This document shows, one piece after another, positions 1 to 64,000 of a stretch of 64,000 bases of DNA. The DNA lies in the NCBI GenBank assembly GCA_021604505.1, contig BQJC01000001.1, positions 434,001 through 498,000 of the forward strand. Reading direction: 5' to 3'. The stretch comes from Nitrospinaceae bacterium (GTDB lineage Bacteria; Nitrospinota; Nitrospinia; Nitrospinales; VA-1). The translations under genes and the position numbers were made by a program. The first letter of the stretch is position 1; the number at the start of each line of letters is the position of its first letter. The notes beneath the pieces are model-generated. The model saw only the letters and a list, made by a program, of their open reading frames with translations, made no database searches and was not told the origin of the DNA.

Positions 1-2123
1 CGGTTGTCTGTCTGTCCCAGTTCTTTGGCGATGTCTGCCGTGTCTCCAAAGTCTTCCTTGGGTGCAGGGGGGGATGCAGGTTGCGGTGGGTTTAGCGGAG
101 CCGTTTCATTTTGAAGACTTGGGGTGCCTGCGACTTGTTGGGGTTTGAGGGCCTCAGGAACTTGAGATTTATTTTTCCCCATCTGAACGAGCTCTGGTGG
201 GGCAAGGGTCTGTAAGGCAAAGTAGACGCCTCCGCCTGTCAACAACACAGCCAGAACACCGCCTCCAAGAATCAACTTTCCCGTCAGAGTGGATGGCATG
301 CTGAAGAAGCCGGATTTTTTTTCGGAAGGGGGTTCATACTCTTCCTCATCGTCTCCATAGTCCTCATACGGTTCTTCTTCGGTCCCTACAGCTTCTTTTT
401 CATCATAGTCATCTTCGTATTGCAGTTGGGGAATCTCATTTTCATCCTCAGCGGCTTCCTCTTCAGGGTCGGCCTCTCCCTCGAGTTCAGACTCTTCTTC
501 TGAATCCTCCTCCAAATCGGCAGTTATATCTTCTTCCAGCTCCTGGGCGGGCTCTTCTTCAGCAGTCGTTTCTTCCGCTTCTTCAGCGGATGCTTCCTGA
601 GCGGCTTCTTCAGGTTCTTCTTTCAAAGCTTCTTGATCTGCGAACGCCTCGGCCCATAGGTCGTCGTCGCTTTTTTCTTCCTCCTGCTCCTGGGCGGGCT
701 CTTCTACAGCAGTCGCTTCTTCCGCTTCTTCAGCGGATGCTTCCTGAGCGGCTTCTTCTTCGGGTTCTTCCTTCAACGCTTCCTGATCTGCGAACGCCTC
801 GGCCCATAGGTCGTCGTCGCTTTTTTCTTCCTCCTGCTCCTGGGCGGGCTCTTCCTCGGCAGTCGTTTCTTCCGCTTCTTCAGCGGATGCTTCCTGAGCG
901 GCTTCTTCTTCGGGCTCTTCTTTCAAAGCTTCCTGATCTGCGAATGCCTCGGCCCATAGGTCGTCGTCGCTTTTTTCTTCTTCCTGCTCCTGGGCGGGCT
1001 CTTCCTCAGCAGTCGTTTCTTCCGCTTCTTCAGCGAATGTTTTCTCAGTGGCTTCTTCAGGGTCTTCTTTCAATGTCTCCTGATCGGCAATGGCTTCGGC
1101 TTCTGAGTTGCCATTGCCGGTTTCTGCATCCTGTTCCTGTATTGTCTCTTCTTCTACGGCGGTTTCCTGGGTTCCCTGGACGGTTGCTTCCTCTTCCAGC
1201 CCCGCGGCAACAGGCATTTCTTCGCCATCTTCTTCATCTTCCGGTTCGACGGCTGTTGATTCGGGTTCAGGCGATTCCACCGCACTTATGTCTGGAGTTA
1301 TTTCCTCGTCTTCTTCCTGAATGATCGGATCCAAAACAGCCTCTTCGGAAGGGGCCTCCGCCTCCGAATCTTTTGGGTCGGTGGTTTTTACCGGGTGGAT
1401 CGACGGAATGGTGTAATCCGTTTCTTCCTCAGCAGTTTCTGGCTCTTCATCATTGAACAGGTCAGAAAAATCCTCGTCAATTTCCTCTTCGTTTTCGCTG
1501 AGCATATCCACATCCGATAAAACCGCTTCCGATTTATCAGGCGGTTCCGTTTCTTCCTCAGAATCAATGTCATTGATTATTTCATCCAGAAGAGCGTCTA
1601 AATTCTCCTCTTCCGGGTCAGCTTCAGATAAAGATGGAGCGGGTTGCTCTTCCGGGTTATCAGACTGTATTTCTTGCGTGATGATGGAATCGAACAGATG
1701 GTCCAGTTCCTCTTCCGAAGGCATTTCAAATGATGAAGGTTCCTGGTCCGGGGGTTCTACGGATTTATCAACGGTTTTAACGGGCGACGGATCCGATTCG
1801 TCCGCCAGGAGGGTGTCCAGGTAGTCATCGAGGTTTTTTTCTTCCTCGACGGGTTTGTCTTCCTGATCAGAATGCAGTTCCGCAAAGTCTTCCCGTAACC
1901 CGGAAAGAAAATTATCTTCCACTTCTGCGCCTGACTCAGAATCTATTTGAGCCAATGGCGGGCCCGACATGGTCTTTCTGGGAAGGCTGGTTTTCGGAGG
2001 AGATCCTTTTTTAACAGGAAATTTACTATTACAAACCGCGCATTTTGCCGATATATCCTTGGAGGGGGATTCAGGCAGGTCTATTTCGTAGGCGGTTTGA
2101 CATTTAGGGCAAACTATTTTCAT
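1..2123 (-). CDS. Zinc-ribbon, acidic-repeat, single-pass membrane protein (C-terminus beyond window)
   Basis: About 707 residues are visible, starting at the ATG at 2123; the C-terminus runs off the left edge. The first 40 residues form an MJ0042-type zinc ribbon with two CxxC pairs (CPKC near residue 5 and CAVC near 28). A very long Glu/Asp/Ser-rich low-complexity region follows, holding four near-identical 50-residue units (core WAEAFADQEALKEE). Near residue 608 a hydrophobic stretch (KLILGGGVLAVLLTGGGVYF) looks like one transmembrane helix, followed by a Pro/Gln-rich linker. The layout of ribbon, linker, helix and extracytoplasmic tail matches zinc-ribbon/DUF3426-type proteins; the function of these is not known. 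The acidic domain would be cytoplasmic. It is transcribed divergently from the transglycosylase gene. Many open frames on the plus strand here are antisense shadows. The gene is certain; its role is not assigned. Confidence 0.85.
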   Translation of the reverse strand, partial: MKIVCPKCQTAYEIDLPESPSKDISAKCAVCNSKFPVKKGSPPKTSLPRKTMSGPPLAQIDSESGAEVEDNFLSGLREDFAELHSDQEDKPVEEEKNLDDYLDTLLADESDPSPVKTVDKSVEPPDQEPSSFEMPSEEELDHLFDSIITQEIQSDNPEEQPAPSLSEADPEEENLDALLDEIINDIDSEEETEPPDKSEAVLSDVDMLSENEEEIDEDFSDLFNDEEPETAEEETDYTIPSIHPVKTTDPKDSEAEAPSEEAVLDPIIQEEDEEITPDISAVESPEPESTAVEPEDEEDGEEMPVAAGLEEEATVQGTQETAVEEETIQEQDAETGNGNSEAEAIADQETLKEDPEEATEKTFAEEAEETTAEEEPAQEQEEEKSDDDLWAEAFADQEALKEEPEEEAAQEASAEEAEETTAEEEPAQEQEEEKSDDDLWAEAFADQEALKEEPEEEAAQEASAEEAEEATAVEEPAQEQEEEKSDDDLWAEAFADQEALKEEPEEAAQEASAEEAEETTAEEEPAQELEEDITADLEEDSEEESELEGEADPEEEAAEDENEIPQLQYEDDYDEKEAVGTEEEPYEDYGDDEEEYEPPSEKKSGFFSMPSTLTGKLILGGGVLAVLLTGGGVYFALQTLAPPELVQMGKNKSQVPEALKPQQVAGTPSLQNETAPLNPPQPASPPAPKEDFGDTADIAKELGQTDN
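540..1110. repeat. Tandem 150-bp coding repeats, about four copies
   Basis: The string GGCCCATAGGTCGTCGTCGC recurs with its 3' part at 661, 811 and 961, and TGGCGGGCTC-type cores recur at about 544, 691, 841 and 991. The unit is therefore 150 bp (147 in the first), in frame with the acidic protein, giving 50-residue repeats. The copies differ by only a few bases, so the expansion is recent or kept homogeneous. Confidence 0.9.
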
Positions 2124-2256
2124 AAAGACTTGTTTTTTTTTAACTTAGGGTAGTTCCCTATTATATGCCATTTTTTTTTAAGATATCAACCCTATCCTTC
2201 TTAAAAGAGACCGACCCGTCTTTAGCTAAGCTCTTGTTTTCCAAATTGGTAGTTGA

Positions 2257-2285
2257 TTGACAAGGTTGCGGTGCTTAACTATAAT
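2257..2285 (+). promoter_or_regulatory. Consensus sigma-70 promoter of the transglycosylase gene
   Basis: TTGACA at 2257-2262, a 17-bp spacer and TATAAT at 2280-2285 match the consensus at all twelve positions. Transcription should start near 2292, leaving a leader of about 75 nt before the ATG at 2368. The -35 box begins with a TTG that could be mistaken for an in-frame start codon; the promoter argues against that start. Confidence 0.9.
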
Positions 2286-2367
2286 CGGCTGCCTTAACTT
2301 TTATCAAAAACGGATAGAAGTTTTAATTTGTTGTGGTACATTTTTAGAGGCGTTTTTTTTTCGGACG

Positions 2368-3045
2368 ATGAAGATGAGACTTTTAAAGATTTGCAGTGTG
2401 ACTCTCCCTGTGGCTCTGGCCACGCTCGGCGCAGGGTTGTTTATGGGAAAAGCGGCTCATCCCGTTCCGGGGGTGTCTCCGTATTATATTGCCGCAAGTC
2501 AATGGGAAGAGAAGGCTTTCCCGCAGCACCGGAATCTCTCCGGCATGGAACACCAACCATTGAGAGAAGGAACCAGAGATCAGATTGTAAATGTCCTGTC
2601 CAAATACAAAACGGGTCTAAAGCCCGGATTTAGAGATAAAATACCTTCCGCGATCATTCATGAGAGCAAAAAGTACGGCTATGATCCGCTGTTTTTGACC
2701 GCTCTCATTATCACTGAAAGCTCGTTTAACAACTGGGCCCGATCGCGGCGCGGAGCCTTGGGGTTGATGCAAATTCGTCCTAAAACGGCCATTGCTATGG
2801 CCAGGGAAACGCAGCGGGAATGGAAAGGCAATCCGACATTATACGATCCAGACGCTAATATCGCATTGGGTGCTTATTATTTAAACAAGCTGATCAAAAG
2901 GTTTGGAGATCTGCATTTGGCCCTGGAAGCTTATAATCATGGCCCCACCCGATTGAGCCGGTATTTAAAAAAGGGTTACAGGCCCAAAGGTTATTCTCGG
3001 AAAGTGCTTCATCGATACGAAATGATCCGGACTCAACCTGTATAA
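2368..3045 (+). CDS. Lytic transglycosylase, SLT domain, exported
   Basis: A 225-residue protein that should cleave the MurNAc-GlcNAc bond of peptidoglycan with formation of 1,6-anhydro-MurNAc. The first 30 residues form a signal peptide or membrane anchor (MKMRLLKIC then a hydrophobic core). The SLT domain spans about residues 90-220 and has the family motifs in order: ITESSFN with catalytic Glu117, GLMQIRP, NIALGAYYL and ALEAYNHGP. I chose the ATG at 2368 because it heads the signal peptide and the upstream in-frame TTG at 2257 is the -35 box of a consensus promoter; ATG 2374 is also possible. No strong ribosome-binding site is visible. It resembles the short MltE/Slt-C-like enzymes and is monocistronic. 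The family call is secure; the physiological role (turnover or insertion of envelope machines) is inferred. Confidence 0.92.
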   Translation: MKMRLLKICSVTLPVALATLGAGLFMGKAAHPVPGVSPYYIAASQWEEKAFPQHRNLSGMEHQPLREGTRDQIVNVLSKYKTGLKPGFRDKIPSAIIHESKKYGYDPLFLTALIITESSFNNWARSRRGALGLMQIRPKTAIAMARETQREWKGNPTLYDPDANIALGAYYLNKLIKRFGDLHLALEAYNHGPTRLSRYLKKGYRPKGYSRKVLHRYEMIRTQPV

Positions 3046-3318
3046 AAGATAAGATATTTTTCGATACAGGATGTGTCATGAGATAGGCGGAGTGAATCCG
3101 ACTTGTTCTTTTAGGATTTCACTTAGCAAACACCCCTTTTGGGGGCATTAAAAGCTAACAGGCAACACCTTCGTTGTTCTTTTAAGAATCCCCATTTTTA
3201 CAGAATGGTAAAACTTGCCAACTCATCCCTTTTTAAAACCCTTCATAGGGTTGCAATGCCGTTAAAATTTAAAAACCCGTTTTTCTCTTTCCGGCATCGA
3301 GATTCAATAAGATGTCCA

Positions 3319-3738
3319 ATGGAAATAAAAAACCAACGGTTCATTCCCTGCCTGATCTTTTTTATGGTATCGACTGTTTTTGCGACAGGATGCGCTGAGC
3401 GAAGGATTGAAGACGCTTTCCAGGGAAAGTTATCTTCAGGAAAGAGCAACAAAGTGATCAATGAATATTGTAAAAGCTGCCACATCCATAAAAACTTTGA
3501 TCCCCTTGAGCATGTGGGGTTGATTCGGAAAAATTATAAAAGAGTCTATTTCAGAAAAGCGAGAGAATGCCGGGCCTGCCATTACATAGAAAAAAACTGG
3601 GTCACGAATAATTATCACCGGAAAACAAGAAACCCGAAGGATGCAAATAAAGGCGACTACCGGGATTTTGAGCACGCAGAAATAAAACAGATGAAAAAAA
3701 ATGGACAAGTAAAAAGTAAAAAAGTTCCACCTCCTTAA
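3319..3738 (+). CDS. Small dihaem c-type cytochrome lipoprotein
   Basis: A 139-residue protein. The ATG at 3319 heads a lipoprotein signal peptide ending in the lipobox FATGC, so the mature protein should be lipid-anchored in the envelope. Two CxxCH haem-c motifs follow, CKSCH and CRACH, with extra histidines (HIHK, HYIEK, NYHRK, FEHAE) that could be distal ligands. The tail is strongly Lys-rich. It is probably a periplasmic electron carrier; partners are unknown and neither neighbour is a redox enzyme. An upstream in-frame ATG at 3256 exists, but it would place an unlikely charged 21-residue extension before the signal peptide. I do not recognise a named family. Confidence 0.8.
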   Translation: MEIKNQRFIPCLIFFMVSTVFATGCAERRIEDAFQGKLSSGKSNKVINEYCKSCHIHKNFDPLEHVGLIRKNYKRVYFRKARECRACHYIEKNWVTNNYHRKTRNPKDANKGDYRDFEHAEIKQMKKNGQVKSKKVPPP

Positions 3739-3800
3739 TGTCATAACGCTCTTCATTCATCCCTGAATTCCCAAATTAAAATTTCTACCCTTCCAAAACC

Positions 3801-5942
3801 ATGGTCATAGAAATGAGAGTAACAACCTTCCATTTGATCCTGTTAATAACCGTGCTGGCTCTGGCGGGGACAGGTTCCAAAGGATTTGCTTTTTCATTCG
3901 GTGGAGTCGAAATTCATAGCAAATTCGGAGAGCGGTTCAATGCTGATCTGGATTTAATTGTGGAGGAAAATGGAGATCTGGAAGTGCAGGTCGGCGATGA
4001 AATGGACTACCGGCGCCTGGAGCTGGATCGTCCGGCAATTGTCGATGATTTGCTCATTGAAGTCCCGTCCGAAACCAAAGGCCGGCGAAAAACGGTCCGG
4101 GTATTTTCAAACAGACCGTTGTTTTATCCTTCCTTCAACTTGGTGGTTCGTGGAACCTTCAAGGGCGGAACCGTGCTGGAAAGATATCTCGTCACCGTGG
4201 ATTTTAAACAGAGCCTGGCGCTCAACGTTGTGGGCCCTCCCAAGACAAACTTTGAGGAGACTTTTGAAGAAAGAGAACAAGTGGATTTGTTGGAGGGAGG
4301 GGAAGCGGCGGCTGAAACTTCGACGGCTGATAAAGCCCAAATAGAACGGGTGGATCGACAATCGGGCGAGGCTGGAGAAAATTCCGAAATCGCGCCAGCG
4401 AAGGCGTCGAAAAAGGTCCAGGTTGCAAAAAATTCGCGTAAGTTCGAGGCCTTCTCAAAAGGAGTCCCCCCTTCCGCTATCAGAGGGCAAAGGGGAGAGG
4501 ATTCTTTTTTCCCCGGCGCCACTTGGGTGTCTCCCATTGCTTCTATTCCACCCATGCCGCCTATGGACTCGCCTCTGCCTGACGATGACCATTCACCCGT
4601 TGAAATGGCCGCTAACGAGCCTTTAGACTCTCCTCAGCAGGTCAGCGCAAAAGTAGAAAACCAATCGCCGCAACCAGCTATGAGCCCTCAAGAGAAGGTT
4701 TCAGTATCCGGGGCTACCTACGGACCCTTGGTCAAAGGGGAAAATCTGCTATCCATCGCCCACAAGCTGAATCTTGGCTCAGCCAATACTTCGCGCATCG
4801 CTGTAGCGTTGTGGATGAACAATCCCGAAAGCTTTGTATATGGCAATATGAATGGGCTCAAGAAAGGCAGTCGAATCAATCTGGAAAACCTTGAAGAAAG
4901 GTTGAAAGAAATTGATTCAAAACTGGCGAAGCAGATTCTTCGCAGTCAGAGCCAGGAATGGAAGATCATTCGGGAGAAACTTTCTTCCAGGAAAGAAAGC
5001 GAGGGATTGGAAACGCTGGCTCAAGAAATACCTCTTCCTCTGGAAAATGAAGATGAAAGAAAGAGAATCTTTCAGATGCTCCAGTCTTGGAAAGCAAGTT
5101 GGGAAAACGGGGATCTGGAGAAACATTTGTCCTTGTTTTCGGATCAAGACAGCGGTCGATATTCCGGGGACATCGCGAATTTGCGATTTCTGAAACAGCG
5201 AATGTTTGCACGTCATAAGGAAGTCAAATTAGGCATCAAACAAGCCTCGCTGGCATTGAAGGGAGGCCAGCCGGTGGTATCCTTCGGTCAAAGTTTTTCA
5301 TCGGGAAAAATGGAGAGCTACGGCCTTAAGGATGTAGGCATTGTCAGGGAAAACGGCGCCTGGAAAATTCTTAAGGAAAAATTCAAGGTCAATGAATACC
5401 TGGAAAAATCAGAAACGTCGCCGGAGGATCCGTCAACGCCGAAAGAAGAAATTTTTTCCAAGGAAAGAACGCTCTCCGTTCCTTACGTCATTCACGCATC
5501 CAGTCATCTGGATTATCAAATGGCGACCCAGGCGGTCAACCAATTGCGCCAGTTGGGGTTCAACGCATATTCATCGCCGGTGAATATTTCCAGGAACCGG
5601 AAAATTTACCGGGTTTATGTGGGCCGTTTCTCAAGCAGGGATTTAGCTCAGGAACTGGTCTCGGAACTGAGGAAGCAAGTCATATCTCAAAATGCGATTG
5701 CAGTGAAATACCCTTTTACGTTTTTGATGGGCGACTATGAAATAGGCGCCGAAGCGGAGGGCCTGATGCATATACTAAGAGCCAAGGGGTTTTCACCGTT
5801 ATTGTTTACTTTTAGTGAAAAAGAATTTTTAAATCCCCGGTTCAGGGTTTTGCTTGGAGCGTTTAGGACCGAAAAAGATTCGGCCAGGTTATCCGCCGAA
5901 CTGAATGCCCAAAAGTTCTCATTTGAACTTCTGGCCCCATAA
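3801..5942 (+). CDS. FimV-like N-domain, LysM-like, NTF2-like and SPOR envelope protein
   Basis: 713 residues with a mosaic layout. Residues 1-30 are a signal peptide. Residues 30-155 resemble the FimV N-terminal domain (FGGVEIHSKFGERFNADLDL). A Pro/Glu-rich linker follows to about 310. Residues 310-360 are LysM-like (LVKGENLLSIAHKL through WMNNPESFVYGNMNGLKKGS), matching the FimV peptidoglycan-binding motif. Residues 415-530 look like an NTF2/SnoaL-type fold (MLQSWKASWENGDLEKHLSLF). A SPOR domain sits near 555-630 (YVIHASSHLDYQMATQAVNQL), with a second SPOR-like segment at the end. FimV and SPOR proteins bind denuded or septal peptidoglycan and organise poles or pili. No pilus genes are nearby. 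Starts at 3801 and 3813 are both possible. Domain calls rest on motif recognition by eye. Confidence 0.8.
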   Translation: MVIEMRVTTFHLILLITVLALAGTGSKGFAFSFGGVEIHSKFGERFNADLDLIVEENGDLEVQVGDEMDYRRLELDRPAIVDDLLIEVPSETKGRRKTVRVFSNRPLFYPSFNLVVRGTFKGGTVLERYLVTVDFKQSLALNVVGPPKTNFEETFEEREQVDLLEGGEAAAETSTADKAQIERVDRQSGEAGENSEIAPAKASKKVQVAKNSRKFEAFSKGVPPSAIRGQRGEDSFFPGATWVSPIASIPPMPPMDSPLPDDDHSPVEMAANEPLDSPQQVSAKVENQSPQPAMSPQEKVSVSGATYGPLVKGENLLSIAHKLNLGSANTSRIAVALWMNNPESFVYGNMNGLKKGSRINLENLEERLKEIDSKLAKQILRSQSQEWKIIREKLSSRKESEGLETLAQEIPLPLENEDERKRIFQMLQSWKASWENGDLEKHLSLFSDQDSGRYSGDIANLRFLKQRMFARHKEVKLGIKQASLALKGGQPVVSFGQSFSSGKMESYGLKDVGIVRENGAWKILKEKFKVNEYLEKSETSPEDPSTPKEEIFSKERTLSVPYVIHASSHLDYQMATQAVNQLRQLGFNAYSSPVNISRNRKIYRVYVGRFSSRDLAQELVSELRKQVISQNAIAVKYPFTFLMGDYEIGAEAEGLMHILRAKGFSPLLFTFSEKEFLNPRFRVLLGAFRTEKDSARLSAELNAQKFSFELLAP

Positions 5943-5992
5943 GATAAAACGCCGTACACCCACCGTGGATCATTGATTGGAAGCTTCAGGAA

Positions 5993-6024
5993 TAAAAAAA
6001 ACCGCCTCCCGAAGGAAGCGGCTT
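5993..6024 (-). terminator. Intrinsic terminator, mainly for the HU gene
   Basis: Read on the minus strand, GCCGCTTCC-TTCG-GGAGGCGGT forms a stem with a UUCG tetraloop followed by a run of seven or eight T. On the plus strand the same stem follows the FimV/SPOR gene and ends in CTTTCTT, so it may work in both directions between these convergent genes. Confidence 0.85.
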
Positions 6025-6055
6025 TCTTGCAACTTTACCTTTAAAAATCAATAGC

Positions 6056-6334
6056 CTACAAGGAATTTTTTAGTGTAGGGGCGGGCTTGAAACCAACGGT
6101 TTTGCTAGCCTTAATCTTGATTTCCTCTCCGGTTTGCGGGTTTCTGCCTTTTCTTGCTTTCCGGTTTCTCACGGTGAATGTTCCAAAGCTTGGGTAAGCA
6201 AACCGTTTGTCCTTTTTGATTGATTTGGCAATATTCTCGAAAGCTGCATCGAGAACATCGCCTGCCAACCTTTTAGATAGATTAGGATCTTTACAACTTT
6301 TAATAACACTGGTGATCAATTCGTCTTTAGTCAA
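6056..6334 (-). CDS. hup: HU-family DNA-binding protein
   Basis: 92 residues, the usual HU/IHF length. It bends and compacts DNA as a dimer. The N-terminal helices (KDELITSVIKSC) are followed by the beta-arm signature FGTFTVRNRKARKGRNPQTG and the conserved end KASKTVGFKPAP. The start is a TTG at 6334: a strong AGGAGG lies 9 nt upstream, while an ATG between them (ATGATCTTTGACTAA) opens only a four-codon frame. A promoter-like sequence lies upstream and a terminator follows, so it is monocistronic. HU versus one-chain IHF cannot be told from sequence alone; HU is more likely. Confidence 0.95.
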   Translation of the reverse strand: MTKDELITSVIKSCKDPNLSKRLAGDVLDAAFENIAKSIKKDKRFAYPSFGTFTVRNRKARKGRNPQTGEEIKIKASKTVGFKPAPTLKNSL

Positions 6335-6375
6335 AGATCATCCCCTCCTTTCATTATTGTTGTTCCGGCGCGTGC

Positions 6376-6404
6376 ATTATTAAAAAAGCCGGTTTAAAAG
6401 TCAA
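6376..6404 (-). promoter_or_regulatory. Probable sigma-70 promoter of the HU gene
   Basis: On the minus strand TTGACT (6404-6399) and AATAAT (6381-6376) are spaced by 17 bp, about 40 nt upstream of the start codon of the HU gene. The surroundings are AT-rich. Confidence 0.6.
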
Positions 6405-6612
6405 TTAAAAAAGCGAGAATATTTTATTGTAACCCCGTCTGAAATCCAGTTTTAAAGCCTCGAAAAGTCCATCTATGCTAAAATAAGCTGTTCTATAGCG
6501 CGGAAATCATTGCATCAAATTATAGAAATGTTTTACTGGAAAATGTGAATAAAATGTGAATAAGTCGAAAGACTTTTTTTTAGTTCAATCCGTCAAGAAT
6601 GGAAGATAAAAC

Positions 6613-7161
6613 ATGGGTAAACTTGAAATTGCGAGATTGGGAAACCCTGTATTAAGAAAGATCGCGCAACCGGTGAATTTAAATGAACTGAGCGACCCTG
6701 AGAGTGACGTGCAGGTTTTAATTGACGACATGATTGAAACCATGCGGCAGGATGGAGGCGTTGGACTGGCGGCACCCCAGGTTTCCCGGTCCCTTCAGGT
6801 CGTGGTCCTCGAATGTGATCATAACGAAAGATACCCCGATCGCGAGAGCATTCCGTTGACGGCCCTTATCAACCCGGTGATCACCCGCTACGGTGAAGAA
6901 AAGGTGCTGGGTTGGGAAAGTTGCCTGAGTTTGATTGATTTTCGCGGCCTGGTCTCGCGGTCTCAGGAAGTGACGGTGGAAGCCTTTGACCGGCAGGGTA
7001 AAGCAATGGTGATCCATGCCGGTGGTTTTTTAGCGGTTGTTCTTCAGCATGAAATCGACCACCTGAATGGAAAGGTTTTTCTCGACCGCATGGAAGATCT
7101 CACCCAGCTTTCCTACATGAAGGAATTTGAGACCTACTGGCTGGATCACGAGGCGATTTGA
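6613..7161 (+). CDS. def: Peptide deformylase
   Basis: 182 residues, near family length. It removes the formyl group from the initiator methionine of new proteins in the cytoplasm. All three motifs are present: GGVGLAAPQ (48-56), WESCLSL with metal ligand Cys104 (the family usually has EGCLS, so Gly is replaced by Ser), and QHEIDHLNG with ligands His146 and His150 and catalytic Glu147. The start ATG has GGAAG 7-8 nt upstream. The usual partner fmt is not adjacent; a small gene of unknown function follows. Confidence 0.96.
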   Translation: MGKLEIARLGNPVLRKIAQPVNLNELSDPESDVQVLIDDMIETMRQDGGVGLAAPQVSRSLQVVVLECDHNERYPDRESIPLTALINPVITRYGEEKVLGWESCLSLIDFRGLVSRSQEVTVEAFDRQGKAMVIHAGGFLAVVLQHEIDHLNGKVFLDRMEDLTQLSYMKEFETYWLDHEAI

Positions 7162-7253
7162 ACCTGTGAAGCGTTTTAATAAAATCGGTTTTTAAAAAGG
7201 GCGAAACTTGTGCTTTATTCCAATTGTCTCGAACTAGATAAAAACAGGTGGTT

Positions 7254-7607
7254 ATGAGTGCGACCCCTAAAACGTTGGATGAAGAGGTTCTTCACCTGTA
7301 TCAGGAGCCGGCCATAGGGTCCGGTTATTCCAACATGTACGGAGAAGAAAATATCGTCAACCTGGTGGAAAAGTATTGCAGTTTGGACAATGCAAGTAAG
7401 GCCAGAATGCAGGAACTGATAGTGGGGTTTTCAGAGTCCACGGACTTGTCATCCAGTTTCGTTTCCGTTGCCGTCCTGCATGCACTGGGAATGAAAAGCG
7501 CCGTTCAGAACGCTTACCGTCTGGCTGAAGCGCGTGACGAGGCGCAATCCATCAAACACCATTTCGATATCGGCATCTCACTGGCCGACCATTTCATCGG
7601 AAGCTGA
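7254..7607 (+). CDS. Small helical protein of unknown function
   Basis: About 117 residues, no signal peptide and no membrane segment. It is rich in Ala, Glu and Ser and probably all-helical, with a conserved-looking segment NMYGEENIVNLVEKYC. The start is ambiguous: ATG 7254 has AGGTGG only 2 nt upstream, and an in-frame GTG at 7248 lies within that box. It follows def by 92 bp and converges with the MFS gene (18 bp apart). I do not recognise a family; codon use looks like its neighbours. Confidence 0.65.
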   Translation: MSATPKTLDEEVLHLYQEPAIGSGYSNMYGEENIVNLVEKYCSLDNASKARMQELIVGFSESTDLSSSFVSVAVLHALGMKSAVQNAYRLAEARDEAQSIKHHFDIGISLADHFIGS

Positions 7608-7625
7608 CTCCCCGAGTTGTTTTGA

Positions 7626-8996
7626 TCAGGAATCACTGCCGGGAACCGGCATTTTCGGCAAATTGCCCTCACGCCGAACAGGGGGCGGAACAGGGTTGAA
7701 GCCGCTCGGGTCCACCGGGCAAATCGATGTTTCACATTTCCCCTCTTTGAGCCCTTGACGGGCAAACAAAAGGAACACCCACCAGGACACTCCCGGAATC
7801 AGAAAAAGAAACGCCATCCACAGGACAACCGTTTCCAGGGTCAGTTGCAGGTGATCCACCGAATATCCAACCGCCCAATTGCTGATTCCCATGACCAGGG
7901 TCAGGAGGCCCATTTCCGTGCTGAAAATCCGGCCTAGAAACCGCTCCTCAGCTTCCATATGGATCAGGGAGGAACTGTACACCCAGACGATCGCCCCGAA
8001 CAAGGTAGACAGTCCTATGCTGATGGAGGCGCCAACGAGTGAATCTGACCGGGCCAAAGAATAGTAGCAGGCCGCCCCCATAAAAAAACCGATCGTAATC
8101 GCCATTCGTAAGACTTTGGATGAATCGCCGAACATCGACCTCACAATCACGGGGCCGATGGCGGCGCCGACCCCGCGCGAAAAATACATGATACCGATCC
8201 ATAAGGATACCGCAGAAGGATTGGTCAATAATTTATTTGCATATAAGGGAATCAAGGTCATGACGCCGCCGGAGAAAGCCAGCCCCGATTTTAACAGTGC
8301 GGAAGCGAAAACGATAGGTTTGGAACGCAGGTATCTCATTCCTTCGACAAAATTTTTGTAGCCGCCCTCACCGCGGTTCTCTGCTTTTTTTTCGGCGGTT
8401 TCAGGTTTTTCCGGAATCCGGGAAATGAACCAGGCGGAGATCAAAAATGTAAATGCATCCACAATGAACGCGGTCTGGATTCCAAAAAAAGCCACCACCA
8501 GTCCTCCGAGAGCCGCACCGAAAGCCAGCATGACAGACCAGGTGGACCCGCTCAAGGCGTTGGCCGTCACCAGTTGCGGGCGTGGAATAAGTGACGGAAT
8601 GATGGCGCTGCGGGCCGGTTCAAAAAAACCCGCCATGGAGATTTCCAGAACGACCAGAGTGTAAACCAGCCAGAGGTCGCCTTTGTCTTCTACAAATAAA
8701 AAGCAAAGAACGATGAAGAATCGCAACACGTCGCTTAAGATCATCACCCCTTTGCGGCTGGTTCGGTCGATGACTACCCCGGCAATAGGACTGACGAAGA
8801 AGATGGGCAATAGTTTTGCCATCATCGCGGTTGCCACTGCCATTCCGGAACCTGAGAGCATCAAAATGAGAGAATAGATGGCAATGCTGTTCAGCCAGTC
8901 GCCGAGTTCTGAGACCACCTGGCCGTACCAGAGATTGCGAAAAGGGCGGTTGGTTCTTAGAAGATTCAGGTAGCCTTTTGAAGGAGAGGATTCCAT
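7626..8996 (-). CDS. MFS exporter, EntS/MFS_3-like
   Basis: About 456 residues with some twelve hydrophobic segments. The N-terminal signature FRNLWYGQVVSELGDWLNSIAIYSL and the loop DRTSRKGVMILSDVLRF are typical of the MFS_3 group that includes the enterobactin exporter EntS and macrolide efflux proteins. It should be an inner-membrane proton-coupled exporter; the substrate cannot be told. I prefer the ATG at 8996 over a TTG at 9005, since the family begins close to this point; no good ribosome-binding site is seen for either. A Pro-rich tail (NPVPPPVRREGN) follows the last membrane helix. No siderophore genes are nearby. Confidence 0.88.
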   Translation of the reverse strand: MESSPSKGYLNLLRTNRPFRNLWYGQVVSELGDWLNSIAIYSLILMLSGSGMAVATAMMAKLLPIFFVSPIAGVVIDRTSRKGVMILSDVLRFFIVLCFLFVEDKGDLWLVYTLVVLEISMAGFFEPARSAIIPSLIPRPQLVTANALSGSTWSVMLAFGAALGGLVVAFFGIQTAFIVDAFTFLISAWFISRIPEKPETAEKKAENRGEGGYKNFVEGMRYLRSKPIVFASALLKSGLAFSGGVMTLIPLYANKLLTNPSAVSLWIGIMYFSRGVGAAIGPVIVRSMFGDSSKVLRMAITIGFFMGAACYYSLARSDSLVGASISIGLSTLFGAIVWVYSSSLIHMEAEERFLGRIFSTEMGLLTLVMGISNWAVGYSVDHLQLTLETVVLWMAFLFLIPGVSWWVFLLFARQGLKEGKCETSICPVDPSGFNPVPPPVRREGNLPKMPVPGSDS

Positions 8997-9164
8997 ACTG
9001 GGCAATCATACCATGGCGGTGGTGCGATTCCTCCAAAGGTCTTGCGGTGGATGTGCGGCTGGCGGTTGAACAACCTGGAAAATCGTGTTAGAAAATTGGG
9101 TGATCCGAATTCTCTATAGGATTTGGATGAGCCAGTCCAAAACCAGTCAGGGAGGTTTTCGAGC

Positions 9165-9641
9165 ATGGAACCGGAGCAAGGCGAAGAGTTTCGCGATGAA
9201 AAAAAGGAAAACCTGTATCGCAGGATTTCTTTCTGGATCTCCTTAATATTGGCCACGGGAGTTTCTATCTACTATGTAACGACAACCCCTCCCGACACCA
9301 AGGAAGTTCAGGCCATGCGGATGTTTTTCAACGCACAAAAAAAGGACGTCGGCAAATTCATCCGACTGCCAAGAGACGAACAGAAGGCCTTTGCCGAAAA
9401 GAAAAAACATCCTTTTTACTCCCAATATTTGAATGCTTCTGAAGTTCAAAAAGAGAAACTCAGGGGGCTGATTCATATCTCGTTCGATTACACCCCCAAC
9501 CAGTATTGGTTCAACATCGTATTTTTGTGGACCATATTTTTTACCGGTTTTTGGTTTATCGGTCTGATGATCGAAGGAGCTATCATCCTCGTGCGCAGGG
9601 ACAAAGCCAAGCGCAATGCAGCCAAATCTTCAAGAGGATGA
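9165..9641 (+). CDS. Two-helix membrane protein of unknown function
   Basis: 158 residues. A charged N-terminus is followed by one hydrophobic segment (ISFWISLILATGVSIYYV, about 21-38), a hydrophilic, probably periplasmic middle of some 70 residues, a second segment (FNIVFLWTIFFTGFWFIGLMI) and a basic tail (RRDKAKRNAAK). The ATG at 9165 is chosen because GGGAGG lies 9 nt upstream; a TTG at 9123 without such a site is in the same frame. It lies divergent to the MFS gene. Family not recognised. Confidence 0.75.
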   Translation: MEPEQGEEFRDEKKENLYRRISFWISLILATGVSIYYVTTTPPDTKEVQAMRMFFNAQKKDVGKFIRLPRDEQKAFAEKKKHPFYSQYLNASEVQKEKLRGLIHISFDYTPNQYWFNIVFLWTIFFTGFWFIGLMIEGAIILVRRDKAKRNAAKSSRG

Positions 9642-9947
9642 TTTTTGCCGCACCATTCAACGGGCAATCCCCCGCACCGCCATAGCCACCTGAGGGAGCG
9701 TTTGCCTGAGGACGCCTTCGTAACGCGGGTGGGATAATCAAAACATTTTCTCCGGCTCAATGACGTGCAGTCTTATCCTGAAAAGCCCCCCGGTGTCCGT
9801 AGCTGTTTGAGACGGGGCCAGGAAAGACAACGACGCCACCCAAAGGGCCGGCCTTTGGCAAGCGGGTTGGCTCACGCGGTGCGATGGATGTGAGGAGAAT
9901 TTATAACTTCCAGTTTGTTTTTCTAGTGTCTCCCTTTTAAGTACCCG
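9642..9947. other. 306-bp intergenic gap, possibly a structured leader
   Basis: No gene is supported. GC-rich inverted repeats occur, the clearest being CCAAAGG (9840-9846) with CCTTTGG (9852-9858). It precedes the MBOAT gene, so it may be a folded 5' leader, but I cannot match it to a known riboswitch class. Confidence 0.4.
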
Positions 9948-11372
9948 ATGCTATTCAACTCCCTCACCTTCATCGTCTTTTTCCTGATCGTTCTTGCGCT
10001 TCACTACACGATCCCGTCCTGGCGCCTGCAAAAATCCGTTTTGCTCATCGCCAGCTATGTTTTTTATGCCGCCTGGAACCCGCCGTTTGTTCTCCTGCTG
10101 TGGATTTCAACGCTAATCGATTGGTACGTCGCACGGGCTTTAGAGAAGGAGGAAAGGCCGGGCCGCCGCCGGCTCCTGTTGACCGTCAGCCTGTCCGGAA
10201 ATTTGGGACTGCTGGGGTTTTTCAAGTATGGCGGATTTTTGCTGGAGAATTTTATCGCGCTGATGGATCTGGTGGGAATCGAATTTCAAGCGGCTCCTTT
10301 TGATATCATTCTTCCCGTCGGAATATCGTTTTATACCTTCCAGACTCTTTCCTACACGCTGGATGTCTATTTCCGAAGAGCCAGGCCCAGCAATTCATTT
10401 CTGGACTTCGCTCTTTACGTCACTTTTTTTCCGCAGTTGGTGGCGGGGCCGATCGTCCGGGCGGGGGAATTTCTTCCACAATGCGCCGAACCTAAAAGAG
10501 CCACGCGCGATCAGTTTGGCTGGGGGCTGTATTTTATTACCTTAGGATTATTTCAAAAGGTGGTTCTGGCGGATGGACTGCTTTCCTCTTCGGCGGACAC
10601 GGTGTTCGGTCACGGTGACGGCTCTGTCTATGCTTTTGATGCCTGGATGGGCGTGCTGGCCTTTTCGGCGCAGATTTTCTGTGACTTTGCGGGCTATTCC
10701 ACCTGCGCCATTGGTGTAGCGCTTTGTCTGGGGTTCGTTCTGCCGGACAATTTTCGTTCCCCTTATGCAGCGATCGGTTTTTCCGATTTCTGGCGCCGCT
10801 GGCACATGACCTTGTCCACGTGGTTGCGGGATTATCTTTACATTGCTCTCGGCGGCAATCGGAGCGGCAACGTGCGAACTGGGATCAATCTTTTGATCAC
10901 CATGTTTCTGGGCGGCCTCTGGCATGGGGCGTCCTGGACGTTTGTTGCCTGGGGATTGTTGCATGGATTCTATCTGGTAACGGAGCATTTTTTGCGCCAG
11001 CATTTCGGCTCCGCCGCCTGGACCCAAGAGACGTGGGGACGGCTGGCGCTTGGGTTTCTCACGTTTTTTCTTGTCAGCCTGGCGTGGGTTTTCTTCCGGT
11101 CGAGTGATTTCCCGTCAGCATGGAGTTTGATGGGTTCTCTCTTCGGGGTTTATGACCAAAGCTCGCAGCTTTTGTCCACGCGCGAGATCATTCAGGTGGC
11201 CCTGGTGGTTGTGGGACTGATTTGTTCGCACTGGTATTTGTATGAAAAACGCCTTGAGCACGCCATGGAAAAATTCTCCGCCTGGTTTGTTGTCAGCATC
11301 TGGGTCATGATGTTGTGTGGTTTGATACTAATGCAGGGAGGGGCCAATGCCTTCATCTACTTCCAGTTTTAA
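9948..11372 (+). CDS. MBOAT-family O-acyltransferase (AlgI-like)
   Basis: 474 residues, polytopic. MBOAT proteins of the AlgI/DltB/PatA type pass acyl groups across the inner membrane for O-acylation of exopolymers. The family signatures are present: FDIILPVGISFYTFQTLSY, YVTFFPQLVAGPIVR, FWRRWHMTLSTWLRDYLYI with His286, and GLWHGASW with the catalytic His326. The next gene starts inside it (26-bp overlap) and encodes an SGNH-like protein, the usual partner. The acceptor polymer is unknown; no alginate genes are present. The GT-C protein downstream may belong to the same envelope task. Confidence 0.93.
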   Translation: MLFNSLTFIVFFLIVLALHYTIPSWRLQKSVLLIASYVFYAAWNPPFVLLLWISTLIDWYVARALEKEERPGRRRLLLTVSLSGNLGLLGFFKYGGFLLENFIALMDLVGIEFQAAPFDIILPVGISFYTFQTLSYTLDVYFRRARPSNSFLDFALYVTFFPQLVAGPIVRAGEFLPQCAEPKRATRDQFGWGLYFITLGLFQKVVLADGLLSSSADTVFGHGDGSVYAFDAWMGVLAFSAQIFCDFAGYSTCAIGVALCLGFVLPDNFRSPYAAIGFSDFWRRWHMTLSTWLRDYLYIALGGNRSGNVRTGINLLITMFLGGLWHGASWTFVAWGLLHGFYLVTEHFLRQHFGSAAWTQETWGRLALGFLTFFLVSLAWVFFRSSDFPSAWSLMGSLFGVYDQSSQLLSTREIIQVALVVVGLICSHWYLYEKRLEHAMEKFSAWFVVSIWVMMLCGLILMQGGANAFIYFQF

Positions 11373-12435
11373 AACCGATCCCCTTGGGCGGATCATTCCC
11401 GGTCAACACTGGGTGCGCCTGAGTTTGCTCAGTCTCATACTCACCCTGGTGCTGACTTTTTGCTGGGAATGGTATTGCCGGCATTTGGGCTATGCGCCAA
11501 CTTTAAATGACACAGAGGACTTGTGGGCCAGCCGCAGGGTTCTGGTCGCTGAAGACCCCTCGCGGACCGTTTTGATCGGCGCCTCGCGGATGCTCTTCGA
11601 TTTCGACATGGACGTTTATGAAAAAGAAATGGGGGAGCGGCCCCTGCAATTGGCCACCGTAGGAACCAATCCCGGCCCCTATCTCGAAGACCTGGCGGAC
11701 CAACCCGGTTTCAAGGGGACGGTCATCGTCGGCGTGGTGCCAAAACTTTTTTTTGCACCCGGTGGTCCTCCCGTAAAAAGCCCGGAAAACCACCTCAAAC
11801 GCTACCGCGAATGGAGCCCGGCTCAAAAAATGGGCCATCATCTCGGGATGTTTCTGGAGCGGCGTCTGGCGTTTCTTCAGCAGGAGGATCTGACACTGAC
11901 CCAACTCCTGTTGTCCTTGAAAATTCCGGATCGACCCAAGGCCAAGACGCCTCCGGAGCTCCCGCCTTATTTCTATGAAGTCGATGGCGAGCGCCAGGGC
12001 GGAATGACCGACCTTGCGGAAAAGGATGTAAAATTACAAAAGCGCATCCAGCAAATCTGGCTTACCCTGTTCGCGTCGCCAAAAAAGGATGGGGACAAAA
12101 TTGGGGACGAAAAGAAGAAACCCGCAGACACCATCCTGGAAAACACCAGAGGCTATATAGATAAAATTCGCGCCCGCGGCGGTAAGGTGGTGTTTGTTCG
12201 CTTTCCATCTACCGGAAAACTGCGAGAACTGGAAGCCAAAACCAATCCCCGAGAGAAGTACTGGGACCGCATCTTTGAATTCACCGGCGCCCCAGGCATC
12301 CACTTCGAGGATCATCCTCAATTGATGGGGTTCGATTGCCCCGAATGGTCGCATCTCACAAAAAAAGACGCCGCCCTGTTCACCAGGCGATTGACGGCTT
12401 TGTTCAAAGAACTCCGCTCCGCAGGCCAGATATGA
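11347..12435 (+). CDS. SGNH-like membrane-anchored acyltransferase partner of MBOAT
   Basis: 362 residues. One N-terminal membrane helix (about 25-40) anchors a periplasmic domain. LIGASRMLFDFD carries the putative nucleophile Ser80, and the C-terminal DCPEWSHLT holds Asp330, Glu333 and His336, in the place of the Asp-His pair of SGNH enzymes. By analogy with AlgJ/AlgX and PatB it would take acyl groups from the MBOAT channel and attach them to a glycan. GGGAGG lies about 5 nt upstream of the ATG, within the MBOAT gene, so the two are co-translated. Overall similarity to named families is weak; the function rests on motifs and pairing. Confidence 0.75.
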   Translation: MPSSTSSFKTDPLGRIIPGQHWVRLSLLSLILTLVLTFCWEWYCRHLGYAPTLNDTEDLWASRRVLVAEDPSRTVLIGASRMLFDFDMDVYEKEMGERPLQLATVGTNPGPYLEDLADQPGFKGTVIVGVVPKLFFAPGGPPVKSPENHLKRYREWSPAQKMGHHLGMFLERRLAFLQQEDLTLTQLLLSLKIPDRPKAKTPPELPPYFYEVDGERQGGMTDLAEKDVKLQKRIQQIWLTLFASPKKDGDKIGDEKKKPADTILENTRGYIDKIRARGGKVVFVRFPSTGKLRELEAKTNPREKYWDRIFEFTGAPGIHFEDHPQLMGFDCPEWSHLTKKDAALFTRRLTALFKELRSAGQI

Positions 12436-12490
12436 TGGGGGTTTTCATTGCGGAAAAATTAAAACGGCCCAGTTCAAGTCTCATTTTGAA

Positions 12491-14179
12491 ATGAACCCAT
12501 ACCGCTTATTTAAGGAAAAATCCCTGGGGAAAGCCATTGTCTACTTGCTGACGGGAAACCTCCTCCTCGGAATCGGATATATCGCATTATTGCCTATATG
12601 GGAGGGATTCGATGAGACCGCTCATTTTTCCTACCTTCAGCAGGTTGCGGACACGGGCACATTTCCTTTAGATCGCAACGCCCGTATCTCCACGGATGTT
12701 GAAGCATACTACGTTCATGCACCTGTGCCTCAGGCGCTTTCCGAGGGGATTCCGCTGGAAAATCGATTGACCTATCGATCTTTTTTTTCTCAACCTGAAA
12801 AATTTCTTTCAGACGCCAGAGAATTGATTCATGACTCCCCGGAGAATTCCCGAAAATATCTGCCGGGCCGCGGGAACAATTGGCAGGCCCAGCATCCTCC
12901 GCTTTACTATGTTTTTCTTTCGCCGGTTTATTTGCTGACGAAATCTCTGAGTTGGGCGGGTCAGATATTTATCCTTAGATTGAGTTCCTATATTTTAGCC
13001 TGGATCGGTTTGGTAGTTACGGTTTGTGGCTGCCTAGGGATGGCTCGAAGCCAGAGGTCGCCGGAACAAGTCCAGTTATGGTATTGGGCTGCCCTGGGGA
13101 CCGGTTTGTGGCCGGTTCTTTTTCCCGCATGGTTTTCAGATATGGCACGAATGGGCAACGATTCGATCTGTTGTTTGTTGCTTTCTTCAATATGGTTTGT
13201 TTCTGTAAGAATGGTTCAAGAGGGGTTATCCATCAAATATTTTTTTTTGTTGGGGCTCCTGCTCAGCCTGGGCTGTTTGACGAAAGCATTTTTTGTTCCC
13301 ATCACTTTCAGTGTTTTGGGTTTCTGGATGTTCCGAGAATGGAAATTACAGGGGAGTAAAGGGCTTTGGAAGGCCATTCGCTTTTCCACTTATGCATTGA
13401 TTATCATGCTGGTTATGGGGTGGTGGTGGTATTGGAACAATTATGTTCAATATGGAGTGATTCTAGGGTCGAGTGAATTGAGGGTCCTTAAGGAAGCCGG
13501 AGGACTGTGGAAGGGGCTGGAATTTGGTTATTCTTTTTTCCAATGGGTCAGGGGCCATGTCGTACTTTTGGTTACTGTTGGCTGGGTGGGCAGTTGGTCT
13601 TTCGTAAAACCACCCTTGATCCTTCTTTTTCCCATCGCCTTTAGCCTGTTATGGGTCATGTCTTTTTTTCTGTGGGCCCTTCCTCGTCGAAAAGTACACT
13701 CCGCCGAATGGCTTCCTGTCTGGATGGCCTTTCTGGTTTTGGCGGGGCTCAGTTACCATGTATTGGTGCGCATTGCTCTGACTGGCGAGGGAAGAGGCAC
13801 ATCAGGTTACTATATTCATATTTTGGCCGGACCTTTAGCAACCGCTCTTGGAATCAGTCTCTATGCAATGTGGGCAAAGCGAATTTTTAAGACGGTCATG
13901 CAGATTTTTTTTGGCTACGCGGTTTTGTTCTCCATAGGAATCACCTGGGCTCAGGCTTTGTTCTTTTCAGGGATAGCTTTTGCCGGAGAAAATGAAAAAA
14001 TCATTCATTTCCCGGAGTCATTGCCTTCCTTCTTCGGTATACTCGAAGCTTTTCAACGCCTGAAAATCCTTGTTTTTCCGGAAGCCGGGTCGATTCTTTG
14101 GGTGAGTGGGTGGTTGTTCGTTATCGCAGGACTGGTTTATGCCAGAAGGTTCGCAAATCACTCGATCCGGCCCCTTTAA
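12491..14179 (+). CDS. GT-C type membrane glycosyltransferase (DUF2142-like)
   Basis: 562 residues with about twelve membrane segments. The first extracytoplasmic loop holds GFDETAHFSYLQQV, whose acidic residues match the catalytic Asp/Glu of GT-C enzymes, and later QAQHPPLYYVFLSP, a motif typical of DUF2142/PMT-like proteins. Such enzymes move sugars from lipid carriers to acceptors on the periplasmic side. It follows the MBOAT-SGNH pair by 55 bp and may share their transcript, suggesting decoration of an envelope glycan. Sugar and acceptor are unknown. Confidence 0.75.
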   Translation: MNPYRLFKEKSLGKAIVYLLTGNLLLGIGYIALLPIWEGFDETAHFSYLQQVADTGTFPLDRNARISTDVEAYYVHAPVPQALSEGIPLENRLTYRSFFSQPEKFLSDARELIHDSPENSRKYLPGRGNNWQAQHPPLYYVFLSPVYLLTKSLSWAGQIFILRLSSYILAWIGLVVTVCGCLGMARSQRSPEQVQLWYWAALGTGLWPVLFPAWFSDMARMGNDSICCLLLSSIWFVSVRMVQEGLSIKYFFLLGLLLSLGCLTKAFFVPITFSVLGFWMFREWKLQGSKGLWKAIRFSTYALIIMLVMGWWWYWNNYVQYGVILGSSELRVLKEAGGLWKGLEFGYSFFQWVRGHVVLLVTVGWVGSWSFVKPPLILLFPIAFSLLWVMSFFLWALPRRKVHSAEWLPVWMAFLVLAGLSYHVLVRIALTGEGRGTSGYYIHILAGPLATALGISLYAMWAKRIFKTVMQIFFGYAVLFSIGITWAQALFFSGIAFAGENEKIIHFPESLPSFFGILEAFQRLKILVFPEAGSILWVSGWLFVIAGLVYARRFANHSIRPL

Positions 14180-14252
14180 GTCGGAGACATTTTTTTGGAA
14201 TTCATAAAATCGGGCGATTCCCCCCGCTATCTTCTTGAGTTAGAATAAACAG

Positions 14253-15041
14253 ATGGACGTGAATCAAATTCGTTTCGCTATTTTTCTGGGAGTTTTCCTG
14301 CTGATGCTAACGCTGGAGCAGTTCATCCGGCGGCATCCTTTGGTAGATTCCAAGCCTCGGCGTTTAGGGATCAACCTCGGCATCACCGGGCTGGATATCG
14401 TTCTCGCGCGTTTGGTTTTTGGGGCGGCAGCGGTGGGGGCGGCGCAGTTTGCACAAGAACGGGGATGGGGGGTGTTGAACTACTGGGAACTCCCCTCCGG
14501 CGTGGAACTCGTCATCACCGTGGTGTTCCTCGATTTCATGATTTATGTCCAGCATGTGGTGGTGCACATGATTCCATTTTTTTGGCGCTTTCATATCGTG
14601 CACCATTCCGACCTCGACCTCGACGTTTCCTCCGGTTTGCGCTTTCATCCGGTTGAAATTTTAGGCTCACTGCTGTTTAAAATCGGTTTGATCCTGGCAT
14701 TGGGTCCCACGCCGCTTGCCGTGCTGGTGTTTGAGGCCATTTTGAACGGTATGGCCATGTTCTCGCATTCCAACATCGCCTTACCAAAGTGGCTGGACAA
14801 AGCGCTTCGCTACGTGATTGTGACCCCGGACATGCACCGCATTCACCATTCCGTGGAGGTGAACGAAACCAATTCCAATTACGGGTTCAATCTGTCAATA
14901 TGGGACCGTCTGCTCGGCACCTATATTCATAACGCCAAGAAGCCGCAAGCGGAGATTGTGATCGGCGTCAATTCCTTCCGCAACCCTGAAGAGGTATCTT
15001 TTTTAAATTTACTGCTCATCCCGTTTAGAAAAATTCCCTGA
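14253..15041 (+). CDS. Fatty acid hydroxylase / sterol desaturase superfamily membrane di-iron enzyme
   Basis: 262 residues with four or more membrane helices. The eight-histidine di-iron signature is clear: HVVVH, HIVHH, HSN and HRIHH. The superfamily uses oxygen to hydroxylate or desaturate lipids (fatty acids, sterols, hopanoids, carotenoids). The closest bacterial group by look is the sterol-desaturase-like C5/C4 type with RLLGTYI near the end. Substrate unknown. It lies 74 bp after the GT-C gene and 41 bp before pyk, and reads in the same direction. Confidence 0.9.
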   Translation: MDVNQIRFAIFLGVFLLMLTLEQFIRRHPLVDSKPRRLGINLGITGLDIVLARLVFGAAAVGAAQFAQERGWGVLNYWELPSGVELVITVVFLDFMIYVQHVVVHMIPFFWRFHIVHHSDLDLDVSSGLRFHPVEILGSLLFKIGLILALGPTPLAVLVFEAILNGMAMFSHSNIALPKWLDKALRYVIVTPDMHRIHHSVEVNETNSNYGFNLSIWDRLLGTYIHNAKKPQAEIVIGVNSFRNPEEVSFLNLLLIPFRKIP

Positions 15042-15081
15042 CCCGAACGTTCTTTCCAGAACTCCCGCAGGAGAAATTCTC

Positions 15082-16509
15082 ATGACCGTGCGCCTGACCA
15101 AAATCATCGCCACCCTCGGACCCGCAAGCGGCACCAAAAAAAATATCAAAGAACTGGTTAAAACCGGGGTCAACCTGTTTCGCCTCAATCTCTCGCACGG
15201 CGATCATGAAGTCGTCCGTCAATGGATCAGCTGGATACGCGAGGCCGAGAAGGAACTGAAAACCTTCGTCGGTATTCTTCTGGATCTACAGGGACCCAAG
15301 ATCCGCGTGGGAAAATTTAAAGACGGTTCCATTCAACTGCACCGGGGCCGAGAAATGGTTTTCACCACGGAAAGAGTGATGGGTACAGAATCATTGGTCC
15401 CCATCCAGTACGGCAGTTTTCACAAGGATGTTAAACCGGGCGACCAGGTGTTTTTAAACGACGGCAACCTGTGCGTGGAGGTGAAAAAAGTTTCCGGAAA
15501 ACGGGTGACAGGGGTCGTCAAAGCCGGAGGCCCCCTGTCCGACCACAAGGGAGTGAATCTTCCGGATTCGTCCCTCACCACCAGCCCTTTGACGCCAAAG
15601 GACAAGAAGGATCTTCAATTCGGCCTGCAGGAAGGGGTCGATTTTGTGGCCTTGTCTTTTGTGGGAAGAGCGAAAGATATCGACCAGCTTAGGCGCCTGA
15701 TCCGTGCATCAGGAGGAGATGCGGAAATCATCGCCAAAATCGAGCGCAAACAGGCGGTGGAGAACCTGGAGGAAATCGTGGCGGCCACCGACGGAGTGAT
15801 GGTGGCTCGCGGTGATCTGGGGGTGGAAATTCCTTTTGCCGATGTCCCGGTCGTTCAACAAAAAATTTTAAAGGCCTGCGCCCAAGAGAGCAAGCCGGTG
15901 ATCGTCGCCACTCAGATGCTGGAATCGATGATTGTCAATCCCAGGCCCACTCGGGCGGAAGTTTCGGATGTTGCCAATTCTGTCATGTGTCATGCGGATG
16001 CCGTCATGCTCTCCGGTGAAACGGCGGTCGGCAAGCATCCGACGGCGGCGGTGAAGGTGATGGTGGAAACGGCCATTAAGACGGAAACCTTTCAGCGGCA
16101 AGGCCCGAGAATCATGCGTTGGCATGAATCGGACAGGGAAAATACTTCTATTGCCAGGGGAATCACTTATTCCGCCAATCAATTGGTTGAACTGCTTCAG
16201 GCCCGGGCGGTGATTGTTTTCACCCTGAGTGGCGGGACCGCCAGAATGATGGCGTCTCAGAGCCCCATGGTGCCGATGTTCGTGTTTACTTCGAGTCTTG
16301 CCAGTGCCAGGCGGTTGACCCTGCTCAGGGGGGCGATTCCTTTTCTCATGGAAAAAAGGAAGGATTTTCTTGAGGATATGGGGGCTTTGTTCCGCATTCT
16401 GAAAAAACAGCGTTTGGTGAAAAAAGGGAACCGGGTGGTCATCACCGCCGGCCTTCCTTTTCATATTCCCAACCGGGCCAACGTGGTGCGGGTGGAAAAC
16501 ATTCCATGA
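15082..16509 (+). CDS. pyk: Pyruvate kinase
   Basis: 475 residues, full family length. It converts phosphoenolpyruvate and ADP to pyruvate and ATP. Visible motifs: TKIIATLGPAS at the start, RLNLSHGDH, LLDLQGPKIRVG, IIAKIERKQAVENL with the catalytic Lys, MVARGDLGVEIP and the ADP/PEP signature TQMLESMIVNPRPTRAEVSDVAN. The C-terminal allosteric domain ends at NRANVVRV. AGGAG lies 8-9 nt before the ATG. Confidence 0.97.
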   Translation: MTVRLTKIIATLGPASGTKKNIKELVKTGVNLFRLNLSHGDHEVVRQWISWIREAEKELKTFVGILLDLQGPKIRVGKFKDGSIQLHRGREMVFTTERVMGTESLVPIQYGSFHKDVKPGDQVFLNDGNLCVEVKKVSGKRVTGVVKAGGPLSDHKGVNLPDSSLTTSPLTPKDKKDLQFGLQEGVDFVALSFVGRAKDIDQLRRLIRASGGDAEIIAKIERKQAVENLEEIVAATDGVMVARGDLGVEIPFADVPVVQQKILKACAQESKPVIVATQMLESMIVNPRPTRAEVSDVANSVMCHADAVMLSGETAVGKHPTAAVKVMVETAIKTETFQRQGPRIMRWHESDRENTSIARGITYSANQLVELLQARAVIVFTLSGGTARMMASQSPMVPMFVFTSSLASARRLTLLRGAIPFLMEKRKDFLEDMGALFRILKKQRLVKKGNRVVITAGLPFHIPNRANVVRVENIP

Positions 16510-16550
16510 TTTATCCACCGCTTGAAAACGATTCCTGATAAAATTACTAC

Positions 16551-16760
16551 ATGTCGCCCCGCTATTATATAATCTCAGCGATCCTTGTATTAGCCGTCAC
16601 GGCGGCAATCAGTGTTTGGCGAGAAAAGAAAACCAAGCGCGAGATCCTAGTCGTTCTGGGGCAGGTGATGTTGAGTTTTGCGGCTATCCTGGGAATTGTG
16701 GCGGGTGTGGCAAAGCTGATGGATATTTTAGGAATCGCACAGGCAGGGTTTATTTTGTAA
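16551..16760 (+). CDS. Small two-helix membrane protein
   Basis: 69 residues: two hydrophobic helices (5-20 and 34-66) joined by a basic loop (WREKKTKRE). No family recognised. It is followed after 11 bp by another small membrane protein gene with a good ribosome-binding site, so the two probably form a unit. Confidence 0.6.
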   Translation: MSPRYYIISAILVLAVTAAISVWREKKTKREILVVLGQVMLSFAAILGIVAGVAKLMDILGIAQAGFIL

Positions 16761-16771
16761 AAGGAGCACTT

Positions 16772-16987
16772 ATGGAATTTTCCCCCTTCATGCTTTTCAT
16801 TCTGTTCTTATCCTTTTTGGGCATTTCCTACTTTATGGGAATGTTGATTCACTCCGCTTTTATGTATGAGGATAAAAATAATATGAAAGGCGATAGCAGG
16901 AAAAGCTGGGCTTTATGCATGATCGCGGGAACGGGGATCACCGGCTGGATGTTTTATTACGGGTATTATATGAATTTTGTTCGCTGA
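16772..16987 (+). CDS. Small two-helix membrane protein
   Basis: 71 residues. AAAGGAG stands 5-6 nt before the ATG at 16772, which fixes the start and excludes a longer reading from a TTG at 16616 that would overlap the previous gene. Two membrane helices (4-28 and 47-66) flank a short charged loop (YEDKNNMKGDSRK). Function unknown. Confidence 0.65.
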   Translation: MEFSPFMLFILFLSFLGISYFMGMLIHSAFMYEDKNNMKGDSRKSWALCMIAGTGITGWMFYYGYYMNFVR

Positions 16988-17026
16988 GAGATCTTTCCTG
17001 GTGCGCAATGAAAACACCGTCAAAGG

Positions 17027-17377
17027 TCAACGGGACAAAATTTCGATCAACCGGTCACAATCGTTTTTGTAGGTGAGAAATTCTTCCCGGTCGTCGTCTT
17101 CCAGATCGTCCGACAAATGTTCTTCAAGCAATTCGATCGCGTCATTCAATCCTCCGGCCACAATATCCAGATCGGTTTCGCTCAAGGCGTAAAGCGATGA
17201 ATTGTGTTTGAGCTTGTCAAAAACCCGGGTGTACTTTGCTTTATATTCAAAAAGGGTGCTCCGTTTTTTATCGGAAACATTTCCTTTGAGTTCTGTGTTC
17301 ATATCAGAAATGGAATCGTTCAAAGCCATTTTGATGGTTTCGATATCTTTTTCATTGATTGAAGCTAAGGATTTCAT
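17027..17377 (-). CDS. Soluble helical protein of unknown function
   Basis: 116 residues, very rich in Asp, Glu, Lys and Leu, all-helical or coiled-coil in look (EKDIETIKMALNDSISDM; GGLNDAIELLEEHLSDDL). The two halves look weakly alike (DIETIKMALNDSI and DLDIVAGGLNDAI), hinting at an internal duplication. The ATG at 17377 follows GGAAGGGAG at proper spacing; an upstream ATG at 17401 lacks one. It is convergent with the small membrane genes. No family recognised. Confidence 0.7.
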   Translation of the reverse strand: MKSLASINEKDIETIKMALNDSISDMNTELKGNVSDKKRSTLFEYKAKYTRVFDKLKHNSSLYALSETDLDIVAGGLNDAIELLEEHLSDDLEDDDREEFLTYKNDCDRLIEILSR

Positions 17378-17616
17378 TTTCTCCCTTCCTGAAAAAATCA
17401 AGAATGATGATGGTTAGCATTTCATGAGCCAAGGGGCAGGGTGTTGGCAACCAAGAAAAACCGAACGCACTGCTACTAACCCACTCATATAATATAACTT
17501 AATTTACCCGATATTTTCATCGAAGAAATTAAAAATTTTGATTTCAGAGAATTGGATGAAGGCCGGAAAATTCGTTGGAAGGGTGTTCCCGAAAAGGACA
17601 GTGCTGGGTTTGCAAT
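17378..17616. other. Intergenic gap before the Hsp20 terminator
   Basis: I see no supported gene here. Short open frames lack ribosome-binding sites. The part near 17490-17560 is AT-rich and could hold the promoter of the minus-strand helical protein gene, but no clear -35/-10 pair stands out. Confidence 0.4.
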
Positions 17617-17658
17617 GAAAAACGCTGGTTTGCCCATAGTAACTCGGACAAACCAGCG
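17617..17658 (-). terminator. Intrinsic terminator of the Hsp20 gene
   Basis: On the minus strand CGCTGGTTTG (17658-17649) pairs perfectly with CAAACCAGCG (17632-17623) across a 16-nt loop and runs into TTTTT. It lies about 37 bp after the Hsp20 stop codon. Confidence 0.8.
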
Positions 17659-17694
17659 GTTGGAAACATCGATGGAGGGAAACATCGATGGATT

Positions 17695-18141
17695 TTAAGG
17701 GTTTACTTTAATTTCCACCTTTTTGGGTTTTGCGATCTCCTTTTTCCCCAGAGATACTCTCAGAATTCCGCTCTCCAGTTTGGCGGTTACTTTTTCAGGG
17801 TCGACCTGTTCGCCAAGACGGAAACTGCGCTCGAAATTCTGTGACCGAAATTCCCTGATGTTAAAATGTTCATCATTTTTTTCACTTTCCTCTTTCACAT
17901 GGCCCCGCAGGCTCAAAACGCCGTCCTTGATTTCCACATCGATATTTTCATCCACCCAGCCCGGAACCTCGGCGGTGAGGGTGAATTCGTTCTCATTCTC
18001 GACGATGTTCACCTTGGGATAGGTGGACTTCGCGTTTTCAGTGGGAAAGAAATCCGCCAGAGTGTGGCTGAAATAGGGTTCCCAACCGCTGTTGAACCAA
18101 GGGTCTATGTTTTTACCTGGGTTGTAGGTAGTCAGTTTCAT
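17695..18141 (-). CDS. Hsp20 / alpha-crystallin small heat-shock protein
   Basis: 148 residues. An ATP-independent chaperone that forms oligomers and holds unfolded proteins. The alpha-crystallin domain spans about 40-140: VNIVENENEFTLTAEVPGW, the loop FNIREFRSQNFERSFRLGEQVD, and the C-terminal signature AKLESGILRVSLGKKE. The start ATG at 18141 is set by AAAGGAGG 7 nt upstream; an upstream in-frame ATG adds a tail without support. TTGACA lies about 95 bp upstream on this strand, but no good -10 follows at 17 bp, so the promoter is not certain. Confidence 0.95.
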   Translation of the reverse strand: MKLTTYNPGKNIDPWFNSGWEPYFSHTLADFFPTENAKSTYPKVNIVENENEFTLTAEVPGWVDENIDVEIKDGVLSLRGHVKEESEKNDEHFNIREFRSQNFERSFRLGEQVDPEKVTAKLESGILRVSLGKKEIAKPKKVEIKVNP

Positions 18142-19055
18142 TTTAAAACCTCCTTTATTAATGACAAAATTCAAGATGGGTCATGACCTTGTTGTTTGCC
18201 CTTCGTAATATAGATAGAATTGAAATGTGCGTGTGTCAAGGTGTGATGGAAAAATAAAAAAGCCTGATTTTTCAAAGGGTTTTAAAGGGGTTTGCTAAAT
18301 GGAAAGAACATCGGTAGAAAGGTTTGGAGGAGAAATGCGGTTGGGCGAAAGGAAATTCTACGAGAAATTTAAATGCTTGGTTTATTTTTAGGTTTGTGAG
18401 CGAAGCGAAAGTTTTTGCGGCGTAGGCGTCTGGCCCCTGATCCGGTTGCCGAGAATTCGCTCCCTGCGGAAGAGGGCCGTTTCGGGATCGAACTGGGGAG
18501 CCGCTGATTAAGAGCTTGTCTCCTTTTACTTTGTGGAACAACGTTGCAACCAATTTCCAATTCCAGTGGTGAAACACCCTATGCCGGCCCAATGAATTGT
18601 TCCCTCTGGGCTTTAAAACGTGCAACTTTTGCGCGGCCACGGATAAAATCGCGAAAATGCAAGGGATCGGCATTCTGATCAAAAACAGACTTGTATCCTC
18701 CAGGTTCTGACACGCCTTTCCTTACCGGCCGTAGTAAGCTGATCTATTAAAATTTTTCAGGATAGAATCCAAATCAGATATAGTTTCTTAAGCTGCAAGA
18801 TGTTTTGATTTTTTGAAAATGGCCGCAATTGGAATCTTTGAAAACGTTTCTCAGAAGGTATCGCTAACTGTAGTTAAAATTCTCGGAAATGAGGGAGAAA
18901 TGCAGGGAAATATAGGTTGGAGGCTTGGAGAGGGATAAAAAAGAGTGCGGCCGAAGAAACTCCTAATATGTTTATTTGTAAAGGTTTGCGAAAAAATAAA
19001 AAACTGTTTTTTGAAATTTGGCGAATTTAGACCACTGAAATGGAATTCAAGAGGT

Positions 19056-19074
19056 CAGCGGTTCGACTCCCCTG
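19056..19074 (+). other. tRNA T-arm-like fragment
   Basis: CAGCG-GTTCGACTC-CCCTG forms a tRNA-type T-arm with one mismatch and follows GAGGT, like a variable loop. No acceptor or D-arm can be paired around it, so it is not a working tRNA; it may be the scar of an integration site. Confidence 0.35.
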
Positions 19075-19159
19075 CAGTTGACCTGCCGGAAATTCTTGAT
19101 AAAAATGGTAAAAGCGATTGTTTTTTTTTCATATCAAGACTAGAATTTTTCTTTCTTTT

Positions 19160-19170
19160 TGTTTCAAACA
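19160..19170. promoter_or_regulatory. Palindrome TGTTTCAAACA upstream of dabA (distal)
   Basis: A perfect 11-bp palindrome with a central C. It shares its half-site TGTTTC/AAACA with the 15-bp palindrome closer to dabA. It could be an operator; the regulator is unknown. Confidence 0.35.
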
Positions 19171-19317
19171 GAACAGAATAGGCATTCTGGGATTGAGTTT
19201 AACTTTTTAACATAGCCTGTGGGGTGTTTGACTCGTTCAGTTTGTGAGGGCAGTCGCAGCACAAGCCAACCGCGTTACTAGCCATTTCATTGGAGATGTG
19301 GTAAAGCGGTTGTTTTT

Positions 19318-19332
19318 TTGTTTCTGAAACAA
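19318..19332. promoter_or_regulatory. Palindrome TTGTTTCTGAAACAA upstream of dabA (proximal)
   Basis: A perfect 15-bp palindrome with a central T, ending 31 bp before the GTG start of dabA, in the position expected for an operator near the transcription start. No confident -35/-10 pair can be read around it. Confidence 0.4.
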
Positions 19333-19363
19333 GAATAAGTCATTTTATACGAGTACGATTTCA

Positions 19364-22363
19364 GTGAAGCTCCTTTCCCCGGAAGATCGTGATCAGGTTC
19401 GGCAAATGGTATTGAATGCCAGTGAGCCAATTACGCCGTTTTGGCCCATGCGGACGATGATTGCGGAGAATCCCATTCACGGGCTGGAATATCTGCCGTT
19501 TGATCAGGCTGTTCGAAAAGGCAGGGATCTCCTTGGTGGAAGTGGGTATCTCGCGAATGAGGAGTATCGCAAATTTCACCGAAATGGCCGTATTCCCCAA
19601 GAGAGTTTTGAACGCGCCTTTTCCAGGGTTGGGCCTCGCCCGGATGGGCAGGTTCCCATTGCAGTGGGAAGTCGCAAGGTTACTCCGGAAGAGATTTGGC
19701 AATTACACGTACTTTTTGGCTTCGAGGATTTGCCACCGTCTCTTTTAGAATGGGAGTTGCATGGTGGTGGAGCGACAAAACGGTTCCGGCAGGATCTTTC
19801 AGGAAAATCCCGGAAACAAATCCTTGAACGAACCATCAAAGAATGTGAGCCGTGTCGGGAGAATCCGGAGGAGGGTTACCTGACGAAATTATGGGAGGGT
19901 GTGTTAGACACCCTTGAGTTATCTGAATTTCATGCTTCACCTCAATACCCTGAGGATACGCATTCGCAAACGTCTGCACCCATTTCCCTGCCGCCTCAAA
20001 GGACCATCAGCGATTGGGTCGATGATTTGACTGAGGGAGGGGGGGGCGACCAAATCAATGATCAACTCATCAAATGGGTGACAGCGTTCCTTGACGAAGG
20101 ATTAGCCGGCTGGAAAATGCCTGGCCGGGAAGAAGGTTTCTACTCAGTATGGAGGAAGCTGGCGCAGAAAGATTTTTCGGGAAAACTTCTCGGAATTACG
20201 GATTACGCCCAAAAGATTCATAGCCTTCCTCACGCTCCAGAGGACGCGATCCTTTCCAGCCTGCACCAACTTGAAATTCCCGAAGAACAATGGAAAGATT
20301 ATCTCTCAAGGCAACTATCATTATTGCCAGGCTGGACGCGCTACATACGGTGGCTTGGAGAACACCCAACATACCATGCGCAACACAAACATCCCATTGA
20401 CACCACACAATATCTGGCCGTGCGTTTATTCTATGAAGTGGAGTTGACCAACATCAAGTGCCAGCGAGAATGGGGGATCGATGGGACGGTTTCTAACCTG
20501 ACGGCCTATTGGAATGATCGACCCGAAGAATACCACCAACAAATGGGGCATGGAAGGCAATCCGGAGATCCAGCCATACAGATGATATGCCGGCAAGCCT
20601 GGCGATTATTCCATTTGGCACAGTTTCTTGAATTGTCTCCAGGAGAAGTTCGCGATCTCTCGCTTACCGATGCCCAGATGTTGTTGCAATGGATAGATCA
20701 ATTTCCTGCCGATCAGCATGGAAGGGTATGGATTGAGGCGTACGAACATTCCTTTCGAGAGAAGCTGCTGAAGAATATTTCAGCGCATCGTGGAAAGGTG
20801 CCCGAGTGGGAAACTCGTCCCCATGCACAACTGGTTTTCTGTATAGACGTACGCTCTGAATCGTTTCGTCGACATCTTGAAGCCCAAGGTCCCTATGAAA
20901 CGTTTGGGTTTGCAGGGTTTTTTGGCATTCCCATTAACCATCAAGCTTTTGACAGCAACCAACGGGCCGTCTTATGTCCGGCGCTATTGACACCAAACCA
21001 TGCGGTGACGGAAATACCCCGACCGGAAGAAGGAGCGGCGTTAGAGAAATATTCTTCCGTTACTCGCTGGGGCCAACTGGGGCACCATTTTTTTCACGAT
21101 CTCAAGCATCATCCTATTGGGTCGATGATGCTGATTGATGTGTTTGGGGTCTTTTTTAGTCTGGGGTTGGTGGGCAAGACCTTTCTCCAAAAGACCTATC
21201 GTGCAATGACCTCCACGATCCAGAGTTGGTTGACGCATAGGGTTCCAACCCAGATCTCAATTTCCACGCCATCCGATCCTCAAAATCCCAGGATCGGAGA
21301 AGTGAATGCGGAAGGGATTCCAGACGGGCTTTCTCGGGGATTTTCTCTTTCGGAACGAGCGGCATTTATTGAAAATGGTTTGCGGGCTATGGGCCTCACC
21401 AAAAATTTTGCGCGGTTGGTGTGCCTCTGTGGCCATGGGAGTGAGACGGACAACAATCCCTATTATGGGGCATTGGATTGCGGGGCTTGCGGGGGAGCAC
21501 CGGGCGATGCAAGTGCGCGGGTTTTTGCCGCCATGGCGAATGAACCGGAAGTTCGCCGCATCCTCAAGGAAAATGGATTGCCGATTCCCGATGACACCTG
21601 GTTTCTTCCGGGGAAACATAACACGACGACGGATCGGGTCGAGTTTTACGATCTGGAGGAATTGCCTGATTCGCATAAAGAAGATCTGCAGATGTTGAAC
21701 AGGGATCTCGAAAAAGCGGGTGCGAAGCAGGCGCTTGAGCGATGCCATCGCATTCCCGGTGCTCCGGCTGAACTTTCTCCAGAGCAGGCGTTTGCTCATG
21801 TAGATGAACGCAGTTGCGATTGGGCGAATACCCGGCCGGAATGGGGATTAGCGGGCAATGGAGCGTTTCTGATTGGAAGACGACAACTGACCAGAGGATT
21901 GGATTTAGAGGGTCGGGTTTTTTTGCATTCTTATGATCCTGTTGCTGATCCTCAAGGTGCCATCCTCGAAAACATCATGACCGCGCCATTGATTGTCGGC
22001 GAGTGGATTAGTACGGGTTATTATTTTTCTGCAGTTGATCCATGGAAATATGGAAGTGGGAGTAAGGTGTTACACAATGTCGTTGGGGGTGTGGGGATGA
22101 TGCTGGGAACCCAAAGTGATTTGCAGATGGGATTTCCCTTGCAGACGGTCAATGACGGGGACATTCACTATCATGAGCCGATGCGGCTCTTAGCTGTGAT
22201 CGAACAGGCGCCGGGTATAATCTCATCTATCATCCAAAAACACTCGATCCTCCAACAGTTGTTTCATAATCAATGGATTAATCTTGTTGCCCTGGATCCC
22301 AAAAGTTTTGAATTTCACCGGTACAATCCAAATGCGACGTGGGAAACGGTTCATGTTCCCTAA
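19364..22363 (+). CDS. dabA: DabA inorganic-carbon transporter subunit (DUF2309/UPF0753)
   Basis: 999 residues. DabA is a distant beta-carbonic-anhydrase-like protein which, with the NuoL-like DabB, forms a membrane complex that energises bicarbonate accumulation. The zinc site is complete by comparison with the characterised protein: VFCIDVRSE gives Cys493 and Asp495, LCGHGSETDNNP gives His691, and LDCGACGG gives Cys706; the 15-residue spacing between the last two ligands is the same as in Halothiobacillus DabA. The N-terminal part (ITPFWPMRTMIAENPIHGLE) is also typical. It is longer than the roughly 830-residue reference, mostly through insertions before and between motifs. The start is a GTG without an obvious ribosome-binding site. 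The gene heads a ten-gene operon-like row of Mrp/complex-I-like subunits (22499-30117), which suggests ion-coupled bicarbonate uptake. The family call is firm; partner choice is inferred. Confidence 0.95.
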   Translation: MKLLSPEDRDQVRQMVLNASEPITPFWPMRTMIAENPIHGLEYLPFDQAVRKGRDLLGGSGYLANEEYRKFHRNGRIPQESFERAFSRVGPRPDGQVPIAVGSRKVTPEEIWQLHVLFGFEDLPPSLLEWELHGGGATKRFRQDLSGKSRKQILERTIKECEPCRENPEEGYLTKLWEGVLDTLELSEFHASPQYPEDTHSQTSAPISLPPQRTISDWVDDLTEGGGGDQINDQLIKWVTAFLDEGLAGWKMPGREEGFYSVWRKLAQKDFSGKLLGITDYAQKIHSLPHAPEDAILSSLHQLEIPEEQWKDYLSRQLSLLPGWTRYIRWLGEHPTYHAQHKHPIDTTQYLAVRLFYEVELTNIKCQREWGIDGTVSNLTAYWNDRPEEYHQQMGHGRQSGDPAIQMICRQAWRLFHLAQFLELSPGEVRDLSLTDAQMLLQWIDQFPADQHGRVWIEAYEHSFREKLLKNISAHRGKVPEWETRPHAQLVFCIDVRSESFRRHLEAQGPYETFGFAGFFGIPINHQAFDSNQRAVLCPALLTPNHAVTEIPRPEEGAALEKYSSVTRWGQLGHHFFHDLKHHPIGSMMLIDVFGVFFSLGLVGKTFLQKTYRAMTSTIQSWLTHRVPTQISISTPSDPQNPRIGEVNAEGIPDGLSRGFSLSERAAFIENGLRAMGLTKNFARLVCLCGHGSETDNNPYYGALDCGACGGAPGDASARVFAAMANEPEVRRILKENGLPIPDDTWFLPGKHNTTTDRVEFYDLEELPDSHKEDLQMLNRDLEKAGAKQALERCHRIPGAPAELSPEQAFAHVDERSCDWANTRPEWGLAGNGAFLIGRRQLTRGLDLEGRVFLHSYDPVADPQGAILENIMTAPLIVGEWISTGYYFSAVDPWKYGSGSKVLHNVVGGVGMMLGTQSDLQMGFPLQTVNDGDIHYHEPMRLLAVIEQAPGIISSIIQKHSILQQLFHNQWINLVALDPKSFEFHRYNPNATWETVHVP

Positions 22364-22498
22364 TTAGACATTTATTGAATACAGGCGCTTGGGCCGTTAT
22401 AAGAATACGGGTGTTTAATTCTAAAACTCCGGCTGGTTTTTTATAAGAATAATCGAAAATACTGAGGCACTGAAGTTAAACCCGTATTTGATAATTTT

Positions 22499-23005
22499 AT
22501 GGCAACTCGATCTAGACCCGTATCATCAGCATTCCTGTTATTAAAAGCCATGGCGCTGTTTGTGTTTTGGATTTTTTTATCTGCCAGCTTTGAATGGATT
22601 CATCTTGTTTTGGGGCTTACGTTTTCCCTCGCTGTCGCCTGGATCAACTCTGGTCATTCGCTTTTTGTTCCGAAATTTCGTTTGTGGCTCAGAATCCTCC
22701 TTTATCTTCCATGGCTTTCTTATAAAATTGTTGAAAGCAGCGTTCATTTGTCCAAGCTTATTTTGCACCCTGCGCTTCCCATTGCTCCTCAATTGATTTC
22801 TGTGGATTCAAAACTGCGCCACCACGGAGCCATTGTTCTTCTAGGTAATTCCATTACGTTAACCCCTGGAACCATCACCGCGGAGGTTGACCGTAATAAA
22901 CTCGTTGTTCATGCGATAGATAAAGTTTCAAGCGAGGATGTTGCAAGCAGGCAGATGGAAATGAAAATTGCTGACATTTTTAAGGACGAAGAGCCGGATT
23001 TATGA
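22499..23005 (+). CDS. mnhE: Mrp antiporter subunit E (MnhE/MrpE)
   Basis: 168 residues. Two or three membrane helices at the N-terminus (MALFVFWIFLSASFEWIHLVLG), then the conserved cytoplasmic part LGNSITLTPGTITAEVDRNKLVVHAI, which is the MrpE signature. It is an accessory subunit of multi-subunit Na+/H+ antiporters. It starts 135 bp after dabA, the longest gap in this row apart from that before the NuoM-like gene, and overlaps mnhF by 4 bp (ATGA). Confidence 0.92.
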   Translation: MATRSRPVSSAFLLLKAMALFVFWIFLSASFEWIHLVLGLTFSLAVAWINSGHSLFVPKFRLWLRILLYLPWLSYKIVESSVHLSKLILHPALPIAPQLISVDSKLRHHGAIVLLGNSITLTPGTITAEVDRNKLVVHAIDKVSSEDVASRQMEMKIADIFKDEEPDL

Positions 23006-23268
23006 AAACCTTTCTTCTTTACGTTATGGTGTTGCTGGCGCTTCTCATTGGTGCGTATCTGTACCGTGTCCTGCGGGGCCCCACAATTTTTGATCGTGTG
23101 TTGGGTCTCAATGGAATTTCCACCAAGGCAATTATTTTGCTTATTGTCATTGGTATGTATTTTGGCCGAGTCGATATGTTCATTGATATCTCGACGGGGT
23201 ATGCCCTGCTAAATTTAGTCGGAGCGCTTGCCGTGGCCAAATTTTTGGAACAAAAGGGACATCCGTAG
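23002..23268 (+). CDS. mnhF: Mrp antiporter subunit F (MnhF/MrpF)
   Basis: 88 residues with three membrane helices. The signature YRVLRGPTIFDRVLGLNGISTKAI is that of MrpF/MnhF. It is translationally coupled to mnhE through ATGA and followed by mnhG one base after its stop codon. Length and motif match the family. Confidence 0.93.
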   Translation: MKTFLLYVMVLLALLIGAYLYRVLRGPTIFDRVLGLNGISTKAIILLIVIGMYFGRVDMFIDISTGYALLNLVGALAVAKFLEQKGHP

Positions 23269-23269
23269 C

Positions 23270-23569
23270 ATGGATATACTTTCCATTATTTTTATTGTGG
23301 CGGGATTATTTTTTCTGATCGTTGCGGCGATTGGTGTGGTTCGACTGCCCGATGTGTTCAGTCGTTCTCATGCCGTATCATTGACGGATTCCTTAGGGGC
23401 TTTTTTGATGTTAATTGGAATGTCCTTGCATGAGGGACTGGACAAAAATACGCTGAAAATTCTTGTGGTGTTGGCCTTGCTGTATATTCTAAATCCAGTC
23501 ATTGCCCATGCCACGATTCGCGCGGCTCTCCGGTCTGGTATAAAACCCTGGAAAAAGGAAACCCCATGA
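23270..23569 (+). CDS. mnhG: Mrp antiporter subunit G (MnhG/MrpG)
   Basis: 99 residues with three membrane helices. The signature GVVRLPDVFSRSHAVSLTDSLGA is typical of MrpG/PhaG. The ATG at 23270 is right after the mnhF stop; an in-frame upstream ATG would overlap mnhF. The end overlaps the next gene by 4 bp. Confidence 0.93.
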   Translation: MDILSIIFIVAGLFFLIVAAIGVVRLPDVFSRSHAVSLTDSLGAFLMLIGMSLHEGLDKNTLKILVVLALLYILNPVIAHATIRAALRSGIKPWKKETP

Positions 23570-24093
23570 TTTTTCCATATGAAATTCCTTTGCTCCTTCT
23601 CCTGCTTATTACGGCCGCTGGCGCCATCATGGTTAAGGACTTGATAAGTGCTGTTCTGCTCCTGGGTTCTTATAGTTTTTTCCTGGCCTTGGTATGGGCG
23701 GGCCTCGGAGCTGTGGATGTCGCCTTCGTGGAAGCCGTCGTAGGAGCCGGGCTAGCCACTGTTTTGTTTCTATTAACTCTATTCGGTACGGCGCCCAAAG
23801 ACAATCGGCTTCGGCGCCCTCCTCCTTCTCTGATAACGTTAATTGTTTTTCCTCTCTTGGGAGTTCTTTTGCTCTATGCCGCGAGCGATCTTCCTGAGTT
23901 TGGAGACCCGAATTCTCCAGCGAGTGTTCGTATTTCGCCAGTCTATCTCGAGCAGAGCTATACCGATACCCACACCCCGAATGTTGTGACTTCGGTACTG
24001 ATGGACTATCGATCGCTTGATACGATGGTCGAAACGGTCGTAATTTTTGCGTCCGGCATTGCATGTGCCTTACTGCTTAGGAGACATGGATAA
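23566..24093 (+). CDS. Stand-alone MbhD/MbhE-like subunit (DUF4040), equal to the MrpA C-terminus
   Basis: 175 residues, polytopic. The first half (MVKDLISAVLLLGSYSFFLALVWAGLGAVDVAFVEAVVGAGL) matches DUF4040/MbhD, with the conserved acidic residue in AFVEA. The second half, ending PNVVTSVLMDYRSLDTMVET, matches MbhE. In classic Mrp operons these domains form the C-terminus of the large MrpA; here they are separate, as in Mbh-type complexes. Start overlaps mnhG (ATGA) and the stop overlaps mnhB (TAATG). Confidence 0.88.
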   Translation: MIFPYEIPLLLLLLITAAGAIMVKDLISAVLLLGSYSFFLALVWAGLGAVDVAFVEAVVGAGLATVLFLLTLFGTAPKDNRLRRPPPSLITLIVFPLLGVLLLYAASDLPEFGDPNSPASVRISPVYLEQSYTDTHTPNVVTSVLMDYRSLDTMVETVVIFASGIACALLLRRHG

Positions 24094-24545
24094 TGATACG
24101 CCCGCACGACAGCATTATCGTTCATACCTTAGGGCGCTTTCTCATTCCGGTGGTCCAAATTTTTGGTTTGTATGTGTTGTTTTTTGGGCAATACGGACCT
24201 GGCGGAGGCTTTGTGGGTGGGGTGATTCTGGGCACGGGGATGATCTTATCGGTTTTGATTTTTGGTCATGACGCTTCCCGCAGTCAAATCGTCAAAAAGG
24301 TTTTGCACGGTGATGGGGTCGGAATGCTGATCTACGCAGGGGTAGGTGGTTTGTGCATGATTGGAGGTGGAGAGTTTCTCAATTATGCGAATTTGGAAAT
24401 TCCAGGTTTAGAAACTGCTTCTCGAAGATCTTTAGGAATCGTACTCACTCAAATCGGTGTGGCATTAGATGTTGCGGTAACAGCCGTTTCCATTGTGTTT
24501 AGCTTATCTGCTGAAGAGATTATCGAGGATTCAATAAATGGTTGA
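24093..24545 (+). CDS. mnhB: Mrp antiporter subunit B (MnhB/MrpB)
   Basis: 150 residues with four membrane helices. The MnhB signature FGQYGPGGGFVGGVILGTGMIL is clear, as is the later GVALDVAVTAVSIVFSL. It overlaps the previous gene by one base and mnhC by 8 bp. Family assignment is secure; it has no catalytic motif of its own. Confidence 0.92.
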   Translation: MIRPHDSIIVHTLGRFLIPVVQIFGLYVLFFGQYGPGGGFVGGVILGTGMILSVLIFGHDASRSQIVKKVLHGDGVGMLIYAGVGGLCMIGGGEFLNYANLEIPGLETASRRSLGIVLTQIGVALDVAVTAVSIVFSLSAEEIIEDSING

Positions 24546-24915
24546 CGCATTATTTACGGTTTTGCAGCGACCCAATTTTTTGACATTTGTCATCCTTTTT
24601 TTGTGGGGCTTTTATATCATGGTCACGCGATTCAATCTCGTAAAGAAACTCATCGGGTTGTATCTGGTGCAAACCAGCGTGATCTTTTTCCTGGTGTCTA
24701 TTAGTGCGAAGAAGGACGCGACGGTTCCCGTGCTCTTGTCTACCACGGAGCCGGTGCAAGCGGCCAGTTACTTGAATCCCTTACCTCATGTCTTGACGTT
24801 AACCGCCATTGTGGTTGGCGTGGCGACCACCGGTGTGGGATTAGCCCTGTGCGGGGCGATCTATCGGCAATATGGAAGCCTTGATGAAGAAAAAATTCTT
24901 GAAAAATTAGAATGA
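24538..24915 (+). CDS. mnhC: Mrp antiporter subunit C (MnhC, NuoK-like)
   Basis: 125 residues with three membrane helices, homologous to complex I subunit NuoK. Features: GFYIMVTRFNLVKKLIGLYLVQTSVIFFLV and PLPHVLTLTAIVVGVATTGVGLAL, the usual MrpC core. It overlaps mnhB by 8 bp and mnhD by 4 bp, so it is coupled to both. Confidence 0.93.
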   Translation: MVDALFTVLQRPNFLTFVILFLWGFYIMVTRFNLVKKLIGLYLVQTSVIFFLVSISAKKDATVPVLLSTTEPVQAASYLNPLPHVLTLTAIVVGVATTGVGLALCGAIYRQYGSLDEEKILEKLE

Positions 24916-26381
24916 GTCACCAACTTCCAGCCATCCTATTCCTTCTCCCGTTGTTTGCTGCTATTTCCATGCCGGTGGTTTGCCTTAAACACCGTCACTG
25001 GAGCCAGCCAATTTCTGTGGCAGTTCTCGCGGCTATGGTTCTTGTCTCTGTTTTGAACCTCCAAAACGTCCTTCATCATGGAGAAGTGCGGTATGTGTTC
25101 AGTGGGTGGACGGTACCCCTCGGCATTGAGTGGGTGGCCGATGGATTCGCAAGTGTCATCTTAGCGTTATTTAGTGTCTTGGGTTTGCTGGGTGTGGTGT
25201 TTACGGGACCCACTTCCCCAAAGGACCTGGGTGGCCGAATCGTTCATTATTATACGTTGATTTTGCTGTTAGTATCCTCTTTGACTGGCATTGTTTTCGC
25301 TGGCGATTTATTCAATCTGTTCGTGTTTTTAGAAGTTGCGGCTATCTCGAGTTACGCGCTTATTGGTGTCGCTGGCGGGAGAGCGCTCTTTGCAGCCTAT
25401 CGCTATCTTATATTGGGAACCCTTGGTGCTTCCCTTTATCTTTTAGGAGTGAGCTATCTCTATGCGGTGACTGGCACACTGAATATGGCGGATATGGCCG
25501 AAAAAATTCCCCTTTTATTACACTCTAAAGCGGTCGTGGGTGGATTGCTTTTTATGTTTATTGGCTTGGGGATCAAGATGGCCTTAGTCCCGTTTCATGC
25601 CTGGTTGCCCGAGGCCTATACCCATGCTCCTTATTCTATTTCCCCTATCCTGGCTTCACTGGTCACTAAAGTAGCGCTATTGGCTTGGGTCAGAATAATC
25701 TATTGGGTCTTCAATGCGTCCATTGTTATAGATGATATTCCGGTTTTGCTACTGGTGGCCGTTGTTGGAGCATTAGCGGCGGTCATCGGCGCAAGCCTGG
25801 CCTTGGCCCAGAGGGATCTTAAAATGATCTTCGCTTATGGAGGGATTTCGCACATCGGCATCATTCTTACTGGAATCGGTCAAGGCAACCCAACCGGGTT
25901 TGTCGGAGGAGTTTTTTATTTATTGAACGATGCCGTTATGCAAGCCAGCCTGTTTTTTTTAGCAGGCGTGGCGTTTTGTCATTATGGGGTCAGAACGATT
26001 GACGACATGGGGCGTGTTGGGAAACAGGCCCCTTGGCTTACGGGGTCTTTAATTATTGTGGCCTTAGGCATGATTGGCCTGCCTCCGACGGGTGGATTTT
26101 TTGGCAAATGGTACATCATTCTTGGAGCGTTAGAAGCGGGCAATTATTTTTCGGTCGCGGCGGTGCTGCTCGCCACGCTCTTGACGCTTGCCTATTTCGT
26201 CAAACTGTTTGAGTCCATTTTCCGCCAACCATCAACTCGAGTGGAAGTTCCGTCTGGTATAATTCCCCTCTCATTTAAACTGACTCTGGGCGTCACGTCC
26301 GCCGCTATCATGATTCTTGGTTTGTATAGTTCTCCCATTATTCAACTGTTGTTGAGCCAGGCTCTGCCACCAGGTCTTTGA
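24912..26381 (+). CDS. mnhD: Mrp antiporter subunit D (MnhD, NuoN/M-like)
   Basis: 489 residues, about 14 membrane helices, of the proton_antipo_M family. Key charged residues are kept: Glu in FNLFVFLEVAAISSYALIG, Lys in GLGIKMALVPFHAWLPEAYTHAP, Lys in ASLVTKVALLAW and Lys in GFFGKWYIILGAL. These form the ion-transfer path in complex I and Mrp proteins. It is the first of three antiporter-like subunits in this cluster. The next gene starts 8 bp after its stop. Confidence 0.93.
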   Translation: MSHQLPAILFLLPLFAAISMPVVCLKHRHWSQPISVAVLAAMVLVSVLNLQNVLHHGEVRYVFSGWTVPLGIEWVADGFASVILALFSVLGLLGVVFTGPTSPKDLGGRIVHYYTLILLLVSSLTGIVFAGDLFNLFVFLEVAAISSYALIGVAGGRALFAAYRYLILGTLGASLYLLGVSYLYAVTGTLNMADMAEKIPLLLHSKAVVGGLLFMFIGLGIKMALVPFHAWLPEAYTHAPYSISPILASLVTKVALLAWVRIIYWVFNASIVIDDIPVLLLVAVVGALAAVIGASLALAQRDLKMIFAYGGISHIGIILTGIGQGNPTGFVGGVFYLLNDAVMQASLFFLAGVAFCHYGVRTIDDMGRVGKQAPWLTGSLIIVALGMIGLPPTGGFFGKWYIILGALEAGNYFSVAAVLLATLLTLAYFVKLFESIFRQPSTRVEVPSGIIPLSFKLTLGVTSAAIMILGLYSSPIIQLLLSQALPPGL

Positions 26382-26389
26382 GGGAAATT

Positions 26390-28489
26390 ATGGCTCTTTT
26401 CGTCCTCATTCCTTTGCTTCCTCTTTTGGCTTCCCTCATTCTTCTGCTTGGGGGACGTCGTTGGGGTGAGAACAGTCACCGGATCGGGATTCCTGCCATC
26501 GGTTTATCCTTTCTGTTATCCGTTGTCGCTTTCATTGAAGTGTTGAGAAATGGACCATTCACTCTTTCTCTTTATCGCCTCTTACAATCGGGTTCCCTGA
26601 CCATTGATTTAACTCTATACGTGGACCAATTGACGGTCCTGCTTTTGCTCCTGGTCACAGGAGTGAGTGGGGTGGTGCATGTGTATTCCTCTCGCTACAT
26701 GATAGGAGAGTCACAATATAATCGTTTTTTCGCCGTCATTGCCTTGTTTACTTTTTCTATGATTTTGTTGGTCATGAGCGGCAACCTCTTGATTTTGTTG
26801 ATTAGTTGGGAGGTTATGGGGGTCTGTTCCTATCTGTTGATTTCTCACGCGGCAGAGCGACCTTCAGCTTGCCGGGCAGCCACCAGAGCTTTTCTGGTCA
26901 ACGCAATCGCGGATGTCGGATTAGGTTTTGGCATCATTCTAACCTTTTATACCTTCGGTACACTCGATATACAGACGATACTTTCTCAGGCTGAAGGCAT
27001 GCAGGACACCACCATCAATATCTTAGGGTGGATGGGTTTGGACCTTCAAATCTATCCCGTGACGCTGATTCCCTTCTTCCTTTTTATCGGGGCTATGGGA
27101 AAATCAGCGCAAATACCGTTCCACGTTTGGTTGCCCGGGGCGATGGAAGCTCCGACTCCGGTCTCGGCGCTTATTCATGCGGCCACTATGGTGAATGCGG
27201 GTCCGTTTTTGTTAGTGCGATTGAGTCCGTTGATGGTTCTTTCTCCATACGCCATGACGTTCATTTTCTTTATTGGCGCCATGACCGCGGTATTTGCCGG
27301 GATCGTTTCCTTGACGCAATCGGACATCAAAAAGATTTTGGCCTATTCCACAATCAGTCAAATCGGGTTCATGGTCATGGCCTGTGGTTTGGGTGCGTTT
27401 GCAGTAGCGATTTTCCACCTTCTTGCCCATGGGTGCTACAAAGCGTTCTTTTTTCTATCGACCGGCAATGCGTTGCGGTCCGTGGAACGGAGCCTTGGGC
27501 ATGATGAGCATGAGCACCCTGTCTCTGAGGGCATGGGGATCTTATATGGCGGGGCCCTGGTGTTGGCGTTACTCCCGCCACTCGTGCTGTTTTCAGGACC
27601 GTATGAATATTTGTGGGGAATCACGGGGTTTGTTTCTGCTACGATCGGATTCAAAATCATTGGCTTAATCACGGTATTTGTGGCTTCTCAATATCTTTTT
27701 AAAGGCGTCACTTCGCTTTTTGCCCACGGTCCAAAGACGTACTGGCCCGCTTCAGGACAGCATGGTCTGGAGACGCAATCTGTTCGGCCACAGCTTTTAA
27801 ATGGTTCCATTATAACGGGCCTTTTTCTGGCTGTGGTTTTTGCAGGTGGGCTAATGACTCTGTTTTGGAGTTGGTTCGCCGACTTTCTTGCTCCGGCTTT
27901 GACCTTTTCAGGAGACACATTGGGCGAAGGTGCCCCCGAGCAGGGGTTTCCTTTTTGGTTGGTGGTTTCACTTGGCATCGCAGTGGCGGGGTGGGTCTAT
28001 GCATACTCAACACAGGTCCGGTCCCAACATCAGGTCTTAAGAGCAAAGGGGATAAGCACTCGATGGTACGTCCTGTTTTGGAATAAAGGTTATTTTGATG
28101 AGATCTATGATGCCTATCTGGTCACCCCAACCATTCAGTTCGCACGCTGGTTGTGGCGAAATATTGATATAAGGGTTATAGATCGTTTCATCCATTCAAT
28201 CGCAACTTATTCTGTATATTTTGCAAGGTGGTTGTGGGGAATTGTTGATATAAGGGTTATAGATCGTTTCATCCATTTTATAGCGGCTTATTCTGTGTAT
28301 TTTGCCGGGTGGTTATTGAGAATTGTTGATATTCGCGCGTTGGAGGGGAAAGTAGGAAAAGTAGCAGGACAAGTTAATGCTACGGGGAAATTACTGCAAG
28401 AGATGGAATCCCGTACCATCCAACACCAATTATTAGTAATGGTGTTTTGGTTAGTGGCGATGACTGGCCTGTTGTATATCTTGGTTTAA
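26390..28489 (+). CDS. NuoL/MrpA-N/DabB-like antiporter subunit with repeated C-terminal helix segment
   Basis: 699 residues. The N-terminal part is a NuoL-type proton_antipo domain: NLLILLISWEVMGVCSYLLIS with the conserved Glu, FIGAMGKSAQIPFHVWLPGAMEAPTPVSALIHAATMV in which Lys and His are kept, and GCYKAFFFLSTGNALR. It may be the DabB partner of DabA or the missing MrpA N-terminus. The C-terminal part equals the lateral-helix region of NuoL, but a 27-residue segment (WLWRNIDIRVIDRFIH) occurs twice almost exactly at 584-610 and 611-637 and a third time in altered form from 638. A last membrane helix closes the protein. The ATG at 26390 follows GAGGGA; a TTG at 26378 lies inside mnhD. The family is sure; the exact orthology (DabB or NuoL) is open. 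Confidence 0.9.
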   Translation: MALFVLIPLLPLLASLILLLGGRRWGENSHRIGIPAIGLSFLLSVVAFIEVLRNGPFTLSLYRLLQSGSLTIDLTLYVDQLTVLLLLLVTGVSGVVHVYSSRYMIGESQYNRFFAVIALFTFSMILLVMSGNLLILLISWEVMGVCSYLLISHAAERPSACRAATRAFLVNAIADVGLGFGIILTFYTFGTLDIQTILSQAEGMQDTTINILGWMGLDLQIYPVTLIPFFLFIGAMGKSAQIPFHVWLPGAMEAPTPVSALIHAATMVNAGPFLLVRLSPLMVLSPYAMTFIFFIGAMTAVFAGIVSLTQSDIKKILAYSTISQIGFMVMACGLGAFAVAIFHLLAHGCYKAFFFLSTGNALRSVERSLGHDEHEHPVSEGMGILYGGALVLALLPPLVLFSGPYEYLWGITGFVSATIGFKIIGLITVFVASQYLFKGVTSLFAHGPKTYWPASGQHGLETQSVRPQLLNGSIITGLFLAVVFAGGLMTLFWSWFADFLAPALTFSGDTLGEGAPEQGFPFWLVVSLGIAVAGWVYAYSTQVRSQHQVLRAKGISTRWYVLFWNKGYFDEIYDAYLVTPTIQFARWLWRNIDIRVIDRFIHSIATYSVYFARWLWGIVDIRVIDRFIHFIAAYSVYFAGWLLRIVDIRALEGKVGKVAGQVNATGKLLQEMESRTIQHQLLVMVFWLVAMTGLLYILV
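28139..28300 (+). repeat. Tandem 81-bp coding duplication in the NuoL-like gene
   Basis: Units 28139-28219 and 28220-28300 are nearly identical; TTGATATAAGGGTTATAGAT recurs at 28164 and 28245. A diverged third unit follows from 28301 (TTTGCCGGGTGG, then GTTGATATTCGCG). The reading frame is kept. Confidence 0.9.
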
Positions 28490-28614
28490 CGAGTTCCTGA
28501 TTTGTATCCCTAGTATAAGAAATGGATCTGGTTGCGAATGCTCATGCGTCATTTTGCTAAGGCTGACTTGAAAAGACGGGAGATTGCTTCTTTGGTAGGC
28601 AGGAGGGTTCTTTA

Positions 28615-30117
28615 ATGAATATATTGATGGATCATCTGATCAGTTGGATGATCGCTGTTCCTGTTTTAGGAATTGTCAGTCTGGGATTTGTGCGCGATGA
28701 AGGGTCGATGCGACGAACTGCCTTTGGCTTCACAATGGTGGAGTTTTTCCTTTCGCTGGTACTCTGGAAGAATTTTGATTTAACCCAGCAAAGCATGCAG
28801 TTTGTTGAACGCGTGGAATGGATGCCCACGTTCAATATTCAGTATGCGGTTGGTGTGGATGGCATCAGTATTCTATTGGTGGTACTCACAGCCTTGCTTA
28901 GTCCACTCTGTGTCCTTTGTTCGTGGACGGGAATTACAACTCGAGTGCGAGCCTTCCTCTCGCTGATCTTGTTGGTTGAAGGCGCCATGATTGTGGTCTT
29001 TACCGCCCTGGATCTTTTCCTGTTTTTCATGTTGTGGGAATTGACCATGATTCCCATGTATTTCATGATTATTCTCTGGGGGGGACCGAATCGTATTGCC
29101 GCCGGGCTTAAATTCGTTTTATACAGTCTGACGGGAAGCTTACTGCTACTGGTGGGAATACTGGGTGTTTACCTTAATGGAGGACATACCTACGATCTGT
29201 TGGTGTTATCTGAACAAACCTTTTCCTCCAGCACGCAATTCTGGTTATTCCTGGCGTTCTTTCTGTCTTTTGCCATAAAAATGCCAATGGTTCCCTTTCA
29301 TACGTGGCTCCCTGACGCGCACTCCGAAGCGCCTACGGCTGGCAGTGTGATTCTGGCTGGGGTGCTGTTGAAAATGGGGGGGTATGGCTTTTTACGTTTT
29401 TGTTTGCCGATGTTTCCAGAGGCTTCGGCGAATTTCGCACCCTATATTTTGTGGTTGTCGGTCATAGCCATTATCTATGGCGGGTATCTGGCCCTGGCGC
29501 AGTCAGATCTTAAAAAGCTTGTGGCCTATTCTTCAGTTTCCCACATGGGTTTTGTCACTCTCGGAATTTTTGTTTTCAATAGCCAGGGCATCCAGGGGGC
29601 CGTCTTGCAAATGTTTAATCACGGGATCACGACCGCGGCCTTATTTATTTGTGTTGGACAATTATACGACCGCACTCACAGTCGAGCGATTTCTGATTAC
29701 GGCGGCTTGCATAAACCCATGCCAAGATTTGTCGCATTGTTCTTTTTATTTTCAGTCGCCGCCTTCGGGCTGCCAGGCACCTGTAATTTCATTGGCGAAT
29801 TTTTAGTCTTAGTAGGAACTTCCTATGTCAACTTTTTCATGGTTCTTATTTCTATGGGCGGTATTGTTTTGGCTGCTGCCTATATGTTGTGGATGCTCCA
29901 AAGGGTGGCCTTGGGAGAGTCAAAGACAGAAGCCGCCAAAGTGCTCCCGGATTTATCGAATCGGGAATTGGCTACGCTGATTCCATTGGCTGTCCTCGTA
30001 TTGGGTATTGGATTGTATCCCGGACCCTTGATGGAGATGATGGATGCGAGTGTGATTCACCTCATCCAACAAACCACAGGGCTGCAGGGGGCTGAAGTGC
30101 TTCACGGGAAAAACTAA
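28615..30117 (+). CDS. NuoM-like antiporter subunit
   Basis: 500 residues, full NuoM length, about 14 membrane helices. All ion-path residues are present: Glu142 in FFMLWELTMIPMYF, Lys222 in FAIKMPMVPFHTWLPDAHSEAP, Lys253 in LLKMGGYGFLRF and Glu in FIGEFLVLVG. It looks more like complex I NuoM than like MrpD. AGGAGGG stands 8 nt before the ATG. A 125-bp gap separates it from the NuoL-like gene, so it could have its own promoter, but orientation and pairing suggest one complex. It ends the DabA-Mrp row; a recombinase fossil follows 50 bp later. Confidence 0.93.
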   Translation: MNILMDHLISWMIAVPVLGIVSLGFVRDEGSMRRTAFGFTMVEFFLSLVLWKNFDLTQQSMQFVERVEWMPTFNIQYAVGVDGISILLVVLTALLSPLCVLCSWTGITTRVRAFLSLILLVEGAMIVVFTALDLFLFFMLWELTMIPMYFMIILWGGPNRIAAGLKFVLYSLTGSLLLLVGILGVYLNGGHTYDLLVLSEQTFSSSTQFWLFLAFFLSFAIKMPMVPFHTWLPDAHSEAPTAGSVILAGVLLKMGGYGFLRFCLPMFPEASANFAPYILWLSVIAIIYGGYLALAQSDLKKLVAYSSVSHMGFVTLGIFVFNSQGIQGAVLQMFNHGITTAALFICVGQLYDRTHSRAISDYGGLHKPMPRFVALFFLFSVAAFGLPGTCNFIGEFLVLVGTSYVNFFMVLISMGGIVLAAAYMLWMLQRVALGESKTEAAKVLPDLSNRELATLIPLAVLVLGIGLYPGPLMEMMDASVIHLIQQTTGLQGAEVLHGKN

Positions 30118-30165
30118 CTATTAGAAATGCGCTGCCTCATTACAAATCTTAACAGAACCGTCTAA

Positions 30166-30727
30166 AAGGGCATGCCCCTGCCCGCAAAAACTCCACGATA
30201 AATTTCCCCTGCGCGGATTCCTTCTTTGTGCAAAATGCCAGCACCTTGTAACTGCCGGATGGTTTAAAGGCAGGGTTGATCGCTATCCATTTTATCTTTG
30301 CCACAAAAAAATTGCCCGGAGTATAGGAGATCTGTGCGTAAGGAAAAGGTCGAGGGAGGGTTTGAAGAACTGCCTCTTGATCTCCGACCTTCCCAGAACC
30401 TGAATTTTGTGGCTACCGGGATGTTTCGGGAATTGTGAGAAGATCGGCTGAAACTCTCAGTCGAAGAAACGGCTTCAATCGGGGAAGAACTGCGGCACAT
30501 TGACCGGCTAGGTTGGACGGTTTGTGGGCCGGATTATGAAAACCGGCAGTCCGGCCTTGATCTCTGCCTACGAACATCAGGTAAGAAAACGGCAAGAAAA
30601 GAAGATTGGGTTAAGTGAAAAAATCCAGAAAAGCGGTTGTCCGCTGAATAGCCTGGAGGATACTTCTCGAACCGCTGCATTGTCGTTTCCCTTCTCGTAT
30701 TCAGACGATTTGAAGGGGAACATTTAG
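30166..30727 (+). pseudogene. Serine recombinase remnant (zinc beta-ribbon and C-terminal part)
   Basis: The plus strand reads FPLRGFLLCAKCQHLVTAGW then GRVDRYPFYLCHKK, the zinc beta-ribbon of large serine recombinases. A shift of frame near 30330 is needed to continue with EKVEGGFEELPLDLRPSQNL, a TGA interrupts FREL-EDRL near 30435, and the C-terminal helix (GSPALISAYEHQVRKRQEKK) lies in yet another frame at 30524-30727. The catalytic N-terminal resolvase domain is absent. It is a fossil with no working product. Confidence 0.8.
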
Positions 30728-30926
30728 GCGATGGTGGGCCCAGCAGGTTTGCGGCCCCATCATTGCCATTAATGAAGTTTGGGCAGATGAAATGGTTCTT
30801 AAAGGAAAAGAGGCCTTAAGAACGTATTGCTGAATCATCTGTTGCGTATGGAAGGTTGTGTCTTTCATAAGACAATTTTCCAGCTAAAACTGGATTTACC
30901 AAGACTCAATTCAAGGCATACCACCG

Positions 30927-31295
30927 TTAAGAAACCATATCTTTTAGGGTTAGAATGCCGGCCACTTTGCCAAATTTAGTGATAACGAGATGTTTGATCT
31001 TTTTTCTTAACATAAATTCATTGGCATCTCTACGGGTTATGTAGTGGTCCCTGGTTAAAAGGGGTTTTGACATGACGGAATTAATTTTTGTGGTTTTAGG
31101 GTCTAGACCGGTTGCAACGACTCTCTGTATTATGTCTGTTTTTGTAATAATCCCCACATAGTCTTCATTTTCTTTTACCAGGAGGGAACTTATTTTTTTT
31201 CCGCCTAATAATATCGCGGCCTCTTTGACCGACGATTGAGCATCAATGTCAACAATAGATGAAACCATAAAGTCTGCAATCTGGTCCTTATCCAT
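30927..31295 (-). CDS. CBS-pair domain protein
   Basis: 122 residues made of almost only two CBS motifs: IADFMVSSIVDIDAQSSVKEA with SSLLVKENEDYVGIITKTDI, and VMSKPLLTRDHYITRRDANEF with HLVITKFGKVAGILTLKDMV. CBS pairs bind adenine nucleotides and regulate other proteins. The ATG at 31295 follows GGGAGG by 6 nt; a longer in-frame start at 31370 has no such site. It is divergent to the beta-CASP gene and convergent with the recombinase fossil. Target unknown. Confidence 0.9.
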   Translation of the reverse strand: MDKDQIADFMVSSIVDIDAQSSVKEAAILLGGKKISSLLVKENEDYVGIITKTDIIQRVVATGLDPKTTKINSVMSKPLLTRDHYITRRDANEFMLRKKIKHLVITKFGKVAGILTLKDMVS

Positions 31296-31575
31296 ATCCA
31301 ACCTCCCTTCCTTTTTTAAAAATAAAAAACCTGGTGAAACAAAGAATAAAATAGCTCTCGACAATATCAATGTACCCTAAAGCGAATTTATTATACACGC
31401 TATCCCTGTTTGCCAAGGATGAACTCATGATTTTCTTTTTGAGGCAACAATATTTTTCGATGCTATATTAAAGCTAGAAGTGACTCTAAAAACTAAGAGT
31501 ACGTCGGATTTAATTTATTCTTGTTATAGTACTTTGTATAAATGCCAAGCCCTGAAATGATTGAAAAGGATACCC

Positions 31576-32976
31576 ATGCCCACTCTTAAATTTTTAGGCG
31601 CGATTCAACAGGTAACAGGCTCATGCTATTTGGTAGAAACAACACAAGGGAAAATTCTTCTGGACTGCGGGATGTATCAGGGGGAAATGAGACTTGAAAA
31701 AATCCCGGAAAAACATTTTGGGTTTGATCCAAAGTCTATAGACGCCGTTATCTTATCCCATGCCCATCTTGATCATTCCGGCCTGCTACCGCGACTGACT
31801 CGCGAGGGTTATCGCGGTCCTGTCTTCGTCACGGAACCTACCCGCGACCTGCTGGGAGTGATGCTAAAAGACGCGGCCTTTATTCAAGGGAAAGATATTG
31901 AATGGGAAAATAAATGGAGGCGGCGCGCGGGGAAAGAGCTCATTGAACCTCTTTACGATATTAAAGACGTGGAAAAGGTGCTTGGGCTTTTGACAGCCGT
32001 AGGTTACAACCAGCGCACTCCAGTTATTTCTGGAGTTGAGGTGCGTTTTCGCGACGCCGGACATATCATCGGTTCGGCTATCGTGGAGCTATGGGTCAAC
32101 GAAAACGGAAATAGCAAGAAAATAGTGTTTTCCGGTGACCTGGGCAATCACAGTTCTCCTCTTCTGCATGATCCTGAGATCATAGAAACGGCGGATATTT
32201 TATTGATGGAGTCTACCTATGGGGACCGCGATCACAAAAATGCGGATAAGACTTTAGAAGAATTCAAACAGGTCTTGAATGCGGCGATAGAGGACGGTGG
32301 GAACATTTTTATCCCATCCTTTGCCGTGGGACGCACTCAAGACCTTCTTTATCATTTGGGAAGGTTTTATCGTGAAGGAGCCTTGAAACAGCAAAAAGTG
32401 TTTCTTGACAGTCCGATGGCGACCAATGTGAGTGAGATTTATGCCCGGCACAGCGCTCTTTATAACGAGGAAGATCCGGAGTTTAACAAAGCTATCCTGA
32501 TCGGGTGGGAAAACTGGCTGCCAATTCTGACATATACCTGTACCACCAAAGAATCCATGGCGCTCAATAATATTAAGGGCGGCGCAATCATAATTGCCGG
32601 TAGCGGGATGTGTACAGGCGGACGAATACGCCATCACTTTAAACACAACCTTTGGCGAAGTAAAAGTCATATTATTTTCGTTGGGTTCCAGGCACGGGGA
32701 ACGCTTGGGCGGACCTTGGTCGATGGCGCCAAGCAAGTGAAATTCATGGGGCAAGAATTTGCGGTAAAGGCTAAGGTTCATACTCTTGGCGGTTTTTCGG
32801 CCCATGCCGGGCAGAGCCAATTGCTTGATTGGGCGGGCCGATTTCAGGAAAAGCGGCCTCACCTGTATCTGGTGCATGGGGAATTGAACAAGATGTTGGT
32901 ATTGCAAAATAAATTTCACGAAAAATATAACTGGTATGCAAATATCCCGGCTCCCGGTGAAACCATCGCATTTTAA
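31576..32976 (+). CDS. Metallo-beta-lactamase / beta-CASP RNase (CPSF-like)
   Basis: 466 residues. A zinc-dependent RNA-processing nuclease family. Motifs in order: HAHLDHSG (HxHxDH), GHIIGSA, SGDLG, then the beta-CASP parts SFAVGRTQDLL, GSGMCTGGRIRHHFKHNLW and the last metal/catalytic site LGGFSAHAGQSQLL, and the RMMBL end HLYLVHGE. All metal ligands appear present. The ATG at 31576 follows AAAGGA at 5-6 nt and is preferred to a TTG at 31561. Such proteins are common in bacteria as putative exoribonucleases; its target here is unknown. Confidence 0.93.
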   Translation: MPTLKFLGAIQQVTGSCYLVETTQGKILLDCGMYQGEMRLEKIPEKHFGFDPKSIDAVILSHAHLDHSGLLPRLTREGYRGPVFVTEPTRDLLGVMLKDAAFIQGKDIEWENKWRRRAGKELIEPLYDIKDVEKVLGLLTAVGYNQRTPVISGVEVRFRDAGHIIGSAIVELWVNENGNSKKIVFSGDLGNHSSPLLHDPEIIETADILLMESTYGDRDHKNADKTLEEFKQVLNAAIEDGGNIFIPSFAVGRTQDLLYHLGRFYREGALKQQKVFLDSPMATNVSEIYARHSALYNEEDPEFNKAILIGWENWLPILTYTCTTKESMALNNIKGGAIIIAGSGMCTGGRIRHHFKHNLWRSKSHIIFVGFQARGTLGRTLVDGAKQVKFMGQEFAVKAKVHTLGGFSAHAGQSQLLDWAGRFQEKRPHLYLVHGELNKMLVLQNKFHEKYNWYANIPAPGETIAF

Positions 32977-33003
32977 AAAATGTGAAGCTATAAATAATGA
33001 TCG

Positions 33004-33068
33004 ACCCCTCCGCAAGCGGACGGGGTATCCGCCAAAGGTTTTATTTTAAAATCCGTAGCAAGCTACGG
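33004..33068. repeat. REP-like pair of palindromes
   Basis: Two hairpins lie between genes: ACCCC-TCCGC-AA-GCGGA-C-GGGGT (33004-33026) and CCGTAGC-AA-GCTACGG (33053-33068). They look like repetitive extragenic palindromes; they may also end transcription of the RNase gene, though no T-run follows. Confidence 0.6.
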
Positions 33069-33173
33069 GGAATTAAACCCACTGGTGGAATTAAAACTTT
33101 TTTCATAATTGTGGGAATAACGCATAGCAGTTTTTGACCTATTTTCTGTCAAGACCAGTGGAGACTTGAGACT

Positions 33174-35903
33174 ATGGATACAGATCAACCTGCAAATACT
33201 CCGTGGCACACAAAAGAAATCCCGGCACTTCTGGCCGAACTCGCCGCCACCGAAAAGGGCTTGACCCTGGAAGAAGCAGACAAACGACTCAAAACGCACG
33301 GCCCAAACAAACTCCCCCGCAAACCCCCGCCCACCCTATGGCAGTTATTGGGTCGACAGTTTAAAAGCGCACTCATTTACATTTTAGGTTTGGCGGCTCT
33401 GGTTTCATTTTTGCTCGGAGATTTTACGGATGCATTTTTCATCGCCGCTGTTCTCGTTTTAAACGCATTGATAGGCGGAATACAGGAATGGCGGGCGGAA
33501 CAAAGCGCGCAAGCCCTGCAAAAACTTCTTCAAATCCGCGCTACCGTTGAAAGAGATGGAAGCATTCAGGAAATCGATGCCGAAAATGTCGTCCCTGGAG
33601 ATGTGATTTGGCTGGAATCGGGAAATCGAGTTCCCGCCGACATTCGAATTCTTATGGCCCACGGCCTGGAAGTTGACGAGTCGTTATTGACCGGAGAATC
33701 TTTTGGAGTGCTGAAAGACCCGTTATGGTCAGGGAAGAGCGAAACCCCGATGGCAGATCGCCGCAATATTGTTCATGCCGCTTCAACGGTAATACGTGGC
33801 CGCGGAAAGGGCGTGGTCGTGGCCACGGGAATGAAAACTGCCATTGGCCAACTTGCCAAAGATGTGATGTCGGCAGGTGGCGGAAAGCCTCCCCTGATTA
33901 TCCGGATGGAACAGTTTAGCCATATGGTGGCGATAGCTGTTCTTGTAGCTTCCGCCGCTCTGGTTTTGATTGGTATTTTCGGGCATGGTCAAGGACTTAA
34001 AGAAATGTTTATGTTTGGCGTGGCTATGGCGGTATCGGCTATTCCCGAAGGATTGCCGGTGGCTATGACCGTGGCTTTGGCTGTTGGATCGTCCCGTATG
34101 GCGGCAAGGGGGGTCATTATCCGTCAACTTGCCGCTGTTGAGGGCCTGGGAAGTTGTACCTTCATTGCCAGTGACAAAACCGGCACCCTGACTTGCAACG
34201 AACTCACGGTCCGGGAAATTCAGTTGGCCCAGGGGGAAACTTTTAAAGTTACAGGAGAAGGATTTGTCCCCGAGGGCCAGATCCTGTTCCAGGATTTACC
34301 TGCAAACCCAGCCCAACATCCCATTTTGGAAGATCTGGTCCGAGCGGCGGTCCTGTGCAATGAAGCGGATTTATATCACCGAGAGGAAACCTGGGTTTGG
34401 CGGGGAGACCCTACAGACATAGCGCTTCTGTCCCTGGGGTACAAACTGAATGGCACCCCACACACCGCATTGGAACAGTTCCCACAGGTCAATCAGATCC
34501 CATTTGAGCCGGAACACCAGTTCTCCGCTTCTTATCATCAAGTCGACGGAGAAACATTAGCATTCGTTAAAGGCGCTCCCGAACGAATCATTTCCATGTG
34601 CGCTATTCCTAAAAATGGCGAGCTTTCTGAAAGGCTCCTTAACGCCGCCGAAAATATGGCTCAACAAGGGTATCGAGTGCTGGCCTTTGCCCAGAGAAAA
34701 ATTGCCGAACAAATGATTCCTTCACAGGTTCCCTCGGAACCCTCTGATTTAGAGTTTCTAGGATTCGTCGGCATGATTGATCCCCTGCGGCCGGGTGTAC
34801 GCGAAGCGGTGGCCGCTTGTGCCGCCTCAGGGATTGAGGTTTGCATGATAACCGGGGACCATCCAAAGACCGCTTTGGCCATTGCCCAAGGACTTGGTCT
34901 GGCTTCCAATCCAGACCAGGTGGTTACGGGATCGGAGCTGATTGGAAAGTCCGATGAGGAATTGCAAAAAATTGTTCAGTATGCCCGCGTGTTTGCCCGC
35001 GTGGCGCCGGATCAAAAACTGAGTCTGGTCAATGCCTTGCGTAATTCAGGACATTTTGTCGCTGTGACTGGAGACGGCATCAACGACGCTCCAGCCTTAC
35101 GTGCTGCAAATATTGGTGTTGCCATGGGAAAAAGCGGGACCGACGTAGCCCGCGAGGCGGCAGAATTGGTAATCAGTGACGACAATTTTGCAACCATCAT
35201 CAACGGTATCGAGGAAGGACGCGTCACCTACGACAATATCCGCAAGGTAATTTACCTTCTGATTTCTACCGGCGCCGCTGAGATCGTGATGATTACCCTT
35301 GCGGTGATCCTGGGGGTGCCCCTGCCTTTGTTGCCTGTGCAATTGCTGTGGCTGAATCTGATCACCAACGGAATCCAGGACGTGGCCCTGGCATTTGAAC
35401 CAAGTGAAAGTGACGTCCTGAAACGCCCGCCCCGCCCGCCTAAAGAGCCCATCTTCAACCGCTTAATGATCGAAAGAACCGTCATCGCCGCTTTGGTAAT
35501 GGGATTGGTGGGTTTTTTCTTTTATATGCACCTTCTGCGATTAGGATGGAGCGAATCCTCTGCGCGAAACGCTCTCCTTCTTCTCATGGTGTTGTTTCAA
35601 AACGTTCACATTGCCAATTGCCGATCAGAGACCAAATCCGCATTTTCCATTTCAATTTTCAGTAGTCCCATTCTGTTTTATGGTGTCATCACAGCCTTTT
35701 CCATCCATGTGCTTACAATGCACCTCCCTTGGGGACAGAAAGTTTTGCGCACCGAACCGGTTGATTTGTCTACCTGGCTAATGGCCTTAGGTTGCGCCTT
35801 TTCCATTTTGGTGATTATGGAAATTCACAAAAGGTTTTGGAATCACTATCATCCCCATACTAAAAATAAAAAAAATCTCGATGGTGAGCCAATTGACCAT
35901 TAA
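33174..35903 (+). CDS. P-type cation-transporting ATPase (P2-type)
   Basis: 909 residues with the full P2 layout: N-terminal cation-ATPase domain, actuator motif LLTGES, M4 motif AIPEGLPVAMT, phosphorylation motif SDKTGTLTC with Asp334, hinge TGDGINDAPAL and about ten membrane helices. It exports or imports a cation at the cost of ATP. M6 reads LNLITNGIQDVALAFEP: Asn and Thr of the calcium-pump site are kept but the usual Asp is Asn, so calcium specificity is doubtful and sodium or another ion is possible. It is followed after 20 bp by nrfH. In an accessory block rich in cation antiporters it may serve ion homeostasis. Confidence 0.93.
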   Translation: MDTDQPANTPWHTKEIPALLAELAATEKGLTLEEADKRLKTHGPNKLPRKPPPTLWQLLGRQFKSALIYILGLAALVSFLLGDFTDAFFIAAVLVLNALIGGIQEWRAEQSAQALQKLLQIRATVERDGSIQEIDAENVVPGDVIWLESGNRVPADIRILMAHGLEVDESLLTGESFGVLKDPLWSGKSETPMADRRNIVHAASTVIRGRGKGVVVATGMKTAIGQLAKDVMSAGGGKPPLIIRMEQFSHMVAIAVLVASAALVLIGIFGHGQGLKEMFMFGVAMAVSAIPEGLPVAMTVALAVGSSRMAARGVIIRQLAAVEGLGSCTFIASDKTGTLTCNELTVREIQLAQGETFKVTGEGFVPEGQILFQDLPANPAQHPILEDLVRAAVLCNEADLYHREETWVWRGDPTDIALLSLGYKLNGTPHTALEQFPQVNQIPFEPEHQFSASYHQVDGETLAFVKGAPERIISMCAIPKNGELSERLLNAAENMAQQGYRVLAFAQRKIAEQMIPSQVPSEPSDLEFLGFVGMIDPLRPGVREAVAACAASGIEVCMITGDHPKTALAIAQGLGLASNPDQVVTGSELIGKSDEELQKIVQYARVFARVAPDQKLSLVNALRNSGHFVAVTGDGINDAPALRAANIGVAMGKSGTDVAREAAELVISDDNFATIINGIEEGRVTYDNIRKVIYLLISTGAAEIVMITLAVILGVPLPLLPVQLLWLNLITNGIQDVALAFEPSESDVLKRPPRPPKEPIFNRLMIERTVIAALVMGLVGFFFYMHLLRLGWSESSARNALLLLMVLFQNVHIANCRSETKSAFSISIFSSPILFYGVITAFSIHVLTMHLPWGQKVLRTEPVDLSTWLMALGCAFSILVIMEIHKRFWNHYHPHTKNKKNLDGEPIDH

Positions 35904-35923
35904 CGCATGGGAACAGTGCAAAT

Positions 35924-36412
35924 ATGTTTAGAGGATTCCAAAAATTTATATCCAAGCACAAATTATCTTCCCCTATTTTATGGATCTTTGTTCTATTTCT
36001 GGCTGGTGGGATTACCGGGCTGGGTGGGTTCACGTTTTTTTATGGCCAAGGGTTTTCTTATCTGTCCGATGCCCCAAAGGCCTGTATCAACTGCCATATC
36101 ATGCAATCGGTTTATGACCGATGGAACCATAGCTCCCATAAGGCCGTTGCTACCTGCAACGACTGTCACACACCCAATTTTTTCTTTGGAAAATATATTG
36201 TCAAAGCCATAAATGGGTGGAACCACAGTTTGGCCTTTACGACCGGGAATTTCCCCGAGCCTCTGCGCATTACAGGGTTTAATCAGAAAGTCACACTAAT
36301 GCAATGCCTAAAATGTCACTCGGCATTGGTTTCTTCAATCATGCAGTTTCACGGAAAAGAAGAAATGAATTGCCTGACGTGTCATTCCGGGGTGGGGCAT
36401 GGAGGAAGGTGA
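35924..36412 (+). CDS. nrfH: NrfH-type tetrahaem quinol dehydrogenase (NapC/NirT family)
   Basis: 162 residues. One N-terminal membrane helix (about 19-40) and four haem-c motifs: CINCH, CNDCH, CLKCH and CLTCH. NrfH takes electrons from menaquinol and passes them to NrfA. Residues after the first haem (MQSVYDRWNHSSHK) match the NrfH/NapC family. The nrfA gene follows after 29 bp. Four haems and length fit NrfH rather than the longer pentahaem types. Confidence 0.92.
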   Translation: MFRGFQKFISKHKLSSPILWIFVLFLAGGITGLGGFTFFYGQGFSYLSDAPKACINCHIMQSVYDRWNHSSHKAVATCNDCHTPNFFFGKYIVKAINGWNHSLAFTTGNFPEPLRITGFNQKVTLMQCLKCHSALVSSIMQFHGKEEMNCLTCHSGVGHGGR

Positions 36413-36441
36413 AATCGATTTATTTGTTAGGAGAAAGAGAA

Positions 36442-37746
36442 ATGAAAAATGATTGCGGAAATATTTCTTTCGGACTTTTAATCGCCCTTGGGATTTCTTT
36501 TATCCTGGGTGTAGGACTTATGTGGGGAATTGGAGCATTATTGATCAATATCCAGGAAAGAAAAGCAGAGGCCAAAATTCCTTTTCAAAAAGTTGTCGAA
36601 ATTGGTGAGAATGAACTGGAACCTTCGGTTTGGGGCAAAAACTTTCCGCATCAATATGACACCTTTATAAAGACTGAAGACTCTTCGATCGGGACCCCGT
36701 TTGGAGGATCCGTTCCCTACAGCAAGTTGGAGAAAAATCCAGCCCTCATTCGCCTATGGGCAGGTTACGCCTTCAGTAAGGACCACAACGAGGACCGTGG
36801 CCATCATCATGCTTTGTCCGATCAGCTTAAAACCCAAAGAGTGACATTGGTTGACCAACCAGGAGGTTGTGCTAATTGTCACGCCGCAGAAACCCCACAA
36901 CTCATAAAATCCATGGGGTGGGAAGCATTCAACAGCACGCCTTTTAATGATATTAAAGAAAAACTTCATTTAGGAACATCCTGCGCCGATTGTCATGATC
37001 CTAAAACCATGGCGCTTCGGATCACCCGTCCCGCCTTCAAAAATGCGATGGAAAAAAGAGGGATAGACATTACCAAGGCAAGCCGGCAGGAAATGCGCAG
37101 TTATGTCTGCGCCCAATGTCACGTGGAATATTATTTCGCTGGGAAAGATAAGCTTTTAACTTTTCCCTGGGACGGCGGATTGAGCGTTGAGAATATTGAG
37201 ACGTATTACGATGCGATCGATTTTAAAGACTGGACTCACAAAGAAACTAAAACGCCCATGATCAAAATCCAGCATCCCGAGTTCGAATTATGGAGTTCAG
37301 GAATTCATGCGAAATCGGGCGTTTCCTGTGCGGATTGTCATATGCCTTTTATGAGGCAAGGCGCTATGAAAATTTCAGACCACTGGTTGAGGAGTCCCCT
37401 GACAAACATCAATAAAGCCTGTCAAACCTGCCATAAAGCGGACGAGCAATTTTTACGGGACCAGGTCATTACCATTCAAAACCGTACCGCCGAGTTGTTG
37501 AGTGTTGCGGAGGATTCTCTTTTAGAGGCCATGGACGCCATTGTAGAAGCCCAAAACAATGGGATACCCGATCATAAATTAGTGGAAGCCAGAAAATTAC
37601 ATAGGAGAAGTGAAATACGTTGGGATTTCATTTCTTCGGAGAACAGCACTGGTTTTCACAGTCCCCAGGAGTCGGCTCGTATTCTCGCCAACTCGATTAA
37701 TTTTGCTCGCCAGTCACAATTAGCTGCTGTGAAAGCTAAAAAATAA
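36442..37746 (+). CDS. nrfA: Ammonia-forming cytochrome c nitrite reductase, CxxCH-type
   Basis: 434 residues. NrfA reduces nitrite to ammonium in the periplasm. A signal anchor (8-32) leads to five haem motifs: CANCH (Cys143), CADCH, CAQCH, CADCH and CQTCH. The first, the active-site haem, is CxxCH and not the CxxCK of E. coli NrfA. Other signatures are present: HNEDRGHHHALSDQ, CAQCHVEYYF (calcium site region) and IQHPEFELWSSGIHAKSGV, which holds the active-site His region. The ATG at 36442 follows AGGAG by 8-9 nt; a longer in-frame start lies inside nrfH. With nrfH it forms a complete NrfHA module; no accessory lyase genes are seen, as expected if no CxxCK haem has to be made. Confidence 0.93.
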   Translation: MKNDCGNISFGLLIALGISFILGVGLMWGIGALLINIQERKAEAKIPFQKVVEIGENELEPSVWGKNFPHQYDTFIKTEDSSIGTPFGGSVPYSKLEKNPALIRLWAGYAFSKDHNEDRGHHHALSDQLKTQRVTLVDQPGGCANCHAAETPQLIKSMGWEAFNSTPFNDIKEKLHLGTSCADCHDPKTMALRITRPAFKNAMEKRGIDITKASRQEMRSYVCAQCHVEYYFAGKDKLLTFPWDGGLSVENIETYYDAIDFKDWTHKETKTPMIKIQHPEFELWSSGIHAKSGVSCADCHMPFMRQGAMKISDHWLRSPLTNINKACQTCHKADEQFLRDQVITIQNRTAELLSVAEDSLLEAMDAIVEAQNNGIPDHKLVEARKLHRRSEIRWDFISSENSTGFHSPQESARILANSINFARQSQLAAVKAKK

Positions 37747-37914
37747 ATTTACCGAAGCAAATAGTGAGCAGGCTCAATGAGCTGAAAGTCGAATGCAATA
37801 CCTAGATTAGTTTTCGATTATCGAATCAGTCAGTTATTATTGTTGATATTTCGGCTCATTTAAAAAGTATGAACATACCTTTTATCAGAAACACAAACCA
37901 TTGCCTTTTGTAAT

Positions 37915-39153
37915 ATGCCGGTCAAATCATTGCGTGTTCTCGTCATCAATTCAGGCAGTTCTTCCATCAAGTTCTGCCTGTACGACATGGAACGGGAGAT
38001 GCCGCTGGTAGCAGGTACACTGGAACGCATTGGCGAACCCAAAAGCAGCAGCGTTTACCGAAAGTATTCTGCCACGGGTGATGGGGAAGAGCGCAAAGAG
38101 AATTTGCCTGTCGCGGATCATTCAGCAGGCCTGAAACAGATTTTGGCTTTTCTGGAAAGCAGCGATTCTCTGGATTCGATGAAACCGCTGCATGCCATCG
38201 GCCATCGCGTCGTTCACGGTGGCGAGGTCTTCCAGGCCCCGACGCTCATCGATGAAAGCGTGATTGAGGGAATCCGTGAAATGATGCCACTGGCACCCTT
38301 ACATAACCCGGCAAATCTGGCAGGCATAGAGGTAACGCATCGGCTTTGCCCGCAGGTGCCGCAGGTCGCGGTGTTTGATACCGCTTTCTTCCGGGCTCTT
38401 CCTCCCAAAGCCTATCGCTATGCCCTGCCGGATGAATTGTACAGACATCATCAGATACGCCGTTACGGTTTTCACGGCACCTCACACCAGCATGTCGCCA
38501 AACAGGCGGCCAACCATCTAAAACAGCCGTTCGAAAAATTGCGGCTCATCACCTTGCATCTGGGAAATGGCGCCAGTGTTGCCGCAATCCGCGATGGCAT
38601 TTGCATCGACACCTCCATGGGCATGACGCCACTGGAGGGCCTTATCATGGGAACGCGCTGTGGTGACCTGGACCCTTCCGTGCATTTTTACCTCGCCCGG
38701 ACACTGGGTATGGATCTCGATGAAATCGAAACCCTGTTAAACCATGACAGCGGAATGAAGGGCCTGTGCGGCGCCAAGGACATGCGCGAAGTGCATCGGT
38801 TGGCGGACAGCGGCGACGAACGTGCGCGCCTTGCAATTGATATGTACTGCTACCGGATATGCAAATATATTGGCGCCTATTATGTTACCCTTGGCGGATT
38901 GGATGCACTGATATTCACCGCGGGCATTGGCGAGAACGATCCGCTCATTCGTCAGTCAATCTGCAACAGACTGTCCGTATTGGGCATCACACTCGATGGC
39001 GGGCGAAACCAGAATGGCACAAACGGAACCTTAAACATCAGCGGAGCAAACAGCAAGGTGCAAGCGCTGGTTGTTCCTGCCAACGAGGAGTTCGAGATCG
39101 CCCGCCAGGCTGTATCGACCATAAACAAAAGCAACGCCCATCGAAGATATTGA
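37915..39153 (+). CDS. ackA: Acetate kinase
   Basis: 412 residues, full length. It interconverts acetyl phosphate plus ADP with acetate plus ATP. Motifs: VLVINSGSSSIKF at the start, HRVVHGG, VFDTAFF, YGFHGTSH, HLGNGASVAAI, GLIMGTRCGDLDPS and TAGIGEND. It is the first gene of the second Mrp-type cluster; mnhE starts on its stop codon (TGATG). Phosphoketolase, a source of acetyl phosphate, ends the same cluster, so the two enzymes probably work in sequence. A 168-bp gap before it likely holds a promoter, but I cannot point to clear boxes. Confidence 0.96.
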   Translation: MPVKSLRVLVINSGSSSIKFCLYDMEREMPLVAGTLERIGEPKSSSVYRKYSATGDGEERKENLPVADHSAGLKQILAFLESSDSLDSMKPLHAIGHRVVHGGEVFQAPTLIDESVIEGIREMMPLAPLHNPANLAGIEVTHRLCPQVPQVAVFDTAFFRALPPKAYRYALPDELYRHHQIRRYGFHGTSHQHVAKQAANHLKQPFEKLRLITLHLGNGASVAAIRDGICIDTSMGMTPLEGLIMGTRCGDLDPSVHFYLARTLGMDLDEIETLLNHDSGMKGLCGAKDMREVHRLADSGDERARLAIDMYCYRICKYIGAYYVTLGGLDALIFTAGIGENDPLIRQSICNRLSVLGITLDGGRNQNGTNGTLNISGANSKVQALVVPANEEFEIARQAVSTINKSNAHRRY

Positions 39154-39662
39154 TGATGAATTTTTCAAAAATAAAAACGGGTTGTTTTGCCATGATATCG
39201 CGAGTGGGGGTATTTCTGCTCATCTGGTGGATTCTTACCGATGGCGCTCCATCCTCATGGTGGATCGGTGTACCGGCGGTCTTGCTTGCGGGTATTGTCA
39301 GCGCAGCGCTGATCCCACCTGTACCTATAGTCTGGTTGGAACTTTTAAAGTTTGTGCCTTTTTTCCTCCTGCATTCTTTGCTTGGTGGTGTGGATGTGGC
39401 TCGACGCGCCTTTCAGCCTAACTTGCCTATCGCCCCCGGCCTCATTGAATATCCATTTCAGCTGCCGCAGGGACTACCGCTTGTTTTCATGACCACCATC
39501 GTCAATCTGCTGCCAGGTACATTGATCGCTGAATTCGATCAGAGCCTGTTAAAAGTGCACGTGTTGGACAGGCGCAAAGATTTCATGACAGAACTCGAGG
39601 CGGTTGAGCAACGTGTGGCCCGCATTTTTGGTACATCCCTGCAGATTTCTGAAGGAGGTTAA
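39153..39662 (+). CDS. mnhE: Mrp antiporter subunit E, second cluster
   Basis: 169 residues. N-terminal membrane helices (VGVFLLIWWILTDGAPSSWW) and the MrpE core FMTTIVNLLPGTLIAEFDQSLLKVHVLD. The start ATG overlaps the ackA stop codon (TGATG), so the two are translationally coupled; a second ATG follows directly. It differs clearly in sequence from the first-cluster MnhE, so the two clusters are not a recent duplication. Confidence 0.9.
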   Translation: MMNFSKIKTGCFAMISRVGVFLLIWWILTDGAPSSWWIGVPAVLLAGIVSAALIPPVPIVWLELLKFVPFFLLHSLLGGVDVARRAFQPNLPIAPGLIEYPFQLPQGLPLVFMTTIVNLLPGTLIAEFDQSLLKVHVLDRRKDFMTELEAVEQRVARIFGTSLQISEGG

Positions 39663-39666
39663 AGAA

Positions 39667-40653
39667 ATGATGCCTTTCAAAAACATTCTTTGTGTTTTGG
39701 AACCCGGAGAGAAAAGTAAACCCGCCTTGGAACGCGCTGTTACCCTGGCAGAGAACAACCAGGCCAACCTGACGGTCGTCAACGTGATTCCGCGCATCAC
39801 TGCCGGCATCCAAATGCCGGAAGGCGGTCCCATCTCGGCCACATTGCAAACCGCGATGGCTAGTGACCGTGCGCAGATGATGGAAACTTTGATCGATCCT
39901 TACCTGAAACTTGTCGAGATCCAATCCAAGGTGTTAATAGGCACGTCCTATCTCGAAATAGTCCGCGAGGTACTACGCCATGAACACGACCTGGTCATCA
40001 AAGCTCCCGAGACCCAGGATTGGCGGGACCGGTTATTCGGCAGTGATGATATGAACCTTTTGCGCCAGTGCCCCTGCCCGGTTTGGCTGATCAAGCCAGG
40101 GGAACTGAAGTCCTACAAACGCATCCTGGCGGCGGTGGATGTCGATCTGGATGACGAGGACCCACCGGCGGAGCTGGAATCGCGACGTTCTCTTAACCGG
40201 AAGATTCTTGAAAGGGCATATTCTCTGGCGATTTCCGACTTTGCCGAACTGCACGTTATGCATGCCTGGGAGGCGATCGGGGAAAGTGCCATGCGCGGCG
40301 CGTTTATGCATAGGCCAGAGGAGAAAATTATGGCCTACGTCGAACAGGTGAGGCGACATCGCAAGGCCAGTTTGGACAAGCTCATGCGCGAAACGACCAG
40401 CCATATTGGGAAGGACGCCACGGATTACCTCAAACCACAAACGCATCTGGTGAAGGGTCTGGCTTCCAAAGAGATCCCGGCGTTGGCTAAGCGGATCAAG
40501 GCCTCTCTTGTCGTCATGGGCACTGTGGCCAGAACCGGAATTCCGGGATTCATCATGGGCAATACAGCAGAGACGATTTTGGAGCAGATTGACTGCTCCG
40601 TGCTCGCGATCAAGCCGCCTGGTTTCGTAACGCCGGTCACTTTGGAGGCCTGA
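39667..40653 (+). CDS. Double universal stress protein (UspE-like)
   Basis: 328 residues with two Usp domains in tandem. The first begins FKNILCVLEPGEKSKPALERAV; the second begins KRILAAVDVDLDDED and ends with the ATP-binding loop GTVARTGIPGFIMGNTAE. The first domain lacks a clear form of this loop. GAAGGAGG lies 7 nt before the ATG at 39667. It sits inside an Mrp operon, between mnhE and mnhF, which is unusual; fusion or pairing of Usp with Na+/H+ antiporters is known elsewhere and suggests nucleotide-dependent control of the transporter (inference). Confidence 0.9.
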   Translation: MMPFKNILCVLEPGEKSKPALERAVTLAENNQANLTVVNVIPRITAGIQMPEGGPISATLQTAMASDRAQMMETLIDPYLKLVEIQSKVLIGTSYLEIVREVLRHEHDLVIKAPETQDWRDRLFGSDDMNLLRQCPCPVWLIKPGELKSYKRILAAVDVDLDDEDPPAELESRRSLNRKILERAYSLAISDFAELHVMHAWEAIGESAMRGAFMHRPEEKIMAYVEQVRRHRKASLDKLMRETTSHIGKDATDYLKPQTHLVKGLASKEIPALAKRIKASLVVMGTVARTGIPGFIMGNTAETILEQIDCSVLAIKPPGFVTPVTLEA

Positions 40654-40659
40654 GCACGC

Positions 40660-40938
40660 GTGCAGATTCTTTACCTCGCATTGGCGCTGTTTCTTCTTGT
40701 GAACCTCGGTGCCGGGATGTGGCGTATACTGCGCGGTCCGACCGCTGCTGATCGTATGATGGCGGCGCAGTTATTTGGCACCACGGCAGTGGCCGTGCTA
40801 CTACTGCTGGCGCAGGCAACTGGAAAACCCGCCCTCAGCGATGTGGCATTGGTGTTTGCCCTATTGGCCGCGGTGACGACGGTGGCTTTCGTGCGGCGAG
40901 CCTGGACGGACCAAGGGGCAAACAATGAATCCGAATGA
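40660..40938 (+). CDS. mnhF: Mrp antiporter subunit F, second cluster
   Basis: 92 residues, three membrane helices, with the MrpF signature WRILRGPTAADRMMAAQLFG. The start is GTG at 40660, 6 bp after the Usp stop, with GGAGG about 12 nt upstream within the Usp gene. It overlaps mnhG by 14 bp. Confidence 0.9.
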   Translation: MQILYLALALFLLVNLGAGMWRILRGPTAADRMMAAQLFGTTAVAVLLLLAQATGKPALSDVALVFALLAAVTTVAFVRRAWTDQGANNESE

Positions 40939-41224
40939 TACCCTTTCCACGGCACTGCTGATCGCCGGTGCCATCTTCTTTCTGGCTGGCACCGTAGGCC
41001 TGTTGCGCTTTCCGGATGTATACACCCGTCTTCACGCCATAACCAAAGCAGACAACGTGGGCTTGGGCCTTGTGGTGATGGGTCTGGCTGTGCAGGCGGA
41101 AACATGGGCGGAGGCAGGCAAACTTTTGCTGATCTGGTGTTTAGTTTTGCTCGCCGGGGCCAGTGTTTCCCATCTGATCGCCAGAGGCGCATTGACTAGA
41201 GGTATAAAGCTGTGGAGGCGGTAA
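40925..41224 (+). CDS. mnhG: Mrp antiporter subunit G, second cluster
   Basis: 99 residues, three membrane helices, with the MrpG signature GLLRFPDVYTRLHAITKADNVG. Overlaps mnhF by 14 bp and the next gene by 13 bp, so the row is tightly coupled. Confidence 0.92.
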   Translation: MNPNDTLSTALLIAGAIFFLAGTVGLLRFPDVYTRLHAITKADNVGLGLVVMGLAVQAETWAEAGKLLLIWCLVLLAGASVSHLIARGALTRGIKLWRR

Positions 41225-42183
41225 CCCTTTTACAATGGACTTTCGATATCCTGTTGGGACTGGGCTTGTTATGGTTGGCCTGGCAGGCACTGACGAGTCC
41301 GGATCTGTTCAAAGGGATTGTATTGTTCATCGCCTTCGGTCTGTTGATGGCATTGGCCTGGGTGCGTCTGGATGCGCCGGATATTGCGCTTGCTGAAGCG
41401 GGTATCGGTGCCGGACTCACCGGCGCTTTACTGCTGGCTGCGTTCGCAAAATTGCGCACTGTAAAAACGAACCGGGATATAGCAGAACACCCGGAAAAAG
41501 GGAAACTTAAAAACCGATCCCTCCAATTCTGGCCGGCTGCACTCCTCCTGGTTGTTGCCGCCGGACTCGGGTACGCGGTTTTGTCTTTACCGCCTTATGC
41601 CACGGGTTTGAGTTCAGAGGTCGATGCAAATCTCAATGCCAGTGGGGTGAGCAACCCGGTAACCGCGGTACTACTCAACTTCCGGGGTTATGACACCATG
41701 TTGGAGATGTTCGTCTTGTTACTGGCACTGCTTGGTGTCTGGTCACTTGAGGGTTCGGCCCTGACCCGCGAAGCATTACCCGGCCCCGTGCTGAATACCC
41801 TAACGCGTGTCTTGACACCGATGTTGATCCTGGTGGCGGCTTACCTGCTATGGGTCGGTGCCCATGCACCCGGCGGTGCTTTTCAGGCGGGTTCGGTGCT
41901 AGGCGCGGCGGGAGTGCTTCTACTGTTGTCGGGTTGGCGTCTCCCCTCTAATTTAGCCGCAATGCCTCTGCGGCTCACATTGGTGGCAGGCCCTGCCATA
42001 TTTGTGGCAATGGTTGTGCTCACGATGCTGATTGAGGGGCGGTTGCTGGAATACCCCCCGGAGCAGGCTGGCATCCTGATGCTGTTTCTAGAGACGGCGG
42101 CGACCCTCTCCATCGGCGTGACATTAGCCGCCCTGTTCCTCGGTGGACGCCCTCAAAATAAAAACAACAAGGAACACACATGA
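41212..42183 (+). CDS. Fused MbhD/MbhE (DUF4040) and MnhB subunit
   Basis: 323 residues. Residues 1-90 are DUF4040/MbhD (SPDLFKGIVLFIAFGLLMALAWVRLDAPDIALAEAGIGAGL, with the acidic residue in LAEAG). Residues about 100-190 match MbhE (SGVSNPVTAVLLNFRGYDTMLEM). From about 195 onwards is an MnhB domain (VGAHAPGGAFQAGSVLGAAGVLLLL). The first cluster keeps these as two genes. The start is GTG at 41212 inside mnhG; the end overlaps mnhC by 4 bp. A fusion of the MrpA tail with MrpB is seen in several Mrp-like clusters. Confidence 0.88.
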   Translation: MEAVTLLQWTFDILLGLGLLWLAWQALTSPDLFKGIVLFIAFGLLMALAWVRLDAPDIALAEAGIGAGLTGALLLAAFAKLRTVKTNRDIAEHPEKGKLKNRSLQFWPAALLLVVAAGLGYAVLSLPPYATGLSSEVDANLNASGVSNPVTAVLLNFRGYDTMLEMFVLLLALLGVWSLEGSALTREALPGPVLNTLTRVLTPMLILVAAYLLWVGAHAPGGAFQAGSVLGAAGVLLLLSGWRLPSNLAAMPLRLTLVAGPAIFVAMVVLTMLIEGRLLEYPPEQAGILMLFLETAATLSIGVTLAALFLGGRPQNKNNKEHT

Positions 42184-42488
42184 ACGCCGCATTCCTTTTT
42201 GCCTTGGTGGGTGCCGGGCTTTTTTCGCTGGGGTTGTATGCCCTGATCGTTCATGCGCACCTGTTGCGCAAGATCCTGGCCACCAATGTGATAGGTAGCG
42301 GAGTCTTCCTGGTACTGGTGGCGCTGGCAAAGCGTACCGGGCAGGCTCAGCCTGACGTAGTGCCGCACGCCCTGGTCATCACCGGCATCGTGGTTGCTGT
42401 CTCGGCCACGGCATTGGCGCTCACTTTGATGTTGAAACTGACTGCGGAAACCGGACGCGCCGAGCTTCCCGAAGACCCAGGAGAGTAG
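42180..42488 (+). CDS. mnhC: Mrp antiporter subunit C, second cluster (NuoK-like)
   Basis: 102 residues with three membrane helices: LVGAGLFSLGLYALIVHAHLLRKILATNVIGSG and VVPHALVITGIVVAVSATALAL, the MrpC core. The ATG overlaps the previous stop (ATGA). MnhD follows after 5 bp. Confidence 0.92.
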   Translation: MNAAFLFALVGAGLFSLGLYALIVHAHLLRKILATNVIGSGVFLVLVALAKRTGQAQPDVVPHALVITGIVVAVSATALALTLMLKLTAETGRAELPEDPGE

Positions 42489-42493
42489 CAACG

Positions 42494-43954
42494 ATGGGGA
42501 CCGTGCTTTCGGATATACCTTGGGGGGTCGTCTTGATCCTGCTTCCGTTAGCAGGAGGGATGTCCTGTTTCCTTTGGCCACATGCGGTGAAGATACTGGG
42601 GCTGGTTTCGGTTTTTGCCGTGGTCCTGTCGGTCATTGGGCTGGGTTGGCAGATAATGAACAACGGCGTCTATCATCATGCCATCGGGGGCTGGGGCGCC
42701 CCGCTGGGCATCGATCTGCATGTCGATGGTCTCAGCCTGTTGATGCTCGCGGCAACCGCACTGGTGGGGTTCGGCGTCAGCCTTTACTCGGCGGGTTATT
42801 TTAAGAAAGAGGATGCCGTCCGGTTCTGGCCCATCTGGCTGTTTCTGCTGGCCGCGCTGAACGCCCTGTTTCAATCGGCTGATATTTTCAATCTGTACGT
42901 CACTCTGGAGTTACTGGGATTGGCGGCAGTGGCGCTGGCCGCGTTGGCAGGCGGCAGGGACGCTCTGGGCGGGGCCATGCGTTATCTACTGGCTAACCTG
43001 CTGGGGTCGCTTGCTTACGTGTTTGGCGTCGCGCTACTTTATCATGGCTTTGGCAGTATGGACATCGCGATGCTTGCCGTGCGGATAGAGGCTTCCCCTG
43101 CGGTCTGGGCCGCACTGGGACTGATGAGTGCGGGTCTGTTGCTGAAAACAGCATTATTTCCGTTGCATTTCTGGTTGCCGCCCGCCCACGCCAGCGCCCC
43201 GGTGCCGGTGAGTGCGCTATTGTCAGCCCTGGTGGTGAAGGCCTCTTTTTATATCCTGCTGCGTTTGTGGCTCGAGATTTTCGGCCCCCTTGGGGGAGGC
43301 GTCGACACATTGTTTGGCCTGCTCGGCGCCGGGGCCATTCTCTGGGGCTCCTTTCAGGCCTTGCGCCAGATCCGGCTGAAGTTGCTGGTGGCCTATTCCA
43401 CAGTTGCCCAGATTGGCTACTTATTTATCTCTTTTCCGATTGCTACGCATTCTGGTGCGGCGGCCTGGAACGCCACCGCTTATTTGGCCCTTTCCCACGC
43501 TCTGGCGAAGGCCGCCATGTTTCTGGCTGCCGGCAATGTGCTGCGCTTCGGCGGACATGACCGCATTGCGGATTTGGACCGGGTGGTTCAGCGTTTGCCG
43601 CTCACCGCTTGCGCATTCGCATTGGCTGGGGTGAGCCTCATGGGCCTTCCGCCGAGTGGGGGTTTTATCGGCAAGTGGCTGCAACTTCAAGCAGCCCTGA
43701 CACAGGGGCGATGGGATCTTGCGGCGGTCATGATTCTCGGTGGGGTGCTGGCGGCGGGCTATGTTTTTAAGGTGCTGGGGCACGCCTTCACACGGGCTGA
43801 CGTATCGCGCGAGTCGAACCGAGTCCCCCTCAGCATGGAATGGGCGGCTTTGCTGCTCGCATTCGGGGCGGTGCTGTTGGGGTTTCTGTCATCACCGGTG
43901 TTGTCGCTGATTGGAATCGGCACTCCATTTGGCCCAAGTGAGGTAAGTCCATGA
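42494..43954 (+). CDS. mnhD: Mrp antiporter subunit D, second cluster
   Basis: 486 residues, about 14 membrane helices. Ion-path residues are present: Glu in FNLYVTLELLGLAAVAL, Lys in GLLLKTALFPLHFWLPPAHASAP, Lys in ALVVKASFYILLRL and Lys in FIGKWLQLQAAL. It is the first of three antiporter-like subunits in this cluster and overlaps the second by 4 bp. Confidence 0.92.
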   Translation: MGTVLSDIPWGVVLILLPLAGGMSCFLWPHAVKILGLVSVFAVVLSVIGLGWQIMNNGVYHHAIGGWGAPLGIDLHVDGLSLLMLAATALVGFGVSLYSAGYFKKEDAVRFWPIWLFLLAALNALFQSADIFNLYVTLELLGLAAVALAALAGGRDALGGAMRYLLANLLGSLAYVFGVALLYHGFGSMDIAMLAVRIEASPAVWAALGLMSAGLLLKTALFPLHFWLPPAHASAPVPVSALLSALVVKASFYILLRLWLEIFGPLGGGVDTLFGLLGAGAILWGSFQALRQIRLKLLVAYSTVAQIGYLFISFPIATHSGAAAWNATAYLALSHALAKAAMFLAAGNVLRFGGHDRIADLDRVVQRLPLTACAFALAGVSLMGLPPSGGFIGKWLQLQAALTQGRWDLAAVMILGGVLAAGYVFKVLGHAFTRADVSRESNRVPLSMEWAALLLAFGAVLLGFLSSPVLSLIGIGTPFGPSEVSP

Positions 43955-45450
43955 ACTGGGATGCGTGGATTCCCCTCCTCGTGATTGCAAGCTCTCTGCT
44001 GCCCGGTTTGATCATTTTCTTCCTGGCAGAGGACAGAATACGCCTGCGCACTACGCTCAACCTGGCTGGGGCCCTGGTTAAACTCGCACTGGTATGCTGG
44101 ATGCTGTGGGGTGTTTACCACGAGCATCATTTTGAAACGCGGCTGGCGCTGTTGCCGGATCTGGAATTGGTGTTGCGGGCTGGTCCCTTGTCTTTGTTTT
44201 TCCTCACCCTCTCCACGGTACTTTGGCTGGTCACCACCGTCTACGCCATCGGCTATCTGGAAGGTTCCCCCCATCGCAGCCGCTTCTTTGGTTTCTTCAG
44301 CCTGTGCGTGACCGCCACTGTTGGCGTGGCCCTGTCCGGAAACCTCCTCACCTTCCTGGTGTTCTATGAATTATTGACCCTGTCCACCTATCCCCTGGTC
44401 GTGCATCGCGGCACGGAAGTGGCTCGCCGTGCCGGACAGTCCTATCTTGTGTATACGATTTTTGGAGGCGCCCTGCTGCTGTTGGGTACCGTGTGGCTCT
44501 ATACCTTGACGGGCACATTAGAATTTGTCCCGAGGGGGTTTCTAAACGACCTGGGCGAAGAGCATCGTCCTGCCTTGATGATCATCTTCTTCCTGCTGAT
44601 CGCGGGACTGGGTGTGAAGGCGGCGCTTGTGCCTCTACACGGCTGGCTCCCTCAGGCCATGGTCGCACCGGCACCGGTCAGCGCCCTGCTGCATGCGGTG
44701 GCTGTGGTGAAGGCCGGCGCGTTCGGCATCGTGCGCGTGGTCTATGAGGTGTTTGGTGTGGACTTTGCCGCCGGGCTGGGTGTCACCGGCCCGTTGGCAT
44801 GGCTGGCGGCGGCCACGATTATCTATGGTTCAATGCGTGCCCTGTTTCAGGATGACCTTAAGCGCAGGCTGGCTTTCTCTACGGTCAGTCAGGTGTCCTA
44901 CATTACCCTGGGCGTCGCTATCGCCGGGCCCATAGCCGCCATCGGCGGCGTGGTGCACCTGGTGCATCAAGGCTTGATGAAAATCACCTTGTTCTTCTGC
45001 GCCGGCAATCTGGCAGAGACCCTCGGTATTCACAAGGTGAGCGAGATGAATGGCGTGGGCCGGCGCATGCCCTGGACCATGACGGCCTTCACCATCGGCG
45101 CTTTCGGCATGATGGGTGCGCCGCCGGTTGCCGGTTTCGTCAGTAAATGGTATCTGGGCCTGGGCGCGCTGGAAGAGAGCCAGGAATGGGTAGTCTTTGT
45201 GCTGGCCGGCAGCAGCCTGCTCAACGCGGCCTATTTTCTGCCGATTCTGCATCGCGCCTGGTTCCAGGAGCGGCCGGATGCCTGGCCGGAGGAACACGAT
45301 TTCGGCAGCAAGGAAACCGCATGGGCGTTATTGTTGCCGACCGTGGTCACCGCGCTCATGGCATTGAGCGCGGGCATGCTGGCTTCAGCGCCATTTAGTC
45401 CCCTGGGGTGGGCGCAGCTCATCGCGCAACGGGAGTTTTATCGGCCATGA
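43951..45450 (+). CDS. Antiporter-like membrane subunit (NuoL/M, MrpD/A-like)
   Basis: 499 residues, about 14 membrane helices, proton_antipo_M family. It keeps Glu140 in LTFLVFYELLTLSTYPLV, Lys223 in AGLGVKAALVPLHGWLPQAM and Lys in HAVAVVKAGAFGIVR, plus Lys in FVSKWYLGLGAL. It is shorter than MrpA and has no lateral helix. Translationally coupled to mnhD and to the next gene through ATGA overlaps. It probably stands for the MrpA N-terminal domain, whose C-terminal part is encoded at 41212. Confidence 0.9.
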   Translation: MNWDAWIPLLVIASSLLPGLIIFFLAEDRIRLRTTLNLAGALVKLALVCWMLWGVYHEHHFETRLALLPDLELVLRAGPLSLFFLTLSTVLWLVTTVYAIGYLEGSPHRSRFFGFFSLCVTATVGVALSGNLLTFLVFYELLTLSTYPLVVHRGTEVARRAGQSYLVYTIFGGALLLLGTVWLYTLTGTLEFVPRGFLNDLGEEHRPALMIIFFLLIAGLGVKAALVPLHGWLPQAMVAPAPVSALLHAVAVVKAGAFGIVRVVYEVFGVDFAAGLGVTGPLAWLAAATIIYGSMRALFQDDLKRRLAFSTVSQVSYITLGVAIAGPIAAIGGVVHLVHQGLMKITLFFCAGNLAETLGIHKVSEMNGVGRRMPWTMTAFTIGAFGMMGAPPVAGFVSKWYLGLGALEESQEWVVFVLAGSSLLNAAYFLPILHRAWFQERPDAWPEEHDFGSKETAWALLLPTVVTALMALSAGMLASAPFSPLGWAQLIAQREFYRP

Positions 45451-46730
45451 GCGAAAAGATCTACGGTATTTTTCTGTTGCTTGTTGTGGTCTGGCCTTTG
45501 CTGCTGGCCATCCCGGCACTGCACTCACGCCTGCCCCGGCCTCGCCATCTGGCCGTCATGCCCGCTGTGCTACTGATTGCTTTGCCTGGCGATTCCTCCC
45601 TGGCGATGCCCTGGCTTCTTTTCGGAACAGGATTAGCCGTCGACGGAGAAGTCCGGTGGATTCTGCTGATGTCCGTTGCGATCTGGCTCACGGCCGCGAC
45701 TGTCGCGAATTCTTTAAGGCGTAATCCCGCATATGACCGCGCAACCACATTCTTTCTGCTGACCCTGGCGGGAAACCTGGGCGCCGTTTTGGCAGCCGAT
45801 CTGGTGGGCTTCTTCGGCTTTTCGACTCTCATGGGTTACGGCTTTTACGGGCTGGTGGTCCATGCAGGCGATGCAGAGGCACGGCGCGCCGGACGCCTTT
45901 ATCTCATCTTTCTGATCGTGGCGGATCTGTTCCTGTTCGAGGCTCTGCTGCTTGCCGCATTCACGACTGGGGATTTGCGATATGAGGCGATGCGCCAGTC
46001 AATGGCGGGGACTTTTTCTTCGCAGTTTTATCTTTGGATGGCGCTCGCTGGGTTCGCGCTCAAAGCGGGAATATGGCCAGTCCACTTGTGGTTGACAGCC
46101 GTATTTAAATCGGCGCCTCTTTCAACGACCTTGTTGCTGGGTGGCGTTCCGGTTGCCATGGGGCTGCTTGGGGCGGTACGTTGGTTACCGTTTGGAGAAA
46201 ATGCGTTTTACGTTTTGGGTATGATAATCCTGACGATGGGTGTAGCGGCTATACTATACGCTGTGCTAAGATTTTTCATGCGTGCTCCGTTAAAAGTGTT
46301 GCCTGCCTGGGGTACCGTCCTTGCTACCGGGCTGTTTACCGCGGCGTTGGGGGCAGGACTGGCTCATCCGGCGGTATGGAGCGAGTACGAGTATCTTACG
46401 TATCCCTTCATAGCCTCACTGGGAATTTTCCTGGCGGCACAAACTTTTGCCATCGGCCGGTTGCAGGACAAACGCCAAGCCTCAGATGTTGATTTACAGC
46501 GAGTCACAGTTTTGGACCCGTGGGTTGAAAGATGGATGAGTGTGATTCAGCGATGGGCTGAAGACAGCGTACTCAGACTTCGGTCCCTTTGGCGCGAATC
46601 ATGGTTGAAAGCGGTAGAGCTTCACCGCATCGTAGACCGGCAAAAACCGGTTGTCCGGTTGGGTGGATGGAGCGCCACCATCACGATGTTCGTTCTATTG
46701 GGACTGGTGCTGGCCTGGTTGGCGGAATAA
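45447..46730 (+). CDS. Degenerate antiporter-like membrane subunit
   Basis: 427 residues, about 12 membrane helices. It is related to the antiporter subunits through FALKAGIWPVHLWLTAVFKSAP (Lys206), but Thr127 in GFFGFSTLMGYG stands where the conserved Glu should be and the second Lys (TM8) is missing (LLGGVPVAMGLLG). It is also about 70 residues shorter. It therefore may not move ions and may serve structure. The ATG at 45447 overlaps the previous stop (ATGA). A basic and acidic C-terminal part (WMSVIQRWAEDSVLRLRSLW) could be a lateral helix. Confidence 0.82.
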   Translation: MSEKIYGIFLLLVVVWPLLLAIPALHSRLPRPRHLAVMPAVLLIALPGDSSLAMPWLLFGTGLAVDGEVRWILLMSVAIWLTAATVANSLRRNPAYDRATTFFLLTLAGNLGAVLAADLVGFFGFSTLMGYGFYGLVVHAGDAEARRAGRLYLIFLIVADLFLFEALLLAAFTTGDLRYEAMRQSMAGTFSSQFYLWMALAGFALKAGIWPVHLWLTAVFKSAPLSTTLLLGGVPVAMGLLGAVRWLPFGENAFYVLGMIILTMGVAAILYAVLRFFMRAPLKVLPAWGTVLATGLFTAALGAGLAHPAVWSEYEYLTYPFIASLGIFLAAQTFAIGRLQDKRQASDVDLQRVTVLDPWVERWMSVIQRWAEDSVLRLRSLWRESWLKAVELHRIVDRQKPVVRLGGWSATITMFVLLGLVLAWLAE

Positions 46731-46750
46731 CCTGAAAAGCAGTTTTCAGG
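46731..46750 (+). other. Perfect hairpin between the Mrp cluster and phosphoketolase
   Basis: CCTGAAAA-GCAG-TTTTCAGG, an 8-bp stem directly after the stop codon of the last subunit. No T-run follows, so it is more likely an mRNA-stabilising or processing hairpin than a complete terminator. Confidence 0.55.
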
Positions 46751-46817
46751 CGTTGAGTAAAAAAATCTCATACGTCTGTATGCAATGAGTACACAGATTC
46801 AGTGAGGAGAACCTACT

Positions 46818-49202
46818 ATGACAGAAACGAAGATAATCCACAGCGAACCCCTGGATGCAGAACAGCTGGGCAAAATTGACGCCTATTGGCGCGCCGCCAA
46901 TTACCTGTCCGTCGGCCAGATCTACTTGCTCGACAATCCGTTGTTGCGGCAACCCTTAAAAAAACAACATGTGAAACCCCGGTTGCTTGGGCACTGGGGC
47001 ACTACTCCCGGTCTGAACTTCATCTATGTCCATTGCAATCGTATCATCAAGAACCATGACCTGAACATGATCTATATCACCGGGCCTGGACATGGCGGCC
47101 CCGCCCTGGTGGCCAATACCTGGCTGGAGGGTACCTATAGCGAGTTCTACTCCAGTATCTCCACGGATGCCGACGGGGTAAAAAAACTGTTCAAGCAATT
47201 CTCCTTTCCCGGCGGGGTCGGCAGCCACGTCACAGCGGAGATTCCGGGATCTATCAATGAGGGCGGTGAGCTGGGCTACTCCCTGTCGCATGCCTATGGC
47301 GCCGCTTTCGACAACCCGGATCTGCTGGTTTGTTGTGTGGTTGGTGACGGTGAGGCGGAAACCGGCCCGCTCGCCACCGCCTGGCATTCCAACAAATTCC
47401 TCAACCCTGCAATGGATGGAGCGGTGCTGCCCATCCTGCATCTCAATGGCTACAAAATCGCCAACCCAACATTTCTCGCCCGGCTTGAACACGATGAACT
47501 CAAGAACCTATTTATCGGCTACGGCTACAAGCCTTACTTCGTCGAGGGCTCGGACCCAAAGGAGATGCACCAGCAGATGGCCGCCACGTTTGATTCGATC
47601 ATCAGCGAAATCAAGACGATCCAGAATGATGCGCGCGTTAAGGGCAATATGCATCGGCCATTATGGCCAATGATCATACTGCGCAGCCCGAAAGGCTGGA
47701 CAGGCCCTGAAGAAGTGGATGGCAAGAAGACCGAGGACCATTGGCGCTCACACCAGGTGCCATTTTCCGACATGGTTGACAATCCAAAACACCTCAAGCT
47801 ACTGGAAGAATGGCTAAAAAGTTACCGGCCCGAAGAACTGTTCGATGAGTCTGGCTGCCTCAAGGCAGAGCTTCGCGAACTCGCGCCCAAGGGAGAGCGG
47901 CGCATGGGCGCCAATCCCCACGCCAATGGCGGACTCCTGCTCAAGGATCTGAAAATGCCGGATTTTCGCGACTGCGCCGTAAAGGTCACCAAACCGGGGC
48001 ACACCATAGCTGAATCGACACGGGTGATGGGACAGTTCCTGCGCGATGTTATGAAGCGCAACCTGGACCACCGCAATTTCCGTGTCATGGGACCGGACGA
48101 GACGGCTTCCAACCGACTGAACGCGCTATTCGAAGTGACCGAACGCACCTGGATGGCGAAGACCCTGCCGGAGGACGAGCAATTGTCTCCTGACGGCCGG
48201 GTGATGGAAATTCTTTCCGAACACACCTGCCAGGGTTGGTTGGAAGGCTATTTACTGACGGGACGTCACGGTCTGTTTTCCTGCTACGAGGCATTCATCC
48301 ATATTGTCGATTCGATGTTCAATCAACACGCGAAATGGATCAAGGTCAGTAAAGAGATCCCCTGGCGGCGCCCTGTCGCTTCGTTAAATTATCTGCTGAC
48401 TTCACACGTGTGGCGTCAGGACCACAACGGTTTTTCCCATCAGGACCCAGGTTTCATCGACTTGGTGGTCAACAAAAAAGCCGACATCATCCGCGTGTAT
48501 CTGGCGCCCGATGCCAATACATTGCTGTACATCACCGATAAGTGTCTGCGTAGCCGCGATTTCGTCAACGTGATTATTGCTGGCAAACAACCCCAGCTGC
48601 AGTGGTTGGACATGGATGCCGCCATCAAGCACTGCAGCGCCGGCATCGGCATCTGGGAATGGGCCAGTAACGATAAGGATGGCGAACCTGACGTGGTAAT
48701 GGCCTGTGCCGGTGACGTGCCGACACTGGAAACCCTGGCCGCGGTGGATTTGTTGCGCCAGCATGTCCCTGAACTTAAAGTGCGCGTCATCAATATCGTG
48801 GACCTGATGACACTGCAACCCAAAGAGGAGCATCCCCATGGCCTGACCGACAAGGACTTCGACACTTTATTCACCACCGACAAACCGATCATCTTCGCCT
48901 TCCACGGCTACCCTTATCTCATCCACCGTCTCAGCTACCGCCGCACCAACCATAAAAACCTGCATGTGCGCGGTTATAAAGAGGAAGGCACAACCACCAC
49001 GCCATTTGATATGGCTGTGGTTAATGAGCTGGACAGGTTCCATCTGTTTGGTGTTGTGATCGATCGGGTCCCCATGCTGAGCAATAAGGCGGCCTACCTG
49101 AAGCAGTTCGTACGCGATAAACTTATCGAGCACAAACAATACATCACCCAACACGGGCAAGACATTCCTGAGATTCGCGACTGGAAATGGCCGTACTCGT
49201 AA
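46818..49202 (+). CDS. xfp: Xylulose-5-phosphate / fructose-6-phosphate phosphoketolase
   Basis: 794 residues, full length. A thiamine-diphosphate enzyme that splits xylulose 5-P or fructose 6-P with phosphate into acetyl phosphate and glyceraldehyde 3-P or erythrose 4-P. Motifs: [49 protein letters not shown], the TPP motif [21 protein letters not shown] and [20 protein letters not shown] stands about 8 nt before the ATG. With ackA at the other end of this cluster it forms the acetyl-phosphate route to acetate and ATP. Codon use appears more G+C-rich than in the flanking core genes, as for the whole second cluster. Confidence 0.96.
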
Positions 49203-49389
49203 TATCGTTCGATTTTAGTGGGCTAAATTCACCCCTTGTAGCCGATCAATTTTTTGACTACGTTTAAACCATCATAAATAAAACGGTTCGGCGTCTATTG
49301 AGCCACTATTTTTGCTTTTCAGACCTCTTTCCCATATTTTTCCGATATTGAGACGAGCAGGTTATCCCTGATATCATAAACGTGTGGTT

Positions 49390-49752
49390 CGCGGTTATCG
49401 TTTGCTGAACCTGCCGCTTAAAGGGAAGAAGCGATTACCGAATCGCTGAAGCGTTAGCAATTGAAGTGGATCTGGGTCTGCCATCCGTTGGAGTCGTCCG
49501 TGTGTTGGAACGCATTGTTGCTTGGCGGGGCTATTCAGAAAAGATTCGGAACTTCTCGAACAGAAGTGCTGGATACGTATGCGTTCATGTGGTTATCGGA
49601 GGTCAGAGAAATAACGAACAACTGGATTGGAAACTACAACGAAGAACGGCCTCATGACTCGTTCGGTGATCTAACACCCAGAGAGTACTTGATGGTTAAC
49701 TCAAACCGGGAAAACTTTAAAAATTCGTGGACCTGATTTGGGGAGCTTTACA
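49390..49752 (+). pseudogene. IS3-family transposase (orfB) remnant with right terminal repeat
   Basis: Pieces of an IS3-type orfB occur in order but in different frames: LNLPLKGKKRLPNR (near 49405), ALAIEVDLGLPSVGVVRVLE and IVAWRGYSEKIR (49450-49545), then EVLDTYAFMWLSEVREITNN and WIGNYNEERPHDSFGDL up to the stop at 49736. Central parts with catalytic Asp residues are deleted. The end GTGGACCTGATTTGGGGAGC to 49752 looks like the right inverted repeat. It is non-functional and lies 20 bp from the tRNA terminator. Confidence 0.8.
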
Positions 49753-49766
49753 ATCCTTTGCCGGAC

Positions 49767-49802
49767 AAAAAAAGGGTTTAAGGCAAAACGCCCTAAACCC
49801 TT
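49767..49802 (-). terminator. Intrinsic terminator after the tRNA gene
   Basis: On the minus strand AAGGGTTTAGGGC and GCCTTAAACCC pair across a GTTTT loop and are followed by seven T. It lies 12 bp after the tRNA 3' end and would end the tRNA transcript and any read-through from rpoD. Confidence 0.85.
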
Positions 49803-49813
49803 ATAAAGAAAAG

Positions 49814-49886
49814 TGGGCCCAGCAGGATTCGAACCTACGACCTACCGGTTATGAGCCGGGGGCTCTACCAACTGAGCTATAGGCCC
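49814..49886 (-). tRNA. tRNA with CAU anticodon (elongator Met, or Ile-2)
   Basis: 73 nt fold as a full cloverleaf: acceptor GGGCCTA with TGGGCCC (one G-U), D-arm AGCTCAGTTGGTAGAGC, anticodon loop CTCATAA with CAT, variable AGGTC and T-arm GTAGGTTCGAATCCTGC. The discriminator is A and CCA is not encoded. The anticodon CAU fits elongator methionine; a lysidine-modified isoleucine tRNA cannot be excluded. It lies 7 bp from the rpoD stop. Confidence 0.93.
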
Positions 49887-49893
49887 TGACGGG

Positions 49894-51660
49894 TTATCCT
49901 TCTATGAAACTGCGAAGTTTTTTACTGCGGCTGGGATGTCGCAATTTACGCAGTGCTTTGGCTTCAATCTGCCGGATGCGTTCACGGGTGACGGAAAAAT
50001 CCTGCCCCACTTCCTCTAGAGTGTGTTCCGAGTCCAGCCCGATTCCAAAACGCTTTCGAAGCACTTTTTCTTCCCGGGCGGCCAGGGTGGACAGGACTTT
50101 GAGCGTTTGGTCCTTGAGGTCCTTTTTGACCACCGAGTCGATGGGGGAAAGAATTTTTTTGTCCTCGATGAAATCGCCCAGATGACTGTTTTCCTCTTCG
50201 CCGATGGGGGTTTCCAGGGAAATGGGTTCCTTGGCGATTTTGAGTACCTTGCGGACTTTGTCCACCGGCAGGCTCATTTTTTCCGCGATTTCTTCAGGAG
50301 TGGGTTCACGCCCAAGTTCCTGCACGAGGTGACGGGAAACCCGGATCAGCTTGTTGATCGTCTCAATCATGTGCACCGGAATACGAATGGTGCGGGCCTG
50401 ATCTGCGATGGCGCGGGTGATTGCCTGACGAATCCACCAGGTGGCGTAGGTACTGAATTTGTAGCCGCGCCGGTATTCAAACTTGTCGACGGCTTTCATC
50501 AATCCAATGTTGCCTTCCTGGATCAAGTCCAGGAATTGCAACCCGCGGTTGGTGTATTTTTTGGCGATACTGACGACCAAACGCAAATTTGCTTCCGCAA
50601 GTTCCCTTTTGGCGGTTTTATCTTTGACGCGCCCACGGGCGATGGAGCGGACCGTCATCAGCAAATGATCCTTTGGCGTGTCGGTTTCTTTTTCAATTTT
50701 TTTGATCTTCCTCCGCCCGCTCTGCATGGCTTTCAGATGGTTGTCATACTGGACGCGAGTGAGGACTTTGCCGGTCGGGAGTTTAACGCTTTTTTGTTTG
50801 GCCCAGTTTTTTGCAAGTTTTTTGACCTCGGCCAGCGTGGCCCCCAGCTGTTTTTCCAGATTGCGTTCCTCTCGTCCGGCGGAGCGGATCTGTCCGGCGA
50901 TTTCATAAATTTTTTCGATGATGCCATCCATGACATCGATGCTCAGGTTGAGATCCGAGACGATCTGTTCCATGACTTTTTGCTGGGTCTTTTCTTCCTT
51001 TTCCAGTTTGACCTTCATTTTTTCGGAGATTCTGGAGGCCATTTTCTGTTTTTGCAGGCGTAGTAGTTTTTGTTCCTGGGTTTTGAGTGTCTTGATAATT
51101 TTCAGGAATTTTTTGGTTTCTTTTTTCTCAAAATCATCGTTTTTTTCTTCCGGCTCCGCCACCGTGCTGATGCTGAACACGCTGATTTCTTCTTTCCTTA
51201 TTTGTTCTCCCAGGGCGATAATTTCATTGACCGTGACCGAACAGTTGCCGACGGCGGAAATGACTTCCTGCTGGCCGGCTTCGATTCTTTTGGCGATCTC
51301 AACTTCACCCTTTCGGGTCAAGAGGGAGATGGTGCCCATTTCACGCAGATACATACGTACCGGGTCGTCAATGGAAACCGTGTCGGCTTTAGCGCTCGGG
51401 CCGTCATCATCGGAGCCGTTGCCTGATTTTTCCTGATCCCCCTTTTCCGCGAGCAGTTTTTCACCCTTCAACCGCGTGTCCACGATATCGATCTCATTTT
51501 CGCCGAACAAGTGCATCAGGTCATCGATTTGCTCAGGTGTGACGAGGTCGGAAGGCAACACATCGTTGACTTCTTCGTAGGTAAGGTATCCTTTTTCCTT
51601 ACCGTGAGAAATCAGTTGGTTGATTTCGATAACGTTCGTGAGTTTTTGGATATTGGGCAT
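49894..51660 (-). CDS. rpoD: Primary sigma factor sigma-70 (RpoD)
   Basis: 588 residues. It directs RNA polymerase to housekeeping promoters. Region 1.1 ([21 protein letters not shown]), region 1.2 ([21 protein letters not shown]), the non-conserved insert (about 170-340, Lys/Glu-rich), region 2 ([27 protein letters not shown] and [19 protein letters not shown]), region 3 and region 4 ([32 protein letters not shown]) are complete. Last gene of the yqeY-dnaG-rpoD row; 44 bp after dnaG. AAGGAG lies 11 nt before the ATG. Confidence 0.97.
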
Positions 51661-51704
51661 CGACGCTTTTTCTCCTTAAATAGCTATAGGGGTGATTTTA
51701 AAAG

Positions 51705-53483
51705 TTATCCTGGAATCAACGAAAGCTGTATTTTTTGAAGCTGACTGTGAATTTCCCGGGATTGATCGGATTTGCCAGCTTTTTCAGCTTCATTTCTTCT
51801 GCGTTTCAGTTCTTTAATTTCGTTTTCAACATTTTCTTTTTTTATCTCTTTGATGCAATCTGCGGCCCCTTGAGAGGGGTTCTCAAAGGTGATAGGTTCC
51901 AGGCCAATCTGGGTCAATACGGCTCTAACTTCAGGGCGTTCTGTTTTGTCCAGCAACCGCGCAATGGCAACCGGTTGCGCCTCTTCGATAAACTGATGAA
52001 CCAGTTCCGCAACCTGCCGCAAGTCAGGGTCATTGAATTCTTTAAAAGAAACCTGATCGAAAATTTCCCTGGCAACCCGTTGATCCGACAACATCAGATG
52101 GATCAGATAGAGCTCCGGGTTGGTTTTTTTGGGTGCCTTGCTCGTTTGAACATTCACAGAAGGTTGATTTTGAACCAAAACCCGTTTCAGCTCTTTTCTC
52201 AAGGCGGAGTCGTCAACACCGGCTTTCTCCCAAAGGTATTTAACCCACTCCGTTCTTTCCAATTCGTTTTTAACTTTTTTCAGTAAAGGAAGGGCTTGAT
52301 TGACCACATCCATGCGTCCGGAAGGCGTCTCAAGAGCGCCGTTTTCGATAATTCCGTCTATATAAGATTCAAAATAAGGTTTAGCGTTTTGAATTTGTTG
52401 AAAAAAAACTTCCCGCCCAAACTCGTGGATATAGGAGTCCGGATCGTGCCCTTCGGGCAGATGGACGATCTTAACGCTCATATCCCGTTCCAATAGCACC
52501 TCAAACCCCCTTTGCGCCGCCTTTTTTCCTGCCGCATCCGAATCGAAGACCAGAACCACATTTTGGGTGTGATTTTTGAGCAAGCCGGCCTGGTCCGGCG
52601 TTAATGCCGTTCCACAGGAGGCCACCACGTTGTGGATTCCGTGCTGAAAGGCGCGAATCTGATCAAAATGACCTTCCACCAGGATCGCCAGATTCTCCCT
52701 GCGAATGGATTCCTTGGCGAGATTCATGCCGAAAAAGTGTTTCCCCTTTTTATAAAGTGGGGTTTCCGGCGAATTCATGTATTTGGGTTCGCCTTTATCG
52801 ATGATTCTTCCGGCAAATCCGATGGTATTCCCGTGCGGATCTTTTAACGGAATCATGATTCGCGCGTGGAACCGGTCGAAAAAGTCTTTCTCGGATTTCC
52901 CTTCTTTGATGATGACCAACCCGGCTCGGGCCATATCTCTAAAAGAAGAGGGGCTGGCTTTTTTCAGGGCGGTCCCCAGGTCTTGCCAATTAGGGGTGGC
53001 CCAGCCCAACTGGTATTTAGTGGCTGTTTCTTCGCTTATGTCCCGGGACTTGAGATACTCACGGGCTTTTTTTCCTCGTTGAGGATGATTCAGTGTGGCC
53101 GTAAAATATTCCGCCGCCCTTTGATTTAATTTTATAAGGGTTTGCCGCTCCCGTTCTTTTTTGTCTTCTGCCGGGCTTCTGACCGGCGAGGGGAGGGAGA
53201 CATTCGCTTTGGAAGCCAGCAATTTTACCGCCTCTAAAAAGGGCAGGCTTTGGGTTTCCATCAAAAATTTGAAGGCATTGCCCCCGGCGCCGCAGCCAAA
53301 ACAGTGGTAAATCTGTTTTTCCGGGCTGACGGTGAATGAAGGGGTTTTTTCCGAATGAAACGGGCAGAGTCCCTTGAAGTTTTGCCCGCTTTTTTTGAGC
53401 AGGACGGTATCCGAGACAATTTCGATAATGTCGGAGCGGGACCGGATTTCTTCGATGATATTTTCAGGAATATAATTTTTCAA
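51705..53483 (-). CDS. dnaG: DNA primase DnaG
   Basis: 592 residues. It makes RNA primers for replication. The zinc-binding domain has Cys40, His43, Cys61 and Cys64 (CPFHSEKTPSF; YHCFGCGAGG). The RNA polymerase/TOPRIM core follows (FAGRIIDKGEPKYMNSPETPLY; ILVEGHFDQIRAFQHGI with the TOPRIM Glu; VLVFDSDAAGKKAA with the DxD). A C-terminal helicase-binding domain ends the protein. The start is TTG at 53483 without a strong ribosome-binding site. Between yqeY (64 bp upstream) and rpoD, the classical macromolecular-synthesis operon. Confidence 0.97.
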   Translation of the reverse strand: MKNYIPENIIEEIRSRSDIIEIVSDTVLLKKSGQNFKGLCPFHSEKTPSFTVSPEKQIYHCFGCGAGGNAFKFLMETQSLPFLEAVKLLASKANVSLPSPVRSPAEDKKERERQTLIKLNQRAAEYFTATLNHPQRGKKAREYLKSRDISEETATKYQLGWATPNWQDLGTALKKASPSSFRDMARAGLVIIKEGKSEKDFFDRFHARIMIPLKDPHGNTIGFAGRIIDKGEPKYMNSPETPLYKKGKHFFGMNLAKESIRRENLAILVEGHFDQIRAFQHGIHNVVASCGTALTPDQAGLLKNHTQNVVLVFDSDAAGKKAAQRGFEVLLERDMSVKIVHLPEGHDPDSYIHEFGREVFFQQIQNAKPYFESYIDGIIENGALETPSGRMDVVNQALPLLKKVKNELERTEWVKYLWEKAGVDDSALRKELKRVLVQNQPSVNVQTSKAPKKTNPELYLIHLMLSDQRVAREIFDQVSFKEFNDPDLRQVAELVHQFIEEAQPVAIARLLDKTERPEVRAVLTQIGLEPITFENPSQGAADCIKEIKKENVENEIKELKRRRNEAEKAGKSDQSREIHSQLQKIQLSLIPG

Positions 53484-53547
53484 TTAAATCAGCTTTTTCG
53501 CAGAATCTTGCAGCTCATGCAAAAGTTGGATGGGAAGAAAAAGGCCG

Positions 53548-53994
53548 TCACTTCCCAAGAAAATCCCCGACTAAATCTTTAATCAGCTTGTTGTCCGCCT
53601 TTCCCTGAAACTCAGGAACCAGTATTTTCATGATCCTCCCCAGATCTCCCATACTTTTAGCACCCAATTCCTCAATGACCTCTTGCACCCGTTTTCGCAA
53701 ATCCTCTTCCGAAACCTGTTCTGGCATGTATTTTTTCAGGATTTCGATCTCTTGTTGCTCTTTTTCGCTCAAGTCCGATCGATTGCCTTTTTCAAACAGG
53801 GAAATGGCTTCTTTTCTTTTCTTTATTTGGCTGGCAATGAGGTTGATGATCGCCTGGTCTTCGAGATCCTTTTTGAGGTGGATTTCCTGGTTTTTTATCT
53901 CGGAATTCAGGCCACGGATTGTATTCAGACGAATCGAGTCTTTTGCCTTTAGAGCTCCTTTCATGTCGGAAAGGAGTATTTCCTTTAAACTCAT
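53548..53994 (-). CDS. yqeY: GatB/YqeY domain protein
   Basis: 148 residues. It resembles the tRNA-binding tail of GatB (SLKEILLSDMKGALKAKDSIR; LNTIRGLNSEIKNQEI; LKKYMPEQVSEEDL; MGDLGRIMKILVPEFQGKAD). Its precise role is not known; the gene often stands before dnaG and rpoD, as here. It is first in the operon, 27 bp after a strong promoter's -10 box. Full family length. Confidence 0.93.
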   Translation of the reverse strand: MSLKEILLSDMKGALKAKDSIRLNTIRGLNSEIKNQEIHLKKDLEDQAIINLIASQIKKRKEAISLFEKGNRSDLSEKEQQEIEILKKYMPEQVSEEDLRKRVQEVIEELGAKSMGDLGRIMKILVPEFQGKADNKLIKDLVGDFLGK

Positions 53995-54020
53995 GCGTTT
54001 ATTCCAAAAGCAAAGGGTGA

Positions 54021-54049
54021 AATATAGGGACTGAGGCCCTTTTTGTCAA
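54021..54049 (-). promoter_or_regulatory. Sigma-70 promoter of yqeY-dnaG-rpoD
   Basis: On the minus strand TTGACA (54049-54044), a 17-bp spacer and TATATT (54026-54021); 11 of 12 consensus positions match. The yqeY ATG lies only 27 bp below the -10 box, so the leader is about 20 nt. Confidence 0.85.
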
Positions 54050-54193
54050 TACCTGGAGAAGTATTAATTAAAGATATCGTCCCAAATCGGGTAAAATACA
54101 GTAATTTATTTTTAATCAATGGGTTAGATGGAGTTTTCGGGTGGAAAAATAAATTGTGTCCGGAAAATCCTTTCAGCTCATATAAATAGAATA

Positions 54194-54201
54194 TAATATT
54201 T
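54194..54201. repeat. Target-site duplication, left copy (TAATATTT)
   Basis: Eight bases TAATATTT directly outside the left inverted repeat, repeated exactly outside the right one at 56838-56845. Eight bp is the duplication size usual for IS1595-family elements. Confidence 0.93.
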
Positions 54202-54223
54202 CGGAATTGTACGCTTTTGGACT
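54202..54223 (+). repeat. Left terminal inverted repeat of the IS1595-type element
   Basis: 22 bp beginning CGGAATTGTACGC, an exact reverse complement of 56816-56837. Its inner end includes the last two bases of the passenger gene's stop codon. Confidence 0.95.
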
Positions 54224-55871
54224 ATAGTGACAAGTTAAGTTGTCCGGTTGCTTCCTTGATACCGACAACAGACGGCGTGTGAAATTGCTTTTTTTCTTCC
54301 ATAATTTCTTGAATGGTTAGCAATTGGATTCGATCATAGTGAATCCCGTTATACTCATACGTTCCTGCAATCGCCGCTTCTTCACGCATGGCCTTTGATG
54401 GTTTTTTATTGGAAATGAATCCAGCTAATTCTGCATTGTTTTCTCGCTCTAAAACGCCTCTCAAATCACGAATATCCGTTGGCCTGATAGTACCGCCTTT
54501 AACAGATAGAACCATATCAATAAGTCCACCCTTGGTTTCAAAGTACATCCTGCCATCAACTCCCTTGTCACCTGTTTTCTTTGTCGGGAATGCTCCTACT
54601 CGCTCAACAATCCAATGCTCAAATTGAAATGGGTCATGATGAAATAGTTCCTGGGCTTGCTCAACACTGGCGGGTATGCCATTAACCTCAAAATGAGTTC
54701 CTTCGCTTAGGCGGTAGCGTTCCTCTAAAACATGTTTGATTAATTTTATTGCAAGGATGGCGATATCACAGCCAATCCATTTTCGGTTATTTTTATGGGC
54801 ACTATAGATTGTTGTTCCGCATCCGCAAAATGGATCAAACACAACATCACCTTCATTTGTTGAAGACAGAATGATCCTATCCAATAGTTCCAATGGCTTT
54901 TGAGTTGGGTAGCCCAACCTATCTTTAGAATGCGCCCCAATTGGATTAATATCTACCCAAATATCTTGTATAGAGGTTCCTTTTGACTCATCATAGTAAC
55001 GTTTAAATTGAGGAACTCCTCCCCTCATTTTAGGCCAATGAATAAAACCAAGTTCATCTAATTTATCCAAGCGTTTTAATGGTTTCATGTCTTTGAATTT
55101 AATACAATCAACCCATTCAGGTAATTTTGTGGGAACAGCCCAATGTCTACCTTTTTCGCTGGGGTTAATGCCCTTCCATTCTTTGCCCGTTTCTCCATTT
55201 CTAATACCCGCACCCGTTAAATCTCCAACCCTGTATTGGCCCTTTGGATCTTCAAAGCGATAAAATCTCTCAACATAATCCTTGTCATACGCTTGGCTTT
55301 GACGGTTCCAAGTGTATTTGTCCGATTTTGTATAGAAAAAAATCGTGTCATGAACAGGTCCATAACGTTTTGCGCTACTATGAGCGCTTGTGCGTTTCCA
55401 TATAATTTCATTTCTAAAATTTGCGTGGCCAAAAATTCCATCCATCATGACTTTGATATAGTGGCTTGCCGTTGGATCGCAATGCAAATAAATCGAACCT
55501 TTGGTTTTTAAGATAACCTTCATGTGCAATAACCGCTCTACCATATAAACTAGATAAGCTAAAAGATGGGGCTGGGTATTGCGAAGAGCCTGCATCCACA
55601 AACGCCAAAACTCTACATAATAATCATCAACACCATATTGCCGCATTAACACGGGCATTTCTTTCGCCACACGCTCTTTATCTGCGTCCATTTCCCATGT
55701 ATCACAAAAAGCCTCAACCGATTCTGAAACAGGCTTGCCAGTCATGCTTTTATACATAAGATTATAATTGCGTTTTGAATTAAACGGCGGATCAAGATAA
55801 ATAAGGTCAACGGAACCCTTTTTCATGTTCCTCATTATTTCTAGGTTGTCGCCGTAATAAAGTTTGTTCAT
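54222..55871 (-). CDS. Beta-class DNA methyltransferase fused to an Mrr-like nuclease domain (IS passenger)
   Basis: 549 residues. The N-terminal 390 residues form an N6-adenine/N4-cytosine methyltransferase: motif IV DPPF (27-30) precedes the AdoMet motif I DPFCGCGTT (Asp346), the order of the beta class. The C-terminal part (about 425-520) is like Mrr_cat/PD-(D/E)xK domains: GDKGVDGRMYF with Asp439, then VLSVKGG with Lys458. The usual Glu/Gln two residues before this Lys is Ser456, so nuclease activity is uncertain. A single chain could thus modify and cut DNA like a fused restriction-modification enzyme, or only modify. It starts inside the transposase stop codon (ATGA), hence it is coupled to it. 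Recognition sequence unknown. Confidence 0.9.
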   Translation of the reverse strand: MNKLYYGDNLEIMRNMKKGSVDLIYLDPPFNSKRNYNLMYKSMTGKPVSESVEAFCDTWEMDADKERVAKEMPVLMRQYGVDDYYVEFWRLWMQALRNTQPHLLAYLVYMVERLLHMKVILKTKGSIYLHCDPTASHYIKVMMDGIFGHANFRNEIIWKRTSAHSSAKRYGPVHDTIFFYTKSDKYTWNRQSQAYDKDYVERFYRFEDPKGQYRVGDLTGAGIRNGETGKEWKGINPSEKGRHWAVPTKLPEWVDCIKFKDMKPLKRLDKLDELGFIHWPKMRGGVPQFKRYYDESKGTSIQDIWVDINPIGAHSKDRLGYPTQKPLELLDRIILSSTNEGDVVFDPFCGCGTTIYSAHKNNRKWIGCDIAILAIKLIKHVLEERYRLSEGTHFEVNGIPASVEQAQELFHHDPFQFEHWIVERVGAFPTKKTGDKGVDGRMYFETKGGLIDMVLSVKGGTIRPTDIRDLRGVLERENNAELAGFISNKKPSKAMREEAAIAGTYEYNGIHYDRIQLLTIQEIMEEKKQFHTPSVVGIKEATGQLNLSL

Positions 55872-56761
55872 ACGGCTACCATAAGACCAATCATTTCAGA
55901 GAAAGAACTTTTTTTCTTTCGATTATTATATTTATAGCAGGCCTCTGCAATATAAAGTGCTGTATATTTTTTGCTGTAATTATGATGTTGACCATAAAAG
56001 GCACGTTTTACTAAGGCCCAAAAACCTTCCATGCTGTTTGTGTGTATCATCCCGTTGGCATATTCGTAACTATGGTTGACCGTGCCATGACGCATGGTTT
56101 TTTTGATCTTATTATATCCTTTGTACTCATCGGTCATTAAAAAAGAAGCCGCCGTATCAACATGCTTTTGGATAAATTTGGCTAATCCTTTGCCGTTTAA
56201 TTTCTTTTTGCTAAAAGGTTCAGCGTGAACACGTCCACCTCTTTCAATAACTCCAACAACAGGAGTTTTATTTGTGCCACGTCCCCGCTTATTGTTGTTA
56301 TCGTCATTATGGTTGTTTTTCTTGCGTGGCTTCCCACCAATATAAGTTTCATCCGCTTCTACGATCCCGTACAGCAAATCCTCTTGACTGGCCCCGCCTG
56401 ACATGGCCATTCGTATTCGGTGCATCATGCTCCATACGGTAGGGCGGCGCATTCCCAAATCACGGGCTATTTGACAGGCACTTGCAGATTTTTTTGCGTT
56501 AAGCATTAAGGCGATGACAAGGAACCAACTTCGGAGAGGAACATGGGTTCTGTGAAATATAGTCCCGACTGTTACGGAAAATGCGCGGGTACATTTCTGA
56601 CACTGCCAGCGTTGATTAGAACGGTCCCCGCTGGTATGGGGACAAACCTTGCCGCTCTCGCAGTAGGGGCAAACCGGGTGGCCATGCCATCGGGCTTTCT
56701 CAAGGTGTTCAATTGCTTGCTCTTGTGTCTTGAAACTCTCGAAAACTTGAATGATATTCAT
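55868..56761 (-). CDS. IS1595-family transposase (ISXO2-like DDE)
   Basis: 297 residues. An N-terminal zinc ribbon (C31PYC34 and C54QKC57) and a helix-turn-helix (ACQIARDLGMRRPTVWSMMHR) bind the ends. The DDE catalytic residues are Asp137 (VEADETYIGG), Asp211 (LMTDEYKGY) and Glu245 (NSMEGFW), the ISXO2 signature. AAGGAG stands 7-8 nt before the ATG. An Asn/Asp/His-rich insert (NNHNDDNNNKRG) lies after the first Asp, as is common in this family. Intact. Confidence 0.96.
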   Translation of the reverse strand: MNIIQVFESFKTQEQAIEHLEKARWHGHPVCPYCESGKVCPHTSGDRSNQRWQCQKCTRAFSVTVGTIFHRTHVPLRSWFLVIALMLNAKKSASACQIARDLGMRRPTVWSMMHRIRMAMSGGASQEDLLYGIVEADETYIGGKPRKKNNHNDDNNNKRGRGTNKTPVVGVIERGGRVHAEPFSKKKLNGKGLAKFIQKHVDTAASFLMTDEYKGYNKIKKTMRHGTVNHSYEYANGMIHTNSMEGFWALVKRAFYGQHHNYSKKYTALYIAEACYKYNNRKKKSSFSEMIGLMVAV

Positions 56762-56787
56762 TGTCTATCTCCTTAATTGATAGACTT

Positions 56788-56816
56788 ATAGTAACAATAA
56801 AGCGGTACCAAGTCAA
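56788..56816 (-). promoter_or_regulatory. Probable promoter of the transposase-passenger operon
   Basis: On the minus strand TTGACT (56816-56811), 17 bp and TACTAT (56793-56788), just inside the right inverted repeat. The -35 box shares its first base with the inner end of the repeat, so bound transposase could shut it off. Confidence 0.5.
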
Positions 56817-56837
56817 GTCCAAAAGCGTACAATTCCG
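56816..56837 (-). repeat. Right terminal inverted repeat of the IS1595-type element
   Basis: 22 bp, exact reverse complement of the left end. Followed by the right copy of the target duplication TAATATTT (56838-56845). Confidence 0.95.
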
Positions 56838-57067
56838 TAATATTTTATTGAAAAATTGCATGTATTTTTGATGGTTTTTATGAGATTTTCTTGGGGGCCG
56901 ACTTTTCCTGGCGGTTTTTAAGTTTATCGGGGGATATCCCGATGAGATCAGGTAAGGGTTTTTTTTGAAGGTTTTTATTCCAGGGGGTTCAAAATAGCTT
57001 CTTTTTAGTTATAATTCTTAGGTTTTTCATTAAAATTCATGAATTCATGCGGCCCACACTGTTCAAT

Positions 57068-58741
57068 ATGAAAAAGACGTTAATATTTCTAGGATTGCTT
57101 TTATCGCAGTTAGGCCTTCCCGCACATGCCCGTTCAATGGATGCCACCTCTTCCACAATTTTTCAGGCCATGGAAGAGGAAATGGATCGTTCATTGACGC
57201 AGTTGAAAATTGACATTTTTGATCCGCCCTATTTCATCAAATACCAAATTCGCCACAACGACCATGTAGAGGTGGTTGGCAGTTTCGGATCCTTGATCGA
57301 CTCAGATAAATCCCAGGAACGCACTCTTTTTGTGGATGTCCGATTGGGCGATTCCCAATTTGACAGTTCCACACCGGGAAGCCACAAGTATCAAGTGAAA
57401 CATTTACTCCCGCTGGATGATGATGTTGATGCTCTGAAGAGGGCCCTGTGGTACGAAACGGATTTGCGTTACAAGCAGGCCATCATGAATTACATGAAAA
57501 AGAAGGGGCGTTTTGTCAGCGGAGTTGAAAAACACGCATTGGCCGATTTTTCCAAAGGCCACACCCCTGTGGTTCAGATAAGCCCTGCTCCCGAGTTCAA
57601 CCCAAATATACGGGAATGGGAGGATGTCGTTCGAAGGACCTCCGCTTTATTCAAACAGGCTCCGGAAATTGAAAAGTCCAGTGTCAGAATTCATGCGGAC
57701 CGATCCGTCCGTTACTATTTCGATTCTGAAGGAAATAAAATTCGTTCGGACTCCAGCAAGTATCAATTGTTGCTCGAAGCGTCGACAAAAGCGGAGAACG
57801 GAAGCCCCATCCACGATCAGGAAACTTTATTTTTTACCCAACCGGAAAGCTTTCCGTCCGAAGAATTGCTGGAAGAAAAAGTTGCCCGCCTGATTCAGGG
57901 GATAAAAAAATTGCAGAAGGCTCCGAAAGCGGAAACCTACGTGGGACCCGCACTGTTCAGCCCGGATGCCGCCGCGGTATTGATTCATGAAGCGGTGGGG
58001 CACCGCCTTGAAGGGGACCGGTTGCGTATTGCCACTGACGGCAAAACGTTTATGAAGAAAATTGGTAAAAGGATATTGCCGGATTTTCTAACGGTGCTGG
58101 ATAACCCGCAAATAAAGCAGTTGGACGGGGTAGATCTGGTGGGTCATTATTTGTTCGATGACGAAGGGCAAAAAGGCGAGAAAGTGGTTCTCGTGGATCA
58201 GGGGGTTTTAAAGAGCTTTCTGTTGTCCCGGTCTCCGGTTTTGGGTATGGAGAAGACCAACGGACATGCCAGAAGCGATGGAATTAAAGCCCCGATGTCG
58301 CGGATGGGAAACCTGATTGTGCGTTCCACAAAAAAGGCCTCTTCTGAACAACTCAAACAATTGCTGATTGCTGAAGTTAAAAAACGCAAAAAACCTTACG
58401 GTCTTTTTGTAAAAAAAATCAAAGGTGGAGAGACTCAAACCGAAGCTGCCAATTTCCAGGTGTTTAAAGGAAAACCGCTCTATTTATATAAAGTCTATCC
58501 GGAAGATGGCAGAGAAGAGTTGGTCCGCGGAGTCGAGTTCGTCGGAACGCCGCTGTCGATGATCAGCAAAGTCATCGCAACGGGCGATGACGACCGGGTG
58601 ATCAACGGTCTTTGTGGAGCGGAGTCCGGATTTTTACCTGTGACCAGTGTGACTCCGAGTTTTTTACTTTCTGAAGTGGAATTGCAGTTGTCCCATGAAC
58701 AAACCCTGCGCCAGCCCATTCTTCCACCACCACCATTATAA
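57068..58741 (+). CDS. Exported TldD/PmbA-family metalloprotease homologue
   Basis: 557 residues. The TldD metal site is present: IHEAVGHRLEGD with His307, Glu308 and His312. Other TldD parts: VGPALFSPDAAAVLIHEAVG, NGHARSDGIKAPMSRMGNLIV, GGETQTEAANFQVF and GVEFVGTPLSMISKVIATGDD. Most TldD proteins are cytoplasmic, but this one begins with a clear signal peptide (MKKTLIFLGLLLSQLGLPAHARS), so it is probably periplasmic. It is longer than TldD at the N-terminus. The ATG at 57068 heads the signal peptide; an in-frame ATG at 57047 adds seven residues. No PmbA partner is adjacent. Its substrate is unknown. Confidence 0.88.
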   Translation: MKKTLIFLGLLLSQLGLPAHARSMDATSSTIFQAMEEEMDRSLTQLKIDIFDPPYFIKYQIRHNDHVEVVGSFGSLIDSDKSQERTLFVDVRLGDSQFDSSTPGSHKYQVKHLLPLDDDVDALKRALWYETDLRYKQAIMNYMKKKGRFVSGVEKHALADFSKGHTPVVQISPAPEFNPNIREWEDVVRRTSALFKQAPEIEKSSVRIHADRSVRYYFDSEGNKIRSDSSKYQLLLEASTKAENGSPIHDQETLFFTQPESFPSEELLEEKVARLIQGIKKLQKAPKAETYVGPALFSPDAAAVLIHEAVGHRLEGDRLRIATDGKTFMKKIGKRILPDFLTVLDNPQIKQLDGVDLVGHYLFDDEGQKGEKVVLVDQGVLKSFLLSRSPVLGMEKTNGHARSDGIKAPMSRMGNLIVRSTKKASSEQLKQLLIAEVKKRKKPYGLFVKKIKGGETQTEAANFQVFKGKPLYLYKVYPEDGREELVRGVEFVGTPLSMISKVIATGDDDRVINGLCGAESGFLPVTSVTPSFLLSEVELQLSHEQTLRQPILPPPPL

Positions 58742-58893
58742 CTGCCCTCCCAAAGCCTGCACTTTTTTCTCGAATCAATAATACCAGCCAACCTTCGGAA
58801 CCCCCCAGAATTTTTACTGATAAAAAAGTTGTCTAGGTTATCTAAGTTGGAAGTTTAGGTCCCGAAAGCCAGCTGATATCTTTAGAACTTAGG

Positions 58894-59286
58894 TTACTTG
58901 CAGTGAACCTTTATTTTTGACTCACCACCGGTGTTGTTGATGATTCTCGCTTCATCAATGCGGATGCCTTTGGTTTCTTCCCATCCGCCTGCCAGCGGAT
59001 AATCCGAGGTCAGGGAATAGCCTTTTGTTGATCCCGGTTCCAGCATATCGTGCGCGTAGTTGGCGCCATTTCCAAGAATCACCTGAACTTCAGCCATCTC
59101 ACTTCCCATATTTTCTACTGCAAAATTCTTATTGCAATAAGTGGTGGTTCCCGGCTCCAGGACCGCTTCATTATTCTTAACTTCCTCAACAAACCACGGC
59201 TCTACTTCAGCCGCGAATGCGGTGGAGTTAAAAAGGAACACTGCAAATAACGCTGTACCTAAAACACTGCCATAAGCCTTTTTCAT
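58894..59286 (-). CDS. Small secreted protein of unknown function
   Basis: 130 residues. A signal peptide ends at AFAAEV. The mature part of about 105 residues has two Cys (in TYCNKNF and at the end VHCK) that may form a disulphide, and looks beta-rich. AGGAG stands 5-8 nt before the ATG. It lies alone, convergent with the TldD-like gene. I do not recognise the family. Confidence 0.8.
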   Translation of the reverse strand: MKKAYGSVLGTALFAVFLFNSTAFAAEVEPWFVEEVKNNEAVLEPGTTTYCNKNFAVENMGSEMAEVQVILGNGANYAHDMLEPGSTKGYSLTSDYPLAGGWEETKGIRIDEARIINNTGGESKIKVHCK

Positions 59287-59664
59287 TTTTGTCTCCTATA
59301 GTTTTTTGGGGGTTATCTAAAAGAGTTTAGGAACCGAACCTGCGTAGAGAAATCTCGTTTTCCTTCACTACTTTTTTAAAGCTTCGCCATCAAGCTATTG
59401 CGCTTTATGCGATACAGCATATATTGCAACTCATATGCCATTAATGAACTCCGGAAAATCAGCTTCAAATTCAATGAGATGGAGGAAAAGCGCCCTTTCG
59501 GATATTTGTCCCTGGGTGGCAATAATTAGCCGTTTTTCAATGGTTTTCAAAAACACCAAAGAGTATCAATGGGTTAAAATTCACCATTTTTCTTCATGTC
59601 GGCGAATATTAGCCAGTGCCCGGAACCCCAACACATCCTTCTTCTCAATTTTTTGAGGAAAATT
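59287..59664. other. 378-bp divergent intergenic region
   Basis: It lies between the secreted-protein gene and the sigma-54 activator gene. I see no further gene, no -24/-12 sigma-54 promoter (GG-N10-GC) that stands out and no clear inverted repeat. Confidence 0.4.
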
Positions 59665-61101
59665 ATGCAGTACGACTTGGAATATGTTTTAAACAGTGCC
59701 TTGGATGGGATATTCATCGTCGCCAATGACCACCGTCTGGTTTTATTCAACCGCGCCTGCGAACAACTCTATGGCATTTCAAGAGAAGATTTGCTGGAAA
59801 AGGCTTGTTGGAAACTTGCCGAGTTGGAAAGCGAACGGAGCCACAAAAACTCAGAGACCCGTGGCCAGATCGCTTATGGAGAACTTGCCAGCAAGAAGGA
59901 GAGAATGATTCTGCCTCACAAAAACGGCAAGGAGGTGTGGGTGGAAACCATTTATTCTCCCATTTACGATCCGGAAACCAATGAGATCGCCTATGTCATG
60001 GGAGTGATCAAGGACATCACCGAGCAGAAAAAACTGGAGGATGAAAAAGAAAAATTATTATTTCAGCTTGGAACCCTGAGAAAAGAATTGGAGAGAAAGT
60101 ATGACTTTTCAAATATTGTCGGACGGTCTCCCGAGTTTCTCGACGCCTTGCATTTGACCGGCGAGGTGGCCAAACAAAACACCACGGTTCTTATCCTGGG
60201 CGAAAGCGGGACCGGTAAGGAACTTTTAGCCAAAGCCATTCACTATAACAGCCCCCGCGCCTCCCGTCCGATGGTGGCCATCAATTGTTCCGCGTTTCCC
60301 GACACCCTGATCGAAAGCGAGCTTTTCGGTTACGAAAAAGGCGCATTCACCGGCGCCGACAAATCCAAACCCGGTAAAGTCCAGTTGGCGAACGGCGGGA
60401 CTCTCTTTATGGATGAGGTGTCCGAGATGAGTATCCCCGCACAGGCGAAAGTACTGCGTTTGATCCAGGAGCGGGAATTCCAGCCCTTGGGTGGTGTGCA
60501 CACCTTGAAGACCGATATTCGGATCATAGCGGCGACCAATAAAGACCTGGAGCGGCTGGTGAAGGAAGGAAAATTCCGGGAAGATCTCTATTACCGGCTC
60601 TACGTTTATCCGATCACGGTCCCGCCTTTGCGCGAACGCCGGGAAGACCTTCCCCTTCTGGTGGACTGGTTTCTAAAAAGAATGAACAGGGAAATGGGCC
60701 GGCAGATCAAGAAGCTCGAACCCCAGGCGATGGACGTTCTTGCCAATTACCCCTGGCCTGGAAATGTCCGCGAACTGCAAAATGTGATCGAGCGTTTGAT
60801 GATTCTTTGCAAACAGGATGTCGTCCGTGTCGCGGATCTTCCACGCTATTTGCGGGAAAAAAGAGAAGAAGATATCGGAATTTCCGGCTTGCACCCACCG
60901 GACTCTCTACCCAATCGATTCTCTCTGGAACAGTATGTCAAAGGGTGTGAAAACAGGATCATTGTCAGCGCGTTAAGAAAATCCGGATTCAATAAATCCA
61001 AAGCCGCCGGAACCCTGGGTCTCACCCGTTCCACATTTCGGTACAAACTTTCCAAAGTTCCGAAAGAAATGTTGAAGGCGGATACGGCCGTTAGTAAATG
61101 A
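59665..61101 (+). CDS. PAS-domain sigma-54-dependent transcriptional activator
   Basis: 478 residues. A PAS sensor domain (about 1-125: VLNSALDGIFIVANDHRLVLFNRACEQLYGIS with a PAC end VMGVIKDITEQKKLE), a short coiled linker, then the AAA+ domain with Walker A GESGTGKE, the sigma-54 loop ELFGYEKGAFTGA, Walker B GGTLFMDEV and R-finger region; a Fis-type helix-turn-helix ends it (NKSKAAGTLGLTRSTFRYKL). There is no receiver domain, so it senses a ligand or redox state directly. The ATG at 59665 follows TGAGGA; upstream in-frame codons lack a site. Its 3' end overlaps the next, convergent gene by 11 bp. Targets unknown. Confidence 0.92.
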   Translation: MQYDLEYVLNSALDGIFIVANDHRLVLFNRACEQLYGISREDLLEKACWKLAELESERSHKNSETRGQIAYGELASKKERMILPHKNGKEVWVETIYSPIYDPETNEIAYVMGVIKDITEQKKLEDEKEKLLFQLGTLRKELERKYDFSNIVGRSPEFLDALHLTGEVAKQNTTVLILGESGTGKELLAKAIHYNSPRASRPMVAINCSAFPDTLIESELFGYEKGAFTGADKSKPGKVQLANGGTLFMDEVSEMSIPAQAKVLRLIQEREFQPLGGVHTLKTDIRIIAATNKDLERLVKEGKFREDLYYRLYVYPITVPPLRERREDLPLLVDWFLKRMNREMGRQIKKLEPQAMDVLANYPWPGNVRELQNVIERLMILCKQDVVRVADLPRYLREKREEDIGISGLHPPDSLPNRFSLEQYVKGCENRIIVSALRKSGFNKSKAAGTLGLTRSTFRYKLSKVPKEMLKADTAVSK

Positions 61102-62269
61102 GAAACTCTTCGCGTAGTTTTTTAAATTCTTCCAGGTCTTCTTTCCACGAGTCTTCGATGGTTTCGAGAGTCGCGTTATTTACGAGGGTTTCCCGGAGAG
61201 AGGAGTTTCCGTACAAAAGGTCGATGGCGAGACGGTCGCTGACGAATTCGTAAGGTTCGGTCCGCCAGTGGAACTGCTCAGGGTACAGCCTGGATACCGC
61301 CCGGATCACGGCAATTCCAGTGAGAAGCGGTTTGAACTGGTCGCGGTTCGTGATGTGCAGTTGAACCCCGCCGCAAATCTCACGGCACCATTTCTGAAAC
61401 ATGGGTTTGAAGTATTGCGGACGGAAAAGGACCCCCGGCAGGTTTTCTTTTTTCAGCTCATCGGCAAGTTTATGCGCGTTGATATAGGGCGCTCCGACCA
61501 GCTCAAAGGGCAGGGTGGTTCCCCGTGCTTCGGACAGCAGGGTTCCCTCGATGAGACACATCCCAGGATACACCGCCGCGGTTTCCAGAGTGGGCATATT
61601 GGGGGAGGTGGGAATCCAGGAAAGGCCCGTTTGGTCATACCATTGCGAACGGTCCCAGCCCCGCATGGGGATCACCGTCAGATCGCAGGAGATACCAAAA
61701 GTCGTGTTGAACATTTTTGCCAGCTCGCCCACCGTCATGCCGTGCCGGTTGGCGATGGGGTATTGACCGACAAACGACCGCCAGTTTTCCCCGACCAGGT
61801 TCCCCTCGACACTCACTCCGTTAATGGGATTCGGGCGGTCACAGACAATCATCCGCACCCCGGTTTCCCGGCAAACCTCCATACAGTTGGCCAGCGTGTA
61901 AATGAAGGTGTAGTAGCGGGCTCCCACGTCCTGGATGTCGAATACCAGATTATCGAGATTGGCGAAGTCCTCGGGATTGGGGAACAGGGACTCAGCGACA
62001 TCTCCATAGAGACTCAGGACATTGACTCCCGAAGACGGGTCATGGTTGTCGTTCACCTTCACCATGTCCTGATCGATTCCGTAGAGCCCGTGTTCCGGCG
62101 CAAAAATCTTTTTTAAACTGAACCAGCCGTGCGACTTGAAGTGATCGATAGAGTGCCTGTGATCGCCTGCAACGCTGGTCTGGTTGACGATCAGCCCGAC
62201 CGATTGCCCGTGCAGGTAACGCTCAGGATCGGTGAGAAGGGTGTCCAGTCCGGTGATGGTTCGTTTCAC
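61091..62269 (-). CDS. NamZ-type exo-beta-N-acetylmuramidase (DUF1343)
   Basis: 392 residues, the full DUF1343 length. Members such as Bacillus NamZ cut terminal MurNAc from peptidoglycan fragments. Signatures: GQSVGLIVNQTSV, FAPEHGLYG, LVFDIQDVGARYYTFIYTL, CDRPNPINGVSVEG, NRHGMTVGELA and TSPNMPTLETAAVYPG. No signal peptide is visible from the GTG start at 62269, so it is probably cytoplasmic and part of cell-wall recycling. Its end overlaps the sigma-54 activator gene by 11 bp. Confidence 0.92.
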   Translation of the reverse strand: MKRTITGLDTLLTDPERYLHGQSVGLIVNQTSVAGDHRHSIDHFKSHGWFSLKKIFAPEHGLYGIDQDMVKVNDNHDPSSGVNVLSLYGDVAESLFPNPEDFANLDNLVFDIQDVGARYYTFIYTLANCMEVCRETGVRMIVCDRPNPINGVSVEGNLVGENWRSFVGQYPIANRHGMTVGELAKMFNTTFGISCDLTVIPMRGWDRSQWYDQTGLSWIPTSPNMPTLETAAVYPGMCLIEGTLLSEARGTTLPFELVGAPYINAHKLADELKKENLPGVLFRPQYFKPMFQKWCREICGGVQLHITNRDQFKPLLTGIAVIRAVSRLYPEQFHWRTEPYEFVSDRLAIDLLYGNSSLRETLVNNATLETIEDSWKEDLEEFKKLREEFLIY

Positions 62270-62364
62270 AAGGTCAGCCGTTTAGAGTGCGTTGGAATAG
62301 TTTTTTGAAGCCAAAAAAATTCAACAGTGAATTTATGGAGATGGGCTTTTTGAAAAATACCGGA

Positions 62365-63594
62365 TCAAGTGAACCGGTAGCCCTTGGGAATCACAATGAT
62401 ATTGGATTCCTCATCGACGAAAAACCGGTTTTTATCCTCTTCCAGATTATATCCAATGCTGACTCCATCTGGAATATCCACGTCTTTGTCGATAATTGCC
62501 ATGTTAATTTTGCAGTTTTTCCCAACCCGGACCCGGTCCATGATCAGGGAATTGATGATCGCGGCGCCGCTGTCGATATAGACATCCCGCCCGATGACGG
62601 AGTCTTGAACGATACCGCCGCTGATGATGCTTCCTTCGGACACGATGCTGTTGACGGCTTGCCCGCGACGGCCGTCTTCGTTAAAAACGAATTTCGCCGG
62701 CGGGCCCCCATACTGGGTGGTTCGGATGGGCCAGCGGTTGTTGTAGAGGTTGAACACCGGATTGACGTTTCTCAAGTCCATGTTCGCTTCCCAAAACGCC
62801 CGGATGGTTCCCACATCCTTCCAGGCGCCGACTTCCTGGCTGAAACTCCCCGGAATGATATTGGTGCGAAAATCGTAAGCGAATACGCGGTCCTTGGTAA
62901 AAACTTTAGGCAGGATGTCCTTGCCGAAATCGTGAGACGAGCTTTCTTCGGCGGCGTCCTCATAGAGATTATTGATCAGAAAATCCGTACTGAAGATATA
63001 GTTTCCCATCGAAGCATACGCTTCGTCCGGTCGCCCTGGAATGTGTTTAGGTTCCGGCGACTTTTCCTGAAAACCGATCACGCGTTGATCGGTTTCGACC
63101 TGAATGACGCCGAATTCCTTGGCATCGTCCAAGGGAACAGGCAGGGCGGAGACGGTCATGTCCGCATTGTTTTGAATATGAAAATCCACCATCTGCCGAA
63201 TATCCATCCGGTAAATGTGGTCCGCGCCAAAGACTGCGACCAGGTCGTAACCGTGGCCTTCGATCAGATTGATGTTCTGATAAATGGCATCTGCGGTTCC
63301 CAGGTACCAGCTTTCGCCCGTCCGTTTCTGAGCGGGAACCGGGAGGATGAAATGATGTGGAAGAATGGAGCTGAACCGCCATCCTTCCTGCAAGTGTTCG
63401 GTCAAGGATTGCGACTTGAACTGGGTGAGAACGTATATGGAATATATTTGTGAATTGAGAAAATTACTGAGAACAAAATCGATCAGCCGGTATTTTCCGC
63501 CAAAGGGAACCGCGGGTTTCGCCCGTTCCCGGGTTAATGGAAAAAGACGGCTCCCTTCTCCACCTGCCATGATCATAACAAGAATATTTTGCAA
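62365..63594 (-). CDS. glgC: Glucose-1-phosphate adenylyltransferase
   Basis: 409 residues, full length. It makes ADP-glucose for glycogen synthesis. Motifs: MAGGEGSRLFPLTRERAKPAVPFGGKYRLIDFVLSN (nucleotide-binding loop), SWYLGTADAIYQN, VFGADHIYRMD, QEKSPEP, MGNYIFS and the C-terminal left-handed beta-helix (SGGIVQDSVIGRDVYIDSGA). The start is TTG at 63594 with GGAGTGA about 9 nt upstream; ATG 63576 would cut the nucleotide-binding strand. No other glg genes are near. Confidence 0.96.
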   Translation of the reverse strand: MQNILVMIMAGGEGSRLFPLTRERAKPAVPFGGKYRLIDFVLSNFLNSQIYSIYVLTQFKSQSLTEHLQEGWRFSSILPHHFILPVPAQKRTGESWYLGTADAIYQNINLIEGHGYDLVAVFGADHIYRMDIRQMVDFHIQNNADMTVSALPVPLDDAKEFGVIQVETDQRVIGFQEKSPEPKHIPGRPDEAYASMGNYIFSTDFLINNLYEDAAEESSSHDFGKDILPKVFTKDRVFAYDFRTNIIPGSFSQEVGAWKDVGTIRAFWEANMDLRNVNPVFNLYNNRWPIRTTQYGGPPAKFVFNEDGRRGQAVNSIVSEGSIISGGIVQDSVIGRDVYIDSGAAIINSLIMDRVRVGKNCKINMAIIDKDVDIPDGVSIGYNLEEDKNRFFVDEESNIIVIPKGYRFT

Positions 63595-63814
63595 GGCCGC
63601 TCACTCCAAATCAATTAATTGGGCCGGATCAACAGGTTCGCTTAAAAACAGCGGCGCCGAGCCAGGTGGAAAAAGAACAAATGGGATTACATTTTTTGAG
63701 CCAAATACCGCGATTGCCCTCCATAACCCATTGAATATTTTATGTTAATTCCATTCTTCCAGGCTGTCAACGTTTAAAATAGATGGAACAGGACACAGGA
63801 TACCACAATAAAAA
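63595..63814. other. Gap between glgC and the GroEL terminator
   Basis: No supported gene. The stretch should hold the glgC promoter on the minus strand (AT-rich near 63715-63760), but I do not see a confident -35/-10 pair. Confidence 0.35.
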
Positions 63815-63848
63815 AACCCCGGCCAATGTGGACCGGGGTTTTCTTTTT
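63815..63848 (-). terminator. Intrinsic terminator of groEL (bidirectional)
   Basis: AACCCCGG and CCGGGGTT pair across a short loop. On the minus strand the stem runs into seven T; on the plus strand it runs into TTTTCTTTTTC. It lies 26 bp after the groEL stop. Confidence 0.88.
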
Positions 63849-63873
63849 CTTAAAAACGGTGATTAAAGGCGGG

Positions 63874-64000
63874 TTACATCATGCCGCCCATGCCGCCCAT
63901 TCCACCCATGCCGCCCATGCCGCCCATTCCACCCATGCCACCACCGGCGGGACCATGAGAATGTCCTTCATCTTTCTCTTCCGGAAGGTCCGTGATCATG
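63874..64000 (-). CDS. groL: Chaperonin GroEL, C-terminal end (partial)
   Basis: The last 42 residues are visible, the rest lies beyond the right edge. The sequence MITDLPEEKDE continues into HSHGPAGGG and then six GGM repeats ending MM-stop, the flexible GGM tail of group I chaperonins that lies in the ring cavity. Confidence 0.95.
   Translation of the reverse strand, partial: MITDLPEEKDEGHSHGPAGGGMGGMGGMGGMGGMGGMGGMM

Follow-up and report, generated by a model that had tools for sequence, protein, structure and literature searches.

A conserved dabA-headed, Mrp- and complex-I-like operon of Nitrospinota and Nitrospirota that probably encodes an enlarged ion-driven CO2-capture complex

When a dabA gene heads a run of Mrp- and complex-I-like genes, do the products work together, and if so, on what? 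The question is raised by positions 19364-30117 of the window (the whole stretch of 64,000 nucleotides of Nitrospinaceae DNA that was analysed), where dabA is followed on the + strand by mnhE, mnhF, mnhG, an mbhD/E-like gene, mnhB, mnhC, mnhD, a nuoL-like gene, and a nuoM-like gene (Table 1). An earlier note, made from the sequence alone, had described this content and order, and Pfam and NCBIfam profiles bore it out for all ten genes. The overlaps of a few bases that it mentioned are found, or are replaced by small gaps, from mnhE through the nuoL-like gene; larger spacings precede mnhE (135 bp) and the nuoM-like gene (125 bp). For mnhG, the ATG at the listed position is the likelier start, the open frame itself running from 23228. 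Each of the three large subunits has a Pfam Proton_antipo_M domain (187, 196, and 264 bits), and the NuoL-like and NuoM-like proteins both exceed the curated NCBIfam cut-offs. Promoter and terminator scans gave no more matches than in shuffled sequence.

Table 1. Features of the dabA-headed operon, in window coordinates
Feature	Position	Strand	Evidence
dabA, 999 aa, GTG start	19364..22363	+	PF10070 881 bits; PDB 9rd0 chain A; invariant residues
mnhE/mrpE (MbhA-like)	22499..23005	+	PF01899 (MNHE) 113 bits
mnhF/mrpF (MbhB-like)	23002..23268	+	PF04066 (MrpF) 53 bits
mnhG/mrpG (MbhC-like)	23270..23569	+	PF03334 78 bits; TIGR01300 above cut-off
mbhD-mbhE-like	23566..24093	+	PF13244 (MbhD, 55 bits), PF20501 (MbhE, 38 bits), NF009159, all above cut-off
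mnhB/mrpB (MbhF-like)	24093..24545	+	PF04039 79 bits
mnhC/mrpC (MbhG/NuoK-like)	24538..24915	+	PF00420 (Oxidored_q2) 75 bits; NCBIfam best matches are antiporter subunit C
mnhD/mrpD (MbhH-like) antiporter subunit	24912..26381	+	PF00361 187 bits; residues
nuoL-like/dabB-like, 703 aa	26378..28489	+	TIGR01974 467 bits; alignment, residue counts, trees
Tandem repeat of 81 bp (27 aa; 2.3 copies) within nuoL-like, where the C-terminal lateral-helix region is encoded	28148..28332	+	
nuoM-like antiporter subunit	28615..30117	+	TIGR01972 621 bits; residues

The Mrp part is a group-3/MBH-type set, EFG-(MbhD/E)-B-C-D, in which mrpE, F, and G, the MrpB domains, and C and D are all present and the mbhD/E-like gene encodes the C-terminal portion of MrpA as a separate protein. 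The earlier description of a full Mrp operon needs one correction, mrpA being absent. Pyrococcus furiosus has the same gene set and order, likewise without MrpA, in its group-3 Mrp and in MBH/MBS, and the Na+ module of MBH has its counterparts in E, F, G, and B' of the mrpEFGBB'CD cluster of that species (PMC8415708). In contrast to MBH/MBS, the operon carries DabA and the NuoL- and NuoM-like proteins in place of a hydrogenase or sulfane-reductase module. No redox (hydrogenase-like) module was found among the ten genes, and none was evident in the flanking open reading frames; an assignment to MBH was rejected for want of a hydrogenase. Respiratory complex I was rejected for want of a peripheral arm, no peripheral arm or quinone module genes being present within the operon. 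At another locus, C1:1123181-1127591, the genome does encode a NuoL/M/N set.

The zinc site of DabA is complete, as the earlier note had claimed: C493, D495, R497, H691, and C706 are all there and do not vary across 44 homologues (codons of C493, D495, H691, and C706 at 20840, 20846, 21434, and 21479), which matches the C351/D353/H524/C539-type site of the DAB/DAC vectorial carbonic anhydrases. DabA is predicted to be a cytoplasmic, beta-carbonic-anhydrase-like subunit. A beta-carbonic-anhydrase-like zinc site and an acidic finger in DabA are shared with the DAC family and with DAB2 of Halothiobacillus neapolitanus (DabA2-DabB2, PDB 9rd0). In the solved DAB2 complex, CO2 is the substrate and is hydrated to bicarbonate, while Glu444 on the membrane finger of DabA occupies the place of a missing TM12 pair (PMC13144422). 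Because the DAB2 substrate is CO2, the bicarbonate capture proposed in the earlier note is better worded as vectorial CO2 hydration. The finger acid appears here in altered form, as D592 (21137-21139), whose register with Glu444 was obtained by bridging through a short-type DabA; phmmer and a clade profile left the finger region of DabA2 unaligned. This residue is Asp in 33/33 DabAs of the clade and Glu in canonical DabAs, and E444D is not among the reported DabA2 mutants.

The retained zinc site also bears on a quite improbable alternative, in which the operon would encode a Na+/HCO3- symporter like that proposed for Staphylococcus aureus MpsAB, with DabA gating bicarbonate entry and hydrating no CO2. 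MpsAB is a DabAB homologue for which this function has been proposed (as stated in PMC13144422), and seawater is rich in Na+ and holds its dissolved inorganic carbon (DIC) mainly as HCO3-. However, the carbonic-anhydrase zinc site is wholly retained, and an anion path is not recognisable in any subunit.

The earlier note would have counted confinement to this genome against its reading, but the arrangement is not so confined. In 30 genomes, drawn from Nitrospinota and Nitrospirota, all ten genes lie in one order and on one strand, and this recurrence across two phyla makes the arrangement more than chance. The contig scan used two clade-specific peptides as queries, which limits its reach into other phyla. 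One 3-kb fragment was seen in a Phycisphaerales bin and is probably misbinned. An operon-type MbhD/E gene is present in 20 Nitrospinota genomes, 19 of which have a clade DabA alongside; in the remaining one, the contig ends at that point. Among 296 sampled Nitrospirota genomes, 14 carry this gene: DabA is adjacent in 11, a canonical DAB operon is inserted between the two parts in 2, and in the single-contig genome G147 both parts are kept, unlinked, about 260 kb apart. Hence, every genome with an operon-type MbhD/E gene and sufficient contig also has a clade DabA. That dabA lies beside an Mrp operon by mere chance is scarcely credible. The unlinked parts of G147 would speak for it, but it is contradicted by the conserved order, both parts are retained even where unlinked, and DabA and the NuoL-like protein show matching residue features. 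Between dabA and mnhE, spacings of -4, -1, 3, 9, 9, and 24 bp occur in several genomes; in many others the gap is 107-586 bp, which allows separate regulation.

Does this DabA pair with a DabB encoded elsewhere, as the earlier note had considered? The DabAs of the operon form a clade of their own (34 sequences; SH-aLRT, 99), and 13 genomes with a clade DabA have no canonical DabB (best match, <=313 bits versus 936-1232 for true DabBs), so that the clade DabA cannot simply rely on such a partner. The present genome does have a canonical DAB operon at a second locus (C3:592448-599052). This operon shares with the Mrp-type operon a DabA and a NuoL-related DabB, as well as a PII-like gene, a relative of which ends the Mrp-type operon in one genome (G331). 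It differs in that DabB precedes DabA, in a degenerate NuoM-like protein of 412 aa, and in having no Mrp genes, and its DabA and DabB fall in clades separate from those of the Mrp-type operon. Distant DabA relatives on plasmids (123 records) served as outgroup only; the four looked at in detail are two-gene DabB-DabA operons, and the TM12 columns of these relatives were not reliably alignable.

The residues of the NuoL-like protein point to a partner within the operon itself. Its TM5 Glu and TM7 Lys are retained, and P408 and Y409 (codons 27599-27604) occupy the positions of the TM12 Lys-Asp pair. The pair is missing in 30/30 NuoL-like subunits and in 14/14 DabBs of the same phyla, whereas it is kept in 25/25 complex-I-type NuoL; a NuoL-related partner without it is likewise found in DAB2. 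Among the three antiporter subunits of the operon, only the NuoL-like one has lost its TM12 charges: the NuoM-like subunit keeps TM5 Glu, TM7 Lys, TM8 Lys, and TM12 Glu, and MnhD keeps TM5 Glu, TM7 Lys, TM8 Lys, and TM12 Lys. In trees, the NuoL-like proteins are sister to the DabBs and form one clade with them (SH-aLRT, 92-97), although an AU test does not reject a grouping with complex-I NuoL (p = 0.215). On residue evidence, then, the NuoL-like protein is likely the partner of DabA. It is no plain DabB, since the TM5 Glu is kept in 30/30 NuoL-like subunits; at this position, 14/14 canonical DabBs from the two phyla have Gln or His, and DabB2 has Ile151. DabB2 further has a short axial helix only and DAB2 two subunits only, in contrast to the long C-terminal lateral-helix region seen here, in which the copy number of the tandem repeat differs among orthologues, and to the additional NuoM-like, MnhD, Mrp B, C, E, F, G, and MbhD/E proteins. 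Single-chain AlphaFold models were poor for the NuoL-like protein (pLDDT, 60.6) and middling for DabA (pLDDT, 75.1), and with these weak inputs Foldseek gave zero matches in the PDB at E 0.001, 9rd0 included.

A serious, if unlikely, contender is that DabA and the NuoL-like protein form an ordinary H+-driven two-protein DAB, the other eight proteins being a co-expressed, separate group-3 Mrp Na+/H+ antiporter that would dispose of protons and maintain pH during CO2 hydration. DAB2 is driven by H+, functions with two subunits, and appears independent of Na+ (PMC13144422), and in P. furiosus a group-3 Mrp stands alone, with no energy-input module (PMC8415708). Furthermore, one genome (L049) has exchanged its DabA gene and, of nuoL-like, the stretch for TM8-TM15, but neither mnhD nor the small Mrp genes, so that the two genes can move as a pair. 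In contrast, the nuoL-like gene is embedded in the Mrp-plus-NuoM run and never stands beside dabA (30/30 genomes), no genome was seen with dabA and the nuoL-like gene alone, and the TM5 Glu and long lateral-helix tail are features of inter-subunit coupling in complex I. Moreover, the window already holds a second, separate Mrp-like set at 39.1-46.7 kb.

We therefore consider it reasonably probable that the operon encodes an enlarged DAB-type vectorial carbonic anhydrase, driven by a Na+ and/or H+ gradient. Observed in its support are the gene content, the conservation in two phyla, the zinc site, the finger acid, a TM12 pair that only the NuoL-like subunit lacks, and the co-retention at the genome level. 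In such a complex, the NuoL-like subunit would play the part of DabB and carry DabA on its cytoplasmic side. The finger of DabA, with Asp592 at its tip, would bring to the outer half-channel the acidic group that TM12 of the NuoL-like subunit lacks. Together with the intact NuoM-like pump and MnhD, the NuoL-like subunit would form an arm of three antiporters resting on a group-3/MBH-type Mrp base of MbhD/E and MnhB, C, E, F, and G. Inward movement of Na+ through this base, or of H+, would be relayed along the charges of the arm, turning on CO2 hydration at the zinc site of DabA and taking away the resulting proton, and HCO3- would accumulate inside the cell, available for carbon fixation. The single gradient-driven complex of the earlier note thus gains a likely DabA partner; we infer that all ten products join in one physical complex, as well as the direction of ion flow, Na+ as the coupling ion, and CO2 as the substrate. 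To our knowledge, there is no established Na+-specific residue signature for these subunits.

The proposed complex is reminiscent of the cyanobacterial NDH-1MS, in which the carbonic-anhydrase-like CupA sits on the NuoL/NuoM-type arm of a large complex-I-like machine powered by ferredoxin electrons. In contrast, the operon encodes no electron-transfer or quinone module. NDH-1MS with CupA has been named as a vectorial carbonic anhydrase (PMC13144422). More tentatively, it is possible that sodium-driven CO2 hydration by one complex of about ten DabA, NuoL, NuoM, and Mrp subunits represents a third kind of energised carbonic anhydrase, distinct from both DAB (two subunits, driven by H+) and NDH-1MS (driven by electrons).

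We found no published description of this DabA-Mrp operon in the literature, but there are partial precedents. In the ybcC-nuoL-nuoM(-sulP) operons of COGNAT clade C, ybcC/dabA likewise lies upstream of nuoL, and a nuoM gene is present, but Mrp subunits were not reported and the function was then unknown (PMC5700660). For these YbcC-NuoL (COG3002/COG1009) operons, a reverse flow was first suggested, with an exergonic reaction of DabA pumping Na+ or H+ out (PMC5700660). The charge-intact antiporter modules do look pump-like, yet we consider this very improbable here: later work favours a protonmotive force driving DAB2 (PMC13144422), and on general thermodynamic grounds the energy of CO2 hydration is too small for pumping several ions. 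The locus of "Ca. Nitrospira alkalitolerans" shares a group-3 Mrp, two genes resembling NuoM and NuoL after mrpD, and a link to DIC uptake; as described (Mrp, NuoM/L-like, BicA, NhaB), it differs in that BicA and not DabA is named (PMC7784846).

In conclusion, the conserved dabA-headed operon probably encodes a larger ion-driven CO2-capture complex, and for CO2 capture the nitrite-oxidising-type bacteria of both phyla probably rely on a far larger machine than the two-protein version described to date. It suggests that a carbonic anhydrase may sit on a modular Mrp/complex-I chassis that elsewhere bears hydrogenase or NADH modules. Asp592 and the missing TM12 pair provide predictions at the residue level and a natural variant for the idea that the finger completes the half-channel. 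Among known marine nitrite oxidisers, Nitrospinota dominate, and one estimate assigns them 15-43% of the inorganic carbon fixation of the Northern Atlantic (PMC10839748). The genome papers checked do not describe in their main text how they raise internal DIC. The operon bears on whether Na+ can power CO2 capture and, if our reading is true, a sodium-driven complex would be used for this by lineages that include the dominant nitrite oxidisers of the ocean.

The ten genes from dabA to the nuoM-like gene lie on one strand of a window that is bases 434001-498000 of contig C1, in a genome of 3.64 Mb, and the gene content described for them in an earlier note is accurate. From mnhE to the nuoL-like gene, neighboring genes overlap by a few bases or have small gaps, with longer gaps before mnhE (135 bp) and before the nuoM-like gene (125 bp). 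The Mrp complement is not the full one of that note in the Bacillus sense, as no mrpA gene is present and MbhD/E, which corresponds to the C-terminal part of MrpA, is encoded by a gene of its own. When the neighbors of related DabAs were annotated by phmmer against the proteins of the window, the same ten genes, collinear and all on one strand, were found in 16 Nitrospinota and 14 Nitrospirota genomes (30 in total, with this one counted in); in a few of these operons, the last gene is truncated by the end of the contig. The association of dabA with Mrp genes, whose restriction to this genome would have refuted the proposal of the earlier note, is shared by two phyla. DabA identity to that of the window is 44-84% in the genomes compared, and the spacing of dabA and mnhE varies: some genomes have -4, -1, 3, 9, 9, 24, or 38 bp, most of the rest have 107-586 bp, and one has 1456 bp.

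The dabA and Mrp genes are retained as a unit. At a cutoff of at least 175 bits, an operon-type MbhD/E protein was detected in 20 Nitrospinota genomes (sample, 60 relatives and the present genome), in 19 of which an Mrp-type DabA immediately precedes the Mrp genes; in the remaining genome, the contig ends inside the MbhD/E gene or directly before it. Among 296 sampled Nitrospirota, 14 carried the protein (cutoff, at least 195 bits), with an Mrp-type DabA adjacent in 11. In two of the other three, G201 and G063, dabA is separated from mnhE by a complete canonical DAB operon in opposite orientation (PII-DabA-DabB412-DabB). In the third, the single-contig genome G147 (loci L140 and L237), dabA and the nine-gene set are both intact and lie ~260 kb apart; here, a LysR-type regulator gene directly precedes mnhE, and no such gene was found near the other operons searched. 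In each of the five MAGs in which Mrp-type dabA was encountered without Mrp genes (G001, G002, G029, G040, and G042), the contig stops within dabA, which suggests a locus that breaks assemblies or drops out during binning.

Coordinates of the features discussed (window positions unless a contig or locus is named)
Feature	Position	Strand	Remark
dabA, mnhE, mnhF, mnhG, mbhD/E, mnhB, mnhC, mnhD, nuoL-like, nuoM-like	19364-30117	+	operon under study
81-bp tandem repeat	28148-28332		27-aa units WLWxIVDIRVIDRFIHxIAxYSVYFAR; lateral-helix region of NuoL-like
Second Mrp-like set	37915-49202		flanked by acetate kinase (37915) and phosphoketolase (46818)
mnhE	39150		second set
Usp-domain protein	39664		second set
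mnhF-like	40660		second set
mnhG-like	40925		second set
MbhD/E-MnhB fusion	41212		second set
mnhC-like	42180		second set
Three PF00361 proteins	42494, 43951, 45408		second set
DabB / 412-aa membrane protein / DabA / PII-like	C3:592448-599052 = L045:7449-14053		canonical operon, second dabA of same genome
Loci with inverted canonical DAB operon	L141:5123-19901, L152:2600-19901		G201, G063
LysR-type regulator gene	L237:8596-9495	same as mnhE	G147

In the cryo-EM structure of DAB2 (PDB 9rd0), DabA2 inserts a membrane finger into DabB2, and Glu444 of this finger stands where NuoL has the TM12 residues Lys399/Asp400, a pair that is missing in DabB2; the E444A and E444Q substitutions abolish activity (PMC13144422). 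The DabA of the operon retains the finger, with Asp592 as the counterpart of Glu444 (FVES motif of DabA2), and this acid is Asp in 33/33 members of the Mrp-type clade and Glu in canonical DabAs. All 30 NuoL-like subunits have the TM5 Glu and TM7 Lys, and all 30 lack the TM12 Lys and Asp. The TM12 pair is missing from canonical DabBs of Nitrospinota/Nitrospirota as well (14/14) and present in complex-I-type NuoL (25/25). In all sequences compared, the NuoM-like subunit has TM5 Glu, TM7 Lys, TM8 Lys, and TM12 Glu, and MnhD has TM5 Glu, TM7 Lys, and TM12 Lys. Given that the TM12 pair is missing from the NuoL-like subunit whereas the charges of the other two are intact, it is the only antiporter subunit of the operon with the gap that DabA's finger would fill.

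Maximum-likelihood trees of three data sets group the NuoL-like subunit with DabB, not NuoL (SH-aLRT 92, 94, and 97), and an alternative grouping was not rejected in the AU test (p = 0.215). Canonical DabB differs in that its TM5 Glu is replaced (Ile151 in DabB2), whereas the NuoL-like subunit retains it and extends at its C terminus into a long lateral-helix tail containing repeats of 27 residues. The lengths of its orthologues step by ~27 aa (645, 672, 699, and 730), as if the lateral helix had been lengthened in units.

At the related loci L058 and L049 (the latter in G011), identity to the window is 43-56% for mnhD and the small Mrp genes, versus 81-84% for DabA. The dabA of L049 shows up to 93% nucleotide match to other lineages, with boundaries near the gene ends. 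Nucleotides ~800-1680 of its nuoL-like gene are 61-78% identical to L058 versus 86-97% to L051 and others, the pattern being reversed outside this tract (closer to L058). The foreign tract spans roughly TM8 to TM15, including TM12, and has the same foreign origin as dabA. Since this part of the nuoL-like gene, and only this part, shares that origin, DabA and the stretch of the NuoL-like subunit expected to contact it appear to have moved together once; as a single metagenome-assembly case, possibly a chimera, this counts as weak support.

The DabAs of the Mrp type cluster separately from the canonical ones, in a single clade of 34 sequences (SH-aLRT 99). Canonical DabB is absent from 13 genomes with an Mrp-type DabA, where best matches reach at most 313 bits (true DabBs in three comparison genomes, 1232, 951, and 936 bits). 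Given these genomes and the separate clade, the Mrp-type DabA cannot simply borrow a DabB from elsewhere, the pairing that the earlier note had set against its own proposal. The 412-aa protein of the canonical operon has no Pfam match and aligns to a NuoM-like profile (hhalign 97.2%, E 4e-11), so that this DAB operon includes a second, degenerate antiporter subunit. In several Nitrospirota genomes (L145, L146, and L151), two canonical-type dabA genes lie within ~15 kb of each other.

Ties to inorganic carbon are seen in G331, whose Mrp-type operon ends in a relative (121 bits) of the PII-like gene found in canonical DAB operons; at locus L137, where a weaker PII-like match (38 bits) follows the operon; and in G038 (L059), where a canonical DAB operon lies directly upstream. 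According to the main text of a Nitrospinota comparison, nearly every high-quality genome has the reductive TCA cycle and a carbonic anhydrase; neither Mrp nor bicarbonate transport is mentioned there (PMC10839748). The window also holds a second Mrp-like set, in which the F, G, and C identities were assigned by eye; hence, the cell has an Mrp-type system separate from the dabA operon.

What has been established is the set of parts and its co-conservation, together with the zinc site, the acid of the finger, and the gap specific to the NuoL-like subunit. We propose that the NuoL-like subunit acts as the DabB and would sit at the tip of a NuoL-NuoM-MnhD arm on an Mrp base. The arm may then pass the inward movement of Na+ or H+ on to the zinc site, which would thereby be opened and powered, by analogy with the proposed role of the PMF in DAB2. 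Na+ is favored as the coupling ion because E, F, G, and B match the Na+ module of MBH and many named relatives are marine; H+ is possible since DAB2 itself needs no Na+. The main rival, which we consider rather unlikely, is a two-protein DAB of DabA and the NuoL-like subunit, with the Mrp antiporter merely co-expressed.

Our literature searches, with most subscription journals outside their reach, returned no account of a dabA gene linked to mnhEFG/BCD. Partial precedents are COGNAT clade C, with ybcC upstream of nuoL and with nuoM and sulP (PMC5700660), and the group-3 Mrp locus of Ca. Nitrospira alkalitolerans, which includes BicA and genes resembling those for NuoM and NuoL (PMC7784846). 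Compared with the DAB/DAC kind, the operon departs from one trait that defines DabB, in that its NuoL-like subunit still has the TM5 Glu, and it brings in an Mrp/complex-I chassis; it belongs to that kind, as a variant new to it.
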